Origin: Aquibaculum arenosum
GTDB taxonomy: Bacteria; Pseudomonadota; Alphaproteobacteria; Kiloniellales; DSM-21159
Length of the DNA stretch: 64,000 nt
Reading direction: 5' to 3'
Assembly (NCBI RefSeq): GCF_029222965.1
Contig: NZ_JARHUD010000003.1
Coordinates: forward strand, 248,001-312,000
A program made the translations under genes and the position numbers. Below, one piece after another: positions 1 through 64,000 of this stretch (positions are counted from its first letter, which is position 1; the number at the start of each line of letters is the position of its first letter). The notes beneath the pieces are model-generated. The model saw only the letters and a list, made by a program, of their open reading frames with translations. It was not told the DNA's origin and ran no database searches.

Positions 1-37
1 CGGCGACCCAATCACCAGCCGCCGAAGGGATGTCGCC

Positions 38-2098
38 ATGAGCCGCAACCGCCTCGCATGGGAAAGCAGCCCCTATCTGCAGCAGCACGCCGACAATCCT
101 GTGGACTGGTATCCCTGGGGCGAGGAGGCCCTGGCGCTGGCCCGCAAGGAGAACAAACCGATCCTGCTCTCAGTGGGCTATGCCGCCTGCCACTGGTGCC
201 ACGTCATGGCGCACGAAAGCTTCGAGAACCCCGAGATCGCAGAGCTGATGAATGCCCACTTCGTCAACATCAAGCTCGATCGTGAGGAGCGGCCGGATCT
301 CGACCACCTCTATCAGCAGGCGCTGGCGCTGCTTGGTGAGCAGGGCGGCTGGCCGCTCACCATGTTCCTGACGCCGAGCGCCGCGCCCTTCTGGGGCGGG
401 ACCTACTTCCCGCGCGAGCCGCGCTACGGCCGTCCGGGCTTCGCCCAGGTGCTGAACGCCGTCTCCGAGGCCTTTCACCAGAGACCGGAGGCCGTGGGCC
501 AGAACGTCGAGGCGCTCACCGAGGCGCTGGAGCGCCTGGCACAGCCGGAAGGCGGGTCCGAAATCACCGCCGAGCAGCGCATGGCGCAGGCCCGGCGGCT
601 GCTGCGCGAGATCGACCCCTTCGAAGGCGGCTTCGGTCGGGCGCCTAAGTTTCCCCAGCCGATGATCCTCAAGCTGCTCTGGTACGCCTGGCACGCCAGC
701 GGCGACCCTGCCTTCCGCCAGGCGGTAGAGCTTTCCCTGCGCAAGATGAGCCAGGGTGGGATCTACGATCACCTGGGCGGCGGCTTTGCCCGCTACAGCA
801 CGGACAATCGCTGGCTGGTGCCACACTTCGAGAAGATGCTCTACGACAATGCGCAGCTGCTCGATCTGCTGAACTGGGCCTGGCAGGCCGGCCGGGATCC
901 ACTGTTCGAGCAGCGGGCTAAGGAGACCGTGGCCTGGATGCTGCGCGAGATGCAGGCAGAAGACCGGCCCGGCGGGGTGCCCTGTGGCGGCTTTGCCGCC
1001 AGCCTGGATGCCGACAGTGAGGGGGAAGAGGGCCGCTTCTACGTCTGGAGCGAGGCGGAGATCGACGCCCTACTCGGCGATAAGGCCGCCTTCTTCAAGG
1101 ATCACTACGACGTGAGCGCGGCAGGCAACTGGGAGGGCAAGGTCATCCTGAACCGCTCCCACCGCCCCGACCTGCTGGATCCGGCCGCAGAAGCGGTGCT
1201 GGCCGAATGCCGCGCGCGCCTGTTCGAGGCCCGCGAGAGCCGACCGCACCCGGGCTGGGACGACAAGGTCTTGGCGGACTGGAACGGCCTGACCATCGCC
1301 GCGCTTGCCCGCGCCGCCGGTCCCTTCCAGCAGCCGGAATGGCTGCAGGCGGCGCAAGCAGCTTTCGACTTCGTGGTGAGCGAAATGGATGAAGGCGGAC
1401 GGCTGTTTCATGCCTGGCGCCACGGGCAGCGCAAGCATGCGGCCACCCTGGACGACTACGCCCAGATGGCCGAAGCCGCCCTGGCACTGGAAGAGGCCAC
1501 CGGCGAGGCGCGCTATCGCCAGCAGGCACTGGTCTGGGTCGAGACGGCGCTGGCCCACTTCTGGGATGAGGAAAAGGGAGGCTTCTTCCTGACCGCCGAC
1601 GATGCGCGCGATCTCGTCGTGCGGCCCAAGCATGCCCAGGACAACGCGACGCCGGCGGGCAACGGCACGATGGCCGCGGTGCTGGCGCGTCTCTGGCACC
1701 TGTCGGGCGAGCCGCGCTGGCGCGAGGCGGCCGAGCGCAGCCTTGCCGCCTTCTCCGGCGAGATGGAACGCAGCCTGTTTGCCTTTCCCGGCATCATCCT
1801 GTCCAGCGCGATGCTGGAGGACGCGCTTCAGCTGGTCATTGTCGGCCGGCGCGAGGACGAGGAGACGCGAATCCTGATCCAGGCTGCTCAGTGCGGTCGT
1901 CCCGACCTGGTGCTTCAGGTGGTGGAGGACACCAGTGTCCTTCCCGCCGGACATCCAGCTGCCGGAAAGGGCGCACTTGCCGGCCAGGCCACGGCCTTTC
2001 TCTGTCGCGGGGTCACCTGTTCGCTGCCCATGACGGAGGCGGAGGCGCTGAACCGGGCGCTGGCTGAACCGGCGGCGGAAGCCCAGGCCGGCGGATGA
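38..2098 (+). CDS. Thioredoxin-domain DUF255 protein (YyaL/SPATA20-like)
   Basis: The 686-residue product has the layout of the YyaL/SPATA20 family: an N-terminal thioredoxin-like domain (about residues 1-165) followed by a long alpha/alpha-barrel region resembling N-acylglucosamine 2-epimerases and glycoside hydrolases. The N-terminus matches the family ([19 protein letters not shown]), and a redox motif C51-H-W-C54 lies where a thioredoxin active site would be. There is no signal peptide, so it should be cytoplasmic. The biochemical role of the family is poorly known; redox control or sugar-related activity has been suggested from folds. The ATG at 38 fits the family start. It is followed by a 109-bp gap and does not look tightly coupled to the next gene. 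Confidence 0.9.
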
Positions 2099-2207
2099 CA
2101 GTGCAACACCGCAGCGGCTAGACTTCGTCCTGAAACCCCACCTGCAGTCCGCTGCCTCAAAGGCCGCAGCATGCGGGAAGGATAAACCCGATGACAACAG
2201 GAGGTTC

Positions 2208-2909
2208 ATGACCATGCCCGAACTGACGATCCAGGCTCCGGACGGCGGCAGCTTTTCGTCCTACCTCGCCCTGCCCGCCAAGACGCCCGCGCCGGCGATC
2301 CTGGTGATCCAGGAGATTTTCGGCGTAAACCAGGTGATGCGCGACACCTGCGACTGGCTGGCGCGCGAAGGCTATGTCGCCTGCTGCCCGGACATCTTCT
2401 GGCGCATCGAACCCGGTATCGACATCACCGACAAGACGGACGAGGAGTGGAAGCGGGCCTTCGAGCTCTTCCAGGCCTTCGATGTGGACAAGGGCATTGA
2501 GGACCTGAAGGCCACGCTGACCGCACTGCGCAGCCACGACGCCAGCACCGGCAAGGTCGGCTCGGTGGGCTACTGCCTGGGCGGTAAGCTGGCCTACCTG
2601 ATGGCGACGCGCAGCGATGTGGACGCCAGCGTCGGCTATTACGGCGTGGGGCTGGACGAGCTCATGGGCGAAGCCGGCAAGATTTCCAAGCCGCTGATGC
2701 TGCACATTCCCACCGAGGACGGCTTCGTACCCAAGGAGGCCCAGGCGAAGGTGCACGCCACCCTGGATGACAACCCGCAGGTCACCCTGCACGACTATCA
2801 GGGCAACGACCATGCCTTCGCCCGCGAGGGTGGGCAGCACTACGACCCCAAGGCTGCAGAGCAGGCGAACCGCCGCAGCCTCGACTTCTTCAAACAGCAC
2901 CTCTCATAA
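2208..2909 (+). CDS. Dienelactone hydrolase family protein
   Basis: This 233-residue alpha/beta hydrolase has the triad of dienelactone hydrolase (carboxymethylenebutenolidase). Counting from the ATG at 2208, Cys123 sits in GYCLGG, Asp171 in TEDGF and His202 in GNDHAF, which are the positions known for the Pseudomonas enzyme. The family hydrolyses lactones of chloro- or oxo-muconate pathways, but many members have other ester or lactone substrates, so the substrate here is open. A strong AGGAGG at 2199-2204 is only 3 bases from the ATG at 2208 and 9 bases from the ATG at 2214, so 2214 (MPELTIQ) may be the true start. It is followed after 14 bases by a quinone oxidoreductase, probably in one transcript. 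Confidence 0.9.
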   Translation: MTMPELTIQAPDGGSFSSYLALPAKTPAPAILVIQEIFGVNQVMRDTCDWLAREGYVACCPDIFWRIEPGIDITDKTDEEWKRAFELFQAFDVDKGIEDLKATLTALRSHDASTGKVGSVGYCLGGKLAYLMATRSDVDASVGYYGVGLDELMGEAGKISKPLMLHIPTEDGFVPKEAQAKVHATLDDNPQVTLHDYQGNDHAFAREGGQHYDPKAAEQANRRSLDFFKQHLS

Positions 2910-2923
2910 GGAGCCGCCAATCC

Positions 2924-3898
2924 ATGTCCAAAGCCATTGTTATCCACGAGTTCGGTGGCGCCGACGTCCTGAAGTGGGAAGATTTCCCCGTTGGTGAGCC
3001 GGGTCCCGGCGAAGCCCGGGTCAAGCACACCGCGGTGGGGCTCAACTACATCGACGTCTATCACCGCACCGGCCTTTATCCGCTGCAGTTGCCCCACCCC
3101 ATCGGCATGGAAGGTGCCGGGGTCGTGGAGGCCGTGGGCGAGGGTGTGAGCGAGGTTGCCCCCGGCGACCGCGTGGCCTATGCGGCCAACCCGCCGGGTT
3201 CCTATTCCGAGGTGCGCCTGATGCCCGCGCATCGCCTGGTGAAGCTGCCCGATGCCATCGACGATCGGACGGCCGCGGGCATGATGCTCCAGGGCATGAC
3301 GGTTCAGTATCTGGTCCGCCGCACCTACCAGGTGCAGCCGGGCGAAACTGTGCTCTGGCACGCCGCGGCCGGTGGCGTCGGGCTGATCGCCTGCCAGTGG
3401 CTCTCCTCCATGGGCGTCACGGTCATCGGCACGGTTGGCAGCGACGAGAAGGCCGCGCTGGCCAAGGCCCATGGCTGCACCCACACCGTCAATTACCAGA
3501 CGGAAAACTTCGTCGAGCGCGTCAAGGAGATCACCGACGGAAAGGGCGTGCCGGTGGTCTATGATTCCGTGGGCAAGGACACCTGGGAGGGCTCGCTCGA
3601 CTGTCTGCAGCCCCTGGGCCTGATGGTGAGCTTCGGCAATGCCTCCGGCGCGGTGCCGCCCTTCAACGTCACCTCGCTGGCGCCCAAGGGCTCGCTCTAC
3701 GTCACCCGGCCGACGCTGATGACCTATACCGCCAAGCGCGAGGACCTCGTGGCCAGCGCTACGGAGCTCTTCGACATGGTGGGCACCGGCAAGGTCAAGA
3801 TCGAGATCAACCAGACCTATCCGTTGTCGGAAACGGCACAGGCCCACCGCGACCTGGAAGCGCGTAAGACCACGGGTTCGACGCTGTTGCTGCCTTGA
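2924..3898 (+). CDS. NAD(P)H:quinone oxidoreductase (zeta-crystallin type MDR)
   Basis: The 324-residue protein belongs to the zinc-free medium-chain dehydrogenase/reductase family of QOR enzymes. The N-terminal GroES-like domain has GLNYIDVYHRTGLYPL and GMEGAGVV, and the Rossmann domain has HAAAGGVGLIACQWL, the typical NADPH-binding turn. The zinc-binding cysteines of alcohol dehydrogenases are absent, as expected for quinone reductases. It probably reduces quinones or reactive enones in the cytoplasm. AAGGAG lies upstream of the ATG, and the gene trails the hydrolase by 14 bases, so the two likely form a small operon that ends at the hairpin downstream. Confidence 0.92.
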   Translation: MSKAIVIHEFGGADVLKWEDFPVGEPGPGEARVKHTAVGLNYIDVYHRTGLYPLQLPHPIGMEGAGVVEAVGEGVSEVAPGDRVAYAANPPGSYSEVRLMPAHRLVKLPDAIDDRTAAGMMLQGMTVQYLVRRTYQVQPGETVLWHAAAGGVGLIACQWLSSMGVTVIGTVGSDEKAALAKAHGCTHTVNYQTENFVERVKEITDGKGVPVVYDSVGKDTWEGSLDCLQPLGLMVSFGNASGAVPPFNVTSLAPKGSLYVTRPTLMTYTAKREDLVASATELFDMVGTGKVKIEINQTYPLSETAQAHRDLEARKTTGSTLLLP

Positions 3899-3944
3899 AG
3901 TCAGTCACATCATCCTGAACGAACGGGATGAAGACACAGAACTG

Positions 3945-3980
3945 AAAAACCCGCCGGAATATATATCCCGGCGGGTTTTT
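3945..3980. terminator. Bidirectional rho-independent terminator between qor-like gene and rho
   Basis: Two perfect 13-base arms (3945-3957 and 3968-3980) form a GC-rich stem around a 10-base AT-rich loop. The arms begin with AAAAA and end with TTTTT, so a U-run follows the stem on both strands. It sits between two convergent genes and can end both transcripts. Confidence 0.88.
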
Positions 3981-4000
3981 CTCATTCTGGCGACTTGCCG

Positions 4001-5257
4001 TTACTGATTCATCGAAGCGAAGAAATCGGCGTTGGTCTTGCTTTGCTTGAGCTTGTCGGTGAGGAACTCCATGGAGTCCACCACGCCCATCGGCATGAGG
4101 ATGCGGCGCAGGACCCACATCTTCGACAGCGTCGCCTTGTCCACCAGCAGCTCCTCCTTGCGGGTGCCGGACTTGCCGATGTCGATGGCCGGGAAGGTGC
4201 GCTTGTCAGCGAGCTTGCGGTCCAGGACGATTTCCGAGTTACCGGTGCCCTTGAACTCCTCGAAGATCACCTCGTCCATGCGGCTGCCGGTATCGATCAG
4301 CGCCGTGCCGATGATGGTGAGGCTGCCGCCCTCCTCGATGTTGCGTGCGGCACCGAAGAAGCGCTTGGGACGCTGCAGCGCATTGGCGTCGACACCACCC
4401 GTCAGCACCTTGCCGGACGAGGGCACGACGGTGTTGTAGGCGCGGGCCAGGCGGGTGATGGAATCCAGTAGGATCACCACGTCCTTCTTGTGCTCGACGA
4501 GACGCTTGGCCTTCTCGATCACCATCTCGGCGACTTGCACGTGGCGCTGGGCCGGCTCGTCGAAGGTGGAGGAGACCACCTCGCCTTTCACAGAGCGATC
4601 CATGTCGGTCACCTCCTCCGGCCGCTCGTCGATCAGCAGCACGATCAGGTAGACGTCCGGGTGGTTTGCCGCGATGGAACGCGCCAGGTTCTGCAGGATC
4701 ATGGTCTTGCCGGTGCGCGGCGGAGCCACGATCAAGGCGCGCTGCCCCTTGCCCAGCGGCGCGGTCAGGTCGATGACGCGGCTGGTCTGGTCGCGGATGG
4801 TCGGATCCTCGACCTCGAGCTGCAGCCGCTCATCCGGGTAGAGCGGGGTCAGGTTGTCGAAGTTGATGCGATGCCGCGTGGCTTCCGGCGGATCGAAATT
4901 GATGGTGTTGACCTTGAGGAGGGCGAAATAGCGCTCGCCGTCCTTGGGCGAGCGGATCTGCCCCTCCACCGTATCGCCGGTGCGCAGGCCAAAGCGTCGC
5001 ACCTGGCTCGGGCTGACGTAAATGTCGTCCGGTCCCGGGAGATAGTTCGCTTCCGGGCTGCGCAGGAAGCCGAAACCGTCGGGCAGGACCTCGAGCACGC
5101 CGCCGCCGAAGATTGCGATGTCGTTCTCGGCGAGCTGCTTGAGGATCGCGAACATCATATCCTGCTTGCGCAGGGTGCTGGCGTTCTCGATCTCAAGCTC
5201 CTCGGCGTAGGCGAGGAGATCGGCCGGGGTTTTGGCTTTGAGTTCTGCGAGATTCAT
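4001..5257 (-). CDS. rho: Transcription termination factor Rho
   Basis: The 418-residue protein is a full-length Rho. It has the N-terminal helical Rho-N region, an RNA-binding cold-shock-like domain with the RNP1-type DGFGFLR, and the ATPase domain with Walker A (APPRTGKT), Walker B ([12 protein letters not shown]) and the downstream [11 protein letters not shown] segment. Rho hexamers translocate along untranslated C-rich RNA and stop transcription. The length is usual for the family and the start MNLAELKAK is typical. Rho close to hemH-hemE is a common alphaproteobacterial arrangement. A 250-base leader separates it from the terminator region downstream of hemJ; the leader contains no obvious gene and could carry rho autoregulation, but that is not visible directly. 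Confidence 0.98.
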
Positions 5258-5424
5258 TGAAGTGCTCTGACAGCGGCTGGGGGATTGGCTGAAAGACCGG
5301 CGCGAGGGCCGGTGAAAAACGTCGGGAAGCGGGAAGCCGGGCTACGGTGAGCGCTTGGTCGGCGGCTGCGACCCTCTGGCCCCGCGACCTTGTTCAGGCC
5401 GAGCTACCCGTAAAGGTGGGAAAC

Positions 5425-5472
5425 GGAAAAGGCCCCGGCAAGAGCCGGGCTGCTTCCTAGGTAGCCTTTTCC
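5425..5472 (-). terminator. Nested hairpin terminator downstream of hemJ
   Basis: Read on the minus strand after the hemJ stop, an inner stem CCCGGC-tctt-GCCGGG (5434-5449) is followed closely by CCTTTT. An outer pair of nine-base arms (5425-5433 and 5464-5472) can enclose it. It probably ends the hemE-hemH-hemJ transcript ahead of rho. Confidence 0.7.
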
Positions 5473-5507
5473 TGCGGCACGCGTCAAGGAAAGTTGAGCG
5501 TACTAAG

Positions 5508-5948
5508 TCAGAAAGGCTTGGCCACCGCCAGCAACACGATCCCCACCATCAGCAAGGCCGGCACCTCGTTCATCCAGCGATAAAAGCGCGCGGACCGACG
5601 ATTGTGGTCGGCTTCGAAGTCCTTGCGACAGCGGGCAAAGAAGCCATGCAGACCAAACATTCCCAGCAACAACAGGAACTTGACGTGCAACCAACCTTGC
5701 GCCAGCACCCCGGGGACCAACAGTAACAGCAGGCCAAAGAGCAGCGAGGCGATCATGGCCGGGGTCATGATGCCGCGCAGCAGGCGACGCTCCATGACCT
5801 TGAAGGTTTCGCTCATATCGGAGCCCGGCGGGGCATCGACGTGATAGACGAAAAGCCGTGGCAGGTAGAGCATCGCCGCCATCCAGGCGATGATTGACAT
5901 CACGTGCAGGGCCTTGATCCAGGGATAGAGCGTGCTCAGAAGGGACAT
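5508..5948 (-). CDS. hemJ: Protoporphyrinogen IX oxidase HemJ
   Basis: The 146-residue protein is a small integral membrane protein with about four transmembrane segments. It carries HemJ/UPF0093 hallmarks: an early ALHVMSIIAWMAAMLYLPRL helix with the conserved His, YHVDA, and a later WLHVKFLLLL helix with RFYRWMNEVPALLM near the C-terminus. HemJ oxidises protoporphyrinogen IX to protoporphyrin IX, the step before ferrochelatase, in bacteria lacking HemG or HemY. It lies directly downstream of hemH and hemE on the same strand, so three haem genes are grouped. The length matches the family. Confidence 0.95.
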   Translation of the reverse strand: MSLLSTLYPWIKALHVMSIIAWMAAMLYLPRLFVYHVDAPPGSDMSETFKVMERRLLRGIMTPAMIASLLFGLLLLLVPGVLAQGWLHVKFLLLLGMFGLHGFFARCRKDFEADHNRRSARFYRWMNEVPALLMVGIVLLAVAKPF

Positions 5949-5999
5949 GATTACCTTGTTCGGGTCGCCAGCGCGGTCATCGGTTCACACCACCCCAGC

Positions 6000-7052
6000 C
6001 TATAACCAACCTGCGAGCTCCTGTTCAACCAGGTCTTGGAGCAGATCAAGGCCGCCGGGACTGTCGTTGAGGCAGGGAAGATAGGCAAAATCGCTGCCGC
6101 CGCCCCTAAGAAAACTTTCCTTGAGGCCGATCGCCAACTCCTCGAGCGTTTCCAGGCAATCGGCAGCAAAGCCCGGACTGACGATGGCCAGCCGCTTAAC
6201 GCCCTCGGCGGCCAAGGCGGCGACGGTGGCGTCCGCATAGGGCTGCAGCCACTCCTTTGGGCCAAAGCGCGACTGAAAGACCACCTGGAACCGCTCTTCC
6301 GGCCAATCGAGCCAGTCTCGCAGCAAGCGCCCGGTCTTCTGGCAGTGGCAGTGGTAGGGATCGCCCTTGTCCAGGGTCTCCCGCGGCATGCCGTGAAAGG
6401 ACACCAGCAGGCGCTCCGGCTCCCACGCCAGCGTCTCCAGCGAGGCCAGCATGGACCTGCCCAGCGCCTCGATGTAGCGCGGGTCGTCGTAGTAAGGCGC
6501 ACCCACGCGCAGGCTGGGCTGCCAGCGCTGGCGCATGGCCCAGCGGAAGGCCTCGTCACAGGCGGTGGCGGTGGTGGCCGCGCTGTACTGCGGATAGAGC
6601 GGCAGAAGCAAAATACGCTCGCAGCCACACTCCTGCAGGGCCTGCAGACGTGCCGGGATGGAGGGCTGGCCGTAGCGCATGGCCCAGTCGACCTCGAGGT
6701 CAGGGTGGATCTCGGCGAAACGCGCAGCCAAGCCTTCTGCCTGGCGCCGGGTGATGGCGCGCAGGGGCGATTCGTTTCGCTCCTTGTCCCAGATCGACGC
6801 ATAGGCCTCACCGGATTTGGTCGGCCGCCGGGACAGAACGATCCCCTGCAGGATGGGCTGCCACAGGAGCGGCGTGAGTTCGACGACACGCCGGTCGCTG
6901 AGGAACTGCGAGAGGTAGCGCCGCACCGACCAGTAGTCCGTGCCCTCTGGCGTGCCCAGGTTGATCAGCAGCACCCCCACGCGCCGCGGCGCCAGCACCG
7001 GATGATCAGCCGGCAAGGCGCGCGGTGCTCGGACCGGAACATCCCTGCGCAT
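6000..7052 (-). CDS. hemH: Ferrochelatase
   Basis: The 350-residue protein inserts ferrous iron into protoporphyrin IX, the last step of haem synthesis. Recognisable segments include GVLLINLGTPEGTDYWSVRR near the N-terminus, the family signature around SFHGMPRETLDKGDPYHC with the catalytic His, and the C-terminal VVFQSRFGPKEWLQPY stretch. It lies 17 bases after hemE and 51 bases before hemJ on the same strand, so hemE-hemH-hemJ probably form one transcript. The long N-terminal extension before GVLLINLG (about 25 residues) is somewhat variable in the family, so the start could be slightly internal. Confidence 0.97.
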   Translation of the reverse strand: MRRDVPVRAPRALPADHPVLAPRRVGVLLINLGTPEGTDYWSVRRYLSQFLSDRRVVELTPLLWQPILQGIVLSRRPTKSGEAYASIWDKERNESPLRAITRRQAEGLAARFAEIHPDLEVDWAMRYGQPSIPARLQALQECGCERILLLPLYPQYSAATTATACDEAFRWAMRQRWQPSLRVGAPYYDDPRYIEALGRSMLASLETLAWEPERLLVSFHGMPRETLDKGDPYHCHCQKTGRLLRDWLDWPEERFQVVFQSRFGPKEWLQPYADATVAALAAEGVKRLAIVSPGFAADCLETLEELAIGLKESFLRGGGSDFAYLPCLNDSPGGLDLLQDLVEQELAGWL

Positions 7053-7069
7053 GGCGCCGTTCCCCTTGG

Positions 7070-8164
7070 CTAGACTGGCGTTGAATGCTGCGCGCGCACC
7101 CGCTCCATGAGCCGCGCAACATGCTCCGGCGGGGTGTGCTTGTCGATGCCATGGCCAAGATTGAAGATGAAGCGCCCCTGGCCAAGTTGCTTCAGGATGC
7201 GGTCCACCGCTGCGTCCTGCGCCGCGCCGCCAACCAGCAGGAGTGCGGGATCTAGATTGCCTTGCACCGCCACCTTCGGCTGCAGGTGGCGCGCTGCCCA
7301 GTCCAGCGGCACGGTGGTGTCGAGCGAAAGCGCATCGGCACCCACCTCCTCGGCCACAGCGACATAGAGCGGCCCAGCGCCGCGTGGGAAGACGATGATC
7401 GGCACCTGCGGATGCGCTGCCTTCACGCGGCGGACGATCTCACGCTGTGGCGCCAGGCACCAGCGCCGGAACTCCGGCTCCGGCCAGACACCCGACCAGG
7501 AATCGAAGATCTGTAGGACCTCGGCCCCCGCTTCCACCTGGGCGATGAGATAGCCGGCCGTCGCCTCCACCAGCAAGCCGATCAAGCGGGCGAAGCCCTC
7601 GGGGTCGCTGTAGGCCCAGCGCTTGGACTTGAGGAAGTCGCGGCTCGACCCGCCCTCGATCATGTAGCTGGCAACGGTCCAGGGTGCGCCGGCAAAGCCG
7701 ATCAGCGTGGTTTCCGCCGGCAGAGACTTTTGCAAAAGGCCCAGAGTCGCAAACACCGGCTGCAGGCGCTCCTCAATGCGGCCGGGGTCGAGTGCTGCCA
7801 GATCCCCCGCCCCTTGCAAGGGTTCAAGGCGCGGTCCCCTGCCCTCCTCGAACCAGAGCTTCTGTCCCAGAGCGTGGGGAATGACCAGAATGTCGGAAAA
7901 GAGGATCGCCGCGTCGAACCCGAAGCGCCGGATCGGCTGCAGGGTTACCTCGCAGGCCAACTCTGGATTGTAGCAGAGATCGAGAAAGCTGCCGGCTTCC
8001 GCGCGCACCGTCCGGTATTCGGCCAGATAGCGCCCGGCCTGGCGCATGAGCCAGATCGGCGGGGGCTGCTGGCGCTCCCCGCGCAGGACGCGCAGCAGGC
8101 GCTTTTCGTCGGCGGCGGGAAGGGATGCGTCCAGCATCTGCGTGTCGCTCGGTTTTTTGTTCAT
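7070..8164 (-). CDS. hemE: Uroporphyrinogen decarboxylase
   Basis: The 364-residue protein removes four carboxyl groups from uroporphyrinogen III to give coproporphyrinogen III. Both family signatures are visible: PPIWLMRQAGRYLAEYR near residue 40 and GFAGAPWTVASYMIEGG near residue 155. The N-terminal extension before LLRVLRGE is short, and the ATG at 8164 is accepted. It is the first gene of the leftward hemE-hemH-hemJ group and borders the putative replication origin, as hemE does in Caulobacter and Rickettsia. A 15-base palindrome lies 11 bases upstream of the start codon. Confidence 0.98.
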   Translation of the reverse strand: MNKKPSDTQMLDASLPAADEKRLLRVLRGERQQPPPIWLMRQAGRYLAEYRTVRAEAGSFLDLCYNPELACEVTLQPIRRFGFDAAILFSDILVIPHALGQKLWFEEGRGPRLEPLQGAGDLAALDPGRIEERLQPVFATLGLLQKSLPAETTLIGFAGAPWTVASYMIEGGSSRDFLKSKRWAYSDPEGFARLIGLLVEATAGYLIAQVEAGAEVLQIFDSWSGVWPEPEFRRWCLAPQREIVRRVKAAHPQVPIIVFPRGAGPLYVAVAEEVGADALSLDTTVPLDWAARHLQPKVAVQGNLDPALLLVGGAAQDAAVDRILKQLGQGRFIFNLGHGIDKHTPPEHVARLMERVRAQHSTPV

Positions 8165-8556
8165 GCCCCCTCTTACCCTGAGTCAGGGTTAAAAATAAGA
8201 GTAGGTTTTTGTTGTAGTAGGGCGGTGAGTCCTGTGGATGGCGCCGCCATGCCCAGATTCATGCTCAGGATGCGCCGTGGCGTAACGGATGACAGTGATC
8301 TCTTGATATTTCCTGGGACTGATCATTGGAAAGCGCAGAAAGCCTGCTGCTTGCGTCGGCCTGTGGATTAGGAGGATAAAAGTGGCTGGCAGTGCCGGCG
8401 GGCAGAGTTATCCCCAGGTCTGTACAAATCCATCCCGAAGTGGATGAGGTCTGTGTGTCAGCAGGTGCAGCGGGGACGGAATCATCAGCGCGGTGGACAG
8501 TCACCCGGAACACAGAGGTTATCCACCGATGGGTGGGGAAAGGTTGAAGGGCGAGC
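8165..8556. other. Candidate chromosomal replication origin (oriC) between hemE and ppsR
   Basis: This is the only gap over 300 bases in the window; no gene is seen in it. Near-consensus DnaA boxes (TTATCCACA or complement) are tgtggatta at 8362, ttatcccca at 8408 and ttatccacc at 8519 (each 8 of 9), with weaker 7-of-9 matches at 8233 and 8439. An AT-rich stretch with A- and T-runs lies at 8189-8213 and another at 8298-8328. Four GANTC sites, the target of the CcrM methylase of alphaproteobacteria, occur at 8180, 8227, 8256 and 8479. The flanking genes hemE and ppsR diverge. Caulobacter and Rickettsia origins lie at the same gene junction, which is the main support. No strand-asymmetry calculation was done. 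Confidence 0.72.
8175..8189. promoter_or_regulatory. 15-bp palindrome centred on a GANTC site upstream of hemE
   Basis: Seven-base arms ACCCTGA and TCAGGGT flank a single central G, ending 11 bases before the hemE start codon. The centre is a GAGTC methylation-type site. It could be an operator for hemE or an origin-binding site; no known regulator was recognised. Confidence 0.4.
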
Positions 8557-9402
8557 GTGAACGAGGGCAATGACCCGGTGCATCAGCACCATCTGCACCT
8601 GATTTCCGACGCCACCGGCGAAACGGTGAACTCCGTGGCGCGGGCCTGTCTGGTGCAGTTCGATGCCATCGAACCCATCGAGCACATCTGGACCCTGGTG
8701 CGCACGCGCGGTCAGCTCGACAAGGCGATCGCCGCGATCGAGGCCAACCCGGGGCCGGTGCTCTACACAATGGTGGACGACAGCCTGCGCGGGACGCTGA
8801 TCGATGCCTGCCACCGCCTGAATGTGGCGGCGGTGGACATTCTCGATCCCGTGATGCACGCCCTGGCGGGGCATTTCCGACTTGCCGGCAGCCGGCGCCC
8901 CGGGCGTCAGCACACCCTGGATTCGGTCTACTTCGACCGAATCGAGGCCATGGACTTCGCCATTGCCCACGACGACGGCCAGGGTGTCGACAGGCTGGAG
9001 CATGCGGATGTGGTGCTGGTGGGCGTTTCGCGCACCTCCAAGACCCCGACCTGCATCTATCTCGCCCAGCGCGGCGTGCGTGCCGCCAATGTGCCGATCG
9101 TTCCCAACCTCCCCCTGCCCCAGGCGCTCTTCCGCACCCGGGCACCTCTCATCGTCGGCTTGACCAAGGACCCGGCGCGCCTGGTGGACGTGCGCCGCAC
9201 CCGCTTGCGGGCCATGGGCGAGCGCAATGAGGCGGGCAGCTATGCCGATCTGGAAACCGTAGCCGCCGAAGTGCAGCAGGCCCGGCGGCTCTGCGCCCAG
9301 CGCGGCTGGCCGGTGATCGATGTCACCCGGCGCTCCATCGAGGAAACGGCGGCGGCGATCTTCACGCTGCTGCAAGAGCATCGCAAGGTGGTGGCGCAAT
9401 GA
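8557..9402 (+). CDS. ppsR: PEP synthase regulatory protein-type kinase/pyrophosphorylase (DUF299)
   Basis: The 281-residue protein matches the DUF299 family, bifunctional ADP-dependent Ser/Thr kinases and Pi-dependent pyrophosphorylases that regulate PEP synthetase or pyruvate phosphate dikinase. The N-terminal HLHLISDATGETVNSVARA and the P-loop GVSRTSKTPTCIYLA (near residues 153-167) are characteristic. The start is GTG at 8557; the family core begins only about 12 residues later, so no upstream start is needed. It is the first gene of the rightward ppsR-maf-aroE-coaE-dnaQ operon and overlaps maf by four bases. In alphaproteobacteria this gene, called RP001 in Rickettsia, borders the origin opposite hemE. 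Confidence 0.93.
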   Translation: MNEGNDPVHQHHLHLISDATGETVNSVARACLVQFDAIEPIEHIWTLVRTRGQLDKAIAAIEANPGPVLYTMVDDSLRGTLIDACHRLNVAAVDILDPVMHALAGHFRLAGSRRPGRQHTLDSVYFDRIEAMDFAIAHDDGQGVDRLEHADVVLVGVSRTSKTPTCIYLAQRGVRAANVPIVPNLPLPQALFRTRAPLIVGLTKDPARLVDVRRTRLRAMGERNEAGSYADLETVAAEVQQARRLCAQRGWPVIDVTRRSIEETAAAIFTLLQEHRKVVAQ

Positions 9403-10019
9403 CGGGCCTGCAGCAGGCTGACGCAGCCCCGGTGGTGCTGGCCTCGGCGAGCGACGTGAGGCGCAGGTTGCTGGCGGATGCCGGACTGACGGTGGAAGTC
9501 TTGGCCGCACCGGTCGACGAGGCCGAGGTCAAGGCCTCGCTGGCTGCAGAAGGCGCATCGGCGGCACAGGCCGCTGAAACCCTGGCCGAACTGAAGGCGC
9601 TGGCAATCTCTCGCCGTCGGCCGGGGGCACTGGTGATCGGCGCCGACCAAATGCTGGCCTGCGAGGGACGCTGGTTCGACAAGCCGGAAAGTCTCGAGGC
9701 GGCGGCTGAGCAATTGCGGGCGCTCTGTGGGCGGCGACACAGCCTGTTCAGCGGCGTGTGCCTGCTGCGAGATGGCCAGCGCCTCTGGCACCACACCGCC
9801 GAGGTGCGGCTGACCATGCGCCCCTTTTCGGAGGATTTCCTGCAGGCCTATCTGCAAGCAGCGGGGACGGCCGTTTTGAGCTCGGTCGGGGCGTATCACC
9901 TGGAGGGTTTGGGCGCTCAGCTCTTCCAGCGGGTCGAAGGGGATTATTTCAGCGTGCTCGGGCTGCCGCTGCTCCCGCTGCTCGACATCCTGCGGGCGCA
10001 GGGAGTGCTCCTGTCATGA
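9399..10019 (+). CDS. maf: Maf family nucleoside triphosphate pyrophosphatase
   Basis: The 206-residue protein has the Maf layout: VVLASASDVRRRLLADAGL at the N-terminus (the family SxSxRR-type loop), then VIGADQMLACEGRWFDKP with the catalytic Asp, and late SSVGAYHLEGLGAQLFQRVEGDYFSVLGLP. Maf proteins hydrolyse non-canonical or modified nucleoside triphosphates to monophosphates and pyrophosphate. The ATG overlaps the ppsR stop in an ATGA arrangement, and its own stop overlaps the aroE start the same way, so translation is probably coupled along the operon. Confidence 0.95.
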   Translation: MTGLQQADAAPVVLASASDVRRRLLADAGLTVEVLAAPVDEAEVKASLAAEGASAAQAAETLAELKALAISRRRPGALVIGADQMLACEGRWFDKPESLEAAAEQLRALCGRRHSLFSGVCLLRDGQRLWHHTAEVRLTMRPFSEDFLQAYLQAAGTAVLSSVGAYHLEGLGAQLFQRVEGDYFSVLGLPLLPLLDILRAQGVLLS

Positions 10020-10852
10020 GCATCAGCGGTGCGGCAGGTCTTGCTGGGGTTCTGGGCTGGCCGGTGGCGCATTCACGCTCGCCGCAGCTGCACGGCCACT
10101 GGCTAACGCACTATGGTATTGACGGTGCCTATGTCCCGCTGGCGGTGCGACCGGAGAACCTGGAGACGGCGGTGCGCGGCCTGGTGGCGCTGGGCTTTCG
10201 CGGCGCCAACGTGACCATCCCGCACAAGGAAGCGGTACTGGCGCTCTGCGACAGTCTCTCACCCCGTGCCGAGCGGATCGGAGCGGTGAACACACTGGTG
10301 TTCGGCGCCGAGGGCATTGCCGGCGACAACACTGACGGTTTCGGTTTCCTGGCCAATCTGCGCCAGGAGGCTGCGGCATGGAAGCCGGCCGCCGGCCCGG
10401 CCGTGGTTCTGGGTGCTGGCGGGGCGGCGCGAGCCATCCTCGTGGCCTTGCTGGATGCGGGCGTGCCGGTGGTACGCCTGCTCAACCGCTCGCGGGCACG
10501 AGCCGAGACCTTGGCGGCGGAGCTGGGCGGCGCAATCGAGGTGGTCGATTGGGAGGCGCGTTCCGTAGCGCTGGATGGCGCCAATCTGCTCGCGAACACC
10601 ACGGCGCTGGGTATGACCGGCAAGGCGCCGCTGGAGCTCGACCTGACGCAGCTCCCGGCGACAGCCCTGGTCACCGATATCGTCTATGCGCCGCTGGAAA
10701 CACCCCTCCTGGCGGACGCCAAGCAGCGGGGAAATTGCACGGTTGATGGCCTGGGCATGCTGTTGCACCAAGCGCGGCCGGGTTTCCAGGCTTGGTTCGG
10801 GGTGGAACCGGAGGTCACTCCTGCCTTGCGCCAGGCGGTGCTGGAGGCCTGA
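10016..10852 (+). CDS. aroE: Shikimate dehydrogenase
   Basis: The 278-residue protein reduces 3-dehydroshikimate to shikimate with NADPH in aromatic amino acid synthesis. The substrate domain has GVLGWPVAHSRSPQLHGHW, then FRGANVTIPHKEAVL with the catalytic Lys and GAVNTLVF. The cofactor domain has the glycine-rich VVLGAGGAARAI turn and a late DGLGMLLHQARPGFQ. The start is the ATG at 10016, which overlaps the maf stop by four bases; upstream in-frame sequence is only the maf gene read in another frame. coaE follows within two bases. Confidence 0.97.
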   Translation: MSISGAAGLAGVLGWPVAHSRSPQLHGHWLTHYGIDGAYVPLAVRPENLETAVRGLVALGFRGANVTIPHKEAVLALCDSLSPRAERIGAVNTLVFGAEGIAGDNTDGFGFLANLRQEAAAWKPAAGPAVVLGAGGAARAILVALLDAGVPVVRLLNRSRARAETLAAELGGAIEVVDWEARSVALDGANLLANTTALGMTGKAPLELDLTQLPATALVTDIVYAPLETPLLADAKQRGNCTVDGLGMLLHQARPGFQAWFGVEPEVTPALRQAVLEA

Positions 10853-10853
10853 G

Positions 10854-11483
10854 GTGCGCGTGCTTGGCCTTACGGGCTCCATCGGCATGGGCAAGTCGAC
10901 TGCGGCCAACATGCTGCGACGCATGAAGTTGCCGGTCCACGACGCCGATGCGGCGGTGCATCGGCTCTTTGCCACCGGCGGAGCTGCCGTTCCGGCGATT
11001 GAGGCGGCTTTTCCCGACAGCGTGGTCGAGGGCGCCGTCGATCGCCGTCGCTTGGGATCGGCCGTGTTTAGTGATCCTGCTGCCTTGCGGCGGCTGGAGG
11101 CGATCGTCCATCCCCTGGTGAGGGCCGAGGCCCTGGCCTTTTTGCGCCGGCACCGCAGGGCGCGCCGGCCGTTGGTGGTGCTGGACATCCCCCTGCTCTA
11201 CGAGACCGGCGGCGACAGGCTCTGCGACGCTGTTGTCCTGGTGACGGCACCGGCCTTTTTGCAGGAGCAACGGGTGCTGCGCCGGCCTGGCATGACGCGC
11301 GAGCGCCTGGACGCCGTGCGAGCGCAGCAGATGCCGGATCGGGAAAAACGGCGACGCGCCGAGTTCCTGGTGCTGACCGGCCGCGGCAAAGGCGATACCT
11401 TCCGACAGCTCCGACGGATCGTGCGCCGCCTGCGCCCGACCGTTGCGACCTGCGCGGACGAAGGGACTGACTTGGATGCGTGA
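10854..11483 (+). CDS. coaE: Dephospho-CoA kinase
   Basis: The 209-residue protein phosphorylates dephospho-CoA in the last step of coenzyme A synthesis. The P-loop GLTGSIGMGKST is at residues 5-16, followed by VHDADAAVHRLF and the CoaE segment LEAIVHPLVRAEALAF, with DIPLLYETGGDRLCD further on. The start is GTG at 10854, one base after the aroE stop, because the family begins right before the P-loop. The 3' end overlaps dnaQ by eight bases. It belongs to the ppsR-maf-aroE-coaE-dnaQ operon conserved beside alphaproteobacterial origins. Confidence 0.96.
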   Translation: MRVLGLTGSIGMGKSTAANMLRRMKLPVHDADAAVHRLFATGGAAVPAIEAAFPDSVVEGAVDRRRLGSAVFSDPAALRRLEAIVHPLVRAEALAFLRRHRRARRPLVVLDIPLLYETGGDRLCDAVVLVTAPAFLQEQRVLRRPGMTRERLDAVRAQQMPDREKRRRAEFLVLTGRGKGDTFRQLRRIVRRLRPTVATCADEGTDLDA

Positions 11484-12150
11484 GATCGTGCTGGATACTG
11501 AAACCACCGGACTGGACCCGCTGAGCGGCGACCGAGTGGTGGAAATCGGCTGTGTCGAGCTCTTGAATCATGTGCCCACCGGGCAGATGCGGCAGTATTA
11601 CATCAACCCCGATCGCGACATGCCGGAAGAAGCCTTCAAGGTTCACGGACTGTCGTCGGAGTTTCTTGCCGGACAGCCGCGCTTTGCGGACATCGTAGAG
11701 GATTTTCTGTCCTTTGTCCGTGAGGACAGGCTGGTGATCCACAATGCGGAGTTCGATGTCAGGTTTTTGAACGCGGAACTGGCGCGCTTGGGGCACTCGC
11801 CCATCCCAATGTCCCGGGCGGTCGATACGGTGGCGATGGCCCGGCGGCGCTTTCCGGGGGCCCAGGCCAGCCTGGATGCGCTCTGCCGTCGCTTTGATAT
11901 CGACCTCAGCGCCCGCAGCCTGCACGGCGCCCTGCTCGACTGCCAGCTTTTGGCGGCGGTCTATCTGGAACTGCGCGGCGGACGCCAGCCTGGCCTCACG
12001 CTCGACAGTCAGGCTGCTGCAGGCACGAGCCGCGTCGTAGGTGTCACCCGGCGCTACCGGGAGCCCCGGCCGCATGCGCCGAGCGAAGCCGAGACCGCAG
12101 CGCACGAGCGCATGCTGGACAGTCTGAAAGAGCCGCTCTGGCGACAGTGA
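11476..12150 (+). CDS. dnaQ: DNA polymerase III epsilon subunit (3'-5' proofreading exonuclease)
   Basis: The 224-residue protein is a DnaQ-type DEDDh exonuclease. Exo I is IVLDTETTGLDP at the N-terminus, Exo II is VIHNAEFDVRFLNAEL, and Exo III is LHGALLDCQLLAAVY. Epsilon proofreads in the replicative polymerase core. The start is the ATG at 11476 (MREIVLD), which overlaps the coaE stop; in-frame sequence before it belongs to coaE in another frame. It ends the operon and converges with moaB after 15 bases. The C-terminal tail after residue 170 is short and presumably contacts the alpha subunit. Confidence 0.96.
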   Translation: MREIVLDTETTGLDPLSGDRVVEIGCVELLNHVPTGQMRQYYINPDRDMPEEAFKVHGLSSEFLAGQPRFADIVEDFLSFVREDRLVIHNAEFDVRFLNAELARLGHSPIPMSRAVDTVAMARRRFPGAQASLDALCRRFDIDLSARSLHGALLDCQLLAAVYLELRGGRQPGLTLDSQAAAGTSRVVGVTRRYREPRPHAPSEAETAAHERMLDSLKEPLWRQ

Positions 12151-12165
12151 CGCCGCAGTCGCGCC

Positions 12166-12711
12166 CTACTCGGCCGCGCGGAGGTGCTCATTCAGCCGCG
12201 GCATCAACTCCACGAGATTGCAGGGCCGATAGCGGGCGTCGAGCTGCCAGCGGAGAATGTCCTGCCAGCCGTCCTTGCAGGCGCCCGGCGAACCCGGCAG
12301 CGCGAAGAGATAGGTGCCGCCGGCAACGCCGCCCAGAGCGCGCGACTGCATCGTCGAGGTGCCGATCTTCTGGTAGGAGAGCATGCGGAAGAGCTCGCCG
12401 AAGCCTTCGATGCGTTTTTCCAACACGGCGTCAAAGGCCTCCGGCGTCACGTCGCGGCCGGTCACGCCGGTGCCGCCGGTGCTGATCACCACGTCGATCT
12501 CGGGGTCCTCGATGCAGCCGCGCAGGAAGGCGGCGATGTCGCTGACCTCGTCGCGGCAAATTTCCCGACGGGCCACCTCATGCCCGTCGCCTTCGATCAT
12601 GCGCTGCAGGCTGTCGCCGGAGCGATCCTCGGCGGCGCTGCGGCTATCGGAAACGGTCAGGATGGCAATGCGCACCGGCAGGAAAGGCCGGCTTTCGTCG
12701 ATCCGGTTCAT
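12166..12711 (-). CDS. moaB: Molybdenum cofactor biosynthesis protein MoaB
   Basis: The 181-residue protein belongs to the MoaB/MogA molybdopterin-binding family. RIAILTVSDSRSAAEDRSGD opens the fold, and the substrate-binding segment STGGTGVTGRDVTPEA lies at mid-protein, with GVAGGTYLFALPGSPGACKD near the C-terminus. MoaB-type proteins adenylylate molybdopterin or have a related role in cofactor assembly. A molybdenum enzyme (the soeABC-like complex at 33-37.5 kb) in the same window would need this cofactor. Start is the ATG at 12711; a 108-base gap separates it from the lytic transglycosylase gene upstream on the same strand. Confidence 0.95.
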   Translation of the reverse strand: MNRIDESRPFLPVRIAILTVSDSRSAAEDRSGDSLQRMIEGDGHEVARREICRDEVSDIAAFLRGCIEDPEIDVVISTGGTGVTGRDVTPEAFDAVLEKRIEGFGELFRMLSYQKIGTSTMQSRALGGVAGGTYLFALPGSPGACKDGWQDILRWQLDARYRPCNLVELMPRLNEHLRAAE

Positions 12712-12819
12712 GGGCTGCTCCCGCGACCTGTTTGTGCCCGACCGATGCCGGGATCACGCAGACTGGATATACGCTTCCCAAGCGCGAGGGACCAGGGGGC
12801 GTGCTGCCGCAGGTCGGAG

Positions 12820-14577
12820 TCAGTCGAGTGCCTCGTAGTAGGGCCATTCGCCGGCCGCGAGCGTGGCCAGGGAGGGCGTCGGCTGCTCGAGGCGCATGCG
12901 GTAGATCCAGAAGTTCGTCAGGACGCGGCGAATGAAGCTGCGCGTTTCGCCCGAGGGCAGACTCTCGATGAAAAGCAGCGGATCGTTGGTGTCGATGCCG
13001 GCGCTCTCCATGGACGCCAGCCAGCGCTGCAGGTTGCCGGGCCCGGCGTTGTAGGCCACCGCCAGGTGCAGCAGGTTGTTGTCCACGCCGTCGTAGTCGA
13101 GGAGATAGCTGACGTAGCGCTGGGCCAGCTCCAGATTGAAGGCCGGGTCCAGCAGGAGATGCCGGTTGGCGCCGGCGAGGCTGTTGTCCCCGGACACATA
13201 GCTGGCGGTGCGCGGCATGAGCTGCATCAGGCCGCTGGCTCCCATGGGGCTGCGGGCCGTGGGGTCGAAGGCGGATTCCTGACGCATCAGGGCGTAGAGC
13301 AGCGCCCGATCGAGGGTGAAACCCCCGTTGGGCTCCCAGGGCGGCAGGGGAAAGAGCCCCACGTCGAGGGTGCCCAGGCCGTTGCCGGCGCCGACGATCT
13401 GCTCCATGCGGCTGGCCAGATCGAAGGCCTTGGCCGGGAGACCGGCGCGGTCGATGAGCGCGAGCAGCGCTTCGGCCTCGCGATAATTGAAGGTCCCGCC
13501 CAGGCTTTCGATCTCGTCCGCCGCCCGGGAAGGCTGCCCCGCCTGGGCCAGGGCCAGGGCGCGCTTGACCGCCGGCTGGGCGAGCAGGCGGTTCATGGCC
13601 TTGGGATCGTATGCGACCTCGGTGAAATCGAAGGCCGGTGCCGTGCCCAGCGCCTGCTGGGCCAGCAGGCCGTAGAAGCTGCGCGGCTCGGACAGGGCTT
13701 CACGCAGCCAGCGGCTCATCTCCTGGGGCTGCCCGAGACGCAATGCCGCGCGCGCGGCCCAATAGGCGCCGGCCGAGCGGATCCAACCGCTGGCCTGGTC
13801 GTCGATCACGATGGCTTGGAAGTAGGCAGCGGCCGCCTCGGTGTCCCCGCGGCGCCAGGCCTCCAGACCCTTGTTCCAATGCTGCTGCGGCGCCTGGGCT
13901 GTCGCCAGCTCCGCGGCCTTGTCGGAAACATCCTGCGCGCGCTCCCGGTCGCCCGGCAGGATCCAGCTTCCCGCCGTGCCGCGCCCAACGGTGAAGGCGG
14001 GCAGGCCTTCGCTGTCCTGGGTCGTCGGCGTGCTGGCCGATACGGTCATCAGGGGCGAGTGATCCGTTGTCTCGGTTTCCATCATCGGCGCAACGGAGAG
14101 ATCGACCCGGAAGCCACTGCTGGACCTGGGCGCCCGCAGATCCGGTGCGCCCGATGGCTTGCGCTGGAGGGCGAGGCGATGGATGCGGTGGGCGCCGGGA
14201 TGGTCGGCGTACTGGGCCAGCCAATTGCGCAGTTCACTGTATTCGGAGCGGTAGGCCGTGGGGTGCATGTAGCGCTGGAAGAGCACATGGCCCATGAGGC
14301 GCTGATCGGCCAGACGGGCGATCAGGCGATCGGCTTCATCCCAGCGCCCCTCCCCCTGCAGATCGAAGATGCGGCGGTAGCGCAGCGCATCGGCACGAGA
14401 GAGAATCTCCGGCATGGCGGTCGGCCGAGCGGTACCGAGGCTCGGCAGTGCGGCGGTTTCCGCTTGTACTTCCGGGCCGCTGGCGGGTCCGCTTGCTTCG
14501 GCGGCCACGCCTGAGCCAAACGGAAGCATGCAGATCACTGCTCCGCACAGCACCGCGCATGCCTTTTGAACACTCAC
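12820..14577 (-). CDS. Soluble lytic murein transglycosylase (Slt family)
   Basis: The preferred start is GTG at 14577, preceded by AGGAGAAG at good spacing; an upstream in-frame ATG at 14703 lacks such a site. This gives 585 residues beginning with a signal peptide (SVQKACAVLCGAVICMLPFG, then AAEA). The long middle is alpha-helical superhelix-like sequence. The C-terminal catalytic domain has MRQESAFDPTARSP with Glu434, then GASGLMQLMPRTA and VAYNAGPGNLQRW, the three motifs of family 1 lytic transglycosylases. The enzyme cleaves peptidoglycan glycan strands to 1,6-anhydro ends in the periplasm. Family membership is sure; the exact subfamily is less so. Confidence 0.93.
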   Translation of the reverse strand: MSVQKACAVLCGAVICMLPFGSGVAAEASGPASGPEVQAETAALPSLGTARPTAMPEILSRADALRYRRIFDLQGEGRWDEADRLIARLADQRLMGHVLFQRYMHPTAYRSEYSELRNWLAQYADHPGAHRIHRLALQRKPSGAPDLRAPRSSSGFRVDLSVAPMMETETTDHSPLMTVSASTPTTQDSEGLPAFTVGRGTAGSWILPGDRERAQDVSDKAAELATAQAPQQHWNKGLEAWRRGDTEAAAAYFQAIVIDDQASGWIRSAGAYWAARAALRLGQPQEMSRWLREALSEPRSFYGLLAQQALGTAPAFDFTEVAYDPKAMNRLLAQPAVKRALALAQAGQPSRAADEIESLGGTFNYREAEALLALIDRAGLPAKAFDLASRMEQIVGAGNGLGTLDVGLFPLPPWEPNGGFTLDRALLYALMRQESAFDPTARSPMGASGLMQLMPRTASYVSGDNSLAGANRHLLLDPAFNLELAQRYVSYLLDYDGVDNNLLHLAVAYNAGPGNLQRWLASMESAGIDTNDPLLFIESLPSGETRSFIRRVLTNFWIYRMRLEQPTPSLATLAAGEWPYYEALD

Positions 14578-14757
14578 GGGAAAACTTCTCCTCTTGCCCG
14601 ACGGAGAACCACACTTGCCCCACATCATTTTAGACTCATTTTTGGCGTCGGCGCCAGAGCGGAGTGAAACCTTTTGCACCTGAGACCCTTTTGTGTAGTT
14701 CACTGCGTGCCAGAAAAGCCTGCTGCATGATGGCTGGAAGGCTCTTGTGCTCAGGAC

Positions 14758-15645
14758 TCAGGTGCTGCCTGAGGATCCGGCCAGAGGATCCAGATTGCCC
14801 GCAACGGCCGCACGGAAGGCCAGCATGTTTCGCCACGCGATGCGCTTCTGTGCCGGCTGGCGCAGAAGAAAAGCCGGGTGCAGCGATGCCATGGCTGGCA
14901 GGGGCGATGACAGGCCCGCTTGCTCATAAGGGAACCAGGATCCGCGCAGCTTGGTGATGCCCTCGCTGCGCGCCAGCAGGGACTTGGTGGCGACATTGCC
15001 GATCAGCAAGAGGTGGCTTGGTTGCAAGAGAGCGATCTGTCGTTCGATGAAGGGCAGACACACCGCGATCTCGCGTTGCTCCGGTGTGCGATTACCCGGC
15101 GGACGCCAGAACAGCACGTTGGTGATGAAGACCTCATCGAGGCTGAAGCCCGCCCAACGCAGCATGTCATCGAGCAGACGACCGGCCGCCCCGACGAAGG
15201 GCTGGCCCTGAAGGTCTTCGTCGCGGCCCGGCGCTTCGCCGATCAGCATGACGCGGGCGGCGGGGTTGCCGCGAAAGATCACCGTGTTGGTGGCCGACTG
15301 CTTCAGGGCGCAGCCCTCGAAGGCGCGAATGGCGGCGTGCAGGCTATCCAGGTCCTGGGCCGCATTGGCCTGGGCGCGGGCCTCCTCGATGACAGCTTGG
15401 GGCGCGCTCGGCGGCTTAATCTTGGGGGCCCAGGTGCCAGGGGCATCGCTGGAGAGATCGGGTGGCGGACTGCGCCGACCAGGGGCGGGCGGGGCTTGTT
15501 GGGGCGCCGCGAGTTGGGCTGTTGCCGGGGGGACCGCCTGCGCATAGCGATCCTGCGGCGTGTCGGCCAGGGCCTCGTCGGCCCCGGCGTCGACCAGCCA
15601 GCGCAGCGCTGCCAGCGCGTCCTGCTCCTGCCCACTCTCCGTCAT
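14758..15645 (-). CDS. Family 4-type uracil-DNA glycosylase
   Basis: The 295-residue protein has an Ala/Pro-rich N-terminal extension of about 100 residues, then a family 4 UDG core: LIGEAPGRDEDLQGQPFVGA (motif 1 with the catalytic region), ITNVLFWRPPGNRTPE, LLIGNVATKSLL and late SLHPAFLLRQPAQKR (motif 2 His). It removes uracil from DNA. Family 4 enzymes normally bind a 4Fe-4S cluster with four Cys, but only Cys112 and Cys196 are present at the expected sites; the partners are replaced by Lys115 and Trp180. The cluster is therefore probably altered or absent. It sits divergently from the ETF-ubiquinone oxidoreductase gene. Confidence 0.88.
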   Translation of the reverse strand: MTESGQEQDALAALRWLVDAGADEALADTPQDRYAQAVPPATAQLAAPQQAPPAPGRRSPPPDLSSDAPGTWAPKIKPPSAPQAVIEEARAQANAAQDLDSLHAAIRAFEGCALKQSATNTVIFRGNPAARVMLIGEAPGRDEDLQGQPFVGAAGRLLDDMLRWAGFSLDEVFITNVLFWRPPGNRTPEQREIAVCLPFIERQIALLQPSHLLLIGNVATKSLLARSEGITKLRGSWFPYEQAGLSSPLPAMASLHPAFLLRQPAQKRIAWRNMLAFRAAVAGNLDPLAGSSGST

Positions 15646-15856
15646 GATGCCAAAAGTGACTTGCTGCTGACCTCACGGCAAGCCCGTGCGCGACTCGCCC
15701 CGCCGTTCCTTGCGGGCGCGGGTTGCAAAGAGGCGGTCGCCGTGGTGGTTTCCTTTACCATCAGGGCGCCGTTGATATGGCCTTCACGGCTGAGGCGCTC
15801 GGCGCAGCGCAGGATACTTCCAACCGGAAGCAGCAAGGCCTAGACGGGAGAGAACG

Positions 15857-17509
15857 ATGGAACGGGAGTCGATGGAGTTCGACGTTGTGATCGTGGGCGC
15901 CGGCCCGGCGGGTCTGGCAGCGGCGATCCGTTTGCGCCAGCTGGCGGAGGAAAGCGGGCAGGACATCAGCGTCTGCGTGCTGGAGAAGGGTTCGGAAGTG
16001 GGCGCGCACATCCTCTCCGGCGCCGTGCTGGAGCCGCGCGCGCTCAACGAGTTGCTCCCGGACTGGAAGGAGCGCGGCGCGCCGCTCAACACGCCGGTCG
16101 AGGACGAACGCTTCCTGCTGCTGAGCGAAAAGGGCAGCCGGAACATTCCCGTCTCCCTGCTGCCGAAGCAAACGCACAACCACGGCAACTACATCGTCTC
16201 ACTGGGCAATGTCTGCCGCTGGCTGGCCGAGCAGGCCGAAGCGCTCGGGGCCGAGGTCTATCCCGGCTTCGCCGCCGCGGAAATCCTCTACGACGAGTCC
16301 GGCCGGGTGCGCGGCGTGGCAACCGGCGACATGGGCCTGGATCGCAGCGGCGAGAAGAAGCCGAGCTGGGAACCGGGTATGGAACTCCTGGCCAAGTATA
16401 CGCTTTTTGCCGAGGGCTGCCGCGGCTCACTGACCAAGGGCCTGGAGCAGCGCTTCGGACTGCGCGACGGGCGCGATCCGCAGACCTACGGCATCGGCAT
16501 CAAGGAACTCTGGGAACTGGACCCGGCCCAGCACAAGCAGGGCACGGTGATCCACACCGCCGGCTGGCCCATGGATGACAAGACCTGGGGCGGCTCCTTC
16601 ATCTACCACCTGGAGGGCAATCAGGCTTACATCGGCTACGTGATCGGGCTCGACTACCAGAACCCGCACCTCTTTCCCTTCGAGGAGTTCCAGCGCTTCA
16701 AGACCCATCCGGCGATCCGGCCGATGCTCGAAGGCGGGCGGCGCATCTCCTATGGCGCGCGGGCGCTGAACGAAGGCGGCTGGCAATCGGTGCCGAAGCT
16801 GGCTTTTCCGGGAGGCCTGTTGCTGGGCTGTGCGGCCGGCTTCCTCAACGTGCCCAAGATCAAGGGCAGCCACACCGCCATGAAGACCGGCATGTTGGCC
16901 GCGGAGAGTGTGGCCGAGGCGCTGGCCGGGGGCGACGAGGGTTATGGCACGCTGGAGAGCTACGAGGAGAAGTATCGTGGCTCCTGGGTGCATGAGGAGC
17001 TCTATCACGCCCGCAATTTCCGGCCGGCGGCAGCGCGCTGGGGCAACCGCCTGGGCTTCCTCTACGGCGGCATCGACCTCAAGCTCTTCGGCGGCAAGCT
17101 GCCCTGGACCCTGCATCACAAGCATCAGGACCACGAAACGCTGAAGCCGGCGGCCGAGATGCCGAAGATCGACTATCCCAAGCCGGACGGGGTGATCACC
17201 TTCGACCGCCTCTCGAGCGTCTATATCTCCAACACCAATCACGAGGAAGACCAGCCGGTGCATCTGCGCCTGGCCGATCCTTCGATCCCCATCGACAAGA
17301 ACCTGCCGCTCTATGACGAGCCGGCCCAGCGCTACTGTCCGGCCGGGGTCTACGAGGTGGTGCGCGACGACGACGGCTCTAATCCGCGCTTCGTGATCAA
17401 CGCGCAGAACTGCGTCCACTGCAAGACCTGCGACATCAAGGATCCGGCCCAAAACATCAACTGGACGGTGCCTGAGGGCGGCGGCGGTCCGAACTATCCG
17501 AACATGTGA
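15857..17509 (+). CDS. Electron transfer flavoprotein-ubiquinone oxidoreductase
   Basis: The 550-residue protein passes electrons from electron transfer flavoprotein to ubiquinone at the membrane, linking acyl-CoA and dimethylglycine/sarcosine-type dehydrogenases to respiration. The FAD motif [17 protein letters not shown] is at the N-terminus. The C-terminus has the cluster-binding CPAGVYEVV and [19 protein letters not shown], ending in the family tail [10 protein letters not shown]. The length is usual. The ATG at 15857 follows GGGAGAG. A 210-base gap upstream, divergent from the UDG gene, presumably holds the promoters; no gene is seen there. Confidence 0.97.
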
Positions 17510-17701
17510 GCCTCGCCCACAAGGAAAGCCGGCACGCATGCGGAGGCCTCGGCAGTGCAGGCGGCCAAGACCTGTGCCGCCGATCTGCACCCCATTTCGG
17601 ACTCTCGAGCGGGTATGCGTCTTCACTCTCAAACCTTGTGGTTCAGATTGAACGCGATCCGGTCTAGTTTGGGGGTAAGGGCTCACCGGCAGAAAGGGTG
17701 C

Positions 17702-19453
17702 GTGACGCGCATGGCCTATCGACTGCGCCGCAGCAGCGGCCTGAAACTTCCGCTGATCGCAGCGGCACTGGCCGCCGGATTGGGGTTGATCGCGCCGCCG
17801 GCACAGGCCACAGCCTCGCCCGACAGTGCGCCGAACGGACTTCTACCAGACGCCGTCTGGTCGCAAGAGAGCATCTATGGCAGCTACCTTGCCGGCCTGG
17901 TTGCGGAAGGCCGGGGCGACTACGGCGCAGCAGCGGAATTCCTGGTGCATGCGCTCTCCGGCGACCCGGAGAATCCGGCCCTGCTGCAGCAAACCTTCAT
18001 GCTGAACGCCGCAGAAGGGCGGATGGACCGGGCCTACAATCTGGCCGAGCGCCTGCTGGAGCAGGACCGGGCGGATGCGGCGGCGCTGCTGCTGCTCGCC
18101 GGCCAGGCTCTGGAGCAGGATGATCCGGCCCGCGCCCGCAGCCTGCTGGCCGAGCAGCCCGCCTCGGGCCTGGTGGAGATCACGAGACCTCTGCTGGATG
18201 CCTGGCTCGCCGTCGCGCAGGGCAAGGGCGAGGAAGCCCTGGAGTCCCTGGAAACGCTCGAGCGCGATGGTGGGCTCAGCGCCCTGACTGGGCTGCATCG
18301 GGTGCTGCTGCTGGATGTGCTGGGACGCGATGATGAGGCGCTTGAGGCAGCGCAGACCATGGCGGAGGCGAGCGAGCGCCTGTCCATGCGCCTGGTCTGG
18401 TACCTGGGCAACGTGCTGGAGCGCGGCGGCGAAGCGGCCGAAGCCGAGGCGCTCTACGAGGCTTTTGCCGAACAGAACCCTGATAATCTGCTGGTGGAAC
18501 GGCTGCGCGAAGACAGCGGCGAGCCGGAACCCCTGGTGGTCGACCCGCTCCGTGGATTTGCCGAAGCCCTGTTCGACTTTGCCAGCCTGATGGCGCAGGA
18601 ACAGGTGCCAATCCCCGGCCTGATCCATGCCCGCCTGGCGCTGCATCTGGCGCCGGAGATGGAAGCTGCCCGCCTTCTCATCGGCGAGATCCTGCAGTAT
18701 CAGCAACGCTCCAATGCCGCGCTCGCGGTCTACGAGGCGATCCCCGAAGACTCGCCTTTCGCCTGGAATGCCGGCCTGCGCATGGTCGAGGAGTTGCAGC
18801 AACTGGGCGAAACCGAAGCGGCCGAGGCGCGGCTGCGCGCCCTGGCGGAGCAGCGGCCGGAGCGCTATGAGCCGCCATACCGGCTGGGCAATCTCCTGCG
18901 CAGCCAGGAGGATTTCCAGGCCGCCGCCGAGGCTTACAGCGAAGCACTAGAGCGCGTGGGAGAAATCAGTCGGCAACAATGGGTGCTCTTCTACTTCCGC
19001 GGCATTGCCTATGAACGCAGCGAAAAGTGGGACCAAGCAGAAGCCGATTTCCTGCGCGCCCTGGAGCTGGAGCCGGACCAGCCCTACGTCCTCAACTATC
19101 TCGCCTATTCCTGGATCGAGCAGGAGCAGAACTTCGAGGAAGCGGCGGACATGCTGGAGCGTGCGGTTGAGCGAGAACCCAACGACGGCCACATCGTCGA
19201 CTCCCTGGGCTGGCTCTACTATCGCCTTGGAGAATACGAGGAGGCGGTGGAGCAGCTCGAGCGGGCTGTGGAGCTGCAGCCCCAGGACCCGGTGATTAAC
19301 GATCACCTGGGCGACGCCTACTGGAAGACCGGGCGTACGCGCGAGGCGGTGGTTCAATGGAGTCGGGCCCTCTCCCTCGATCCCGAGGACAAGGACATAC
19401 CGGCGATCGAGCGCAAGCTGGAGGACGGGCTGCCGGAAGAGGCGGCGCAGTGA
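17702..19453 (+). CDS. Secreted tetratricopeptide repeat protein
   Basis: From GTG at 17702 the product is 583 residues; ATG at 17711 is an equally acceptable start. A signal peptide ([20 protein letters not shown], then AQATA) opens the protein, followed by TPR-like helical repeats throughout, clearest near the C-terminus ([20 protein letters not shown], then [18 protein letters not shown] and a last repeat ending in [10 protein letters not shown]). It is probably a periplasmic or outer-membrane-associated scaffold; its partner is unknown. It overlaps ispE by four bases (GTGA), which couples the two. TPR proteins next to ispE occur in related alphaproteobacteria. Confidence 0.85.
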
Positions 19454-20334
19454 TCACGGGGGCAGGGGCCGTCGTCGAGACGGCGCCGGCCAAGCTCAAT
19501 CTCACCTTGAGAGTCGTGGGTCGGCGCGCCGACGGCTATCACGAACTGGAAAGCCTAGTCGCCTTTGCCGACTGCGGGGACCGTCTGAGCGCGCACCCTT
19601 CAGGGGAGCTGACGCTGGAGGTGACTGGCCCCTTTGCCGCCGCGCTGCACGACGCGGGTGCGGGCAATCTGGTGCTGCGCGCGGCGCGCCTCTTAGCGCA
19701 GGCCGCCGGTGTGGGGCGGGGTGCCGTTCTGACGCTCGACAAGCGCCTGCCGGTGGCGGCGGGCCTGGGTGGTGGCTCGGCCGATGCCGCCGCCACTTTG
19801 CGCCTGCTGCAGCGCCTTTGGTCGATCAGCCTGCCGGAACCCGGCCTGCAGGCCTTAGCCGCCGAACTGGGGGCGGACGTTCCGGTCTGCTTGCTCGGGC
19901 GGCCGGCCTTGATGCGTGGGGTGGGCGAGCGTCTGGAGCCGCTGCCGGCGCTGCCGCCAACCTGGATCGTGCTGGCCAATCCGGGCGTGGCTCTGGGAAC
20001 GCCGGAGGTGTTCCGGGCGCGCAGCGGCCCCTTCTCCGCCGCCGCTCCGCTTTGGGCAACGCCGCCGCGCACGGCGGCGGAACTGGCGGGTTGCCTGCGC
20101 CGCAGCGCCAACGACCTGGAGCCGGCCGCGCGCGCACTTCGCCCGCAGATTGACGTCGTGCTGAGCGCCCTGGCGCGGGAAGCCGGCTGCCTGCTGGCGC
20201 GCATGAGCGGCAGCGGCGCAAGCTGCTTCGGGCTGTTCGCCACACCTGAGGAAGCGGAGGCGGCGGTCCGGCGCCTGAAGGCAGCGCAGCCTGCCTGGTG
20301 GGTTCAGGCGACGCCGCTGCTCACCGGCGCCTGA
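19450..20334 (+). CDS. ispE: 4-diphosphocytidyl-2-C-methyl-D-erythritol kinase
   Basis: The 294-residue GHMP kinase catalyses the ATP-dependent step of the MEP isoprenoid pathway. Recognisable parts are the N-terminal [20 protein letters not shown], with the catalytic Lys region, the [14 protein letters not shown] stretch, the ATP-binding [17 protein letters not shown], and the C-terminal GRP-like [16 protein letters not shown]. The start is GTG at 19450, overlapping the stop of the TPR gene. Sequence upstream in frame is the TPR gene read differently. It converges with the TlpA-like gene after 18 bases. Confidence 0.96.
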
Positions 20335-20352
20335 AGCCGAGGTCTCGTGCCT

Positions 20353-20901
20353 CTACTCCATATACCAGCGCAGCAGTTCAATGGCCTCAGCGCTGTCCCA
20401 GGGTGCGGCGCCTTCCACGCGGCCCACAATTCGTCCGTCTCGATCGATGACGAAGCTGGTGGGCAGGCCGCGGGTTTCCATGGCGCGCATCAGTTCGCCG
20501 CGCGGGTCGAGCCAGACGCCCAGGTTCTCCAAGCCGTGCTCTTCGTAGAAGGGCAGGACTTGCTCGGCGCCGCGGCGGTCGTTGGAGACGACAAGCACGC
20601 GGAAATCCTCATCGCCCAGTTCGGCCTCCAGGGCATCGAGGGCGGGCATTTCTTCGACGCAGGGGGCGCACCAGGTGGCCCAGAAGTTGAGCAGCAGCAC
20701 CTCGCCCTCGTAGTCGGCCAGGGTGACCGGCTGCTCTTCGCCATCGTTCAGCCTGGTGAAGGGGATGTCCGGGGCGCTGGTCTCGACGGTCTGGTAGCCC
20801 TCGGCGAACCAGCCATCGAGCGGCGGCTCACTCGCCGAAAGGGCACTTGCCGCTGCCGTCAGGGGAAGCAAGAGTGCTGCAAGGAAAAGCTTTTTCTTCA
20901 T
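20353..20901 (-). CDS. TlpA-like periplasmic thioredoxin
   Basis: From the ATG at 20901 the product is 182 residues (an ATG at 20910 would add three). A signal peptide ([20 protein letters not shown]) precedes a TlpA/ResA-type thioredoxin fold with the redox motif in [17 protein letters not shown] and the cis-Pro segment [15 protein letters not shown]. Such proteins reduce disulfides in the periplasm, for example for cytochrome c assembly. The gene is divergent from argH with only about 25 bases between starts, a pair often seen in alphaproteobacteria. Confidence 0.93.
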
Positions 20902-20926
20902 CGCCTCCATCCGCTACACCACAGTC

Positions 20927-22342
20927 ATGACCAATCAGCAACCCAAGAACGCGCCGGACAAAGCCGCCAACGCCATGTGGGGCGGGCGCTTTGCCGCCGG
21001 CCCCGCCGCCATCATGGAGCGCATCAATGCCTCCATCGATGTGGACCGCCGCCTCTACACCCAGGACATCGCCGCCAGCCGCGCCCATGCCGCCATGCTG
21101 GTGGCCACGGGCATCATCACTGCGGAAGATGGCGATGCCATCGACCGGGGTCTAGAGACGATCCTGGGTGAAATCGACGCAGGGCAGTTCAAATTCTCCG
21201 CGGCGCTGGAGGACATCCACATGAATGTAGAGGCCCGGCTGCGCGAACTGATCGGGCCGGCGGCAGGGCGGCTGCACACGGCGCGCTCGCGCAACGACCA
21301 GGTGGCGACGGACTTCCGGCTCTGGGTGCGCGATGCCATCGATCAGGTCGATGCTGGCCTGGCGGAGCTGCAAGCGGCGCTGCTGGACACGGCCGAGGCC
21401 GAAGCCGACACGGTGATGCCCGGCTACACCCACTTGCAGGCGGCGCAGCCGGTGACCTTCGGCCATCATCTGCTGGCCTACGTGGAGATGATCGGCCGCG
21501 ATCGCGGCCGCTTTGCCGACTGCCGCGCACGGCTGAACGAAAGCCCCCTGGGTGCGGCCGCGCTGGCAGGCACCTCCTTTCCCATTGACCGGAGCATGAC
21601 CGCCCGGGCGCTGGGTTTCGAACGGCCCATGGCCAACTCCATCGATGCAGTGTCCGACCGGGATTTCGCCCTGGAGTTTCTGGCCGCCGGTTCGATCCTG
21701 GCCGTGCATCTTTCGCGTTTTGCCGAGGAACTGGTGCTCTGGTGCGCGGAAGGTTTCCACTTTGTTCATCTTTCGGACGCCTTCACCACCGGTTCCTCCA
21801 TCATGCCGCAGAAGAAGAACCCTGATGCGGCCGAGCTGGTGCGCGGAAAGGCCGGCCGGGTGATCGGCGGACTCAACACCCTGCTGATCGTGATGAAGGG
21901 CCTGCCGCTGACCTACGGCAAGGACATGCAGGAGGACAAGGAGCCGGTGTTCGACGCTTTTGACACCCTGGCCCTGTCCATTGCGGCCACCGCCGGCATG
22001 GTGCGCGACCTAGAGGCCAACCGTGAGGCCATGCGTGCGGCAACGGCCAAGGGCTTCCTGACCGCCACGGACCTGGCCGACTGGCTGGTGCGCGTGCTGG
22101 GGCTGCCTTTCCGCGACGCCCATCACGTGACCGGTACGCTTGTGGCCCGGGCCGAAGACCAAGGAGTCGATCTGGCCGACCTGCCGCTGGACGCGATGCA
22201 GGCGGTGGAGCCGCGGATCACTCAGGACATCTATTCCGTCCTGACCGTGGAGCGCTCCGTCTCCAGCCGCAGCGCCTTCGGCGGCACGGCGCCGGAAAAC
22301 GTGCGCGCGGCGGTCAAGGCGGCGCGGGAGCGCTGGGCATGA
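20927..22342 (+). CDS. argH: Argininosuccinate lyase
   Basis: The 471-residue protein cleaves argininosuccinate to arginine and fumarate, the last step of arginine synthesis. It has the fumarase/aspartase superfamily signature [20 protein letters not shown] with the catalytic Ser loop, [19 protein letters not shown], and [20 protein letters not shown]. The length is normal. The stop overlaps the small lipoprotein start by four bases, so argH, the lipoprotein and lysA form a coupled operon. Confidence 0.98.
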
Positions 22343-22521
22343 GGGCGGCGGTTCTGAGCGCGTTGCTGGTGGGCTTGCTCGCCGCTTGCGGCGTCAAGGG
22401 CGATCCGGTGGTGCCGGAGGGAGAGGAAGCACTCTATCGCCTGGGCGAGCGGCAGTATCCCGCCCCCCACACGGTGGTGCCGCAGGCGCCGGCCCCGGAG
22501 GGACGCGAGGCACAACCGTGA
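22339..22521 (+). CDS. Small lipoprotein (LptM/YifL-like) between argH and lysA
   Basis: This 60-residue product has a lipoprotein signal peptide with the lipobox LLAACG (Cys16) followed by [11 protein letters not shown], the hallmark of LptM/YifL-like small outer-membrane lipoproteins. The rest is a Pro-rich tail. In enterobacteria LptM helps maturation of the LptD LPS-export complex; the same role here is inference. It is translationally coupled on both sides: ATGA with argH and GTGA with lysA. The argH-lipoprotein-lysA order is conserved in alphaproteobacteria. Confidence 0.85.
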
Positions 22522-23804
22522 CCCAGCCCTTTGCCTATTCGGAAGGCCGCCTCCAGGCCGAAGGGGTGGCGGTGGAAGACATTGCCGCTGCGGTGGGCAC
22601 GCCCTTCTACCTCTATTCCGCCAGCGCCATGCAGCAGGCCTACCGCCGTTTTGCCGGGGCCTTGCAGGGCGCGGGCCTCGATGCCCTGGTCTGCTACGCG
22701 GTCAAGGCCAATCCCCAGCTTGCGGTGATCGCGACCTTCGCAGCCGAAGGCGCGGGCGCGGATGTGGTATCCGAGGGCGAATTGCGCCGGGCTTTGGCGG
22801 TCGGCGTGCCGGCGGAAAAGATCGTCTTTGCCGGGGTGGGCAAGACCGCTGGAGAATTGGCCCTGGGCCTGGAAGCGGGCATCCTGCAGTTCAACGTGGA
22901 ATCCCGCGAGGAACTGCGCCTGCTGGACCAGGTGGCGCGGGACAAGGGGGTGCAGGCACCGGTGGCCCTGCGCGTGAATCCCGATGTGGACGCCCGCACC
23001 CACGCCAAGATCACCACGGGCAAGTCCGAGAACAAATTCGGCATCGACTGTGACGATGCGGCCGCTGTCCTGCAGGAAGCGGTGGCCTTGCCGGGGATTC
23101 TTCCGGTGGGGCTGGCGACCCACATTGGCTCCCAGATCACCGATTTAGAGCCCTACGAAGCTGCTTTCCAGCGCGTGGCTGGTCTCTTTGCCGAGCAGCG
23201 GGAGGCCGGGGTGCCTTTGCAGCGGCTGGATCTCGGTGGCGGCCTGGGTATTGCCTATCAGCAGGAAGCCTTGCCGACACCGGAGGACTATGCCGCGGTG
23301 GTCGCGCGCACGGCCGGGCGGCTGGACGTGCCGCTGGTCTTTGAGCCGGGGCGGCATTTGGTGGGCGAGGCGGGGCTGCTGATCTCGCGGGTGGTCTACG
23401 TGAAGCAGGGGCGCAGCCGCCGCTTCCTCATCGTCGATGCCGGCATGAACGACCTGATGCGCCCGGCGCTCTATGAGGCCTGGCACGACATCGTGCCGCT
23501 GCGCGAGCCTGCCAGCGCGGCGCGGCTGCGCTATGATGTGGTGGGGCCGATCTGCGAAACCGGAGATCTCTTTGCCGAGGGACGTGAGCTGCCGGAGCTG
23601 GCAGCGGGCGATCTCGTGGCTTTCGGTGCCGCGGGCGCCTATGGCGCCACCATGGCCTCGACCTACAATTCCCGCCCGCCAGTGGCGGAAGTCATGGTGC
23701 AAGGCGACAGCTTCGAGGTCATCCGGGCACGGCCGAGCCATGACGCATTGATGCGGTCGGAAAGTCTGCCCAGTTGGTTGGGCAAGGTGCCGAAAAGCGG
23801 TTAG
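22518..23804 (+). CDS. lysA: Diaminopimelate decarboxylase
   Basis: The 428-residue PLP enzyme of the alanine racemase-like fold decarboxylates meso-diaminopimelate to lysine. The PLP lysine lies in VCYAVKANPQLAVI, and typical later segments are KFGIDCDD, LATHIGSQITDLEPY, LDLGGGLGIAYQ, EPGRHLVGEAGLL and the second-subunit Cys site GPICETGDLFAEGREL. The start is GTG at 22518, overlapping the lipoprotein stop. The window also has dapB, so two lysine-pathway genes are present but far apart. Confidence 0.97.
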   Translation: MTQPFAYSEGRLQAEGVAVEDIAAAVGTPFYLYSASAMQQAYRRFAGALQGAGLDALVCYAVKANPQLAVIATFAAEGAGADVVSEGELRRALAVGVPAEKIVFAGVGKTAGELALGLEAGILQFNVESREELRLLDQVARDKGVQAPVALRVNPDVDARTHAKITTGKSENKFGIDCDDAAAVLQEAVALPGILPVGLATHIGSQITDLEPYEAAFQRVAGLFAEQREAGVPLQRLDLGGGLGIAYQQEALPTPEDYAAVVARTAGRLDVPLVFEPGRHLVGEAGLLISRVVYVKQGRSRRFLIVDAGMNDLMRPALYEAWHDIVPLREPASAARLRYDVVGPICETGDLFAEGRELPELAAGDLVAFGAAGAYGATMASTYNSRPPVAEVMVQGDSFEVIRARPSHDALMRSESLPSWLGKVPKSG

Positions 23805-23842
23805 AGTACCAGCCCTGACGGCCCCTGCGTGAAAGGCAAGGC

Positions 23843-26374
23843 GTGTCGAACGGCAAACCCGCAAGCGAGACTTCCAGGTCTGGTCAAATGCTCCTGCCTG
23901 GGCTGGCCCGCAAACTCCGCCTGGCGCGGGCGGCGTTGCTGTGGGAGCGCCTCTGGCCGGCCTTGATGCCCGCGGGTCTGCTGCTCGGGCTGTTTCTGAC
24001 CCTCGCCTTCCTTGATTTTCTGCCCCGGCTTGGCTTTTGGCTGCACAGTCTGGTGCTCGTCGCCTTGTCGCTGGCCTTTGTCGAACTGCTGCGGCGAAAC
24101 CTGCACGGTCTGAGCCTGCCCCGCCAGGAGGCGGCCCAACGCCGCCTGGAGCAGGACAGCGGCGTGCCGCATCGTCCGCTGTCAGCACTGGAGGACCGCC
24201 CGCTTGCCGGTGGCGGGAGCGTGGAGGACCGGGCTGCCTATTGGGAGCTGCATCGCCAACGCCTGCTCGCCGGCGTGCAGCGCCTGCGCTTGGCTTGGCC
24301 GCGGGCCGGCTGGTCGCGTCGCGACACTGTGGGGCTGCGCGCCGTGGTGGGTCTGCCGCTGGTCATCGCCCTGGCGACCGCGGGCGATGCCTGGTGGCCA
24401 CGTCTGGAGCGCGCGCTGGTGCCTGGGACCCCGGCGCCGGCGGAATCGGTACCGGCCCGCCTCGATGCCTGGATCAGTCCACCAGCCTACACCGGTGCAG
24501 CACCCCACTATCTCGAAGGCCGCAGCGGTGAGGAGCAGGCTGGCGGCCTACTGAGCGTGCCAGAGGGGAGCCGCTTGTTGGTGCAGCTTCAGGGCGGCTA
24601 CGGCACACCTTGGCTCAGCCTGGACGACACGGCACTGGGCGAGCTCGAAGAGCGCAGGGACGGCGTGTTCCGCAGCGAGGCGGAGCTGCATGAGGGCGGC
24701 GTGCTGAGCATCGGCCGCGGACGGGAGCAAGTGGGCGACTGGACCCTGGAGGTGGTGCCCGACCAACCGCCCTGGGTCGAGTATTTGGCCTCGCCGGCGC
24801 GAGCCGCGCGCGGGGCAGTTCACTTTCGCTATCGCGTGGCCGACGACTATGGCGTGGAACGCCTGTCTGCAGTAGTGGAGCGCCAGGACGCGCAGGGCGC
24901 CGGGGAGCAATTGCAGATTTCCCTGCCCTTGCCTGGACGGCGGGGTGAGGCCGGACAGGGGGAACCCGCTGAAGCGGAGAGCTTTCAGGATCTCACCCCC
25001 CACCCCTGGGCGGGTATCGCGGTGACCATGACCCTGGAGGCCGTCGATGCGGCCGGGCAGAGCGGGCGCAGCGAGGCTTTCGAGACCGTGCTGCCGGCGC
25101 GCACCTTCAATCACCCTGTGGCCCGGGCCCTAGCCGACCTCCGGCGCGACCTGACGCTTGATCCAGGCGCGCGCGTGCCGGTTTCTCGTGGTCTTGACCG
25201 GCTGGCGGAGGAGCCGGACCACTATTTCAACGACCTCGTGGTGTCCCTGGGCATCATGTCCGCGGCGGAACGACTGCTGCGCGACCGCCGCGAGGCGGCG
25301 GTGCCGGAGGTGCAGGCGCTGCTCTGGGACCTGGCGTTGCGGATCGAGGAAGGCGAGGTGGCCATCGCCGAGCGCCGGCTGCGTGAGCTGCAGCAGGAAC
25401 TGCAGGAAGCGCTGCAAGAGGACGCAAGCCAGGAGGAGGTCGAGCGCCTGATGAACGAGCTGCAGTCGGCGCTCGACCAGTTCCTGGAGAACCTGCTGGA
25501 ACAGGCCATGGAAGGCCTGGAGGATCTGCCACCGCAGGAGCAGCCCCCGGGCGACGACAATTTCGAACGCCAGGAGCTGCAGGACCTGATTGAACAAGCG
25601 CGCGAACTGGCGCGCAGCGGGGCGCGGGAGGAGGCGCGCGAACTGCTGGCCCAGCTTCAGCGTATGCTGGAGAACCTGCAGGCACAGCCCATGCAGCAGA
25701 ATGAGCTGAACGAGCGCCTGCAAGAATCGCGAGAGATGATGCAGGACCTGCAGGAGATGATGAGCCGGCAGCAGGAGCTGCTGGACCGCAGTTTTCAGCG
25801 CAATCAGCGCGGCGACATGCGCGGCGCCGAGGAAGGCGAGGCCGGTCGCGAGGGCGAGGAAGCCACCCCCGGCCGCGCCCCCGGCACCGAAGGCGCCGAC
25901 GCCCAGACCCAAGAAGCACTTCGCCGGGAGCTGGGTGAGCTCATGCGCCGTTCGGGCGATATGACCGGATCGATTCCCTCACCTTTGGGCTCAGCGGAGC
26001 AGGCGATGCGCGCCGCGCGTGACGCCCTGCAGCAGGGTTCCTCCGGGCAGGCGCTGGGGCCGCAAGGCGAAGCTCTGGATCACCTGCAGCGGGGCATGGA
26101 AGCGCTGCTCGAGGACTTTGCGCAGCAGCTTGGTGAGGGGCAGGGGGGTGAAGGCAGCACCTTCGGACGGCCTGGCGACGAGGAGACAGATCCCCTGGGC
26201 CGGCGGCGCGGCCGGGGCGGCTACCTCCAGTCGGGCGAGGGGGTCGAGATTCCGGAAGAATCCGCGCTTCAGCGCTCGCGCGAGATCCTCAACGAGCTGC
26301 GGCGGCGCAGCAGTGAGCGCGAACGTCCTGAGATCGAGTTGGACTATCTGGAACGGCTGCTGCGTCAGTTCTGA
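23843..26374 (+). CDS. TIGR02302/DUF4175 family membrane protein
   Basis: The 843-residue protein has two to three hydrophobic segments in its first 190 residues (PALMPAGLLLGLFLTLAFL, FWLHSLVLVALSLAFV, then VVGLPLVIALA). An Ig-like or receptor-like extracytoplasmic middle follows. From about residue 490 there is a long Glu/Gln/Leu-rich helical region predicted to be coiled coil, then a Gly/Arg-rich low-complexity stretch and a short helical tail. Gene order after lysA and the architecture match the alphaproteobacterial TIGR02302 family, whose function is unknown. Start is GTG at 23843. It converges with parB after nine bases. Confidence 0.85.
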   Translation: MSNGKPASETSRSGQMLLPGLARKLRLARAALLWERLWPALMPAGLLLGLFLTLAFLDFLPRLGFWLHSLVLVALSLAFVELLRRNLHGLSLPRQEAAQRRLEQDSGVPHRPLSALEDRPLAGGGSVEDRAAYWELHRQRLLAGVQRLRLAWPRAGWSRRDTVGLRAVVGLPLVIALATAGDAWWPRLERALVPGTPAPAESVPARLDAWISPPAYTGAAPHYLEGRSGEEQAGGLLSVPEGSRLLVQLQGGYGTPWLSLDDTALGELEERRDGVFRSEAELHEGGVLSIGRGREQVGDWTLEVVPDQPPWVEYLASPARAARGAVHFRYRVADDYGVERLSAVVERQDAQGAGEQLQISLPLPGRRGEAGQGEPAEAESFQDLTPHPWAGIAVTMTLEAVDAAGQSGRSEAFETVLPARTFNHPVARALADLRRDLTLDPGARVPVSRGLDRLAEEPDHYFNDLVVSLGIMSAAERLLRDRREAAVPEVQALLWDLALRIEEGEVAIAERRLRELQQELQEALQEDASQEEVERLMNELQSALDQFLENLLEQAMEGLEDLPPQEQPPGDDNFERQELQDLIEQARELARSGAREEARELLAQLQRMLENLQAQPMQQNELNERLQESREMMQDLQEMMSRQQELLDRSFQRNQRGDMRGAEEGEAGREGEEATPGRAPGTEGADAQTQEALRRELGELMRRSGDMTGSIPSPLGSAEQAMRAARDALQQGSSGQALGPQGEALDHLQRGMEALLEDFAQQLGEGQGGEGSTFGRPGDEETDPLGRRRGRGGYLQSGEGVEIPEESALQRSREILNELRRRSSERERPEIELDYLERLLRQF

Positions 26375-26383
26375 CCAACGCGC

Positions 26384-27313
26384 CTATCGCGCCGGGTCCT
26401 GATTGAGCCTGCGTAGTACTTCATCCAGCTGATCGAGATCATCGTAGTGCAGGGAGAGCACGCCGCCCTGCCCGCGCAGGTCTATCGTGACCTTCATGCC
26501 CAGCAAGGCTGCCAGATCCTGCTCCAGAGCGAGAGTGTCGGCATCCTTGTCCTGCCGCGGGGCCGCTTGGGACCGACGGGGGCGGCCGGCGCCGTTGTCG
26601 TCCCGTCCCTTGGCCACCAGGCGCTCGGTTTCGCGCACGGAGAGGCCGCGTTTGACCACCTCCCCGGCCAAGGCTTCCGGGTTGTCGGCACCGAGCAGTG
26701 CGCGAGCGTGCCCGGCAGAGAGGCTTCCCTCGCGCACCAGGTCCTTCACGGGATCGCCGAGGTTCAGCAGCCGCAGGGTATTGGCGATGTGCGGCCGGCT
26801 TTTGCCGATCAGGCGGGCCAGTTCCTCCTGGGAATGGCCGAATTCCTCGAGCAGGCGTCGGTATCCTTCAGCTTCCTCTATGGCATCGAGATCCTGACGC
26901 TGGACATTCTCCACCAGAGCCAGCTCAAGCGCCTGAACGTCGCTGAGTTCGCGAACCAGTACAGGGACTTCATAGAGCTGAGCGCGCTGGGCGGCGCGCC
27001 AGCGGCGTTCGCCGGCGACGATCTCGTACTCGCCGGGTCGATCCGGATGCGGACGCACGAGTATGGGTTGGAGCAGGCCCTGTGCGCGTACGGAGTCCGT
27101 GAGCGAATCCAGTTGGCTTTCATCGAAGCGGCGGCGCGGCTGCACGCGGCCGGGGTGGAGGTATTCGATGGGCACGCGATGGCCCGGCGGCGGGGCCGGC
27201 GTCTCGCCCTTCTCACCAAAGGTCGGCGTGAGGGTCGTTGCATCTTCGCCGAGAAGAGCGGCCAGACCGCGTCCCAAACCGCGCTTCGAAGCCGGAGTGC
27301 CAGAGTTGCTCAT
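26384..27313 (-). CDS. parB: Chromosome partitioning protein ParB
   Basis: The 309-residue protein has the ParB layout: an N-terminal KRGLGRGLAALLG ParA-interaction motif, the CTP-binding ParB/Srx domain (VEYLHPG-like region, then GEYEIVAGERRWRAAQRA), a helix-turn-helix (HSQEELARLIGKSRPHIANTL and LSAGHARALLG), and a C-terminal dimerisation domain. It loads on parS and spreads as a CTP-gated clamp. Two parS sites lie within 3.5 kb upstream. It is separated from parA by 31 bases in the leftward mnmG-rsmG-parA-parB cluster. Confidence 0.97.
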   Translation of the reverse strand: MSNSGTPASKRGLGRGLAALLGEDATTLTPTFGEKGETPAPPPGHRVPIEYLHPGRVQPRRRFDESQLDSLTDSVRAQGLLQPILVRPHPDRPGEYEIVAGERRWRAAQRAQLYEVPVLVRELSDVQALELALVENVQRQDLDAIEEAEGYRRLLEEFGHSQEELARLIGKSRPHIANTLRLLNLGDPVKDLVREGSLSAGHARALLGADNPEALAGEVVKRGLSVRETERLVAKGRDDNGAGRPRRSQAAPRQDKDADTLALEQDLAALLGMKVTIDLRGQGGVLSLHYDDLDQLDEVLRRLNQDPAR

Positions 27314-27344
27314 GGATGCATATCCTCAGGATCAGGAAGCAAAG

Positions 27345-28199
27345 TCAGGATGCGAGAGCCGGGATTGGGGGCAAGGGCCGCCCTTCCCGCTGCAATACTT
27401 CGCGCGCCAAGCCGAGATAAGCCTGGGAGCCACTGCAGCGCAGGTCGTAGAGCAGGACAGGTTTTCCGTGGGACGGCGCTTCAGAGACACGCACATTGCG
27501 GGGGATCATGGTGTCGTAAACCCGGTCGCCCAGGTGCAGGCGCACGTCGTTCGCGACCATCTCACAGAGATTGTTGCGGCGGTCGTACATGGTCAGCACG
27601 ATGCCTTGGAGTTCCAGAACGCTGTTGAGCGCGCGGCGGATGCGGTCAATGGTCCGCAGGAGGTGGCTGAGCCCTTCCAGCGCATAAAACTCAGCCTGTA
27701 GCGGCACGATCACACCATGAGCGGCGACCAAGGCGTTGACGGTCAGCAGCCCCAGGGCGGGGGGACAGTCGATCAAGATGAAATCCCATCGTCCCTGATG
27801 CTTGCTCAAGGCCTCGCGCAAGCGACGTTCGCGGCGCGGTTCGTTGACCAGCTCAAGTTCGGCGCCGGACAGCTCCACCGAGGAGGGCAGCACATCCATG
27901 TTGGGCACGATTGAGGGCAGGGAAGCCTCGGCAAGGTCCACACCGCCCAGAAGCACGTCATAGACCGTGGTGCGGCCGGCCTCGCGATCAAGGCCCAGGC
28001 CGGTGCTGGCATTGGCCTGTGGGTCGAGATCGATCACCAGGACCCGGGCGCCGCAGGCAGCCAGGGCAGTGCCGAGGTTGATCGTGGTGGTCGTCTTACC
28101 CACGCCACCCTTCTGATTGGCGACGGCGAGGACCCGGGTGCGGGCCGGGAGTCGCTCGACGTTGGCCGACTCGCTTTGATCGCTCGGTGGGGCCGTCAT
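27345..28199 (-). CDS. parA: Chromosome partitioning ATPase ParA
   Basis: The 284-residue protein is a Soj/ParA-type ATPase. The deviant Walker A is NQKGGVGKTTTTINLG, Walker A' is VLVIDLDPQANASTGLG, and Walker B is FILIDCPPALG. It moves ParB-parS complexes by nucleotide-dependent DNA binding. An N-terminal extension of about 25 residues precedes the core. The start codon overlaps the rsmG stop by four bases, and parB follows, the classical gidB-parA-parB arrangement. Confidence 0.97.
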   Translation of the reverse strand: MTAPPSDQSESANVERLPARTRVLAVANQKGGVGKTTTTINLGTALAACGARVLVIDLDPQANASTGLGLDREAGRTTVYDVLLGGVDLAEASLPSIVPNMDVLPSSVELSGAELELVNEPRRERRLREALSKHQGRWDFILIDCPPALGLLTVNALVAAHGVIVPLQAEFYALEGLSHLLRTIDRIRRALNSVLELQGIVLTMYDRRNNLCEMVANDVRLHLGDRVYDTMIPRNVRVSEAPSHGKPVLLYDLRCSGSQAYLGLAREVLQREGRPLPPIPALAS

Positions 28200-28831
28200 G
28201 AGGCAAGGCTCCCTATTCTCAGGATGACGCTGTCGCTGGCGGCGCGGCTGGGAAAGGTTTCCATGCGCAGCGTGGGATCACGGGGCAGCTGGCTGATTTC
28301 GCGCTCCACGGCGCGGCCCTTGAGGAAAAGACAGACTCCCTCGTGCAGCAACAGGGGCCGCGCGTAGTCGAGCAGTCGGTCCAGCGGTGCCAAAGCGCGC
28401 GCGGTGACGACGTCGGCGCGCAGGCCCTCGATGTGCTCTACGCGCTGGGGGCGCACCAAGACCTGAGTCCCTGTGGTGCGCGCGACCTCGCGCAAAAAGG
28501 CACATTTGCGCCGATCGGATTCCACCAGGTGCATCTCGCCGGCCCCCAGCATCGCCAGCACCATTCCGGGAAAGCCGGCACCGCTGCCAAGATCGAGAAT
28601 CCGCAGCGGCCGATCCGGCGGGGGCGGTGGCAGGAAGGCGAGGAGCTGAGCCGAGTCGAGGAAATGCCGGCGCCAGAGGTCGATCAGACTTTCGCGACTG
28701 ACGAGATTGATGGAGCGATTCCATTTCTGCAACAGCCCGGCGTATGTCTCCAAGCGCTGCATCGTTTCACGTGAAACGCCCAATGCGCGGGCGAAATCCT
28801 CCGGCTTGAGGGGGGCAGGGGCGACGCTCAT
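28196..28831 (-). CDS. rsmG: 16S rRNA (guanine527-N7)-methyltransferase RsmG
   Basis: The 211-residue SAM methyltransferase methylates G527 of 16S rRNA. The N-terminal substrate helix region has WNRSINLVSRESLIDLWRRH, and the SAM site is ILDLGSGAGFPGMVLAM, followed by LVESDRRKCAFLREVAR. It lies four bases after mnmG and overlaps parA. Codons for G-V-S-R-E-T near the N-terminus form a parS site, a known feature of this gene in several bacteria. Confidence 0.96.
   Translation of the reverse strand: MSVAPAPLKPEDFARALGVSRETMQRLETYAGLLQKWNRSINLVSRESLIDLWRRHFLDSAQLLAFLPPPPPDRPLRILDLGSGAGFPGMVLAMLGAGEMHLVESDRRKCAFLREVARTTGTQVLVRPQRVEHIEGLRADVVTARALAPLDRLLDYARPLLLHEGVCLFLKGRAVEREISQLPRDPTLRMETFPSRAASDSVILRIGSLAS
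28763..28778. promoter_or_regulatory. parS site inside rsmG
   Basis: The perfect 16-base palindrome CGTTTCACGTGAAACG contains the canonical 14-base core of the bacterial parS consensus (TGTTTCACGTGAAACA). It falls inside the rsmG coding sequence, encoding V-S-R-E-T, and lies about 1.5 kb upstream of parB. Confidence 0.95.
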
Positions 28832-28835
28832 CGCC

Positions 28836-30719
28836 TCAGGCCGCGTCGCTGGATTTGGCTGGGCGCTTGGCCGGCGCTCGCAGATGGCGCAGCAGCACCA
28901 GGACCGCAGCGGGCGTCACGCCGGGAATGCGGCCTGCGGCGCCCAGGGTCGCTGGGCGGGCCGTGGTCAGCTTCTCCCGCACCTCGTTCGAGAGGGAGGG
29001 GATGGCATGGAAATCGAGGTCAGACGGTATCCGCAAGGCTTCGTCCTTGCGATAGGCGCGAATGTCGGCTTCCTGCCGCGAGATGTAGCCGGCGTAAACT
29101 GCTTCGATCTCCATCTGCTCGGCCACGGCCGGCGAGAGCGCGCCAAGTTCCGGCCAGATCGCCGCGAGGCGGGGCAGGGTGATATCCGGATAGCGCAGCA
29201 GGTCGAAGGCGGTGCGGCGCTGGCCGTCACGGTTCACCTCGATGCCTGCGCGCTGCAGGGCATCGGGGGTGGCGGAAAGGCCCGTGAGCTGATCCTTCGC
29301 CACTTTCAGCGCTTGCTGCTTGGCGCGGAAGGCTTCTTGGCGTGTTTGCCCGACGCAGCCCAGCGCGATGCCATGCTCCGTGAGGCGCTGGTCGGCATTG
29401 TCGGCGCGCAGCTGCAGGCGATACTCGGCCCGGCTGGTGAACATACGATAGGGTTCGGTCACGCCACGGGTGATCAGGTCGTCGATCATCACACCGATAT
29501 AGGCCTCGGCGCGATCGAGCTGAAAAATGGCATCGCTCCCACCCACGGCCTTGGCCGCATTGAGGCCAGCGATCAGACCTTGCGCGCCGGCTTCTTCGTA
29601 GCCGGTGGTGCCGTTGATCTGGCCCGCGAGATAAAGGCCGGGCAGGCGGCGGGTTTCCAGGCTTGGTTCCAGTTCCCGCGGGTCCACGTGATCGTATTCA
29701 ATGGCATAGCCCGGCTGCAGCATGACAACCTGCTCGAGCCCGGGGATCTGGTGCAGCAGGGCTTGCTGCACGTCACGTGGGAGGGAGGTGGAGATGCCGT
29801 TTGGGTAAACGGTGTGGTCGTCCAGGCCCTCGGGCTCGAGGAAGATCTGATGGCGTTCGCGCTCGGCAAAGCGCACCACCTTGTCCTCGATGGAGGGGCA
29901 ATAGCGGGGGCCGACCGACTCGATCTGCCCGGAGTAGAGCGGCGCTTGGTGCAGATTTTCGCGAATCAGGGCGTGCACCGCCGGAGTGGTGGTGGTGATG
30001 TGGCAGTCGATCTGGGGCGTTTCGATCCGCTCGGTCAGGGTCGAGAAGGGCTGCGGTGGGTTATCGCCTGGCTGGGGTGTCAGGCTGGTATAGTCGATGC
30101 TCCGCCCGTCGAGCCGGGGCGGCGTGCCGGTCTTGAGACGGCCGAGGCGAAAGCCGCAGCGCTCGAGCGTGGCTGACAGCCCCATCGCCGGTGCTTCACC
30201 GACCCGGCCGGCGGGGATGCGTTCGGTGCCGATGTGGATGAGGCCGCGCAGGAAGGTGCCGGTGGTCAGCACCACGGCGCCGGCGGCGATGCTTTCACCT
30301 GTTGCCGTCATCACACCGCTGCAGTGCCCTTGGCTGTCCAAGGTGAGATCTTCAACGGCCGCGGCCTCGATGGTCAGGTTGGCTTGGTCGCGCAGCAGCG
30401 CTTGAACGGCTTCGCGGTAAAGCTTGCGGTCCGCCTGGGCGCGCGGCCCTCGGACGGCTGCGCCCTTACTGCGGTTGAGCAGGCGGAACTGGATGCCGGC
30501 CCGGTCGATGGCGCGGCCCATGAGTCCGTCCAGCGCGTCGATCTCGCGCACGAGATGGCCTTTGCCCAGGCCGCCGATGGCCGGGTTGCAGGACATTTCG
30601 CCGATCCGGGCAGGATCGTGGGTAAGAAGGAGAGTATTGGCGCCGAGGCGGGCAGCCGCGGCTGCGGCCTCGCAGCCCGCATGGCCCCCGCCGACGACAA
30701 TGACATCGAATCTGCGCAT
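28836..30719 (-). CDS. mnmG: tRNA uridine 5-carboxymethylaminomethyl modification enzyme MnmG
   Basis: The 627-residue FAD enzyme works with MnmE to install the cmnm5 group on wobble uridine of several tRNAs. The FAD motif is [20 protein letters not shown], followed by [20 protein letters not shown] (with a catalytic Cys), [12 protein letters not shown], and [16 protein letters not shown]. The start is taken as ATG 30719 (MRRFDVIV); an upstream in-frame start at 30755 would add 12 residues. The usual upstream partner mnmE is not here: the next gene is fghA. It heads the mnmG-rsmG-parA-parB group. Confidence 0.97.
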
Positions 30720-30762
30720 AACGGCAAGATGCGCAAAAGCCGGGGAGGGGGTCAAGGCCGTT

Positions 30763-30788
30763 GCAGGCGTTTCACGTGAAACGCCTGC
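30763..30788. promoter_or_regulatory. parS site upstream of mnmG in a 26-bp perfect palindrome
   Basis: The core GTTTCACGTGAAAC at 30769-30782 is extended by perfectly complementary GCAGGC and GCCTGC, giving a 26-base palindrome. It lies between mnmG and fghA, outside any gene core. The extended symmetry means the same DNA could also form a short hairpin in RNA. Confidence 0.95.
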
Positions 30789-30813
30789 TCAGCGAAGGGA
30801 CGAGGGGGGTTGT

Positions 30814-31659
30814 TCAGCCGCGCAAGGCGGTGGCGTGATGGCGCAGGTGGTCTTCGATGAAGCTCGCGATGAAGAAGTAGGAGTGGTCATAGCCCTCCTG
30901 CATCCGCAGCTTCAGGGGCTGTCCTGTGTCACGACAGGCCTGCTCGAAGAGTTCCGGGCGGAGTTGTTCGTTCAGGAAGTTGTCCGCCGTCCCTTGGTCG
31001 ATGAGGATCTCGGCTCTAGACGGCTTCTCCCGCACAAGGGCGCAGGCATCATAGGCCTCCCAGGTCGAGCGGTCGTCCCCCAGATAGCCCGTGAAGGCCT
31101 TCTGGCCCCACGGCACCTGCATGGGAGCGACGATGGGAGCAAAGGCCGAGACCGACTGCCACCGCTCCCGGTTCTTGAAGTGCAGGGTCAGCGCGCCATG
31201 GCCGCCCATGGAATGACCCATGATGCCTTGACGCGACCAGTCGGCCTGAAAGTATTCCTCCAGGACCGCTGGCAGCTCCCGGGTCAGATAGCTTTCCATG
31301 CGGTAGGCCTTGGACCAGGGCGCCTGGGTGGCGTCGAGGTAGAAGCCCGCGCCGCTGCCGAAGTCGTAGCTGTCATCCTCGCCGGCGATGCCCTGGTTGC
31401 GCGGCGAGGTATCGGGCGCCACCAGGATCAGGCCGAGCTCGGCGGCCATCCGCTGGGCGCCGGCCTTCACCGTGAAGTTCTCTTCGGTGCAGGTGAGGCC
31501 CGAGAGGAAGGTCACCACCGGGCAGGCCTCGCCCGCCAGGGCCTGCGGCGGCCGGTAGAGCGCAAAGCGCATCGGACCGTTGCAGGCCTCGGACTCGTGG
31601 CGATAGACGCCCTGAAGCCCGTCGAAGCAGCGGTTCTCGGCGATGGTTTCCAGTGCCAT
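30814..31659 (-). CDS. fghA: S-formylglutathione hydrolase
   Basis: The 281-residue alpha/beta hydrolase (esterase D type) hydrolyses S-formylglutathione to formate and glutathione. The nucleophile elbow is GIMGHSMGGHGALTLHF, and family segments include FLSGLTCTEENFTVKAGAQR near residue 55 and DQGTADNFLNEQLRPE with EGYDHSYFFIASFIEDH near the C-terminus (Asp and His of the triad). It follows frmA by 27 bases on the same strand, the standard glutathione-dependent formaldehyde oxidation pair. The nearby demethylating oxidoreductases could supply formaldehyde. Confidence 0.97.
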   Translation of the reverse strand: MALETIAENRCFDGLQGVYRHESEACNGPMRFALYRPPQALAGEACPVVTFLSGLTCTEENFTVKAGAQRMAAELGLILVAPDTSPRNQGIAGEDDSYDFGSGAGFYLDATQAPWSKAYRMESYLTRELPAVLEEYFQADWSRQGIMGHSMGGHGALTLHFKNRERWQSVSAFAPIVAPMQVPWGQKAFTGYLGDDRSTWEAYDACALVREKPSRAEILIDQGTADNFLNEQLRPELFEQACRDTGQPLKLRMQEGYDHSYFFIASFIEDHLRHHATALRG

Positions 31660-31686
31660 GGGCGGTGACCCTCCTATTCCCCAGAC

Positions 31687-32796
31687 TTAATAGACGACGA
31701 CGGAGCGGATCGACTTGCCGGCGTGCATCAGATCGAAGGCCTCGTTGATGCGATCCAGCGGCATGGTGTGGGTGATCATGTCGTCGATGTTGAGCTTACC
31801 CTCCATGTACCAGTCGACGATCTTCGGCACATCGGTGCGTCCACGGGCGCCGCCGAAGGCCGTGCCGCGCCAGGAGCGGCCGGTCACCAGCTGGAAGGGG
31901 CGGGTGGAGATTTCCTGCCCGGCGCCGGCGACACCGATGATGATCGATTCACCCCAGCCCTTGTGGCAGCACTCCAGCGCCTGGCGCATGGTCTGGGTGT
32001 TGCCGATGCACTCAAAGGAATAGTCGGCGCCACCCTTGGTAAGTTCCACCAGATGCGGCACGAGATCGCCCGCGACCTCCTTCGGATTTACGAAGTGGGT
32101 CATGCCGAACTTGCGGCCAAGTGCCTCGCGCGCGGGGTTGATGTCCACACCGACGATCATGTCAGCGCCCACCATGCGCGCGGCCTGGATGACGTTGAGG
32201 CCGATGCCGCCCAGGCCGAAGACCACCACGTTCGAACCCGGCTCGACCTTGGCGGTATTCACCACGGCGCCGACGCCGGTGGTGACACCGCAGCCGATGT
32301 AGCAGACCTTGTCGAAGGGCGCGTCCTCGCGGATCTTCGCCAGCGCGATCTCGGGCAGCACCGTGTAGTTGGAGAAGGTGGAGCAGCCCATGTAGTGCAG
32401 GATGGGCTTGCCGTTCAGAGAGAAGCGGCTGCTGCCGTCCGGCATCACGCCCTGGCCCTGGGTGGTGCGGATTGCCTGGCAGAGGTTGGTCTTGGGATTG
32501 AGGCAGTACTCGCACTCGCGGCATTCCGGCGTGTAGAGCGGAATCACGTGGTCGCCCGGCTTCAGGCTTTTCACCCCCGGGCCCACCTCGGCGACGACAC
32601 CGGCGCCCTCGTGGCCCAGGATCGCCGGAAACTGGCCTTCGGGGTCATCCCCGGAGAGGGTGAAGGCGTCCGTGTGGCAGATGCCAGTCGCCTTCACTTC
32701 GATCAAAACCTCGCCTTCCCTCGGTCCCTCGAGCTGCACCGTCTCGATGGAAAGGGGCTTGCCGGCCTCGAAGGCCACCGCTGCACGCACGTCCAT
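31687..32796 (-). CDS. frmA: S-(hydroxymethyl)glutathione dehydrogenase / class III alcohol dehydrogenase
   Basis: The 369-residue zinc MDR enzyme oxidises S-hydroxymethylglutathione, the adduct of formaldehyde and glutathione, with NAD. It has the catalytic zinc segment [27 protein letters not shown], the structural zinc cysteines in [17 protein letters not shown], and [18 protein letters not shown]. The start is the ATG at 32796 ([13 protein letters not shown]), preceded by AAGGAGGAG; in-frame sequence further upstream is not family-like. It forms an operon with fghA. A 116-base gap separates it from soeC upstream, enough for its own promoter. Confidence 0.97.
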
Positions 32797-32912
32797 GGGA
32801 TCTCTCCTCCTTGTCAAAGAGCGTGCTGCATCCTCTCCGCCGCCGCGACGCGGGGCAAGACCCGGATGAGACGATCCGGCATCAAAAGGCGTCAGGATGG
32901 TTTGGCGGCGGC

Positions 32913-33854
32913 TCAGGCCCGTTCGGCACCGTAGTAGAGTGTGACCACGTGCTGCGCCTCGGCGAAGAAGAGCCAGCGCTCCACCAGGGTCGCGGCCAGG
33001 GTGAAGGCCAGCGCGAGCAGCACACCGAACGCCCCGAGCGAGCCGGGTAGGACAGCCGTCAACAGCACGCAGAGCAGCGCCAGAGCCAGGCCAAAGGTTA
33101 TCAGCCGGCGGAGCTTCCCGGCGTGACGGCGGCCGATGCGGTAGCCCATCTCCTGCTGGACGAAGTTTTCGGCCGTGTGTGCGCCCTCCCACTGCCGAAC
33201 GCGGCCCAGGTGACCGAGACCGGTGGCCTTGCCCATGTCGAGATCAAGGGGCTCCTGGTCGATGGCGCGCCAGTAGAGCGTCTTGAGCAGCAAGGCGAGG
33301 ACCAATGTGCCACCGGCCAGAATCAAGTGACCGGGCTGCATCTGGCCGCCCAGCACCGCGAAGCCGAGCAACAGTGTGGCGCCGCTGGCGAGCGCGAAAG
33401 CCAGGTAGACCGGCACGACCAGCGGCTGGTGCCACTGGCGGATGGTGGCCAGGGAGGCATAGATCATGGCCGTGGCCACGACGGTGATCGCGCAGAGAAA
33501 GGCCGTAACTAGGCCGAGCACGCGCAGCAGCCCGCCGTCATGGTCGGTGATGGCGAGCCAGGCGAAGATCAGTGCCGGCGGGTAGGTGGCCAGCGCCAGC
33601 ACGCCTTCGCGCGACAGCCAGGAACTGCGCCACTGGCTGAGCGCCCGCCAGGCTCGCTCCGGATGGCCAAGGTGAAAGGTGGATGCGAGCAGCCCCCCGG
33701 TGATCAGCAGGAAAGCCAGGAGGAAGGCAGCGATAAGCGTGCCAGGGCCGGGCAGGCTCGTGGTCGTACCCGCCGTCAATCCCAAGAGGCCCAGGAGGCC
33801 ATAGCCCGCGCCACTGAGCGAGGTGAAGAGGATCACCGAATAGGCAGGATGCAT
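32913..33854 (-). CDS. soeC: Membrane anchor subunit of a DMSO-reductase-family enzyme (SoeC/DmsC type)
   Basis: The 313-residue protein is an integral membrane anchor with about eight hydrophobic helices and the DmsC/SoeC N-terminus [38 protein letters not shown] is a conserved loop of the family. It attaches the catalytic and iron-sulfur subunits to the inner membrane and passes electrons to or from the quinone pool. It lies 34 bases after the iron-sulfur subunit gene. The assignment to sulfite dehydrogenase rests mainly on the catalytic subunit and gene order; DMSO or thiosulfate reductase is the alternative. Confidence 0.82.
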
Positions 33855-33888
33855 GCTCTCTCCTCTGTGAAGGTCCCGCCGCGCCGGA

Positions 33889-34638
33889 TCAGCGGGACAG
33901 CACGCGGTCGGCCCAGCGGAAGAAGCGCTCGGTCAGGCCGTCGCCTTCCCCGGCCAGGGAAGCTAGGGAAGGGGGTGCAGCTGCGGCGTCTCTGCGTCGC
34001 GGCGGCAGGTATTTGTTGACCGGCTTGTAGCCCAGTTCCGGCAGCAGACCGTAGCCCTCGCGTTCGTCTACCAGACGGGAGACCGCGCTGTCGGGGTCGC
34101 CGAGATCGCCGAAGTGGCGCGCCCCGGTGGGGCAGGCCTTGACGCAGGCCGGCACCCGGTCCTCGGGCTGGAGGTTGTCGTTGTAGATGCGGTCGACGCA
34201 CAGCGTGCACTTCTTCATCACGCCCTGGTCCTGATCGTACTCCCGCGCGCCGTAGGGGCAGGCCCAGGAGCAGAGTTTGCAGCCGATGCAGGTGTCGGGG
34301 TCGACCAGCACAATGCCGTCCTCCGCCCGCTTATAGGAAGCGCCGGTGGGGCAGACCGTGACACAGGCGGCATCCTCGCAGTGCAGGCAGGAGCGCGGGA
34401 AATAGACGCCCTGAGCTTCGGCGCCTTCGCCAGCTTCGTAGCCATGCACCCGGTTGAGCCACACGCCCAGCGGATCGGCACCATGGGGATCGCGGTCGCT
34501 CAAGGGGGCGCTCATGCCCTGGTCGTTCCACTCCTTGCAGGAGACGGCGCAGGCCTGACAGCCGACGCAGGTGTCGAGATCGATGACGAGGCCGAGCTTC
34601 TTCTGCCCCGCTGCGCTGGTGTCGGGCAGACTGGTCAT
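33889..34638 (-). CDS. soeB: Four-cluster ferredoxin subunit (SoeB/DmsB type)
   Basis: The 249-residue protein has four cysteine groups for 4Fe-4S clusters: CVGCQACAVSC near residue 24, CLHCEDAACVTVCPTG, CIGCKLCSWACPYG, and CTLCVDRIYN with the late CVKACPTG. It relays electrons between the molybdenum subunit and the membrane anchor. The ATG at 34638 overlaps the soeA stop in an ATGA arrangement, so the subunits are translationally coupled. There is no Tat or Sec signal, consistent with a cytoplasm-facing complex. Confidence 0.88.
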   Translation of the reverse strand: MTSLPDTSAAGQKKLGLVIDLDTCVGCQACAVSCKEWNDQGMSAPLSDRDPHGADPLGVWLNRVHGYEAGEGAEAQGVYFPRSCLHCEDAACVTVCPTGASYKRAEDGIVLVDPDTCIGCKLCSWACPYGAREYDQDQGVMKKCTLCVDRIYNDNLQPEDRVPACVKACPTGARHFGDLGDPDSAVSRLVDEREGYGLLPELGYKPVNKYLPPRRRDAAAAPPSLASLAGEGDGLTERFFRWADRVLSR

Positions 34639-37520
34639 GCCGTCCCCCTGTCTGGCTTGTGGTTCGCCCCAGCAGGCCCCTGCCGCAGGCGCGAGCGATC
34701 CGCCGAGCCAGGCGGCTGCGGCAGAGTGGCAAACTGCGGCTGGCTTTGCGCGGCCGCGGCTTCCTCGGGGGACGCCCTGCTCAGCCGAACCCGCAGATCG
34801 TACCAGGCGGCCTGTCCGGTGATGGGGTCGCTGGCGGCGTAGCGATAGCCGCCTTCGCGCTCCGGCAGCAGCTCGCCGATCAGGTGATTGAGGAGGAAGC
34901 CCTTGCGCGCCTCGGGCGCGTCCGGCGCCAAATTCCAAGCGCCCGAGCGCTTGCCGATGGCGTTCCAGGTCCAGACCGTGTCCGGATTGACGCCCTCCAT
35001 CACCGCGATCTGCACCACGATGCGCCCGTGCGGGCTTTCCAGCGCCACCCAATCGCCATCGGCCAGTTCCTGATCTTCAGCGCGGGCCCGGGCCATGTAG
35101 AGGCGATTCCAGCCGTGGATTTGGCGCAGCCAGGCATTCTGCGAGCCCCAGGAGTGATACATCGCCATGGGGCGCTGGGTCACCGCATGCAGGGGATAGG
35201 CCGCAGCGTCGCCGATCGCCTCCTCCTCAAGCGGCTGATACCAGAAGGGCAGGGGGTCGAAGTAGCGCGTCAGGCGCGCGCGCTCGCGTTCAGGCGGGAG
35301 CAGGGGGCCATGCCCCTGTCCGGCGAGGCGGAAACGCTGCAAAGGCTCGCAGTAGAGGCGCAGGGTGATGGGCTCGGCTTTCGGCAGGAAGCCGTGGCTG
35401 ACCGCCCAGTCAAGGTAGGCCTGGTTGGCAAAGCGGTAGTAGCGTTCTTCCGGCGCCAGTTCGCTGCGCCAGAAGCAGCCCTGCTCGATATAGCGTTCGA
35501 GTTGACGGGGATGCGGCGTGCCCTTGCCCTTGGCTTCACCGTCCTCGCCCCGGAAACCGGCCAGTGGGCCGACGCCGGGCGCGCGCTCGTGATTGACGAT
35601 GTAGTCGGAATAGCCGCCGGGAAAGCGCGGCGTGCCGTCTTCGCGCGTCATGCCGGGCAGGCCGAGCCGTGCCCCCAGGTCGAGCAGCACGTCCTGGAAG
35701 GGGCGAACGTCCCGATCGGGCGCCACGACCGGCTGACGGATCGCGTCGGCGGCGCCTTCGGCGTCGGAAATCGGCCGGTCGAGCAGGGAGATGCAGTCCC
35801 AGCGCTCCAGATAGGTGGTGTCCGGCAGGATCAGGTCAGTGTAGGCGACCATCTCCGAGGCATAGGCGTCGGAATAGATGATCCGCGGGATGACGTAGTC
35901 GCCGCTGTCGGGATCAGTGGCGGTCAGGTGCGCGATGGTGTCCGGGACATTGACGGCCGAGTTCCAGCTCATGTTGGCCATGTAGAGGAAGAGCAGGTCG
36001 ATGCCGTAGGGATCGCGCTGCGCCGCATTGGCGATCACCCGCTGCATCAGCCCGTGGGCGGCCAGAGGCGCCTCCCAGGAGAAGGCCTTGTCGATGCGCT
36101 GCGGTTGCCCGTCGACGTCCACCAGCAGGTCCTCGGGGCCGGTGACGAAGCCGAGCGGCGGTCCGGGCAGCGGCTTGCCGGGCTCGACCTGCCCCGGCTT
36201 GCCCGCCGGCTTGATCCCTGGCGGCGGCGGCTTGGGGTAGGGCGGCTTGTAGAGGAAGCCGCCGGGCACATCGATGCTGCCGATCAGGAGCTGCAGGAGG
36301 TGGAGCAGGCGGCAGGTCTGGAAGCCGTTGGAGTGCGCCGAGATGCCGCGCATGGCATGCAGGGCCACCGGCCGCCCGCGCGTCTTCTCGTGCCGCCGGC
36401 CCTGGCTGTCGGTCCAGGGAATGTCGAGCTCGATCGCCTCCTCGAAGGCGGCCCGGGCGATCTCGGCGGCCAGGCGGCGAATGGTCTCCGCCGGCACGCT
36501 GCAGGCCTCGGCCACGCGTTCGGGGCTGTAGGCCTCGTCTAGAAAGCGCTCGACCAGCAACTGAAAGGAGGGGATGGCCTTGCGGCCATCCGCAAGCGTG
36601 CAGGCGCCATGGAGCGCCGCCTCGTCCCCCGCCTCCTTGGCCGGCAGCAGGGCGCCTGTACTGCGGTGGCGCACCAGGGGTTCGCCGGCCTCATTCCGGG
36701 CGATCAGGCCGTCCTCGGCGCCGCCGGGATCCTGGATCAGCAGCCAGGCGGCATCGCTGTGGCGCTGCAGGTAGTCGAGATCGACCTTGCCGGCGCGCAG
36801 CAGCTCATGAATCAAAGCGCCGACCAGCAGGCCGTCGGTGCCGGGGCGGATGCCCACCCACTCATCGGCGATGGCGGAATAGCCGCTGCGCACCGGATTG
36901 ATCGAAACCACCTTGGCGCCGCGGGCCTTCAGCTTGCCCAGGCCGATCTTGATGGGATTGGAGCTGTGGTCCTCGGCCACGCCGAAGAGCAGGAAGAGGC
37001 GCGTGTGCTCCCAGTCCGGCTCGCCGAACTCCCAGAAGGAGCCGCCAAAGGTGTAGAGGCCGGCGGCCGCCATGTTCACGGAGCAGAAACCGCCATGGGC
37101 GGCGAAGTTGGGGGTGCCGAACTGCTGCGCCCACCATCCGGTGAGCGCCTGCGACTGGTCGCGGCCGGTGAAGAAGGCCAGCTTGCGCGGGTCGCTGGCG
37201 CGGATCTCCGCCAGCCAGCCGCTGGCCGTGGCCAGGGCCTCGTCCCAGGAAATCGGCTCGAACTGGCCTGCGCCGCGCGGTCCGACCCGGCGCAGGGGCT
37301 GAGTCAGCCGCGCCGGCGAAAGATGCTGCTGGATGCCGGCCGAGCCCTTGCCGCAGAGGACGCCCTTGTTGACCGGATGGTCGCGGTTGCCCTCGATGTG
37401 CCGCACCTGACCGTCCTTCAGATGCACCTGGATGCCGCAGCGGCAGGCGCACATGTAGCAGGTGGTGGACTTCACCTCGTCCCAGCTTTTCAGCGAGGTC
37501 TCGACCCTCGGCTCCGCCAT
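34635..37520 (-). CDS. soeA: Molybdopterin catalytic subunit, probable sulfite dehydrogenase SoeA
   Basis: The 961-residue protein belongs to the DMSO reductase family. An N-terminal 4Fe-4S site is C21-X2-C24-X3-C28-X27-C56, followed by the molybdopterin-guanine-dinucleotide domains. There is no Tat signal (it starts MAEPRVETSLKSWDEVK), as expected for cytoplasmic SoeABC sulfite dehydrogenases of Allochromatium and Ruegeria but not for periplasmic thiosulfate or polysulfide reductases. Segments such as FGVAEDHSSNPIKIGLGKLK and IADEWVGIRPGTDGL resemble SoeA. The Mo ligand may be the Cys in HGGFCSVNM, which is inference. It would oxidise sulfite to sulfate and give electrons to quinone. The alternative is a cytoplasm-facing reductase of unknown substrate. 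Confidence 0.8.
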   Translation of the reverse strand: MAEPRVETSLKSWDEVKSTTCYMCACRCGIQVHLKDGQVRHIEGNRDHPVNKGVLCGKGSAGIQQHLSPARLTQPLRRVGPRGAGQFEPISWDEALATASGWLAEIRASDPRKLAFFTGRDQSQALTGWWAQQFGTPNFAAHGGFCSVNMAAAGLYTFGGSFWEFGEPDWEHTRLFLLFGVAEDHSSNPIKIGLGKLKARGAKVVSINPVRSGYSAIADEWVGIRPGTDGLLVGALIHELLRAGKVDLDYLQRHSDAAWLLIQDPGGAEDGLIARNEAGEPLVRHRSTGALLPAKEAGDEAALHGACTLADGRKAIPSFQLLVERFLDEAYSPERVAEACSVPAETIRRLAAEIARAAFEEAIELDIPWTDSQGRRHEKTRGRPVALHAMRGISAHSNGFQTCRLLHLLQLLIGSIDVPGGFLYKPPYPKPPPPGIKPAGKPGQVEPGKPLPGPPLGFVTGPEDLLVDVDGQPQRIDKAFSWEAPLAAHGLMQRVIANAAQRDPYGIDLLFLYMANMSWNSAVNVPDTIAHLTATDPDSGDYVIPRIIYSDAYASEMVAYTDLILPDTTYLERWDCISLLDRPISDAEGAADAIRQPVVAPDRDVRPFQDVLLDLGARLGLPGMTREDGTPRFPGGYSDYIVNHERAPGVGPLAGFRGEDGEAKGKGTPHPRQLERYIEQGCFWRSELAPEERYYRFANQAYLDWAVSHGFLPKAEPITLRLYCEPLQRFRLAGQGHGPLLPPERERARLTRYFDPLPFWYQPLEEEAIGDAAAYPLHAVTQRPMAMYHSWGSQNAWLRQIHGWNRLYMARARAEDQELADGDWVALESPHGRIVVQIAVMEGVNPDTVWTWNAIGKRSGAWNLAPDAPEARKGFLLNHLIGELLPEREGGYRYAASDPITGQAAWYDLRVRLSRASPEEAAAAQSQPQFATLPQPPGSADRSRLRQGPAGANHKPDRGTA

Positions 37521-37726
37521 CGGCTTGCCGCCTCTCCCCGTGACTCTTTGTGCGACAGCCTAATGGCAAGATTCGTCGGACAACAGCCCGAAGTGATGGG
37601 GATGCAAGACCGGAACGCGTTCAACTGCAGCCAAAGGGAGGCGACAGGGCACTCACCCGCGCCGCTGGAGGCCAGTTCGATGCGGCGTTGATGGCGGAGT
37701 AGCTTTCAACGCTGGCCGGCTAGGTT

Positions 37727-38521
37727 TTAGAGGCCGGTCAGGTCATTCACAAGTTCGCGCAAGGCCATGCCTTCTCGCGCACCCAGCGCGTCGGCCAGGG
37801 GATTGGTGCGGCTTATGATGCCGTTGTCCAGGGCGGAGCGGGCGTCACCGATGCGCGCGCTGGCGGCGGCGACCGTGACAGCGGCAATGCCGCGCCCCTG
37901 CAGCGCCGGCAGGCGCGAGGCGCCCACTTCATCGGGACCGAGACCGGCGTCGTTGAAGACGGCGAGCTGGGCATCGGCCTTCAGCGCGTTGGCCGGGTCG
38001 CCGCCGAAAAGCGCGCCGTGAGAGCCGGTGATCACCACCTGGCCGGCATCCTCTGGTTGCACCAGTGCTGCGGAATCGATCAGCACCAGACGGCAGTGGC
38101 GACCCCCGACCACCTGGCGGGCTTCGCGCATGGGCGCGACCTCCAGCGTTACCGCCTCGGCCGCCTCCAACAAGGCGGCGGCCTCGGCACAGTCCTGCCC
38201 ACTTGCCACGCCACAAGCCCGGGCCTGAGCATTGGCCCGGGAGATGCGCCCGCGGTGCAGCATGTCCGCCGCCTCGCCGATACGCGCGCTGGCGTGATCG
38301 ACTGCGGCGGCAGCGATGCCCCTTTCCGCCAACCAGGCAAGGCCGGCGACCCCCGCCTCCTCCAGGCCGATGCCGGCATCATTGAAGATGACGGCCCGCA
38401 GCCCGGCCCGGGCCGCGAGATAGGCGGCATAGACGCCGCCGTGCGACCCGGTGACCAGGACGGCGCCCACCGCCTCGGGGCCGAGGCGGGTGACGGTATC
38501 GGCGAGGAGCGGTGAGGCCAT
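37727..38521 (-). CDS. Unrecognised protein of two tandem homologous domains
   Basis: I do not recognise this 264-residue protein. It consists of two copies of one domain of about 100 residues. Copy 1 has TGSHG (24-28), FNDAG (46-50), GIAA (68-71), SARIG (78-82) and GRISRAN (91-97). Copy 2 has TGSHG (165-169), FNDAG (189-193), GIAA (211-214), SARIG (221-225) and GIISRTN (234-240), offset by 141 to 143 residues throughout. The alternation of hydrophobic strands and helices suggests a Rossmann-like alpha/beta fold with a pseudo-twofold. No signal peptide or membrane segment is seen. It lies five bases after the ThDP enzyme gene and ends the IclR/E1/TRAP operon, so it probably acts in the same pathway. 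Confidence 0.8.
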   Translation of the reverse strand: MASPLLADTVTRLGPEAVGAVLVTGSHGGVYAAYLAARAGLRAVIFNDAGIGLEEAGVAGLAWLAERGIAAAAVDHASARIGEAADMLHRGRISRANAQARACGVASGQDCAEAAALLEAAEAVTLEVAPMREARQVVGGRHCRLVLIDSAALVQPEDAGQVVITGSHGALFGGDPANALKADAQLAVFNDAGLGPDEVGASRLPALQGRGIAAVTVAAASARIGDARSALDNGIISRTNPLADALGAREGMALRELVNDLTGL

Positions 38522-38526
38522 GACGA

Positions 38527-40266
38527 TCAGGCGACCCGGTCGCCCTTGCGCACCTTGGCGGCGCGGTTGTCGACGCCCGGCAGCATCTTGGCCGGGTCGC
38601 GGGTGACGACCACGTCGAGAATGGTGGGCCGACCCTTCTCCGCAAGCGCCGTCTTCAGGGCGTCCTGCAGCGCTTCCGGATCCTCCACGCGGATGCCCTT
38701 GCAGCCCAGTGCTTCGGCCACCTTGGCGTAGTCGGTTTCCGCCAGGTCGCTCGACTGATAGGCGCCCTCGCCGTACATCAGATGCTGCAGTGCCTTCACA
38801 TAGCCTGAGGCCGCGTTGTTGACGACGATGATGGTGACCGCGAGGCCCAGGCGACGGGCGGTTTCCAGCTCGCCCAGCACCATGTTGAAGCCGCCGTCGC
38901 CGGTCAGCGCCACCACCGGACGCTCGGGTGCTGCCAGCTTGCAGCCCATGGCGCCTGGCAGGCCGTAACCGATGGATGCAAAGCCACGGTCGGGCACGAA
39001 GCCGCGGCCGGGCTGCTTGCTGTCATACAGGAGACCGCCCCAGTGGGCTGCGAAGCCGCCATCGGCAACCAGCAGCGCATCGGCGGGCAGAACCTTGTTG
39101 AGCTCGCCCAGCAGACGGCCCATGGAAACCGGCGTTTCGGTGCTTTCCAGCTTCTCGCGCACCTTTTCGCGCCAGGCGGCCATCTGCTCCACCACCTGGG
39201 TGAGCCAGGGTTCGCGGGCCTCACGGCCACGGCCGCCAATCGCCTGGGCCAGGGCCTCGATTCCGGCCTTGGCATCGCCCCAGAGCGGGACCGTCGGCGC
39301 GTAGCAGCGGCCGATCTCCTCGGCCCAGACCTCGAGGTGGATCAGGGTCTTGCCCGGCGGCGGCACGGTGTAGCGCTTGGTGGCGATTTCGCCCAGCTTG
39401 CAGCCGACGACCAGGAGGCAGTCGCTTTCTTCGATCAGCTTGTTGGCGATTCGATCATAGCGGCCGAAGAGGCCGGCGCTGACCGGGCTGCTGCAAGCCA
39501 CTGCACCCTTGCCACTCATGGTGTGGGCGACCGGGATGCCGGCAGCCTCGGCGAAGGCCTGGAGGCTCTCGGCGGCCTGGGAGAGGTGGACACCACCGCC
39601 GGCCAGGATCAGCGGGCGCTTGGCTTCGATCAGCAGCGCGGCCGCCTTGGCAAGGTCCTCGGCATCAGGGCGGGCTCGCAGCGCCGGGGCCGACTGCCAG
39701 CGGGCGTCGGCGCTCAGCTCCTCGCCCTCGAAGGGGTGGGTATCGTGGCAAACGTCTTCCGGCAGGTCGATGACCACCGGGCCCGGCCGGCCGCTGGTGG
39801 CAACCTGGAAGGCGCGGCGCACCAGTTCGGGCAGGCGCTCGATCTGCTCGACCCGGATGAGTTCCTTGCAGGCCGGGCGCAGGATCTCGGTCTGGCGCGA
39901 TTCCTGGGTCATGTTCTTCCAGGAGTGCGCGCGGTGGCTGTCGCCGATGATCACCACCAGAGGGCTACCGGCATTCAGTGCTTCCACCAGGCCGGTGACC
40001 AGGTTGGTGGCACCCGGGCCCAGCGTCGCGTCGCAGACACCCACCCGGCCGCTAACCTTGGCATAGGCGTCGGCCATGAAGACGCCGCAGCGCTCGTCGT
40101 TGATCAGCGAGTGGGCCAGGCCGAGTCGCCGGGCGGCATCGTAGAAGGGCAGCAGTTGAAAACCGCCCATGCCGAACATGGGGCCCACGCCGTGAGCCTG
40201 CAGCATGCGGGCGAGAACCTCGCCCCCAGTCATCTCGTTATCGCGCGCAGCGACGCCGTCAGTCAT
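38527..40266 (-). CDS. Acetolactate-synthase-like ThDP-dependent enzyme
   Basis: The 579-residue protein has the three-domain fold of the acetolactate synthase/benzoylformate decarboxylase family. The catalytic Glu region is SLINDERCGVFMADAYAKVS, the middle domain has PLILAGGGVHLSQAAE, and the ThDP-binding GDG-N motif is ALTGDGGFNMVLGELETARR followed by VTIIVVNNAAS. It is not a clear match for acetolactate synthase, oxalyl-CoA decarboxylase or sulfoacetaldehyde acetyltransferase (Xsc), so the substrate is unassigned. It probably acts on an alpha-keto or alpha-hydroxyketo acid. It lies 24 bases after dctM and five before the duplicated-domain protein in one operon. Confidence 0.88.
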   Translation of the reverse strand: MTDGVAARDNEMTGGEVLARMLQAHGVGPMFGMGGFQLLPFYDAARRLGLAHSLINDERCGVFMADAYAKVSGRVGVCDATLGPGATNLVTGLVEALNAGSPLVVIIGDSHRAHSWKNMTQESRQTEILRPACKELIRVEQIERLPELVRRAFQVATSGRPGPVVIDLPEDVCHDTHPFEGEELSADARWQSAPALRARPDAEDLAKAAALLIEAKRPLILAGGGVHLSQAAESLQAFAEAAGIPVAHTMSGKGAVACSSPVSAGLFGRYDRIANKLIEESDCLLVVGCKLGEIATKRYTVPPPGKTLIHLEVWAEEIGRCYAPTVPLWGDAKAGIEALAQAIGGRGREAREPWLTQVVEQMAAWREKVREKLESTETPVSMGRLLGELNKVLPADALLVADGGFAAHWGGLLYDSKQPGRGFVPDRGFASIGYGLPGAMGCKLAAPERPVVALTGDGGFNMVLGELETARRLGLAVTIIVVNNAASGYVKALQHLMYGEGAYQSSDLAETDYAKVAEALGCKGIRVEDPEALQDALKTALAEKGRPTILDVVVTRDPAKMLPGVDNRAAKVRKGDRVA

Positions 40267-40290
40267 GAAAAGTTCACTCCAACTTCAGTA

Positions 40291-41592
40291 TCAGGTGATG
40301 CGGTAGCCGAGGACGCGCGGCAGCCAGAGCGCGATCTCGGGGAAGGCAATGATCAGACCCAGGGCCGTGATCATCGACAGCAGGATCCAGCCGACCCAGC
40401 GGAAGGTGCTCTCTATGGGCACCGAGGCCACTTTGGCCGTGACCATGAGATTGACCGCAACGGGCGGCGTGAACTGCCCGATGGCGATGTTCATGGCCAT
40501 GAGAATGCCGAACCAGACAAAGGACCACTCGAAGGCGGTGACGATGGGTATCAGCAGCGGCAGGGTGATCAGATAGATGGACACGCCGTCCAGCACCATG
40601 CCGGCCAGCAACAGCAGACCCATGACCAGCAGCAGGATGATCCACTGGCTGTCGCTGACGGTGAGCAGCGCCTCGGCCGCCAAGCGGAAGGCGCCCATGG
40701 TGGAGCCGGCCCAGGCGAAAATTCCGGCCAGCGAGACGATCAGCATCAAGACCGCGGAAATCTTCGCGCTTTCCACCAGCACCCGGTAGATGTCCCGCCA
40801 GCCCATGGTGCGGTAAAGCACCGTTCCTACCAGCAGGCCGTAGAAGACGGCGACCACGGCGGTTTCCGTCGGCGTGAAGAGGCCGCTGCGCAGGCCACCG
40901 AGGATGATGACCGGGGCCATCAGGCCGGGCAGGGCGTCCCAGAGGCTGGGCCAGAAGGGCGGCCGCTCAGCCACTTCCGCTTCGCCGAAGTTGTTGCGTC
41001 GGCTGAGCATTACGGTGGGGATGGCAACGGCCAGCCCGACCAGCAGGCCCGGGATGACGCCGGCTGCGAAGAGCGCGCGCAGGTCGGTGCCCGGCACCAT
41101 CACCGCATAAACGATCAGCGCGATGGAAGGTGGAATGACGATGGCGGTGGAGGCCGAAGCGGCGATGACGCTGGCGGAGAAGGGCTTGGGATAGCCCGCG
41201 CGCAGCATGGAGGGAATCATCACCGTGGCGACGGCGGCGGCGTCAGCCGGTCCGGAGCCCGACATGCCGCCCATGATGAGGCAGACCAGGATCGCCACCA
41301 GGGCCAGGCCGCCGCGGCGCGGCCCGATGCAGGCCTGGGCGAAGCCGACCAGCCGCCCGGCCACGCCCGAGCGCTCGAAGATCATGCCGGTCAGGATGAA
41401 CAGCGGGATGGCGATCAGCGGATACTTGGCGATGCCGTTGTAGGTGTTGGTGCCCAAGGTCCCCAGGGCGAAAACATCGAGACCAAGGAGAATGCCGACG
41501 GCGCCGCCAACCCCCAGAGCCACCGCAATGGGGGTGCCGATCAGCATCAGGGCCGCAAAGACCAGCAGCAGGGCGAGATTGGCTTCGAACAT
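40291..41592 (-). CDS. dctM: TRAP transporter large permease (DctM)
   Basis: The 433-residue protein is the 12-helix permease of a TRAP transporter. Typical segments are MFEANLALLLVFAALMLIGT, FILTGMIFERSGVAGRLVGF, GGMSGSGPADAAAVATVMIP and MVLDGVSIYLITLPLLIPI near the end. It imports an organic anion using the sodium gradient together with DctQ and DctP. The start ATG at 41592 is four bases after the dctQ stop; longer in-frame sequence is not family-like. The substrate is not predictable from this subunit. Confidence 0.95.
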   Translation of the reverse strand: MFEANLALLLVFAALMLIGTPIAVALGVGGAVGILLGLDVFALGTLGTNTYNGIAKYPLIAIPLFILTGMIFERSGVAGRLVGFAQACIGPRRGGLALVAILVCLIMGGMSGSGPADAAAVATVMIPSMLRAGYPKPFSASVIAASASTAIVIPPSIALIVYAVMVPGTDLRALFAAGVIPGLLVGLAVAIPTVMLSRRNNFGEAEVAERPPFWPSLWDALPGLMAPVIILGGLRSGLFTPTETAVVAVFYGLLVGTVLYRTMGWRDIYRVLVESAKISAVLMLIVSLAGIFAWAGSTMGAFRLAAEALLTVSDSQWIILLLVMGLLLLAGMVLDGVSIYLITLPLLIPIVTAFEWSFVWFGILMAMNIAIGQFTPPVAVNLMVTAKVASVPIESTFRWVGWILLSMITALGLIIAFPEIALWLPRVLGYRIT

Positions 41593-41596
41593 GGTG

Positions 41597-42139
41597 TTAG
41601 TCCGCTTCCGGCTGATAGCGCTGCGGTCCCGCGCGCAGCCAGGCCCAGGCGCGGCCAAAGAGGCGCAGCAGAATTGCGAGGGTCAGAACCGGAAGCCACA
41701 CGGTGTAGATCCAGGTGGGATATCCCAGGCCCGGCGAAGTCTCGCCCCAGTACCACTCGTCCCAGGTCACCTGGGCGCTGTAGTAGAGAATGAGGGAGAA
41801 GAGGCCGGTGGTGGCCAGCAGCGTGATGACCTCGCAAACCCACTGGATCGGCGCGGTCAGGCGCTTCAGGAAGAAGGATATGCGAATATGCTGGCCGGTC
41901 GCGAAGGCGGCAGACGAGCCGACGAAGGTCATGAATACCAGCAGGAAGACCGAAAACTCTTCGGTGAAGGCAAAAGAGACGTTGGTGGCATAGCGTACCA
42001 CCACATTGCCGAAGGAAATCAGGCAGATCGCGGCCATGGCCGCGGCGCCCAAGCCCTCCTCGATCTTGATCGGGATACGCGTGTGCGCGGCCGGGTCGGC
42101 TGGCTGCGGTTCCGTTTCAGGGGGAATCTGGTCGCTCAT
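41597..42139 (-). CDS. dctQ: TRAP transporter small permease (DctQ)
   Basis: The 180-residue protein has the four transmembrane helices of DctQ subunits, with the conserved FTEEFSVFLLVFMTFVGSS segment in helix 2 and the loop GQHIRISFFLKRL after it. It pairs with DctM in the inner membrane. The ATG at 42139 (MSDQIPPE) is preferred over an in-frame start at 42160. A 69-base spacer with a perfect 30-bp palindrome separates it from dctP upstream. Confidence 0.93.
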   Translation of the reverse strand: MSDQIPPETEPQPADPAAHTRIPIKIEEGLGAAAMAAICLISFGNVVVRYATNVSFAFTEEFSVFLLVFMTFVGSSAAFATGQHIRISFFLKRLTAPIQWVCEVITLLATTGLFSLILYYSAQVTWDEWYWGETSPGLGYPTWIYTVWLPVLTLAILLRLFGRAWAWLRAGPQRYQPEAD

Positions 42140-42166
42140 GAGGCAGCTCGCTTTGGCCACAGAAAC

Positions 42167-42196
42167 AACCCCACCGCCGGCGCCGGCGGTGGGGTT
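42167..42196 (-). terminator. 30-bp perfect palindrome between dctP and dctQ
   Basis: Fourteen-base GC-rich arms (42167-42180 and 42183-42196) flank a central CG, so the whole 30 bases are self-complementary. It starts 12 bases after the dctP stop. In minus-strand RNA it is followed by GTTGTTTCT, which is moderately U-rich. It likely acts as a partial terminator or as a 3' stabiliser that raises the amount of binding protein relative to the permeases. Confidence 0.75.
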
Positions 42197-42208
42197 CGCT
42201 TTCGTTAC

Positions 42209-43234
42209 TTACCGATTGGCGACGGACTCTTCGGCCATCTCGACGAGGTCGGCGCCGATGCGCTCACGCCACTCCTCGTAGACCGGACGGGTGGCCTCGA
42301 CGAAGGCCTCACGCTCTTCCTCGGTCAGCTCGACGATGGTCACGCCTTTTTCGCGGATATCATCGATCAGGCTTTGGTCGTCGCCCACCAGGCCCTTGCG
42401 GGCCACGTCAATACCGTGTGCGCCGGCGTCAACCGCAGCCTGGCGTACGATCGCCTGATCTTCCTCGTTGAAGGAGTCCCAGACGTCCTGGTTCACGGCG
42501 AAGATCAGCGGGTCGGCAACATAGTGCCAGAGGGTGACGTAACTCTGCCCCAGCTCATGCATGTTCAGCACATCATACATGCTCATGGGGTTTTCCTGGC
42601 CGTCAACAGCCCCAGTGGTGAGTGCAGGCTGCGCATCGGCCCAGCTCATCTGCGTCGGGTTGGCGCCGAGCGCGGTGAACATGTCGTTGTAGATCGGCGA
42701 GCCGACCACACGCATCTTCAGGCCTTCGAGATCCTCAGGCTTGCGAACCTCGTGCTGAGAGTTCGTGAGTTCGCGGAAACCATTCTCGGCCCAACCCAGC
42801 GGCACTACGCCGTTTTCCTGGACAAGCTCAAAGATGCGCTCGCCCACCGGACCCCCGGTCAGGGCGTCCAAGGCGTCGTAGTCCGGCATCAGGAAGGGCA
42901 TGGAGAAGATGTTCATCTCCACGATTTGCGGCGACCAGTTGATGGTGGAGCCGACTGCCATGTCAATGATGCCACGGCGCAGTGCGGTGAACTCGCGAGT
43001 CTGATCGCCCTGCACGAGCTGTGCGCCGGGATAGACCTGCATCTTGATGCGGCCCTCGGTGCGCTCTTCCACGAGCTCGGCCCAGGTCTCGGCGGCAATG
43101 CCCCAGGGGAAGGGGGCGGGCACCACGGTGGAGATGCGGTACTCGTCCTTGTAATCCTGGGCCATCAGGGGCCCGGCCTGCAGGCCGGCCACAGCGACGA
43201 CGGCTGCAGCCGCCAGATGTTTAAAACGCAGCAT
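42209..43234 (-). CDS. dctP: TRAP transporter substrate-binding protein (DctP)
   Basis: The 341-residue periplasmic protein has a signal peptide (FKHLAAAAVVAVAGLQAGPL, then MAQD) and a DctP-type fold. Recognisable parts are YPGAQLVQGDQTREFTALRR, MAVGSTINWSP, GLKMRVVGSPIYNDMFTALG (with the substrate carboxylate Arg) and TGAVDGQENPMSMYDVLNMHE. TRAP binding proteins of this kind usually bind small carboxylates, sulfonates or similar anions. Hairpins lie on both sides of the gene in the operon, at 43261-43290 and 42167-42196. A good GAGGAA-type ribosome site precedes the ATG at 43234. Confidence 0.95.
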   Translation of the reverse strand: MLRFKHLAAAAVVAVAGLQAGPLMAQDYKDEYRISTVVPAPFPWGIAAETWAELVEERTEGRIKMQVYPGAQLVQGDQTREFTALRRGIIDMAVGSTINWSPQIVEMNIFSMPFLMPDYDALDALTGGPVGERIFELVQENGVVPLGWAENGFRELTNSQHEVRKPEDLEGLKMRVVGSPIYNDMFTALGANPTQMSWADAQPALTTGAVDGQENPMSMYDVLNMHELGQSYVTLWHYVADPLIFAVNQDVWDSFNEEDQAIVRQAAVDAGAHGIDVARKGLVGDDQSLIDDIREKGVTIVELTEEEREAFVEATRPVYEEWRERIGADLVEMAEESVANR

Positions 43235-43260
43235 TGTTTTCCTATTCCTCCCTCGAAGTT

Positions 43261-43290
43261 CGGATGGAGCGCTTTGTTGCGCTCCGTCCG
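43261..43290 (-). other. Intercistronic hairpin between E1 beta and dctP genes
   Basis: Twelve-base arms (43261-43272 and 43279-43290) pair with a single mismatch that is a G-U pair in RNA, around a six-base TTTGTT loop. It directly follows the E1 beta stop and precedes the dctP ribosome site. With the palindrome after dctP it brackets that gene. Confidence 0.65.
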
Positions 43291-43292
43291 GT

Positions 43293-44276
43293 TCACGCGG
43301 CCGCCGGGGTAATCTGCTCCCGGGCTGCCGCAACGATAGCCTCCGCCGTGACCCGAACCCGGGCCTCCAGCGGTGGCGCATAGGACACCGGCACGCGCGG
43401 TGCGCCCAGACGCTTCACGGGTGCCGCCAGGCGCTTGTGTAGCGCCTCGGCTACGCTCGCCGCAATCTCCGCGCCGAATCCGGCGACGGAAACCGCTTCC
43501 TGAACCACCAACAGGCGGCCGGTCTTCTCGACTGAGGCCAGAACCCGGTCGCGATCCCAGGGCCAGAGCGTGCGCAGGTCGATTACCTCGGCCTCGATGC
43601 CTTCGGCAGACAGCGTCTCGGCCGCCTCCAGGCAGGCCCAGCGCTGCGCCGACCAGGTGACCAGTGTCACGTCGCGGCCCTCGCGCACCGTCTCGGCCAC
43701 ACCGAGCGGCGTCAGATGCTCGTCTTCGGGCACCTCGCCTTCCAGTGTCCAGAGGTTCTTGTGTTCGAGATAGACCACGGGGTCGTCGCAGCGGATGGCG
43801 GATTTCAGCAGACCCAGGTTGTCCGCCGGCGTCGCGGGGGCGACCACCACCAGACCGGGGATGTGCACATACCAGGCTTCCAGCGACTGCGAGTGCTGGG
43901 CGGCGGAAGAGCGCCACATGCCCATGGGTTGACGCACCACCAAGGGTACCTTGGTCTGGCCGCCAAACATATAACGAGCCTTGGCCGCCTGGTTGACCAG
44001 TTCGTCCACGGCACAAAGCGCAAAGTCAGAAAAGCGCATCTCCACCACCGGCCGGGTGCCGCTCATGGCGGCGCCGACAGACGCGCCCATGATGCACGCT
44101 TCCGAGATCGGGGCGTCGGAGATACGTGCCGGGCCGAACTCGTCGGCCAGGCTCTTGTACTGGCCGAAGACCCCGCCGCGGCCCAGATCCTCGCCCACGG
44201 CCCAGACCGATGGGTCGCGCCGCATTTCTTCGGCCAGGGCACGCCTGCCGGCTTCGAGATAAGTGATTGCGGCCAT
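43293..44276 (-). CDS. Pyruvate/acetoin dehydrogenase-type E1 beta subunit
   Basis: The 327-residue protein is a transketolase-like E1 beta subunit. It begins ITYLEAGRRALAEEMRRDPS and has the VWAVGEDLGRGGVFGQYKSL segment, RISDAPISEACIMGASVGAA, and the C-terminal transketolase domain with LRTLWPWDRDRVLASVEKTG and VQEAVSVAGFGAEIAASV. It should form an alpha2beta2 ThDP enzyme with the alpha subunit, whose gene overlaps it by one base at an ATGA junction. No E2 lipoyl or E3 gene is in the window, so it either uses subunits encoded elsewhere or works without them. Substrate candidates are acetoin or a 2-oxo acid. Confidence 0.9.
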   Translation of the reverse strand: MAAITYLEAGRRALAEEMRRDPSVWAVGEDLGRGGVFGQYKSLADEFGPARISDAPISEACIMGASVGAAMSGTRPVVEMRFSDFALCAVDELVNQAAKARYMFGGQTKVPLVVRQPMGMWRSSAAQHSQSLEAWYVHIPGLVVVAPATPADNLGLLKSAIRCDDPVVYLEHKNLWTLEGEVPEDEHLTPLGVAETVREGRDVTLVTWSAQRWACLEAAETLSAEGIEAEVIDLRTLWPWDRDRVLASVEKTGRLLVVQEAVSVAGFGAEIAASVAEALHKRLAAPVKRLGAPRVPVSYAPPLEARVRVTAEAIVAAAREQITPAAA

Positions 44277-45292
44277 CAGTATGCCCTCTCCCGCGGGTCG
44301 CCCATATCCTGTACGTCTTCGAAGGCCCTGGCCTCTGCAGGCCAAGGGCTATCCTTCGCGCTCTGGCAGATCTCTTCCATGTCCTGGCGCACTTTTGCAG
44401 CGATCGCATCCAGTTCATCGCTGCCACTGCCACCGTCCTGCAGCAGGGCGGCAACGCGCGCGATCGGATCGGCATCGCGCCACTGTGCCACCTCTTCCGC
44501 GGGGCGATAGGCTGCGGGGTCGACGGCGGTGTGACCGGTCATGCGGTAGGTGCGGCAATGCAGCAGCCGCGGCCCGCCACCGGCGCGGATGGCGGCGATG
44601 GCGTCGCGGGTGGCGCTCTCCAGTGCCAGCAGATCGTTGCCGTCCAGGGTTTCCGCCGGAATGTCCAGGGCTTCCGCACGTGCAGCGGCGCCCGGACCTG
44701 CGGTCATGCTGCTGGTGCGGGTGGTCGCAGCAAAGCCGTTGTCCTCGCAGACAAAGAGCACCGGCAGCTCGAAGACCTTGGCCCAGTTCAGCCCCTCCAG
44801 GAAGGGGCCGCGGTTGATTGCGCCGTCGCCGAACAGGCAGGCGACAATGCGGTCTTCCCCGCGCAGCTTGATGGCATGGGCGGCGCCGGCAGCGATGGGA
44901 ATGTTGGCTGAAACCACGCCATTGGCGCCCAACATACCGACCTCGAAGTCGGCGATGTGCATGGAGCCGCCCTTGCCGCCGCAGGTGCCGCCCTCGCGCC
45001 CGAAGAGCTCGCGCATCATGGCCAGTGCGTCGGCGCCTTTGGCGAGCGTGTGCCCGTGCCCGCGGTGGGTGGACAGCATCAGGTCGTCCCGGCGCAACTG
45101 GGCGCAGACTCCGGCCGCCACGGCCTCCTGGCCGATGGAGGGATGGATGGCGCCCAGAACATAGCCTTCCTTCTGGGCCTCGACGGCCAACTCCTCAAAG
45201 GCCCTGATCCGCAGCATCAGTTCGTAGAGGCGCAGCAGGTGCGGCCGGTCCAGGTTGCTGTGCCGTTGCGGCGCAGCGGGGGCAGGGGTCAT
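44276..45292 (-). CDS. Pyruvate/acetoin dehydrogenase-type E1 alpha subunit
   Basis: The 338-residue protein carries the ThDP-binding motif of E1 alpha subunits: CLFGDGAINRGPFLEGLNWA with VLFVCEDNGFAAT as the Mg-binding end. GGKGGSMHIADFEVGMLGAN and ANIPIAAGAAHAIKLRGED are typical of the acetoin/pyruvate dehydrogenase E1 alpha family, and STHRGHGHTLAKGAD carries the conserved His. The start overlaps the IclR stop by four bases and its stop overlaps the E1 beta start, so regulator and both subunits are translationally coupled. Confidence 0.9.
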   Translation of the reverse strand: MTPAPAAPQRHSNLDRPHLLRLYELMLRIRAFEELAVEAQKEGYVLGAIHPSIGQEAVAAGVCAQLRRDDLMLSTHRGHGHTLAKGADALAMMRELFGREGGTCGGKGGSMHIADFEVGMLGANGVVSANIPIAAGAAHAIKLRGEDRIVACLFGDGAINRGPFLEGLNWAKVFELPVLFVCEDNGFAATTRTSSMTAGPGAAARAEALDIPAETLDGNDLLALESATRDAIAAIRAGGGPRLLHCRTYRMTGHTAVDPAAYRPAEEVAQWRDADPIARVAALLQDGGSGSDELDAIAAKVRQDMEEICQSAKDSPWPAEARAFEDVQDMGDPRERAY

Positions 45293-46095
45293 GCCTTATC
45301 GCTCCTTTCGGATAGTTCGCGGGATTGCAGCAGGTCGCCCAGGCTCTCGGCTTCCCGTGTCAGGCGCCGGACGAGGTCGACGATGCGCGTCGGGGTCATG
45401 CGTTCACGGATGGCGGCTATGGACAGCGCGGCCTCGACCTGACCTTCGGAGCCGAACACGGGAACGGCCACCGCGGCCATGGCGCTGACGATGCGCCCGT
45501 CGTTGAGCGCGTGGCCGCTTTTGCGGCTTTGTTCGATCATGGCGCGCAGCGCCGCTGCCTCGAATCCGGAATAGGCAGCGCGGCTTGCCTCATTGCTGGT
45601 GAGGACGCGTTCGATCTCAGCATCCGGCTGAAAGGCCAGCAGTGCCAGGCTGCCCGCGCCAACACCCAGCGGGCGACGGTCGCCCACCGTCAGCGTCAGG
45701 GTGCGGATGGGGAAGGCGCCGGTGCAGCGGTCAATGCAAAGGGCTTCGTCGCCGTCGCGAATGGACAGGAAGACCGTGTCCTCGGTCTCGGCCGCCAGCC
45801 GCAGCAGGGCCGGGCGCGCCAATTCAGTGATCTGGAAGCGGCGCGCCGCACCGCCAAGCGCATAGAGGCCGTAGCCCAGGCGATAGCGCTTGCTTTCGTC
45901 GCAACGGTCCGCGAAGCCGACTTCCACCAGTGCGGTGAGCAGGCGATGCACGGTGGCCTTGCCCAAGCCGCTGCAGGTGGCAACGTCGGACAATCGGCAA
46001 CCAGCCGGCGCGCCCTCGCCCAGGCAGCGCAGAATCGAGGCTGCCCGATCGATGGTCTTGACCGTCGAGGTCTCTTCCGATGCCTGGGTCACCAT
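45289..46095 (-). CDS. IclR family transcriptional regulator
   Basis: The 268-residue protein has the N-terminal winged helix of IclR regulators (VKTIDRAASILRCLGEG, then CSGLGKATVHRLLTALVEVG and GYGLYALGG) and the C-terminal effector domain (ELARPALLRLAAETEDTVFL, then GRIVSAMAAVAVPVFG). It is the first gene of the leftward operon and is coupled to the E1 alpha gene, so it is probably a local regulator responding to the transported substrate. A promoter with an inverted repeat lies upstream at 46154-46205. Confidence 0.94.
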   Translation of the reverse strand: MVTQASEETSTVKTIDRAASILRCLGEGAPAGCRLSDVATCSGLGKATVHRLLTALVEVGFADRCDESKRYRLGYGLYALGGAARRFQITELARPALLRLAAETEDTVFLSIRDGDEALCIDRCTGAFPIRTLTLTVGDRRPLGVGAGSLALLAFQPDAEIERVLTSNEASRAAYSGFEAAALRAMIEQSRKSGHALNDGRIVSAMAAVAVPVFGSEGQVEAALSIAAIRERMTPTRIVDLVRRLTREAESLGDLLQSRELSERSDKA

Positions 46096-46153
46096 GGTGT
46101 CAGGCGCGCTCCCCCTAGATCGCTGCCGCAGAACGATGCTGCTGCTGCGGTTG

Positions 46154-46205
46154 TTCCGTCAAGCGGAATGGCTGGCATTAGTAATTGGAACAAAAGACAG
46201 GTCAA
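46154..46205 (-). promoter_or_regulatory. Putative promoter and operator upstream of iclR-type gene
   Basis: On the minus strand a TTGACC -35 (46200-46205) and an ACTAAT -10 (46177-46182) are separated by 17 bases. Just downstream, at the expected start of transcription, TTCCG and CGGAA (46154-46158 and 46164-46168) form an inverted repeat with a five-base spacer. This could be an IclR-type operator for autoregulation. Both calls come from sequence inspection only. Confidence 0.4.
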
Positions 46206-46311
46206 GACCGCTCGTTGCCGGAACGGCTGCCGCGTGGCATCAACCCTGCGCTGGCCAAGCGCATCGGCGCTGAGCTGGCGCTCCGCTTCAATGGACGAAA
46301 GGAAGACTGGT

Positions 46312-46935
46312 GTGACAGTTCTGCAGGACGCAGACGCCATTGCGAACGATCGGGTCATTGAAGCCGGCGCCCGCCTGGGGGAGAACTTCCGTCCGCGTGC
46401 CACGAGGTTTCTCTTTCTGCGCCATGGGCGCACCAGCGCCAATCACCGGGGCATCATCCAGGGGCACAAGAACGTGCCGCTTGACGAGGTGGGGCGAGCC
46501 CAGGCCCGGGCTGCCGCCGGAGAACTGTGTGCCTCGGCCCTTCGCCCGAAGCGTATCATCGCCAGCGATCTGTCCCGCGCCGCGGAGACCGCCCGGATTG
46601 TTGCCGCGGCCCTGGATCAGCGGGTGGGGGCCTATGATCGCGGTCTGCGCGAACGCAGCTTCGGCCCCATCGAAGGCACCAGCGGGCGGGGCCTGCTGTG
46701 GAGTGGCGACCCGGAAGGGGCGGAGCCGATTGCGGCTTTCGTTGCACGCTGCGCAAAGGCCTTGCAGCGCCATCTTGCGGAGGAAACGGTGCTGATCGTT
46801 GCCCATGGCGGGGTGCTGCGCGCGACGGCGGCGCTGTTGCGACTTCCCCTGACGGAGGTTGACCGCGCCAACGCCGTGCCGCTGCTCTTCCGGAACGAGG
46901 GCGGCTCCTGGAGCCTGGAACGCCTGCGCGCCTGA
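46312..46935 (+). CDS. Histidine phosphatase family protein
   Basis: The 207-residue protein is a phosphoglycerate-mutase-like phosphatase. FLFLRHGRTSANHRGIIQGH carries the catalytic RHG motif, followed by PLDEVGRAQARAAAGEL, IIASDLSRAAETARIV, LRERSFGPIEG with the acid-base Glu, and IVAHGGVLRATAALL with the second His. GTG at 46312 is preferred because AAGGAAG lies seven bases upstream; ATG at 46291 would add seven residues. The substrate is unknown (sugar phosphate or nucleotide derivative). It is divergent from the IclR operon and 91 bases before the HAD gene. Confidence 0.85.
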   Translation: MTVLQDADAIANDRVIEAGARLGENFRPRATRFLFLRHGRTSANHRGIIQGHKNVPLDEVGRAQARAAAGELCASALRPKRIIASDLSRAAETARIVAAALDQRVGAYDRGLRERSFGPIEGTSGRGLLWSGDPEGAEPIAAFVARCAKALQRHLAEETVLIVAHGGVLRATAALLRLPLTEVDRANAVPLLFRNEGGSWSLERLRA

Positions 46936-47026
46936 GCCGTCGGGGCAGAGCCCGTGCAGAGCGCTGCTGCAGTTCCCGAGGGATGGCGTTAGGCTTCGCC
47001 GGAGAACAGGAAGAGGGGGCGAGGCT

Positions 47027-47779
47027 GTGAAACAGGGATACTCGAAGCCGAAGGCGCTGCTGTTCGACGTGTTCGGCACCCTGGTGGATTGGCGCGGCAG
47101 CCTTATCCGGCAGCTCAGAGCCTTTGGCGAAGCTCGTGGGCTGGATCAGGTCGACTGGCCTGGGTTGGCGGATGCCTGGCGCGGCCGTTATGCCCCCTCC
47201 ATGGACGAGGTGCGCAGCGGTCGGCGCGCCTGGACCGTGCTGGATGATCTGCACCGGGAGTCTCTGCTTGCCCTGCTGCCGAAGTTTGGACTCGAGCAGC
47301 GTCTCGAGGAGGAGGAGATCGAGGGGCTGGTGCGCGGCTGGCATCGCCTGGACCCCTGGCCAGATGTGTCCGGCGGTCTGGCCCGTCTGCATGAGCGCTT
47401 TCTGCTGGCGCCGCTGTCGAACGGAAATGTGGCACTTATGGCCAATCTGAAACGCCACGCCAAGCTGCCCTGGGACTGCATCCTGGGCGCGGAACTGGCG
47501 CGTCACTACAAGCCGGATCCTGAGGTCTATCTCACAGCCATGGCGCTGCTGCGGCTGGCACCGCAGGAGGTCATGATGGTGGCTGCCCACAACGACGATC
47601 TCGCTCAGGCGCAAGCGCTGGGGATGCAAACAGCCTTTGTTCCGCGGCCCACAGAACATGGCCCGAACCAGACCACGGACCTTGCTGCCGATGGCGCATG
47701 GGATTTCGTCGTGGCCTCCACGGAGGAGTTGGCGGACAGGCTTTGCGATAATGGCGAGGTGGACTTGCTCCGAGGGTGA
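47027..47779 (+). CDS. HAD-family hydrolase, haloacid dehalogenase type II-like
   Basis: The 250-residue protein resembles 2-haloacid dehalogenases. Motif I is LLFDVFGTLVDWRG with the nucleophilic Asp, motif II is APLSNGN, motif III is HYKPDPEVYLTA with Lys, and motif IV is VAAHNDDLAQAQALGMQTAF. Type II dehalogenases replace a C2 halogen by hydroxyl in short haloacids such as 2-chloropropionate. Many homologues act as phosphatases, so the reaction is not certain. GTG at 47027 is used because the family core starts 10 residues later. The next gene, a tartrate/malate-type dehydrogenase, begins 32 bases after its stop. Confidence 0.87.
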   Translation: MKQGYSKPKALLFDVFGTLVDWRGSLIRQLRAFGEARGLDQVDWPGLADAWRGRYAPSMDEVRSGRRAWTVLDDLHRESLLALLPKFGLEQRLEEEEIEGLVRGWHRLDPWPDVSGGLARLHERFLLAPLSNGNVALMANLKRHAKLPWDCILGAELARHYKPDPEVYLTAMALLRLAPQEVMMVAAHNDDLAQAQALGMQTAFVPRPTEHGPNQTTDLAADGAWDFVVASTEELADRLCDNGEVDLLRG

Positions 47780-47811
47780 GCAGTTTCAGCGGGCGAACAG
47801 AAGGAACAGGC

Positions 47812-48876
47812 ATGACGCACTATCGCATCGCCGTGATCCCCGGCGACGGTATCGGCAAGGAGGTGATTCCGGCGGGAATCGAGGTTTTGCAGGCGGTGGC
47901 GGCGCGCGAGGGTGGTTTCACCTTCGAAAGCGAAACCTTCGACTGGGGCTCCGATCTCTACCGCGCCACGGGGCGGATGATGCCCGAAGACGGCCTGGAG
48001 ACGCTGCGCCCCTTCGACGCCATCTATTTCGGTGCCGTGGGCGACACTGATATCCCCGACCACGTGACGCTCTGGGGCCTGCGCCTCAACATCTGCCAGT
48101 CCTTCGACCAGTACGCCAACGTCCGCCCCGCCCGCCTGCTGCCCGGCATCGAGGGGCCCTTGCGTCGGGGTCACCTCGACTGCGTCATCGTGCGCGAGAA
48201 CAGCGAGGGCGAATATGCCGGGCAGGGCGGGCGCAGCCATCGCGGCCTGCCGGAGGAGGTGGCGACCGAAGTCTCCATCTTCACCCGCCGCGGCGTGGAG
48301 CGGATCATGCGCTACGCCTTCGACCTGGCGATGACCCGGTGCAAGCACCTGACCGTCGTGACCAAATCAAACGCGCAGCGTCACGGCATGGTGCTTTGGG
48401 ATGAGATCGCCCGCGAGGTGGGACGGGACTACCCGGGAGTCGAGGTTCGCTTCGAGTTGGTGGACGCCATGACCACCACTTTCGTGCTCAAGCCCGAGAG
48501 CATCGACGTGGTGGTGGCGACCAACCTGCACGCCGATATCCTCAGCGATCTCGCCTCGGCACTCTCCGGCAGCCTCGGCATCGGCCCCACTGCCAATCTC
48601 GACCCGGAGCGGCGCTTCCCCTCCATGTTCGAACCGATCCACGGCTCGGCCTTCGACATCATGGGCAAGGGCATCGCCAACCCCCTGGGCAGCTTCTGGA
48701 CCGGCGCGCTCCTGCTGGAGCACCTGGGCGAAGCGGGGGCCGCCGCGCGGCTGATGCGCGCCATCGAGCGGGTGACGGCCGCCGGCGGCCCCTTCACCCC
48801 CGACCTGGGCGGCAAGGCCACCACCGGCGACGTCACCCAAGCGGTCATTTCTGCGCTGCAGGCGGATAACGAGTGA
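47812..48876 (+). CDS. Tartrate/D-malate-type decarboxylating dehydrogenase
   Basis: The 354-residue protein is a member of the isocitrate/isopropylmalate dehydrogenase family, closest in pattern to TtuC/DmlA. IAVIPGDGIGKEVIPAGIEV opens the fold, NVRPARLLPG and VIVRENSEGEYAGQGG bind substrate and cofactor, and ATNLHADILSDLASALSGSL plus FEPIHGSAFDIMGKGIANP are the metal and NAD regions. Such enzymes oxidise tartrate, D-malate or similar 2-hydroxy diacids, some with decarboxylation. The ATG at 47812 follows AGAAGGAA. It probably forms an operon with the HAD gene before and the SHMT-like gene after. Confidence 0.9.
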   Translation: MTHYRIAVIPGDGIGKEVIPAGIEVLQAVAAREGGFTFESETFDWGSDLYRATGRMMPEDGLETLRPFDAIYFGAVGDTDIPDHVTLWGLRLNICQSFDQYANVRPARLLPGIEGPLRRGHLDCVIVRENSEGEYAGQGGRSHRGLPEEVATEVSIFTRRGVERIMRYAFDLAMTRCKHLTVVTKSNAQRHGMVLWDEIAREVGRDYPGVEVRFELVDAMTTTFVLKPESIDVVVATNLHADILSDLASALSGSLGIGPTANLDPERRFPSMFEPIHGSAFDIMGKGIANPLGSFWTGALLLEHLGEAGAAARLMRAIERVTAAGGPFTPDLGGKATTGDVTQAVISALQADNE

Positions 48877-48910
48877 ATCTGTAGAAGACCATTGAAGGGG
48901 GAGGGACAAC

Positions 48911-50239
48911 ATGACCCAACCGGCACTGGCGTCGCGACCCTGGCTGCCTGAGGCCTGTGAGGCGCTGGCCCGGGAGTGGGCAGGGCGCACCGCGGCAGCC
49001 GATGTGGAAGCCTGTGCCGGCGAAATCGAGCGACTGGCCGATGAGAACCGGCGCATCCATGAGCAGGACTGCGTCAATCTCAACCCCGCCACCAACGTGA
49101 TGAACCCCAGGGCCGAGGCGCTGTTGGGCGCCGGTCTCGGCAGTCGTCCGTCCCTGGGCTATCCCGGCGACAAGTACGAGATGGGCCTGGAGGCGATCGA
49201 GCGCATCGAGTTGATCGCGGCCGAACTGGCCGCCGAGGTCTTCGGCGCCCGCTATGTGGAGTTGCGCGTGGGTTCGGGCGCGCTGGCCAATCTCTACGTC
49301 TTCATGGCCACCTGCCAGCCGGGCGATTCCGTCATCGTGCCCGACGCGGCCATCGGCGGGCATGTGACGCACCATCGTGCGGGGGCCGCCGGTCTCTATG
49401 GCCTGGATATCCATTCGGCCCGTGTGGATGCCGAGGCCTACAGCGTCGACCTGGAAGCGTTGCGCCGGCAGGTGCTCGAATTGCGGCCGAAGCTCATCAC
49501 CATCGGCGGCAGTCTCAATTTGCTGCCGCATCCCGTGGCAGAGATTCGCGCGCTGGCGGACGAGGTCGGCGCCTGGCTGCTCTATGACGCGGCGCATATG
49601 TCCGGGCTCATTGCCGGGCACGCCTGGCAGCAGCCCCTGGAGGAGGGGGCGCATGCCATGACCATGAGCACCTACAAGAGCCTGGGCGGGCCGCCGGGCG
49701 GACTGATCGTGACCAACGAGCCAGAATTGGCGCAGCGGCTGGAGGCTATCGCCTTCCCCGGGCTGACCGCGAACTTCGATGCGGGCAAAACCGCGGCCCT
49801 GGCCATGACCCTGCTCGACTGGAAAGCCAAGGGTGAGGCCTATGCCGCCGCCATGGTGAAGACGGCTGCGGCGCTGGCGGAGAATCTGGCGAGCGCGAAC
49901 TTGCCCCTGTTCCGCACGCAAGGGGGATTCACCCGCTCCCAGCAGTTCGCGTTGAACGCTGCCACCTGGGGCGGCGGGCAGGCGGCGGCGAAACGGCTGC
50001 GCGAGGCCAACATTCTCACCTGCGGCATCGGGCTGCCGCTGCCGGCGGTCGAGGGCGACATGAACGGGCTGCGGTTCGGCACGCCCGAGATCGTGCGCTG
50101 GGGCATGGGCGTGGAGCACATGCCCGAACTGGCCGGTTTCATCGCCCGCGCGCTCGACCCCGAAAGCGACCCGACCAGGGTGACGCCGGAGGTCTCCGCC
50201 TGGCGCCAGGGCTTCCGGGATCTGCACTTCCTGCGCTGA
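48911..50239 (+). CDS. Divergent serine hydroxymethyltransferase-like PLP enzyme
   Basis: The 442-residue protein belongs to the SHMT branch of fold-type I PLP enzymes: LRVGSGALANLYVFMAT, AAIGGHVTHH, LLYDAAHMSGLIAGH (Asp226, His229) and the PLP lysine Lys256 in MSTYKSLGGPPGG align with SHMT motifs. However, the canonical N-terminal ENF-type segment with the catalytic Glu and the tyrosine-rich YYGG loop are replaced (NLNPATNVMNP and YPGDKYEMG). It is therefore probably not the housekeeping GlyA; related aldolases or 2-methylserine-type enzymes are possible. It follows the dehydrogenase by 34 bases and converges with the FAD oxidoreductase gene. Confidence 0.82.
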   Translation: MTQPALASRPWLPEACEALAREWAGRTAAADVEACAGEIERLADENRRIHEQDCVNLNPATNVMNPRAEALLGAGLGSRPSLGYPGDKYEMGLEAIERIELIAAELAAEVFGARYVELRVGSGALANLYVFMATCQPGDSVIVPDAAIGGHVTHHRAGAAGLYGLDIHSARVDAEAYSVDLEALRRQVLELRPKLITIGGSLNLLPHPVAEIRALADEVGAWLLYDAAHMSGLIAGHAWQQPLEEGAHAMTMSTYKSLGGPPGGLIVTNEPELAQRLEAIAFPGLTANFDAGKTAALAMTLLDWKAKGEAYAAAMVKTAAALAENLASANLPLFRTQGGFTRSQQFALNAATWGGGQAAAKRLREANILTCGIGLPLPAVEGDMNGLRFGTPEIVRWGMGVEHMPELAGFIARALDPESDPTRVTPEVSAWRQGFRDLHFLR

Positions 50240-50269
50240 CCGTCGGATCCGAGCAGGGTCGGGCTCGGG

Positions 50270-51613
50270 TTAGCTCCAGGGGAAGGGGCTGTTCGAGGTC
50301 GGGTGCAGGTCGCCCTGCTCGAAGCGTGCGAAGCGGAAGGGCGCCAGCAGATCCTGCCGCGCGCCCAGGATTTCATCCGCCACCAGCCAGCCGACGCCGA
50401 GCATCTTGTAGCCGTGATTGCTGTCGGCGATCAGCCAGACATTTTCCCGGAAGCGGTCGAAGACTGGAAAGGAATCCGGGGTGAAGCAGCCGATACCGCC
50501 GGAGGGGTCGCGGGCGTATTTCGGGAGCGTGCCCTGGAAGCGCTTGTGGCAGTGTGCCAGCGCCGAGACCCACATGTGGGCGAAGTCCGGGCCTGACACG
50601 AAGTCGGGGCTTTCCGGGCCGTAAGGATCCACCGCCACCGCCTCGGCCGGCGCATCGATGGGGTAGGGCGCCGCCCCGCCCTGGACCCCGCCGAAGTGCC
50701 AGTCGGGCTTGTAGTATATGCCCCAGGCCTCCTCGGTGATCAGGGAGCCGTCGACGTCCGAGTAAAGCGGCGCATCGCTGTCCACGTGGATCACCGGCGG
50801 CATGGCGCCATCATTGGTCAGCAGCAGGCCCGGTTCGACCTGCAGCACGCCCTCTTCCAGCTGCCAATAGCGCCACATATCGACCTCTCGGGGCGCGGCG
50901 CCCGGCTTGTGCCGCATGGCGATCCGACTTGGCTGGTCCAGCATGTCCCAGAAGTCGCGCACCCAAGGGCCGGCGCCGATCACAAGCTGCTCGCAGCGCA
51001 GGGTTCCGCGCTGGGTCTCGACCGCCCGGATTGCTGCCGAGCCGGGGTCGCTCACCAGGCCGAGCACCTCGGTGCCGGTGATGATGCGCACCCCCAGGGC
51101 TTCGGCCTTCGCGGCCAGGCCATAGATCGCCTTGGTGTTGTTGGCGTAGCCGCCGCGCTTTTCGTGAAGCACCGAGGTGATGTTCTGTGCCTGCCAGTCG
51201 TCGAAGAAACCGCGCATGTAGCGCGTGCTGTCTTCCGCGCCTTCGATGAAAACGCTCTCGTAGCCGATCGCCTGTTGCTGGGCGAAGATCTCGCCTATGT
51301 CAGCGCGCATGGCCTCATGAGAGATCTGCATGTAGCCCACGGGATGGTAGCTGAAGGCTTCGGGATCGCTTTCCCACACGCTCACCGAATGGGCCATGAG
51401 CCGGCGCATCGCCGGCTGGAAGTAGTTGTTGCGCACGACGCCACAGGCAATACCGGACGCACCGCTGGCAATACCGGACTTGTCCAGCACGACGATGCGC
51501 CCCTCCACGGCTTCGCCCCGCTCGCGCAGTCCTTCGGCCAGGCGCCAAGCGGTGGAGAGGCCGTGAATGCCGGCGCCGATGATGACGAACTCTGCCTGTT
51601 CGGGAAAGGCCAT
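50270..51613 (-). CDS. DAO-family FAD-dependent oxidoreductase (sarcosine/dimethylglycine oxidase-like)
   Basis: The 447-residue protein has the dinucleotide motif FVIIGAGIHGLSTAWRLAEG, VVLDKSGIASGASGIACGVV and YFQPAMRRLMAHSVSV, placing it in the D-amino acid oxidase/sarcosine oxidase beta family. The C-terminal half has GIYYKPDWHFGGVQGG and LIADSNHGYKMLGVGWLVAD, typical of the flavin-binding end. Such enzymes oxidise secondary or tertiary amines, often releasing formaldehyde. The exact substrate is unknown. It lies 75 bases after the Rieske oxygenase gene on the same strand, probably in one transcript. Confidence 0.88.
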   Translation of the reverse strand: MAFPEQAEFVIIGAGIHGLSTAWRLAEGLRERGEAVEGRIVVLDKSGIASGASGIACGVVRNNYFQPAMRRLMAHSVSVWESDPEAFSYHPVGYMQISHEAMRADIGEIFAQQQAIGYESVFIEGAEDSTRYMRGFFDDWQAQNITSVLHEKRGGYANNTKAIYGLAAKAEALGVRIITGTEVLGLVSDPGSAAIRAVETQRGTLRCEQLVIGAGPWVRDFWDMLDQPSRIAMRHKPGAAPREVDMWRYWQLEEGVLQVEPGLLLTNDGAMPPVIHVDSDAPLYSDVDGSLITEEAWGIYYKPDWHFGGVQGGAAPYPIDAPAEAVAVDPYGPESPDFVSGPDFAHMWVSALAHCHKRFQGTLPKYARDPSGGIGCFTPDSFPVFDRFRENVWLIADSNHGYKMLGVGWLVADEILGARQDLLAPFRFARFEQGDLHPTSNSPFPWS

Positions 51614-51688
51614 GGCTGATGTTGCTCCGCGCGTTCTAACCGGGCCGAGGCTTTCGGCCCGCCGTCTCGATACTTCTGGTGCCAGGGT

Positions 51689-52873
51689 TCAGGTGGCCGC
51701 CCTCAGTGCGCCCGGCGGCGCCGCAAACTGCCGGGCGACCCACTGATGGAAGTGCTGGGTGGGCCCGTCCATCACCGGCGAGAAGCGTCCGCCGTCGAAG
51801 TGTGGCCCGTGGCGACCTTTCTGCATGCCCTCGACCACGAAGATGTCTTCTTCAAAGACGCGACGCCAGCGGCGCGCATTTTCTGCGCGCAGTGCGTCCA
51901 GTTCCGGGGTCGTGGCGGGATCCTGGGCGTAGTAGAGCACGATCTGCTCGCTCGTCCGCTCGCAAGAACGCGGTTCGAGCAGCACGGCAAAGGCATGGTC
52001 GCGCTGCACGCCCAGCAGGACGTTGGGGTAGAGCGCGATGTATTCGGCCGCCTCGTTCCAGCGCTCGCCCAGTTCGGCGAAGTCCGGCAGCACGGCACCG
52101 TCCTCGTCCTGCAGCTGGCGGTAGACCAGCGACCCCTGGCCGGCGAAGCCGCCCTCACCCTCGATGTTGTAGTGGTCCTCCAGCCGGGAGTAGCTGTTGA
52201 GCTCAGGGTGGACCCAGGGGAGATGGTAGCTTTCGCAGTAGTTCTCGACCGCCAGTTTCCAGTTGCACTGCACCTCGAGTTCGAAGGAGGAGCCGGGGCC
52301 GCCGAAGTGCAGCGGCTGCTCGAACTCTTGCCAGCGCTGCAGCAGCGGCGCGTGGGCTTCCTCGAAGGCGGGTGCGGTGCCGTTTAGATTGACGAAGACG
52401 ATATCGCGCCAGACGTGGCTGCGGATGGGGATCAAGCCCAGATCGCTCGGGTTGAGCGCCGGGTGGCCGTTCTGCCCGGGGCCGCCCACGTTCGGGGTGG
52501 AGCGCAGGCTGCCGTCCATGCCGTAGCACCAGCTGTGATAGGGGCAGCGGATGGCGCCGCGGATCCGGGTGGGCTCGGTGACCAGGAGCATGCCCCGGTG
52601 GCGACAGGTGTTCTGGAACACCCGGATCTCGCCGTCCCGATCGCGCAGGAGGAGCAATGGCACGCCGAGGAAATCAACCGGCCGAGCGTCGCCAGGCTGC
52701 GGAACGTCCTTCCCGAAGGCGAGGCCTGCCCACTGGGCGAAGAAGAGGCCATGGCGTTCCTCGGCGAACAGCCCGTTGTCGATGTAGTGCTCGTTGGGCA
52801 GGCCGCGACCCGTGGCAAGACCGTGGAGCGGGACGGCCGTCAGGGCATGTTGGGTGAGGGCATGTGCGTCCAT
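51689..52873 (-). CDS. Rieske oxygenase alpha subunit (GbcA-like)
   Basis: The 394-residue protein is a ring-hydroxylating-type oxygenase. The Rieske 2Fe-2S site is C90-X-H92-X17-C110-X2-H113 in NTCRHRGMLL and RCPYHSWCYG. The catalytic iron site follows in NWKLAVENYCESYHLPWVHP, with two His ligands. It resembles enzymes that demethylate quaternary amines such as glycine betaine, more than aromatic dioxygenases, but the substrate is inferred only from pattern and neighbours. ATG at 52873 has GGGAGAAG upstream; a longer start at 52894 lacks it. The reductase partner is divergent at 53123. Confidence 0.9.
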   Translation of the reverse strand: MDAHALTQHALTAVPLHGLATGRGLPNEHYIDNGLFAEERHGLFFAQWAGLAFGKDVPQPGDARPVDFLGVPLLLLRDRDGEIRVFQNTCRHRGMLLVTEPTRIRGAIRCPYHSWCYGMDGSLRSTPNVGGPGQNGHPALNPSDLGLIPIRSHVWRDIVFVNLNGTAPAFEEAHAPLLQRWQEFEQPLHFGGPGSSFELEVQCNWKLAVENYCESYHLPWVHPELNSYSRLEDHYNIEGEGGFAGQGSLVYRQLQDEDGAVLPDFAELGERWNEAAEYIALYPNVLLGVQRDHAFAVLLEPRSCERTSEQIVLYYAQDPATTPELDALRAENARRWRRVFEEDIFVVEGMQKGRHGPHFDGGRFSPVMDGPTQHFHQWVARQFAAPPGALRAAT

Positions 52874-53122
52874 CGGTCTTCTCCCTCGACGCAAGATGAT
52901 GTCGTGAGCCTGCTGTGCTTACGATTGCGGCTCAACGGCAGAAAAATTATCGGACAGGTAAGTCGAGCTCATCTGAGCGCTGCACCGCTGCACACGGATT
53001 GCTGCGCTGCACTCTTCACCAGATGAACTGAGTTGACCCCAAGGTGAGATTTATCCGGCTTGAAGGCCACCCGCCCCTTGGTCGATGAGGGGAACGGTCG
53101 CACAAGGCATCAGGAGGGAGTC

Positions 53123-54067
53123 ATGCCGGCACAGCCAGCGCGATTGCGCGCAAGAACGCCCCTCACCGCCGAAATCACGTCATTTCGCTTCGAGATGCTC
53201 GCCCAACCGCTGAGCGGCCTGGCCGCGGGGGCTCATATCGACCTCGCCCTGCCGGAGGGCTTGGTGCGGCAATACTCGGTTTGGGACTGGGACCCCGCAG
53301 GGCGCTGGTTCAACATTGCAGTCAAGCGCGAAGCCGAGGGGCGCGGCGGCTCCCGGGCCGTGCATGCGCTTGCGCCGGGAGCCCTGGTCGAGATCGGCGA
53401 GCCTCGAAATCATTTCAGCCTTGGCGAGATCGATCGCCACATCACGCTGCTGGCCGCGGGCATCGGCGCCACGCCGATCCTGCCCATGGCCCGTTCGTTG
53501 CTGATGGCCCGGGCCGAATTCCAGGTTCACTACCTGGCGCGCCGGCAGGAGGAGGCCGCTTTCGATCCCGCCTTCTGCGGGCTGGGTTTGGATGAGCGCT
53601 ATCACCTGCATTGCAGTGCGGAACAGGGGCGCATCGATATCGCTGCCTTGCTGCAGCGGCTGCCGGCGGGCAGCGACGTCTATGTCTGTGGGCCGGAGGG
53701 CCTGCTGCAGGCGGTCTTCGAGGCCGGGCGGGTTCTGCGCGGCGGCGCCATCCATTTCGAGCGTTTTGCGGCAGCGGCCGACTTTGCTGCCGACGACACG
53801 TTGACCTTCGAAGTCGAGCTGGCGCGCAGCGGCGGGGTCCTGCAGGTGGGGCGCGATGAAAGCTTGCTGGACGCCTTGCGTCGAAGCGGCTTGGACGTGG
53901 AGTCCGCCTGCTGCGAAGGGCTCTGCGGCGCCTGCATCGTCGATGTGCTGGAGGGCGAGGTGGAGCACCGCGACGGCGTGCTCTCTCCCGATGATCAGGC
54001 GGCAAACGCCTTTATGTGCTCCTGCGTCTCCCGGGCGCGCTCGCCGCGCCTGGTGCTGGATCTGTGA
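53123..54067 (+). CDS. Flavin/2Fe-2S reductase partner of the Rieske oxygenase (GbcB/VanB-like)
   Basis: The 314-residue protein has an N-terminal flavin domain (RQYSVWDWDP), an NAD domain (GIGATPILPMARSL, then YVCGPEGLLQAV), and a C-terminal plant-type 2Fe-2S domain with C-X4-C-X2-C in CCEGLCGACIVDVLEG and a last Cys in FMCSCVSRA. This order is that of phthalate dioxygenase-type reductases. It moves electrons from NADH to the Rieske protein encoded divergently. The ATG at 53123 is preceded by AGGAGGGAG; in-frame sequence upstream is discarded. The 249-base divergent gap presumably carries both promoters; no gene is seen there. Confidence 0.93.
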   Translation: MPAQPARLRARTPLTAEITSFRFEMLAQPLSGLAAGAHIDLALPEGLVRQYSVWDWDPAGRWFNIAVKREAEGRGGSRAVHALAPGALVEIGEPRNHFSLGEIDRHITLLAAGIGATPILPMARSLLMARAEFQVHYLARRQEEAAFDPAFCGLGLDERYHLHCSAEQGRIDIAALLQRLPAGSDVYVCGPEGLLQAVFEAGRVLRGGAIHFERFAAAADFAADDTLTFEVELARSGGVLQVGRDESLLDALRRSGLDVESACCEGLCGACIVDVLEGEVEHRDGVLSPDDQAANAFMCSCVSRARSPRLVLDL

Positions 54068-54991
54068 TCATCCCTCGCCGGGGCCGTCCCCCGCGTCGTC
54101 CCCCAGCGTGGCGATGATCCAGTCCCGAAGCGTGCGGCCTGCATCGGAGAGGCTCTCATCCGGCCGGGTGACGAGGTAGAACCATTGGGGTGCCGGCACA
54201 CTGTGGTCGCTGACCACCACCAGCTCTCCTCGCCGGATCATCGGGTCCACCAACCGGCGCCAACCGAGCACCAGGCCGAGGCCATCCGACGCGGCGTAGA
54301 GCCCGATCATGTAGTTGTTGACCCGCAGTGCGCGCTGCTGCGGCAGGCGGCAGTTCAGCGCCTCAAACCAGTCAGTCCAACGCGTCCAACTCTGATCATG
54401 GGACTCAAGGTAGATCAGGCGCTGGGCGGCGAGCTCCTCCAGGCTGGGCGACTGTAGGCTTCGCGCCATCTCCGGGCTCGCCAGAGGCACCAGGGTGTCC
54501 TGGTAGAGCGGATGCTGGTCCCAGAGCGGATTGGCCTCGGGGCCGTAGCGGATGAACATGTCGAGCTCGCCCGCGTCGCCGAAGCTCGTGTCCGAGACCA
54601 GCTGGTCGACGGTGACCCCCGGATGCTCGCGCCAGAAATCAGCCAGGATCTTCGTGGTCCAAAGGCTGGCCACGGCCGAGGTGGTTCCGATCGTCACCCG
54701 CGCATCCTCGCTGCGCTGGCGGATCTCCCGCAGGGTGTGGGAGAGGCGCACGAAACTCTCCGCCAGCGTGGCAAAGAGCCGGCTGCCCTCCTCGGTCAAG
54801 TCCACGCCGCGATGCCGGCGCAAAAACAAGGGCGCGCCGAGGTGGTCTTCCAGGGTCTTGATCTGATGACTGACCGCCGCTGGGGTGACGTTGAGCTCGG
54901 CCGCGGCGTTCTTGAAGCTGAGATGGCGCGCCGCCGCTTCGAAGACGCTGAGTGTGGTCAGGGGCGGAAGATTGTAGATCCTGCGGGACAT
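54068..54991 (-). CDS. LysR family transcriptional regulator (GcvA-like)
   Basis: The 307-residue protein has the LysR winged helix at its N-terminus (PLTTLSVFEAAARHLSFKN, AAELNVTPAAVSHQIKTLED, LGAPLFLRRHRGVDLTEEG) and a substrate-binding-protein-like effector domain (IGTTSAVASLW, DMFIRYGPEANPLW). This N-terminus is typical of the GcvA branch. It is downstream of the EamA gene with a 27-base gap and ends against the reductase gene. It probably controls the Rieske/FAD/SHMT genes, which is inference from location. Confidence 0.93.
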   Translation of the reverse strand: MSRRIYNLPPLTTLSVFEAAARHLSFKNAAAELNVTPAAVSHQIKTLEDHLGAPLFLRRHRGVDLTEEGSRLFATLAESFVRLSHTLREIRQRSEDARVTIGTTSAVASLWTTKILADFWREHPGVTVDQLVSDTSFGDAGELDMFIRYGPEANPLWDQHPLYQDTLVPLASPEMARSLQSPSLEELAAQRLIYLESHDQSWTRWTDWFEALNCRLPQQRALRVNNYMIGLYAASDGLGLVLGWRRLVDPMIRRGELVVVSDHSVPAPQWFYLVTRPDESLSDAGRTLRDWIIATLGDDAGDGPGEG

Positions 54992-55018
54992 GCTTGGCCC
55001 TCCTGCCCCTTCTGGTCG

Positions 55019-55903
55019 CTATCGCTTACCCCGCGCCGCCTCGCGCAGCACGATGATGATGCCACTGATCATGATCACCAGCGCGCCGACGATGGTCCAG
55101 GACTGCGGGATGTCGCCCCAGATCAGCCAGCCGAGGCCCGTGGCCCAGATGAGCGCTGTGTAGTCGAAGGGCGCCACCACGGCCGCCGGTGCGCTGCGGA
55201 AGGCCTGGCCGATCAGCGTGATCCCGAGGTTGCCGCAAACGGCGATCGCCAGGAAGAACCAGAGATCCGGCGTGTGCACCGGTTCCCAGACCTGGAGCGC
55301 AAAGGGCGCCGAGTAGATCATCGGGAAGAGCACCACGTAGAGCATCATGGTCCACATGCTCTCGCCGGATCCGAGCCAACGCGCGCTCATCATGAAGATG
55401 GCGTAAAGGAAGGCAGCGGCCACGGGCAGGAGCGAGGCGGCCTGGAAAGCCTCGCCGCCGGGTTGGACGATGATGAGCACGCCGATGAAGCCCAGCAGCA
55501 CCGCGCTCCAGCGCCGCCAGCCCACCGCCTCGCCGAGCAGCGGTACCGAGAGCGCGGTGATGAAGATCGGCGCCGCGAAGATCAGCGCTGTGGCTTCGGC
55601 CAGCGGCAGGAAGCTGAGACTGGTGAAGTAGAGGTAGGCCCCGGCCATCATCAGGGTGCCGCGCAGGGCATGCAGCCTCAGGTGCCGGGTGCGCAGCACC
55701 CGCCGGCCACGCAAGGCCACGGCCACGGCCACGATCATCGGTATGCCGATCAGATTGCGTAGGAAGATGATCTGGACCGGATCGTAGCGCTCGGTGAGCA
55801 GCTTCGCGATCGCATCGTTCAGCACCAGGAAGGCCACGCCGGCGCAGATCGTGAGAATCCCGCGCGAAATGTCCTTTGGCCCGAACTGCGATTGCTGACT
55901 CAT
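55019..55903 (-). CDS. EamA/DMT family transporter
   Basis: The 294-residue protein has ten predicted membrane helices in two EamA repeats. The first starts GILTICAGVAFLVLNDAIAK and contains FTSLSFLPLAEATALIFAAP; the second contains FALQVWEPVH, PAAVVAPFDYTALIWATGLG and VGALVIMISGIIIVLREA. Such transporters move small metabolites or amino acids, often outward; the substrate is unknown. ATG at 55903 is used (MSQQSQFGPKDI); upstream in-frame sequence is not membrane-like. It is probably co-transcribed with the LysR gene. Confidence 0.92.
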   Translation of the reverse strand: MSQQSQFGPKDISRGILTICAGVAFLVLNDAIAKLLTERYDPVQIIFLRNLIGIPMIVAVAVALRGRRVLRTRHLRLHALRGTLMMAGAYLYFTSLSFLPLAEATALIFAAPIFITALSVPLLGEAVGWRRWSAVLLGFIGVLIIVQPGGEAFQAASLLPVAAAFLYAIFMMSARWLGSGESMWTMMLYVVLFPMIYSAPFALQVWEPVHTPDLWFFLAIAVCGNLGITLIGQAFRSAPAAVVAPFDYTALIWATGLGWLIWGDIPQSWTIVGALVIMISGIIIVLREAARGKR

Positions 55904-56023
55904 GCCGCACTTCACCCATGATAGTTTCCCCCTGCCTCTAACAGATGGGCGGCTTGGTGGCGAGCCATGCGAGCGCAGGGCGGGTTTGCGGGCATGTCGC
56001 GCCGCTGCGCGCCAGCGTAGCGT

Positions 56024-56029
56024 TTGACA
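56024..56029 (+). promoter_or_regulatory. Candidate -35 element of the higBA promoter
   Basis: A consensus TTGACA lies 31 bases before the higB GTG start. A weak -10 (TACGCT, 56048-56053) follows at 18-base spacing. If used, the higB leader would be very short. Confidence 0.35.
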
Positions 56030-56059
56030 GGACGTCCCGTTATCCAGTACGCTTTTGAC

Positions 56060-56341
56060 GTGATCAGGAGTTTCGCTGATAAGCGCACAGCTGCGATCTT
56101 CGCCGGCTATGCCGTTCGCGGTTTTCCGCAGCAGATTCAGCAACGAGTACGCGCCAAGCTGCTTGCGATCGATGCCGCCAAGGTACTGGATGACCTGCGC
56201 TTGCCACCGGGTAATCGGCTGGAAGCGTTGCGCGGCGACCGGCACGGCCAGTTCAGCATCCGGGTCAATGATCAGTGGCGGGTCTGTTTTGCTTGGCGCG
56301 AGAACGCCGCCTGGGACGTTGAGATCGTTGACTACCACTGA
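56060..56341 (+). CDS. higB: HigB-type toxin (RelE/ParE superfamily mRNA interferase)
   Basis: From GTG at 56060 the product is 93 residues, the usual HigB length, beginning MIRSFADKRTAAIFAGYAV. Typical later segments are RAKLLAIDAAKVLDDLRLPP and RVCFAWRENAAWDVEIVDYH. HigB toxins cleave mRNA at the ribosome during stress and are held inactive by HigA. No clear ribosome site precedes the GTG, and a longer in-frame TTG start (56024) overlaps the TTGACA promoter-like element, so it is rejected. The antitoxin gene follows after 11 bases, toxin first as is normal for higBA. Confidence 0.92.
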   Translation: MIRSFADKRTAAIFAGYAVRGFPQQIQQRVRAKLLAIDAAKVLDDLRLPPGNRLEALRGDRHGQFSIRVNDQWRVCFAWRENAAWDVEIVDYH

Positions 56342-56352
56342 GGGTGAGGGCA

Positions 56353-56709
56353 ATGAGCATTAAGCGTGAGGATTTGGACAAGGGCGTTGTGGATCTCTCC
56401 GACATTACGACGGGGGATCGCCTGCTGCCGGTTCATCCCGGAGAGATTCTCCGCGATGACTTTCTGGGCCCGATGCGGATCACAGCCTATGAGCTGGCAA
56501 ATGCGATCAAGGTGCCGCGCTCGCGCGCCAGCGATATCGTGCGCGGACGCCGGGCGATTACGACTGACACGGCCTTGCGTCTCGCGCGCTACTTCGGCAC
56601 CACACCGGAGTTCTGGCTGACTTTGCAGGCGCGCTATGAACTGGATGTCGCAGAGCGCGACCTGCGCAAAAGGATCGAGGAAGAGGTTTCGCCGCGCACG
56701 GCGGCTTGA
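56353..56709 (+). CDS. higA: HigA-type antitoxin
   Basis: The 118-residue protein has the HigA pattern: LLPVHPGEILRDDFLGPMRI near residue 25, an XRE-type helix-turn-helix (ITAYELANAIKVPRSRASDI, then VRGRRAITTDTALRLARYFG), and TTPEFWLTLQARYELDVAER at the end. It neutralises HigB and normally represses its own operon. ATG at 56353 has GAGGGTGAGGG upstream and is preferred over GTG at 56344. It is followed after 49 bases by the HD hydrolase gene, which may have its own promoter. Confidence 0.93.
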   Translation: MSIKREDLDKGVVDLSDITTGDRLLPVHPGEILRDDFLGPMRITAYELANAIKVPRSRASDIVRGRRAITTDTALRLARYFGTTPEFWLTLQARYELDVAERDLRKRIEEEVSPRTAA

Positions 56710-56758
56710 GCGGCAGAGGCGCCTGCCGGCAACCAACCAGCTTTGAAAGGACCTGCCT

Positions 56759-57364
56759 GTGGCCGAAGCCGCGCCGCGTGCCTGGCAACGCATGCTTTCG
56801 GGGCGTCGCCTCGATCTGCTCGACCCCTCGCCCCTGGATGTGGAGATCGAGGACATCGCCCATGGCCTGTCGCGGGTGGCGCGCTGGAACGGGCAGACCG
56901 AGGGCGACTGGGCCTTTTCCGTGGCGCAGCACTGCCTGCTGGTGGAGGAATTGGCGGAGCGGCTTGCGCCCGGGTTGCCGGTGCCTTGGCGCCTGGCAGC
57001 GCTGCTGCACGATGCGCCGGAGTATGTGGTGGGGGACTTGATCTCGCCCTTCAAGGCGGCTGTCGGGCTGGATTACAAGGCGCTGGAACAACGGCTTTTC
57101 TCCGCGATCCTCCTGCGCTTTTCCCTGCCGGCCCGCTTGCCGGCGACGGTCGTGCGCCTGATCAAGCGCTGCGATCACGCAGCGGCCTATCTGGAAGCGA
57201 CGCAACTTGCAGGGTTCGGCGAACAGGAGGCCCGGCGTCTCTTCAAGCGCCCGCGCGGTCTCAGCCTGGATCGCACGCAGTTTCCCCTGCAGCCCCTGCC
57301 GCCCGGCGAGGCGAAAGCTGCCTATCTGGCTCGTTTCGAGACCCTTAATCAGAATCCCGCGTAA
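56759..57364 (+). CDS. HD-domain hydrolase (YfbR-like nucleotidase type)
   Basis: The 201-residue protein has an HD-type metal site: SVAQHCLLVEELAERL with the first His, AALLHDAPEYVVGDLISPFK with the HD pair, and LIKRCDHAAAYLEATQL with the last Asp. This pattern and length fit the YfbR-like phosphohydrolases, which dephosphorylate deoxynucleoside monophosphates. The substrate is not fixed by sequence. Start is GTG at 56759 after GAAAGGA. Its last 20 bases overlap the end of the opposite-strand gene at 57345. Confidence 0.85.
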   Translation: MAEAAPRAWQRMLSGRRLDLLDPSPLDVEIEDIAHGLSRVARWNGQTEGDWAFSVAQHCLLVEELAERLAPGLPVPWRLAALLHDAPEYVVGDLISPFKAAVGLDYKALEQRLFSAILLRFSLPARLPATVVRLIKRCDHAAAYLEATQLAGFGEQEARRLFKRPRGLSLDRTQFPLQPLPPGEAKAAYLARFETLNQNPA

Positions 57365-57707
57365 CTCTGCTCGCCTGTCGCCCGCGTCGCCCCCGTCTCG
57401 CAGGTCGGCGGCCATAGGAAAGTGCTTCGCCTTGGGCAGCCTGGCGCAGCAGTTCGGCCAAGCGGCCGCAGGCATCGATGGGGCGGCCGCAGGCATCGCC
57501 GGGGGTTTCACCGTCAGTGGGAGCGTAGCGCTGCAGCAGGCGTGCGGCCGCTGCCGCGCTATCGCATCCGATCGGAAGGCGCAGACTCCAGGCCAGAAAG
57601 AGGTCTTCTGCCGGGCCAGGGAAGTCCGCGCCCATGGCGAAGGCTTCGCCGATCAGGCCGCCCGGATCGTCCGGGTGATGCAGGGGAGAGGCGTAGTGCA
57701 GGCTCAT
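57345..57707 (-). CDS. Small conserved-type protein of unknown function
   Basis: I do not recognise a function for this 120-residue protein. It begins MSLHYASPLHHPDDPGGLIG and has GPAEDLFLAWSLRLPIGCDS followed by a hydrophobic, Ala-rich helix (AAAAARLLQRYAP) and a basic tail (RRPARRGRRGRQ). There is no signal peptide or membrane helix. It starts four bases after the stop of the methyltransferase gene, so the two are probably co-transcribed. It is read in the frame that gives a Met start and a compact acidic/neutral core, which supports its being real despite overlapping the HD gene end by 20 bases. Confidence 0.6.
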   Translation of the reverse strand: MSLHYASPLHHPDDPGGLIGEAFAMGADFPGPAEDLFLAWSLRLPIGCDSAAAAARLLQRYAPTDGETPGDACGRPIDACGRLAELLRQAAQGEALSYGRRPARRGRRGRQASRVTRDSD

Positions 57708-57711
57708 GACG

Positions 57712-58407
57712 TCACGCAAGCGGTCGCAGCAGGTTGACGCGCATGGGCTGGCTAAAGCGGTAGCCCGTCTCGTCGCGTTCGCCCAGAGCCTCAAAGGCTG
57801 CGCGCATACTTTCCTCCCGTTCCTGAAACAGCCGCTGCCGACCGGGATCGACGGCTTCCATCTTCTCGCGAAAGTCGGCGAAGCCGCTGTAGCGCACCGG
57901 CGCGTCGTAGCCTAGCTCGCAGACTTCTTCGAAGCTTGCTCCCACAGCGTCGCGAAGCCGTGCATAGGCGACTCGCCGCACCTCGGTCTCGTCGTCGATC
58001 GGTTGAGCCAGGGTGAATTGCGGCCCTTCGGCCAGCGGTTCGGCCACATAGAGCAGGCCGTCCGGCCGCAGCACGCGACGCGCCTCCAGAAGGGCCTGCG
58101 CCATGGCATCGAGAGGCAGGTGATGCAGGGAATTGAAGTAGATTACCAGATCGAAGCGCGCGGTCGGAAAGGCCAGGGCCTCGCCACGGCCGGCCATGAA
58201 CTGCAAGCCTGGCTGCGGCGCGCCGGCCAGGGCGCGTTCGAGTTGGGGCAATGCCGCTTCCAGGCCGATGCCTTCGCGCAGCCCGCGGCGCAAGAGTGCG
58301 CGCAAGAGGCTGCCGTCGCCGCAGCCAACGTCCAGGGCGCTCTTGCCACCGGGATCGAGCAGTGAGGTCAGCACCTCGAGATGTTTGCGTTGGCGCAGCG
58401 CTGCCAT
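57712..58407 (-). CDS. Class I SAM-dependent methyltransferase
   Basis: The 231-residue protein has the SAM motifs of small-molecule methyltransferases: motif I in SALDVGCGDGSLLRALLRR, motif II region IGLEAALPQLERA, and DLVIYFNSLHHLPLDAMAQA followed by ARRVLRPDGLLYVAEPLAEG. The substrate is unknown; the pattern is that of UbiE/COQ5-like (Methyltransf_11) enzymes. The ATG at 58407 opens the gene, and the small unknown gene follows after four bases. It is divergent from the dehydratase gene at 58503 across 95 bases. Confidence 0.87.
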   Translation of the reverse strand: MAALRQRKHLEVLTSLLDPGGKSALDVGCGDGSLLRALLRRGLREGIGLEAALPQLERALAGAPQPGLQFMAGRGEALAFPTARFDLVIYFNSLHHLPLDAMAQALLEARRVLRPDGLLYVAEPLAEGPQFTLAQPIDDETEVRRVAYARLRDAVGASFEEVCELGYDAPVRYSGFADFREKMEAVDPGRQRLFQEREESMRAAFEALGERDETGYRFSQPMRVNLLRPLA

Positions 58408-58502
58408 GGGTTACACTCCGGCTATCACCACAAGGGTTCCATTGCCGGCCCGCGCGCGCAAGGCGAACGCGCCGGCGCCGGACTGAAGCGGCGGAGGCGT
58501 GC

Positions 58503-59357
58503 GTGCAGGAAATCACGGACTGGATCGGGCGGAGTGAGACGCGCAACGAGCGCCTGGAGGTGGCGCGTGCCGAGGCCCTGCGCGTCACGCTGGAAAGCCG
58601 CGACCCGCCCTGCGCGCCGGGCCAGGCGCTGCCGGAGCTCTGGCACTGGGCTTACTTTTGGGACTATGCCGCGCTGTCGCGCCTGGGAGTTGACGGGCAC
58701 GCCGAGAAGGGCGGCTTCCTGCCCCCGGTGGACCTGCCGCGGCGGATGTGGGCCGGCAGCCGCCTGACTTGGCGGGCGCCGCTGCGCCTCGACAGCGTGG
58801 TGCAGCGCCACTCGACGATTGCTGCCATCGAAGAGAAACAGGGCCGTACCGGGCCGCTGGTGTTCGTCACCCTGCGCCATGTGCTGGAGGGACCGGAAGG
58901 ACCGGCTTTGGAGGAAGAACACGATATCGTCTATCGCGAGGCTCCGGCAGCGGTCCAAGCAGAGGGCCAAGTGCCGGCGCGTGGGCCGGGCGAACCGGCG
59001 CCCGAGGGGGCCTGGCACCGCAGCTTGCAGCCGGATCCCGTGCTGCTGTTCCGCTATTCGGCGCTGACCTTCAACGGTCATCGCATCCACTACGACCAGC
59101 CCTATGTGACCGGCACCGAGGGCTATCCCGGCCTGATCGTGCACGGGCCCCTGCTGGCGACCTTAATGGTGGATCTGGCACGGCGCGAAGCGCCACAGCG
59201 CCGTTTGGCGACTTTTGGCTTTCGCGCGCTGCGCCCCGTTTTCTGCGGTGAGGCCATATCAGTGGGCGGTCAGCCTAATGACGAGGGAGCTGACCTTTGG
59301 GTGGCGGGCCCTGATGGCGGGCTCTGTATGCGCGGAAGGGTCACCTTCGCCGCTTGA
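58503..59357 (+). CDS. Hotdog-fold FAS1-like dehydratase (mesaconyl-C4-CoA hydratase type)
   Basis: The 284-residue protein has two hotdog halves. The N-terminal half has FLPPVDLPRRMWAGSRLTWR, and the C-terminal MaoC-like half has LLFRYSALTFNGHRIHYDQP with the catalytic Asp/His region, then GYPGLIVHGPLLATLMVDL. This pairing is that of mesaconyl-C4-CoA hydratases and mycolic-type dehydratases. The reaction is reversible hydration of an acyl-CoA or acyl-ACP; the precise substrate is not known. Start is GTG at 58503, after GCGGAGG. Confidence 0.87.
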   Translation: MQEITDWIGRSETRNERLEVARAEALRVTLESRDPPCAPGQALPELWHWAYFWDYAALSRLGVDGHAEKGGFLPPVDLPRRMWAGSRLTWRAPLRLDSVVQRHSTIAAIEEKQGRTGPLVFVTLRHVLEGPEGPALEEEHDIVYREAPAAVQAEGQVPARGPGEPAPEGAWHRSLQPDPVLLFRYSALTFNGHRIHYDQPYVTGTEGYPGLIVHGPLLATLMVDLARREAPQRRLATFGFRALRPVFCGEAISVGGQPNDEGADLWVAGPDGGLCMRGRVTFAA

Positions 59358-59386
59358 GTGGCGGCGAAGGCTGCAACCCTTGCAGT

Positions 59387-59641
59387 TTAGCGGGATTCAC
59401 CGCTCACCGGATCGACGTCGACACGCACCTCGCGATCTTCATCGGTTCGGTATTCGATTTCCCACACGCCGTCATCCCACTCGATGTCCTTGAAGTGGCT
59501 GAAGCCGGATTCCTGTTCCAGGGTCTCGAGAATCTGCGACAGCGGCATGGCGTCAGACGGCGGGGGCGGATCGGCCAGGGCGGGAGCGGCAGAGCCAACG
59601 GCCAGGGCGAAAGCGGCGGTGGCGATTGGGAGCTTGCGCAT
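59387..59641 (-). CDS. Small secreted PepSY-domain protein
   Basis: The 84-residue product has a signal peptide (MRKLPIATAAFALAVGSAA, then PALAD) and a single short PepSY domain: PLSQILETLEQESGFSHFKD and then WDDGVWEIEYRTDEDREVRV, ending in VDPVSGESR. PepSY domains are usually periplasmic inhibitor or sensor modules. The partner is unknown. It is transcribed toward the dehydratase gene and away from the PCMT-like gene. Confidence 0.85.
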   Translation of the reverse strand: MRKLPIATAAFALAVGSAAPALADPPPPSDAMPLSQILETLEQESGFSHFKDIEWDDGVWEIEYRTDEDREVRVDVDPVSGESR

Positions 59642-59831
59642 AATGTCGTCTCCTCAACTGTTGAATGGGTGGATTTACGTGGGACGCGCTCGGCGATCTG
59701 CAAGAATGCGCCCCCGTGGGTCTCGCAGAGGACGCAAAAAAGTCCAGCTTTCGTACTCCATGGCGCCCGCGCGCTGTTCCCTGTGGCTTAGCTTGGCGCC
59801 TGGAAGGAGCTTGGGGCATAGTGGCGAGGTT

Positions 59832-60584
59832 ATGCTCATGGCATCCCAGCTCTCGCGCGGTCTTCTCGTCCTTGCGCTGCTCTTGGCCGGCACTGCCGCG
59901 TTCGCCCAGGCGCCTGAGCGTGAGGCCGAGCGCGAGGCCATGGTGGCGGCGGTCCAGTTCCAGGCGCGCATCGCCGCCCCGGAAACCGGCGAGGAGCGCT
60001 TGGACACCGCCGTGTTGCAGGCCATGCGCCGGGTGCCCCGCCATGCCTTCCTGCCCGATGCCCTGCAGCCGGCGGCCTATATGGACACGCCCTTGCCGGT
60101 GCTGCCGGGCGCCACGGTGTCCCAGCCCTACATCGTGGCCCTGATGCTGCATCTGGCGGGCCTGGAATCGGAGCAGGACGCTTTGGTGGTCGGCGTTGGT
60201 GCGGGCTACCTCACGGCCTTGCTGGCGGAGATGAACCTGTCAGTGCGCGCAATGGAGTACGAGCCGGAAATCGCCGCCTATGCCCAGGCGGTGTTCGACG
60301 AGTTGGACTACGGCGCCATCGAGCTAAGGGAAGGGGATGGCTATTACGGCTGGCCGGAGCGCCAGCGGCGCTTCGAGGCCATTATTGTGCGGCTGGCGAT
60401 TCCGGACATTCCGCCGATGCTGACCGCGCAGCTGGCCCCTGGCGGGCGCCTGGTGGCGCCGGTGGGCCAGCCGGACGGCCAGCAGTGGCTGACGGTGGTG
60501 GAGCGCGACGGTGAGGGCCGCCTGCACAGCAGGCGAGTTCTCGAAGTGCGCTTCACCCCGCTGCCGGGAGGCATCCGGCTGTAG
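59832..60584 (+). CDS. Secreted protein-L-isoaspartate O-methyltransferase-like protein
   Basis: The 250-residue protein has a signal peptide (SRGLLVLALLLAGTAAFAQ) in front of a PCMT-like domain. MRRVPRHAFLPDALQPAAYM and the variant GATVSQPYIVALMLHLAGL of the usual GQTISQP segment are present, with SAM motif I VVGVGAGYLTALLAEM retaining G-x-G-x-G, then REGDGYYGWPERQRRFEAII and the late APGGRLVAPVG. PCMT repairs isoaspartyl residues, normally in the cytoplasm. A periplasmic location is unusual because SAM is cytoplasmic, so the real role is unclear. ATG at 59832 is preferred. Confidence 0.83.
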   Translation: MLMASQLSRGLLVLALLLAGTAAFAQAPEREAEREAMVAAVQFQARIAAPETGEERLDTAVLQAMRRVPRHAFLPDALQPAAYMDTPLPVLPGATVSQPYIVALMLHLAGLESEQDALVVGVGAGYLTALLAEMNLSVRAMEYEPEIAAYAQAVFDELDYGAIELREGDGYYGWPERQRRFEAIIVRLAIPDIPPMLTAQLAPGGRLVAPVGQPDGQQWLTVVERDGEGRLHSRRVLEVRFTPLPGGIRL

Positions 60585-60620
60585 GCTTGAATTGCCGAGG
60601 GCCGTTTTCGCGCGATCCCC

Positions 60621-61427
60621 TCAACCCTGATCGAAGATCAGCCGGTCGAGGCCGCGGATCAGGCCGGTGACGCCGGAGACCTTGCGGGCTGCCAGCAGGG
60701 TGCCGTCGGCATAGACCGAGGCGTCGGTGCCGGCGTCGTGCTTCAAGACCAGCCGTGCGCCGGGAACGGTGAAGAGGGCATCCACCGAGGCGGTGTAGCT
60801 GGGCAGGCGCACGGCGTGCACCTGAACGCCGTTTACTGATCCGCCACGGGTCTCCGAGGGGCCGATGATCTCCTCGATGGGGTAATCGAGTTGGGGCTTG
60901 CGCACGTCTCCCAGGCGCTCGGCCAGCTCGCGCGCGGTGCCGCTGGGGGAATCGGGCTTGGCGGCCTTGGCGTAGTCGATCACCTCGAAGTGCGCGATAT
61001 GGCGCGCGGCGATCATCGCGAAGTGAGAGAGCAGGGCTGCCGTGATGGCGAAGTTGCCCGAGGCGACCACGCCCTTGCCGGCCTTGCGTGCCGCGGCATC
61101 CAGTTCGGTAAAGTCGTCGGCGGTCAAGCCCGAGGTGCCGATCACCACGGCGCTGCCCCGCTCCAGCGCGGCGAGCGCATTGGCCTTCACGACTGAGGGG
61201 TGGGTGTAATCGATCAGCACGTCGGCCGGGGCCGCATCCAGGGCCTCTGCCACCGAAGCGCTGATCCGCACGTCGACGGGCTTGCGGCCCACCACCGCGC
61301 CCAGATCCTCGCCGGCCGCGCTGCGCGCCACGGCGCCGGTCACCTGAAAATCGGAGGCGGCCAGGGCAGCGCTGGCGATTGCCCGGCCGGTCCAGCCTGT
61401 GGCGCCCGCAATGCAGAGTCTCGTCAT
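60621..61427 (-). CDS. dapB: 4-hydroxy-tetrahydrodipicolinate reductase
   Basis: The 268-residue enzyme reduces 4-hydroxy-tetrahydrodipicolinate in the lysine/diaminopimelate pathway. It has the Rossmann motif LCIAGATGWTGRAIASAAL, VLIDYTHPSVVKANALAAL, GTSGLTADDFTELDAAARK, and the catalytic segment FEVIDYAKAAKPDSPSGTAR. The ATG at 61427 has AAGGAAG eight bases upstream; an ATG at 61433 is only two bases from it. The gene is divergent from the aminotransferase gene. Confidence 0.96.
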   Translation of the reverse strand: MTRLCIAGATGWTGRAIASAALAASDFQVTGAVARSAAGEDLGAVVGRKPVDVRISASVAEALDAAPADVLIDYTHPSVVKANALAALERGSAVVIGTSGLTADDFTELDAAARKAGKGVVASGNFAITAALLSHFAMIAARHIAHFEVIDYAKAAKPDSPSGTARELAERLGDVRKPQLDYPIEEIIGPSETRGGSVNGVQVHAVRLPSYTASVDALFTVPGARLVLKHDAGTDASVYADGTLLAARKVSGVTGLIRGLDRLIFDQG

Positions 61428-61544
61428 GTGCATAGCTTCCTTCTGTCGTTCCGCTAATCGCTTGAGTGCGATCCCGGCACGGGTATAGCTTCTAAACCAC
61501 GGAATGAAACCGTCGACATCCGACATCTGAAGCTGGAGCCCGTT

Positions 61545-62933
61545 ATGGCCGTGCGCCCGAATTCCCCCGCCGCCAAGGACATCGCTTACGTCCTGCACCC
61601 CTACACCAATGCCCGCCGCCATGAGGAGACCGGCCCGATGATCATCGGGCGTGGCGAGGGCGTGCATGTCTATGACGACCAGGGCAAGGAATACATCGAG
61701 GGCCTGGCCGGCCTTTGGAGCGTGGCCGTGGGCTTTGGCGAACAGCGCCTGGTGGACGCGGCGGCAAAGCAGATGCAGCAGCTGCCCTACTACCACTCCT
61801 TCGCTCACAAGTCGCACGAGCCCTCGATCCTGCTGGCCGAGAAGCTGCTCGAGATCGCGCCGCGCGACTTCTCCAAGGTGTTCTTCACGAACTCCGGTTC
61901 GGAGGCCAACGACACCGTCATCAAGCTGCTCTGGTTCTACAACAATGCGAAGGGCCGTCCGGAGAAGAAGAAGTTCATCAGCCGGATCAAGGCCTACCAC
62001 GGCATCACCCTCGCCTCTGCGAGCTTGACCGGTCTGCCGGCGAACCAAAAGGGCTTCGACCTGCCGCTGGATCGCTTCGTGCACACGGCCTGCCCGCACC
62101 ACTACCGCTTCGCGTGGGAAGGTGAGAGCGAGGAGGAGTTCGCCAGCCGCCTGGCCGGGCAGCTCGAGGATCTGATCCTGCGCGAGGGCCCCGAGACCAT
62201 CGCCGCTTTCATCGGTGAGCCGGTCATGGGCGCCGGCGGTGTTATCGTGCCGCCACGCACTTACTGGGAGAAGGTCCAGAAGGTGCTGCGCAAGTACGAT
62301 ATCCTGCTGGTGGCCGACGAGGTCATCAACGGCTTCGGGCGGACCGGAAACCTCTGGGCTTGCCAGACCTATGACATCAAGCCGGACGTGCTGGTGACCT
62401 CAAAGCAGCTCACCAGCTCCTACATGCCGCTGGCCGCCATCATGATCACCGACGAGATCTACCAGGGCGTGGCGGACTACACGAAGGAGCTGGGCACCTT
62501 CGGCCATGGCTACACCACCAGCGCGCATCCGGTGGCGACCGCGGTCGGGCTCGAAAACATCAAGATCATCGAGGAGCGCAAGCTGATCGAGCATGCTGCA
62601 GCCGTGGCCCCGCGCTTCCAGGAGGGTCTGCGCCGTTTCGCCGACCACCCGCTTGTGGGCGAGGTGCGTGGCGTCGGCCTGATCGCCGCCGTCGAGCTGG
62701 TGTCCGACAAGAAGAGCAAGGCCGGTTTCGAGCCGGTGGGCTCCGTCGGCCTGCATCTCTTCGAGCGTTGCCAGGAGCACGGTCTGATCCTGCGCAACCT
62801 CGGCGACGCCATCGCCTTCTGCCCGCCACTGATCATCAGCGAGCAGGAGATCGATCAGTTGCTGGAGCGTTTTGGCCAGGCTCTGGACGACACCCTGCAG
62901 TGGGTGCAGAGCCGCGCCGCTGCTGCCGAGTAA
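61545..62933 (+). CDS. Class III omega-aminotransferase
   Basis: The 462-residue PLP enzyme belongs to the omega-amino acid/putrescine aminotransferase branch. VFFTNSGSEANDTVIKLLWF binds the cofactor phosphate, ISRIKAYHGITLASASLTGL and FIGEPVMGAGGVIVPPRTYW are conserved, and LLVADEVINGFGRTGNLWAC precedes the PLP lysine region VLVTSKQLTSSYMPLAAIM. Amino donors for such enzymes include beta-alanine, taurine-like or diamine compounds; the substrate is not fixed by sequence. The gene ends at a strong hairpin. Confidence 0.93.
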   Translation: MAVRPNSPAAKDIAYVLHPYTNARRHEETGPMIIGRGEGVHVYDDQGKEYIEGLAGLWSVAVGFGEQRLVDAAAKQMQQLPYYHSFAHKSHEPSILLAEKLLEIAPRDFSKVFFTNSGSEANDTVIKLLWFYNNAKGRPEKKKFISRIKAYHGITLASASLTGLPANQKGFDLPLDRFVHTACPHHYRFAWEGESEEEFASRLAGQLEDLILREGPETIAAFIGEPVMGAGGVIVPPRTYWEKVQKVLRKYDILLVADEVINGFGRTGNLWACQTYDIKPDVLVTSKQLTSSYMPLAAIMITDEIYQGVADYTKELGTFGHGYTTSAHPVATAVGLENIKIIEERKLIEHAAAVAPRFQEGLRRFADHPLVGEVRGVGLIAAVELVSDKKSKAGFEPVGSVGLHLFERCQEHGLILRNLGDAIAFCPPLIISEQEIDQLLERFGQALDDTLQWVQSRAAAAE

Positions 62934-62949
62934 AACACGGCAGAGCCAT

Positions 62950-62980
62950 GCAGGCCGGGAAGGGGGGCTTCCCGGCCTGC
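62950..62980 (+). terminator. Hairpin terminator after the aminotransferase gene
   Basis: Thirteen-base perfect arms (62950-62962 and 62968-62980) enclose a GGGGG loop. The U-run after it is weak (TGTTATCT), so termination may be partial. Confidence 0.65.
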
Positions 62981-63030
62981 TGTTATCTCCCTGACTTGCG
63001 TTCCCGTTGCTTGCGCGGCAGCTTGCCCCC

Positions 63031-64000
63031 ATGAATTACGATGCCTTCTTCGGCGATGCCCTGACGGCCCTCAAGCGCGAGGGCCGTTATCGTGTTTTCG
63101 CAGACCTGGAACGTCGCGCCGGCGACTTTCCCCGTGCCATTCGTCATGCCGATGGAACGCAGTCGCCGGTCACCGTCTGGTGCTCCAACGACTACCTCGG
63201 CATGGGCCAGCACCCCCGGGTCCTGGCGGCCATGCGCGAAGCGGTCGATCGCTGCGGCGCCGGTGCGGGCGGCACGCGCAACATCTCCGGCACCAATCAC
63301 TATCACGTGCTTCTGGAGCAGGCTCTGGCCGGCTGGCACCGCAAGGAAGCGGCGCTGCTTTTCACCTCCGGCTATGTGGCGAATTGGGCGACCCTGGGCA
63401 CGCTGGCGGCCAAACTGCCGGGCTGCGTGGTCCTGTCGGACGAGCAGAACCACGCCTCGATGATCGAGGGCATCCGGCATTCGCGGGCGGAAAAGCAGAT
63501 CTTTCGCCACAGCGATCCCGAAGATCTGGCGCGTCGGCTGGCGGGCATCGCGCCGGAACGCCCGAAGATCGTGGCCTTCGAATCGGTCTATTCCATGGAT
63601 GGCGACATTGCCCCCATCGCCGAACTCTGCGAGGTCGCCAAAGCGGCCGGGGCGCTTACCTACCTGGATGAGGTTCATGCCGTCGGCCTCTACGGTGAAA
63701 GCGGCGCCGGCGTGGCGGAGCGCGACGGCCTGCTAGACCAACTGGACGTGGTGCAGGCGACACTTGGCAAGGCGGTGGGTCTCATCGGCGGCTATGTCGC
63801 AGCCTCCTCTGCGCTGGTCGACTTCGTGCGCTCCTTCGCCAGCGGCTTCATCTTCACCACAGCCTTGCCGCCGGCCATTGCGGCGGGGGCACTGGAGAGC
63901 GTTCGCCTGTTGCAGGATGCGGGCGATCTGCGCGCGCGGCACCGCGCAGCAGTCAGCGCGGTTAAGGAGGGCTTTGCGGCCCGCGGGCTGCCGGTTCTGC
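63031..64000 (+). CDS. hemA: 5-aminolevulinate synthase, 5' part (runs off the window)
   Basis: The first 323 codons are present and the gene continues past the window end. It encodes an alpha-oxoamine synthase of the ALAS branch: [20 protein letters not shown], then [60 protein letters not shown] and the PLP lysine motif [20 protein letters not shown]. It condenses glycine and succinyl-CoA to 5-aminolevulinate, the C4 route to haem. Haem genes hemE, hemH and hemJ lie 55 kb to the left. No strong ribosome site is seen before the ATG at 63031, but the family start fits. Confidence 0.96.

Follow-up and report, generated by a model that had tools for sequence, protein, structure and literature searches.

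The protein encoded at 37727-38521 (minus strand) of the window, the whole 64,000-nucleotide stretch of Aquibaculum arenosum DNA analysed here, is best regarded as a tandem version of a fold of which little is known, and its functional partners stand out with unusual clarity. Its two halves are copies of one DUF1805-like domain, and its gene co-occurs almost perfectly with those of two ThDP enzymes encoded in the same operon. It is tentatively proposed, as a possibility rather than a probability, that the protein is an enzyme for 2-hydroxy-2-alkyl-3-oxo acids (an isomerase, racemase or decarboxylase) working in a ThDP module.

The duplicated protein and its operon

The open reading frame extends on the minus strand from an ATG at 38521 to a stop at 37727-37729, exactly where the initial annotation had placed the gene, and its product has 264 aa. 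The focal gene is the last in a run of eight minus-strand genes, in the order IclR regulator, E1 alpha, E1 beta, three TRAP genes, ALS-like ThDP enzyme and focal gene:

37727..38521, minus strand: focal gene, tandem-duplicated, two DUF1805-like domains, 264 aa (from the ORF, translation, repeat statistics and fold)
38527..40266, minus strand: ThDP enzyme of the ALS-like superfamily, 579 aa, separate subfamily, 5 bp upstream of the focal gene
40291..41658, minus strand: TRAP large permease, true start possibly further in (dctM TIGR00786 above cut-off)
41597..42160, minus strand: TRAP small permease (YiaM-like, below cut-off)
42209..43234, minus strand: TRAP (DctP) solute-binding protein, inner ATG as start (nearest solved relative 4p8b, 59% identity)
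43293..44276, minus strand: E1 beta of a 2-oxoacid/acetoin-dehydrogenase-type ThDP enzyme, inner ATG as start
44276..45292, minus strand: E1 alpha subunit (PF00676)
45289..46095, minus strand: IclR-family regulator (best NCBIfam match BhcR, below cut-off)

No gene for an E2 was recognised among these. The best match of the IclR regulator, BhcR, is the regulator of the beta-hydroxyaspartate cycle and was obtained with 115 bits against a cut-off of 350, which hints at a small 2-oxo acid as effector. The next minus-strand gene, for a molybdopterin oxidoreductase, starts 206 bp beyond the focal gene. The downstream stretch 31687-37520 (minus strand) encodes this oxidoreductase of 961 aa, whose matches to models of thiosulfate reductase, DMSO reductase and formate dehydrogenase fell far short of the cut-offs, together with a DsrO/NrfC/DmsB-like 4Fe-4S protein (also below cut-offs), a protein with no NCBIfam match at E ≤ 1e-30 and an S-(hydroxymethyl)glutathione dehydrogenase. 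In the region upstream of the operon, two divergently oriented plus-strand genes (46859-48876) code for a type II haloacid dehalogenase and a tartrate dehydrogenase, both above their NCBIfam cut-offs.

The initial annotation had described a tandem duplication with five shared motifs at an offset of 141-143 residues, and this was confirmed. Over 111 aligned columns, residues 5-113 and 146-256 share 47 identities (42%, z = 23 against shuffles), with a half-versus-half local alignment score of 196, compared with a mean of 37.3, an s.d. of 6.8 and a maximum of 78 in 2000 shuffles. Profile-versus-profile comparison of the halves with hhalign gave a probability of 100% and an E value of 9.7e-42, and together with the shuffle statistics this shows that the repeat is not due to chance. 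The TGSHG motif (24-28/165-169) recurs at an offset of 141, and FNDAG (46-50/189-193), GIAA (68-71/211-214), SARIG (78-82/221-225) and G-R/I-I-S-R-x-N (91-97/234-240) recur at an offset of 143. The repeats and four of their motifs, with the conservation of selected residues, are located as follows:

38144..38521, minus strand: repeat 1, residues 1-126, boundary chosen for analysis (half-to-half alignment)
37730..38143, minus strand: repeat 2, residues 127-264, the half superposing on TA1206 (1qw2)
38438..38452, minus strand: repeat 1 TGSHG (24-28), S26 118/118, H27 115/118
38372..38386, minus strand: repeat 1 FNDAG (46-50), D48 112/118
38276..38290, minus strand: repeat 1 SARIG (78-82), R80 98/118
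38231..38251, minus strand: repeat 1 GRISRAN (91-97), G91 118/118, N97 117/118
38015..38029, minus strand: repeat 2 TGSHG (165-169), S167 117/118, H168 117/118
37943..37957, minus strand: repeat 2 FNDAG (189-193), D191 118/118
37847..37861, minus strand: repeat 2 SARIG (221-225), R223 111/118, G225 118/118
37802..37822, minus strand: repeat 2 GIISRTN (234-240), G234 118/118, N240 117/118

These counts, as well as the tree mentioned below, are based on 118 rows including the window protein, after two rows of fewer than 200 residues (L016 and L141) had been dropped from 120. Repeat 2 was found to be the stricter copy, with D191 in 118 and H168 in 117 of the 118 rows, versus 112 for D48 and 115 for H27. 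The departures at D48 and H27 include two haloarchaeal rows, with Asn for D48, as well as those of Aminobacter and Methylovirgula. The Rhodococcus row L016, one of the two dropped from the count, presents SYIG for SHGG in repeat 1 and AGHTG in repeat 2. The Aminobacter homologue (L015, 11785-12738), with an apparent export signal at its start and repeat 1 motifs lacking the His and the Asp, would represent a divergent and possibly periplasmic form.

Family assignment

No Pfam or NCBIfam family covers the focal protein, the best E value in the NCBIfam search being only 0.08, and Foldseek retrieved no solved relative at E ≤ 0.001 for its AlphaFold2 model (81-row alignment, mean pLDDT 96.8, pTM 0.92). 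To this extent the domain is unrecognised, as first described, although a DUF1805/TA1206 fold is now suggested. DUF1805 (PF08827, COG3377), with TA1206, provided both the best structural match and weak sequence matches. Among the 998 chains aligned by VIA-align from Foldseek's top 1000, TA1206 (1qw2) ranked first with Z = 8.3 (rmsd 2.9, 94/102 residues) and the next row reached 5.2, values that refer to the whole model and not to single repeats and that compare with a typical best Z of 7-8. PMC9425974 lists 1QW2 in a table as the structure for DUF1805. At the sequence level, the focal protein scored 24.3 bits (E = 3.7e-5) versus a gathering cut-off of 29.5, with its best HMM stretch confined to positions 34-62 of a model of about 64. 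Within the alignment, DUF1805 was matched by 72 of the 81 rows at E ≤ 0.1 and a second Pfam family, IMS, by 62; in the focal protein itself the two matches are confined to short pieces towards the C-terminal end of a repeat. When the halves were compared with two DUF1805 proteins by hhalign, half 1 gave 84% over 38 columns and half 2 only 20% over 27 columns. Whereas DUF1805 is one short domain, the focal protein consists of two fused copies of about 130 residues, with motifs of its own (GSHGG, NDAG, SARIGD and GxISxxN). Sequence and predicted structure point to the same family, each only moderately, and for this reason the protein is named DUF1805-like and is not counted as a member.

The focal protein might also be an ordinary tandem DUF1805 protein with a role unrelated to the chemistry of the operon. 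The structural match to TA1206 and the large share of rows matching DUF1805 are in its favour, but this explanation is improbable, as the score lies below the Pfam gathering score, the sequence match covers the C-terminal part of the domain only, few genomes of the phylum (2 of 299) have DUF1805 above the cut-off and the genomic link is to catabolic modules. No function for DUF1805 is described in the literature passages searched, and the fold would gain its first biochemical setting from the partnership described below.

A relationship to Y-family polymerases (IMS, PF00817) was considered and rejected. The match of 24.5 bits passes the cut-off of 23.2, but it is limited to one segment of about 50 residues (residues 87-136, 38114-38263, on positions 31-77 of a model of 148). 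The polymerase rows covered 26-31 columns in Foldseek, with one of 71, and 47-61 residues in VIA-align. What is common to both is the short GxISxxNxxAxxxGV, and the likeness is put down to chance or convergence. The same segment passes the IMS cut-off, so that automatic annotation may mislabel members of the family. The sole Pfam match above a cut-off is thus restricted to one short segment, and no characterised family of unrelated role was matched with confidence in a way that would contradict the initial annotation. Sequence searches of solved structures with the focal protein retrieved mostly the polymerase segment and noise. The esterase-like UPF0227/YqiA was likewise discarded, its matches being sub-threshold and found in 3 of the 81 rows. 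In the Pfam search with the focal protein, acetolactate decarboxylase (PF03306) did not appear even at E values as high as 10.

Distribution and co-occurrence with the ThDP enzymes

The two ThDP neighbours belong to the superfamilies of acetolactate synthase and of acetoin dehydrogenase E1. The ALS-like enzyme scored 401.6 bits with the acetolactate synthase equivalog TIGR00118, versus a cut-off of 538, and fell below the cut-offs of all 25 NCBIfam models shown. In its subfamily the catalytic Glu58 is present in 70 of 70 rows, and Ile294 (69/70) and Leu493 (70/70) occupy the aligned positions that are taken here to be the Arg and Trp sites for the second substrate of acetolactate synthase. Judged by its sequence, the enzyme is not an acetolactate synthase, and the replacement of the Arg and Trp argues against simple reverse acetolactate synthesis.

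The distribution of the focal family was evaluated by a pattern scan of 84,980 species, which yielded 320 relatives; the best 80 of these were mostly from Alphaproteobacteria, with some from other Proteobacteria, a Poribacterium and an SAR324 genome. The family was also found in 13 plasmid records (haloarchaea, Rhizobium, Methylovirgula, Ponticoccus, Aminobacter and Rhodococcus), annotated as a hypothetical protein in 12 and without annotation in one. No phage match was obtained for the focal protein and no plasmid match at E ≤ 1e-100 for the ALS-like subfamily, and the data thus do not support phages or plasmids as the home of the module. Among 289 genomes sampled evenly from the class of the window, its own genome included, 30 carry the focal family, about one tenth. 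With the partnership described below, a hypothetical protein of this frequency becomes a named gap in a defined three-part module.

In the same sample the ALS-like subfamily was found in 25 genomes, with one copy each and 61-72% identity outside the window's own genome, where the five other ThDP paralogues found are at most 38% identical to the operon enzyme. The marker thresholds were the analyst's choice; this set did not change when the threshold was loosened from E = 1e-150 to 1e-115, indicating a sharply bounded subfamily. Both markers were present in 23 of the 289 genomes, spread over 15 families, with the focal gene alone in 7 and the ThDP enzyme alone in 2 (Fisher p = 9e-26, a value that overstates the evidence because related genomes are not independent). 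The E1-beta subfamily was detected in 22 genomes at E ≤ 1e-125 and in 23 at E ≤ 1e-110, the latter being exactly the genomes with both the focal gene and the ThDP subfamily. In 18 of the 23 genomes no more than 10 kb separate the ThDP gene from the focal gene; in the other five the ThDP gene is on another contig (G100, G136, G138 and G250) or about 1.09 Mb away (G252), so that a hitch-hiking cluster alone is an insufficient explanation. That three genes should coincide in this way across 15 families is hard to explain other than by a functional tie.

The neighbourhoods gave a similar picture. At the best 80 of the 320 loci, which favour close relatives of the window and many of which lie on short contigs, so that neighbour counts are minima, the ALS-like gene was near the focal gene in 57 (53 at ≥750 bits), E1 beta in 39 and either in 59. 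The class sample gave 17 (16 at ≥750 bits), 17 and 20, respectively, of 31 loci from 28 genomes, G000 itself and the G255 fragment being left out. In a quick tree of the 118 rows, the ThDP context was scattered over most of the family, the Poribacterium included, and at the 8 plasmid loci neither ThDP enzyme was found nearby. The tie to the ThDP enzyme suggested in the initial annotation is therefore upheld by both the survey of neighbourhoods and the co-occurrence across genomes, but the ThDP operon is not the only setting of the family, since OiaK/OiaX-like genes are its neighbours in haloarchaea and in a small number of proteobacteria.

Such strict co-occurrence with both ThDP enzymes could also be expected of a non-catalytic partner, that is, a ligand-sensing or scaffolding subunit that binds either of the ThDP enzymes, or what they produce, and has a regulatory effect. 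The focal protein falls in no known catalytic family of Pfam or NCBIfam, and no enzyme activity is named for DUF1805 in those parts of the literature that were searched, which is consistent with this role. The role is nevertheless rather unlikely, since the family also occurs beside RuBisCO-like proteins, kinases, aldolases and SDRs, the ThDP subfamily is missing from 7 of the 30 focal genomes, and polar residues typical of catalysis (S, H, D, R and N) are the ones conserved. For the preferred reading as an enzyme, the near-invariance of the polar motifs in both copies is a point in favour, whereas those 7 genomes count against it too, as do the 2 of 25 ThDP genomes without the focal gene and the 8 plasmid loci with neither ThDP enzyme nearby.

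Substrate clues and proposed function

The first clue to a substrate comes from the TRAP binding protein of the operon, which shares 59% identity with 4p8b, a protein of Ralstonia eutropha H16 (H16_A1328); the predicted structure of the operon's binding protein was poor (pLDDT 56.7) and was used only to name this nearest solved relative. The ligand of 4p8b is presumably 2-acetolactate. According to a review (PMC5812351), a large structural survey of TRAP proteins had 2-acetolactate among its newly found ligands. Binding proteins of the 4p8b type adjoin E1 alpha/beta in Azospirillum, and E1 alpha/beta together with a lipoyl protein in Thermus; in the Azospirillum and Thermus stretches read, no annotated ALS-like or focal gene stands beside the transporter and the E1 genes. 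Near the focal gene, a TRAP binding protein of the window's type (≥300 bits) was found at only 13 of the 80 and 5 of the 31 loci, and so the transported substrate either varies or is not the shared factor.

The second clue comes from haloarchaea, with 5 matches, where the focal gene is directly followed on plasmids by genes for a RuBisCO-like protein and a DUF1537-type kinase in all four of the loci read. For the pair at L014 and a similar pair at L030, the best NCBIfam matches were OiaX (3-oxo-isoapionate-4-phosphate decarboxylase) and OiaK (3-oxo-isoapionate kinase). These relatives remain below the NCBIfam cut-offs (344 and 441 versus 700; 425 and 516 versus 700), and their substrate may thus be another 3-oxo acid. 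In proteobacteria, OiaX-like genes stand no further than about 10 kb from the focal gene at L030, L033 and L097; L030 unites OiaK-like, OiaX-like, ALS-like subfamily and focal genes, and L033 has an OiaX-like gene and the ALS-like subfamily with the focal gene. The 3-oxo-isoapionate pathway of OiaK and OiaX reportedly goes back to Carter et al. in 2018. Acetolactate and 3-oxo-isoapionate are both taken here to be 2-hydroxy-3-oxobutanoates with a (substituted) methyl group on C2, that is, 2-hydroxy-2-alkyl-3-oxo acids. A ketol (acyloin) shift converts acids of this class into 3-hydroxy-2-oxo isomers and back, and a shift of this kind also racemises them, while their decarboxylation yields acyloins; acetoin-dehydrogenase-type E1 alpha/beta and ALS-like enzymes can in principle cleave their C-C bond. 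The 3-oxo-isoapionate pathway is mentioned in PMC6302742, and among the D-apiose cluster enzymes listed in the section of PMC11747546 consulted there is no focal-like protein. The literature searched yielded nothing on this operon type.

It is from the relative of the TRAP protein, 4p8b, and from the OiaK/OiaX-type neighbours that we infer the substrate class; a catalytic and soluble nature of the focal protein is inferred as well. In the proposed mechanism, the two fused DUF1805-like domains would form a soluble intramolecular pseudo-dimer, acting in a catabolic module whose fixed members would be the focal protein, E1 alpha/beta and the ALS-like ThDP enzyme that is not an acetolactate synthase. 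Ser167-His168, Asp191, Arg223 and Asn240, with their repeat 1 counterparts, would line one or two putative sites for a 2-hydroxy-2-alkyl-3-oxo acid, either 2-acetolactate-like or, in a hydroxylated version, 3-oxo-isoapionate. The particular reaction is a guess: the protein may interconvert isomers or enantiomers, as a ketol/acyloin isomerase or racemase, or may decarboxylate the acid to an acyloin, after which the ThDP enzymes would cleave the C-C bond. Canonical acetolactate decarboxylase (PF03306) has no match in the genome of the window, and this, taken with the acyloin-acid chemistry, led to the proposal of a cofactor-free step carried out by the focal protein; most likely it would be a cofactor-free or simple metal-dependent enzyme. 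The substrate class proposed is directly testable.

A more general role is doubtful but deserves consideration, namely that of a generic isomerase, epimerase or hydrolase of small hydroxy or oxo acids (of the tetronate or aldehyde type) with no special link to 2-hydroxy-2-alkyl-3-oxo acids. The diversity of the family's catabolic neighbours, among them L-threonate-dehydrogenase-like proteins, class II and HpaI-type aldolases, SDRs and TRAP/TTT transporters, speaks for it, as does the BhcR-like regulator of the operon. The tight co-occurrence of three genes, however, points to one dominant substrate class, and the kinase and RuBisCO-like neighbours that were tested had OiaK and OiaX as their best named matches.

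Returning to the reading as an enzyme for 2-hydroxy-2-alkyl-3-oxo acids, its most far-reaching form, which is unlikely enough to be put forward with reserve, is that the protein founds an enzyme family of its own, as a ketol isomerase/racemase that is pseudo-symmetric and needs no cofactor. It would then give the DUF1805 fold a first function and supply the missing step in a pathway not yet described, where the ThDP pair splits acetolactate-type acids into two central metabolites. If true, cleavage of such acids by the ThDP pair would put to catabolic use a chemistry otherwise met chiefly in the synthesis of branched-chain amino acids. On a Thermus plasmid (L145, 8705-8953), a stand-alone biotin/lipoyl protein is encoded between E1 beta and a TRAP binding protein related to that of the window, which suggests an acyl-transferring E1 that operates without a standard E2.
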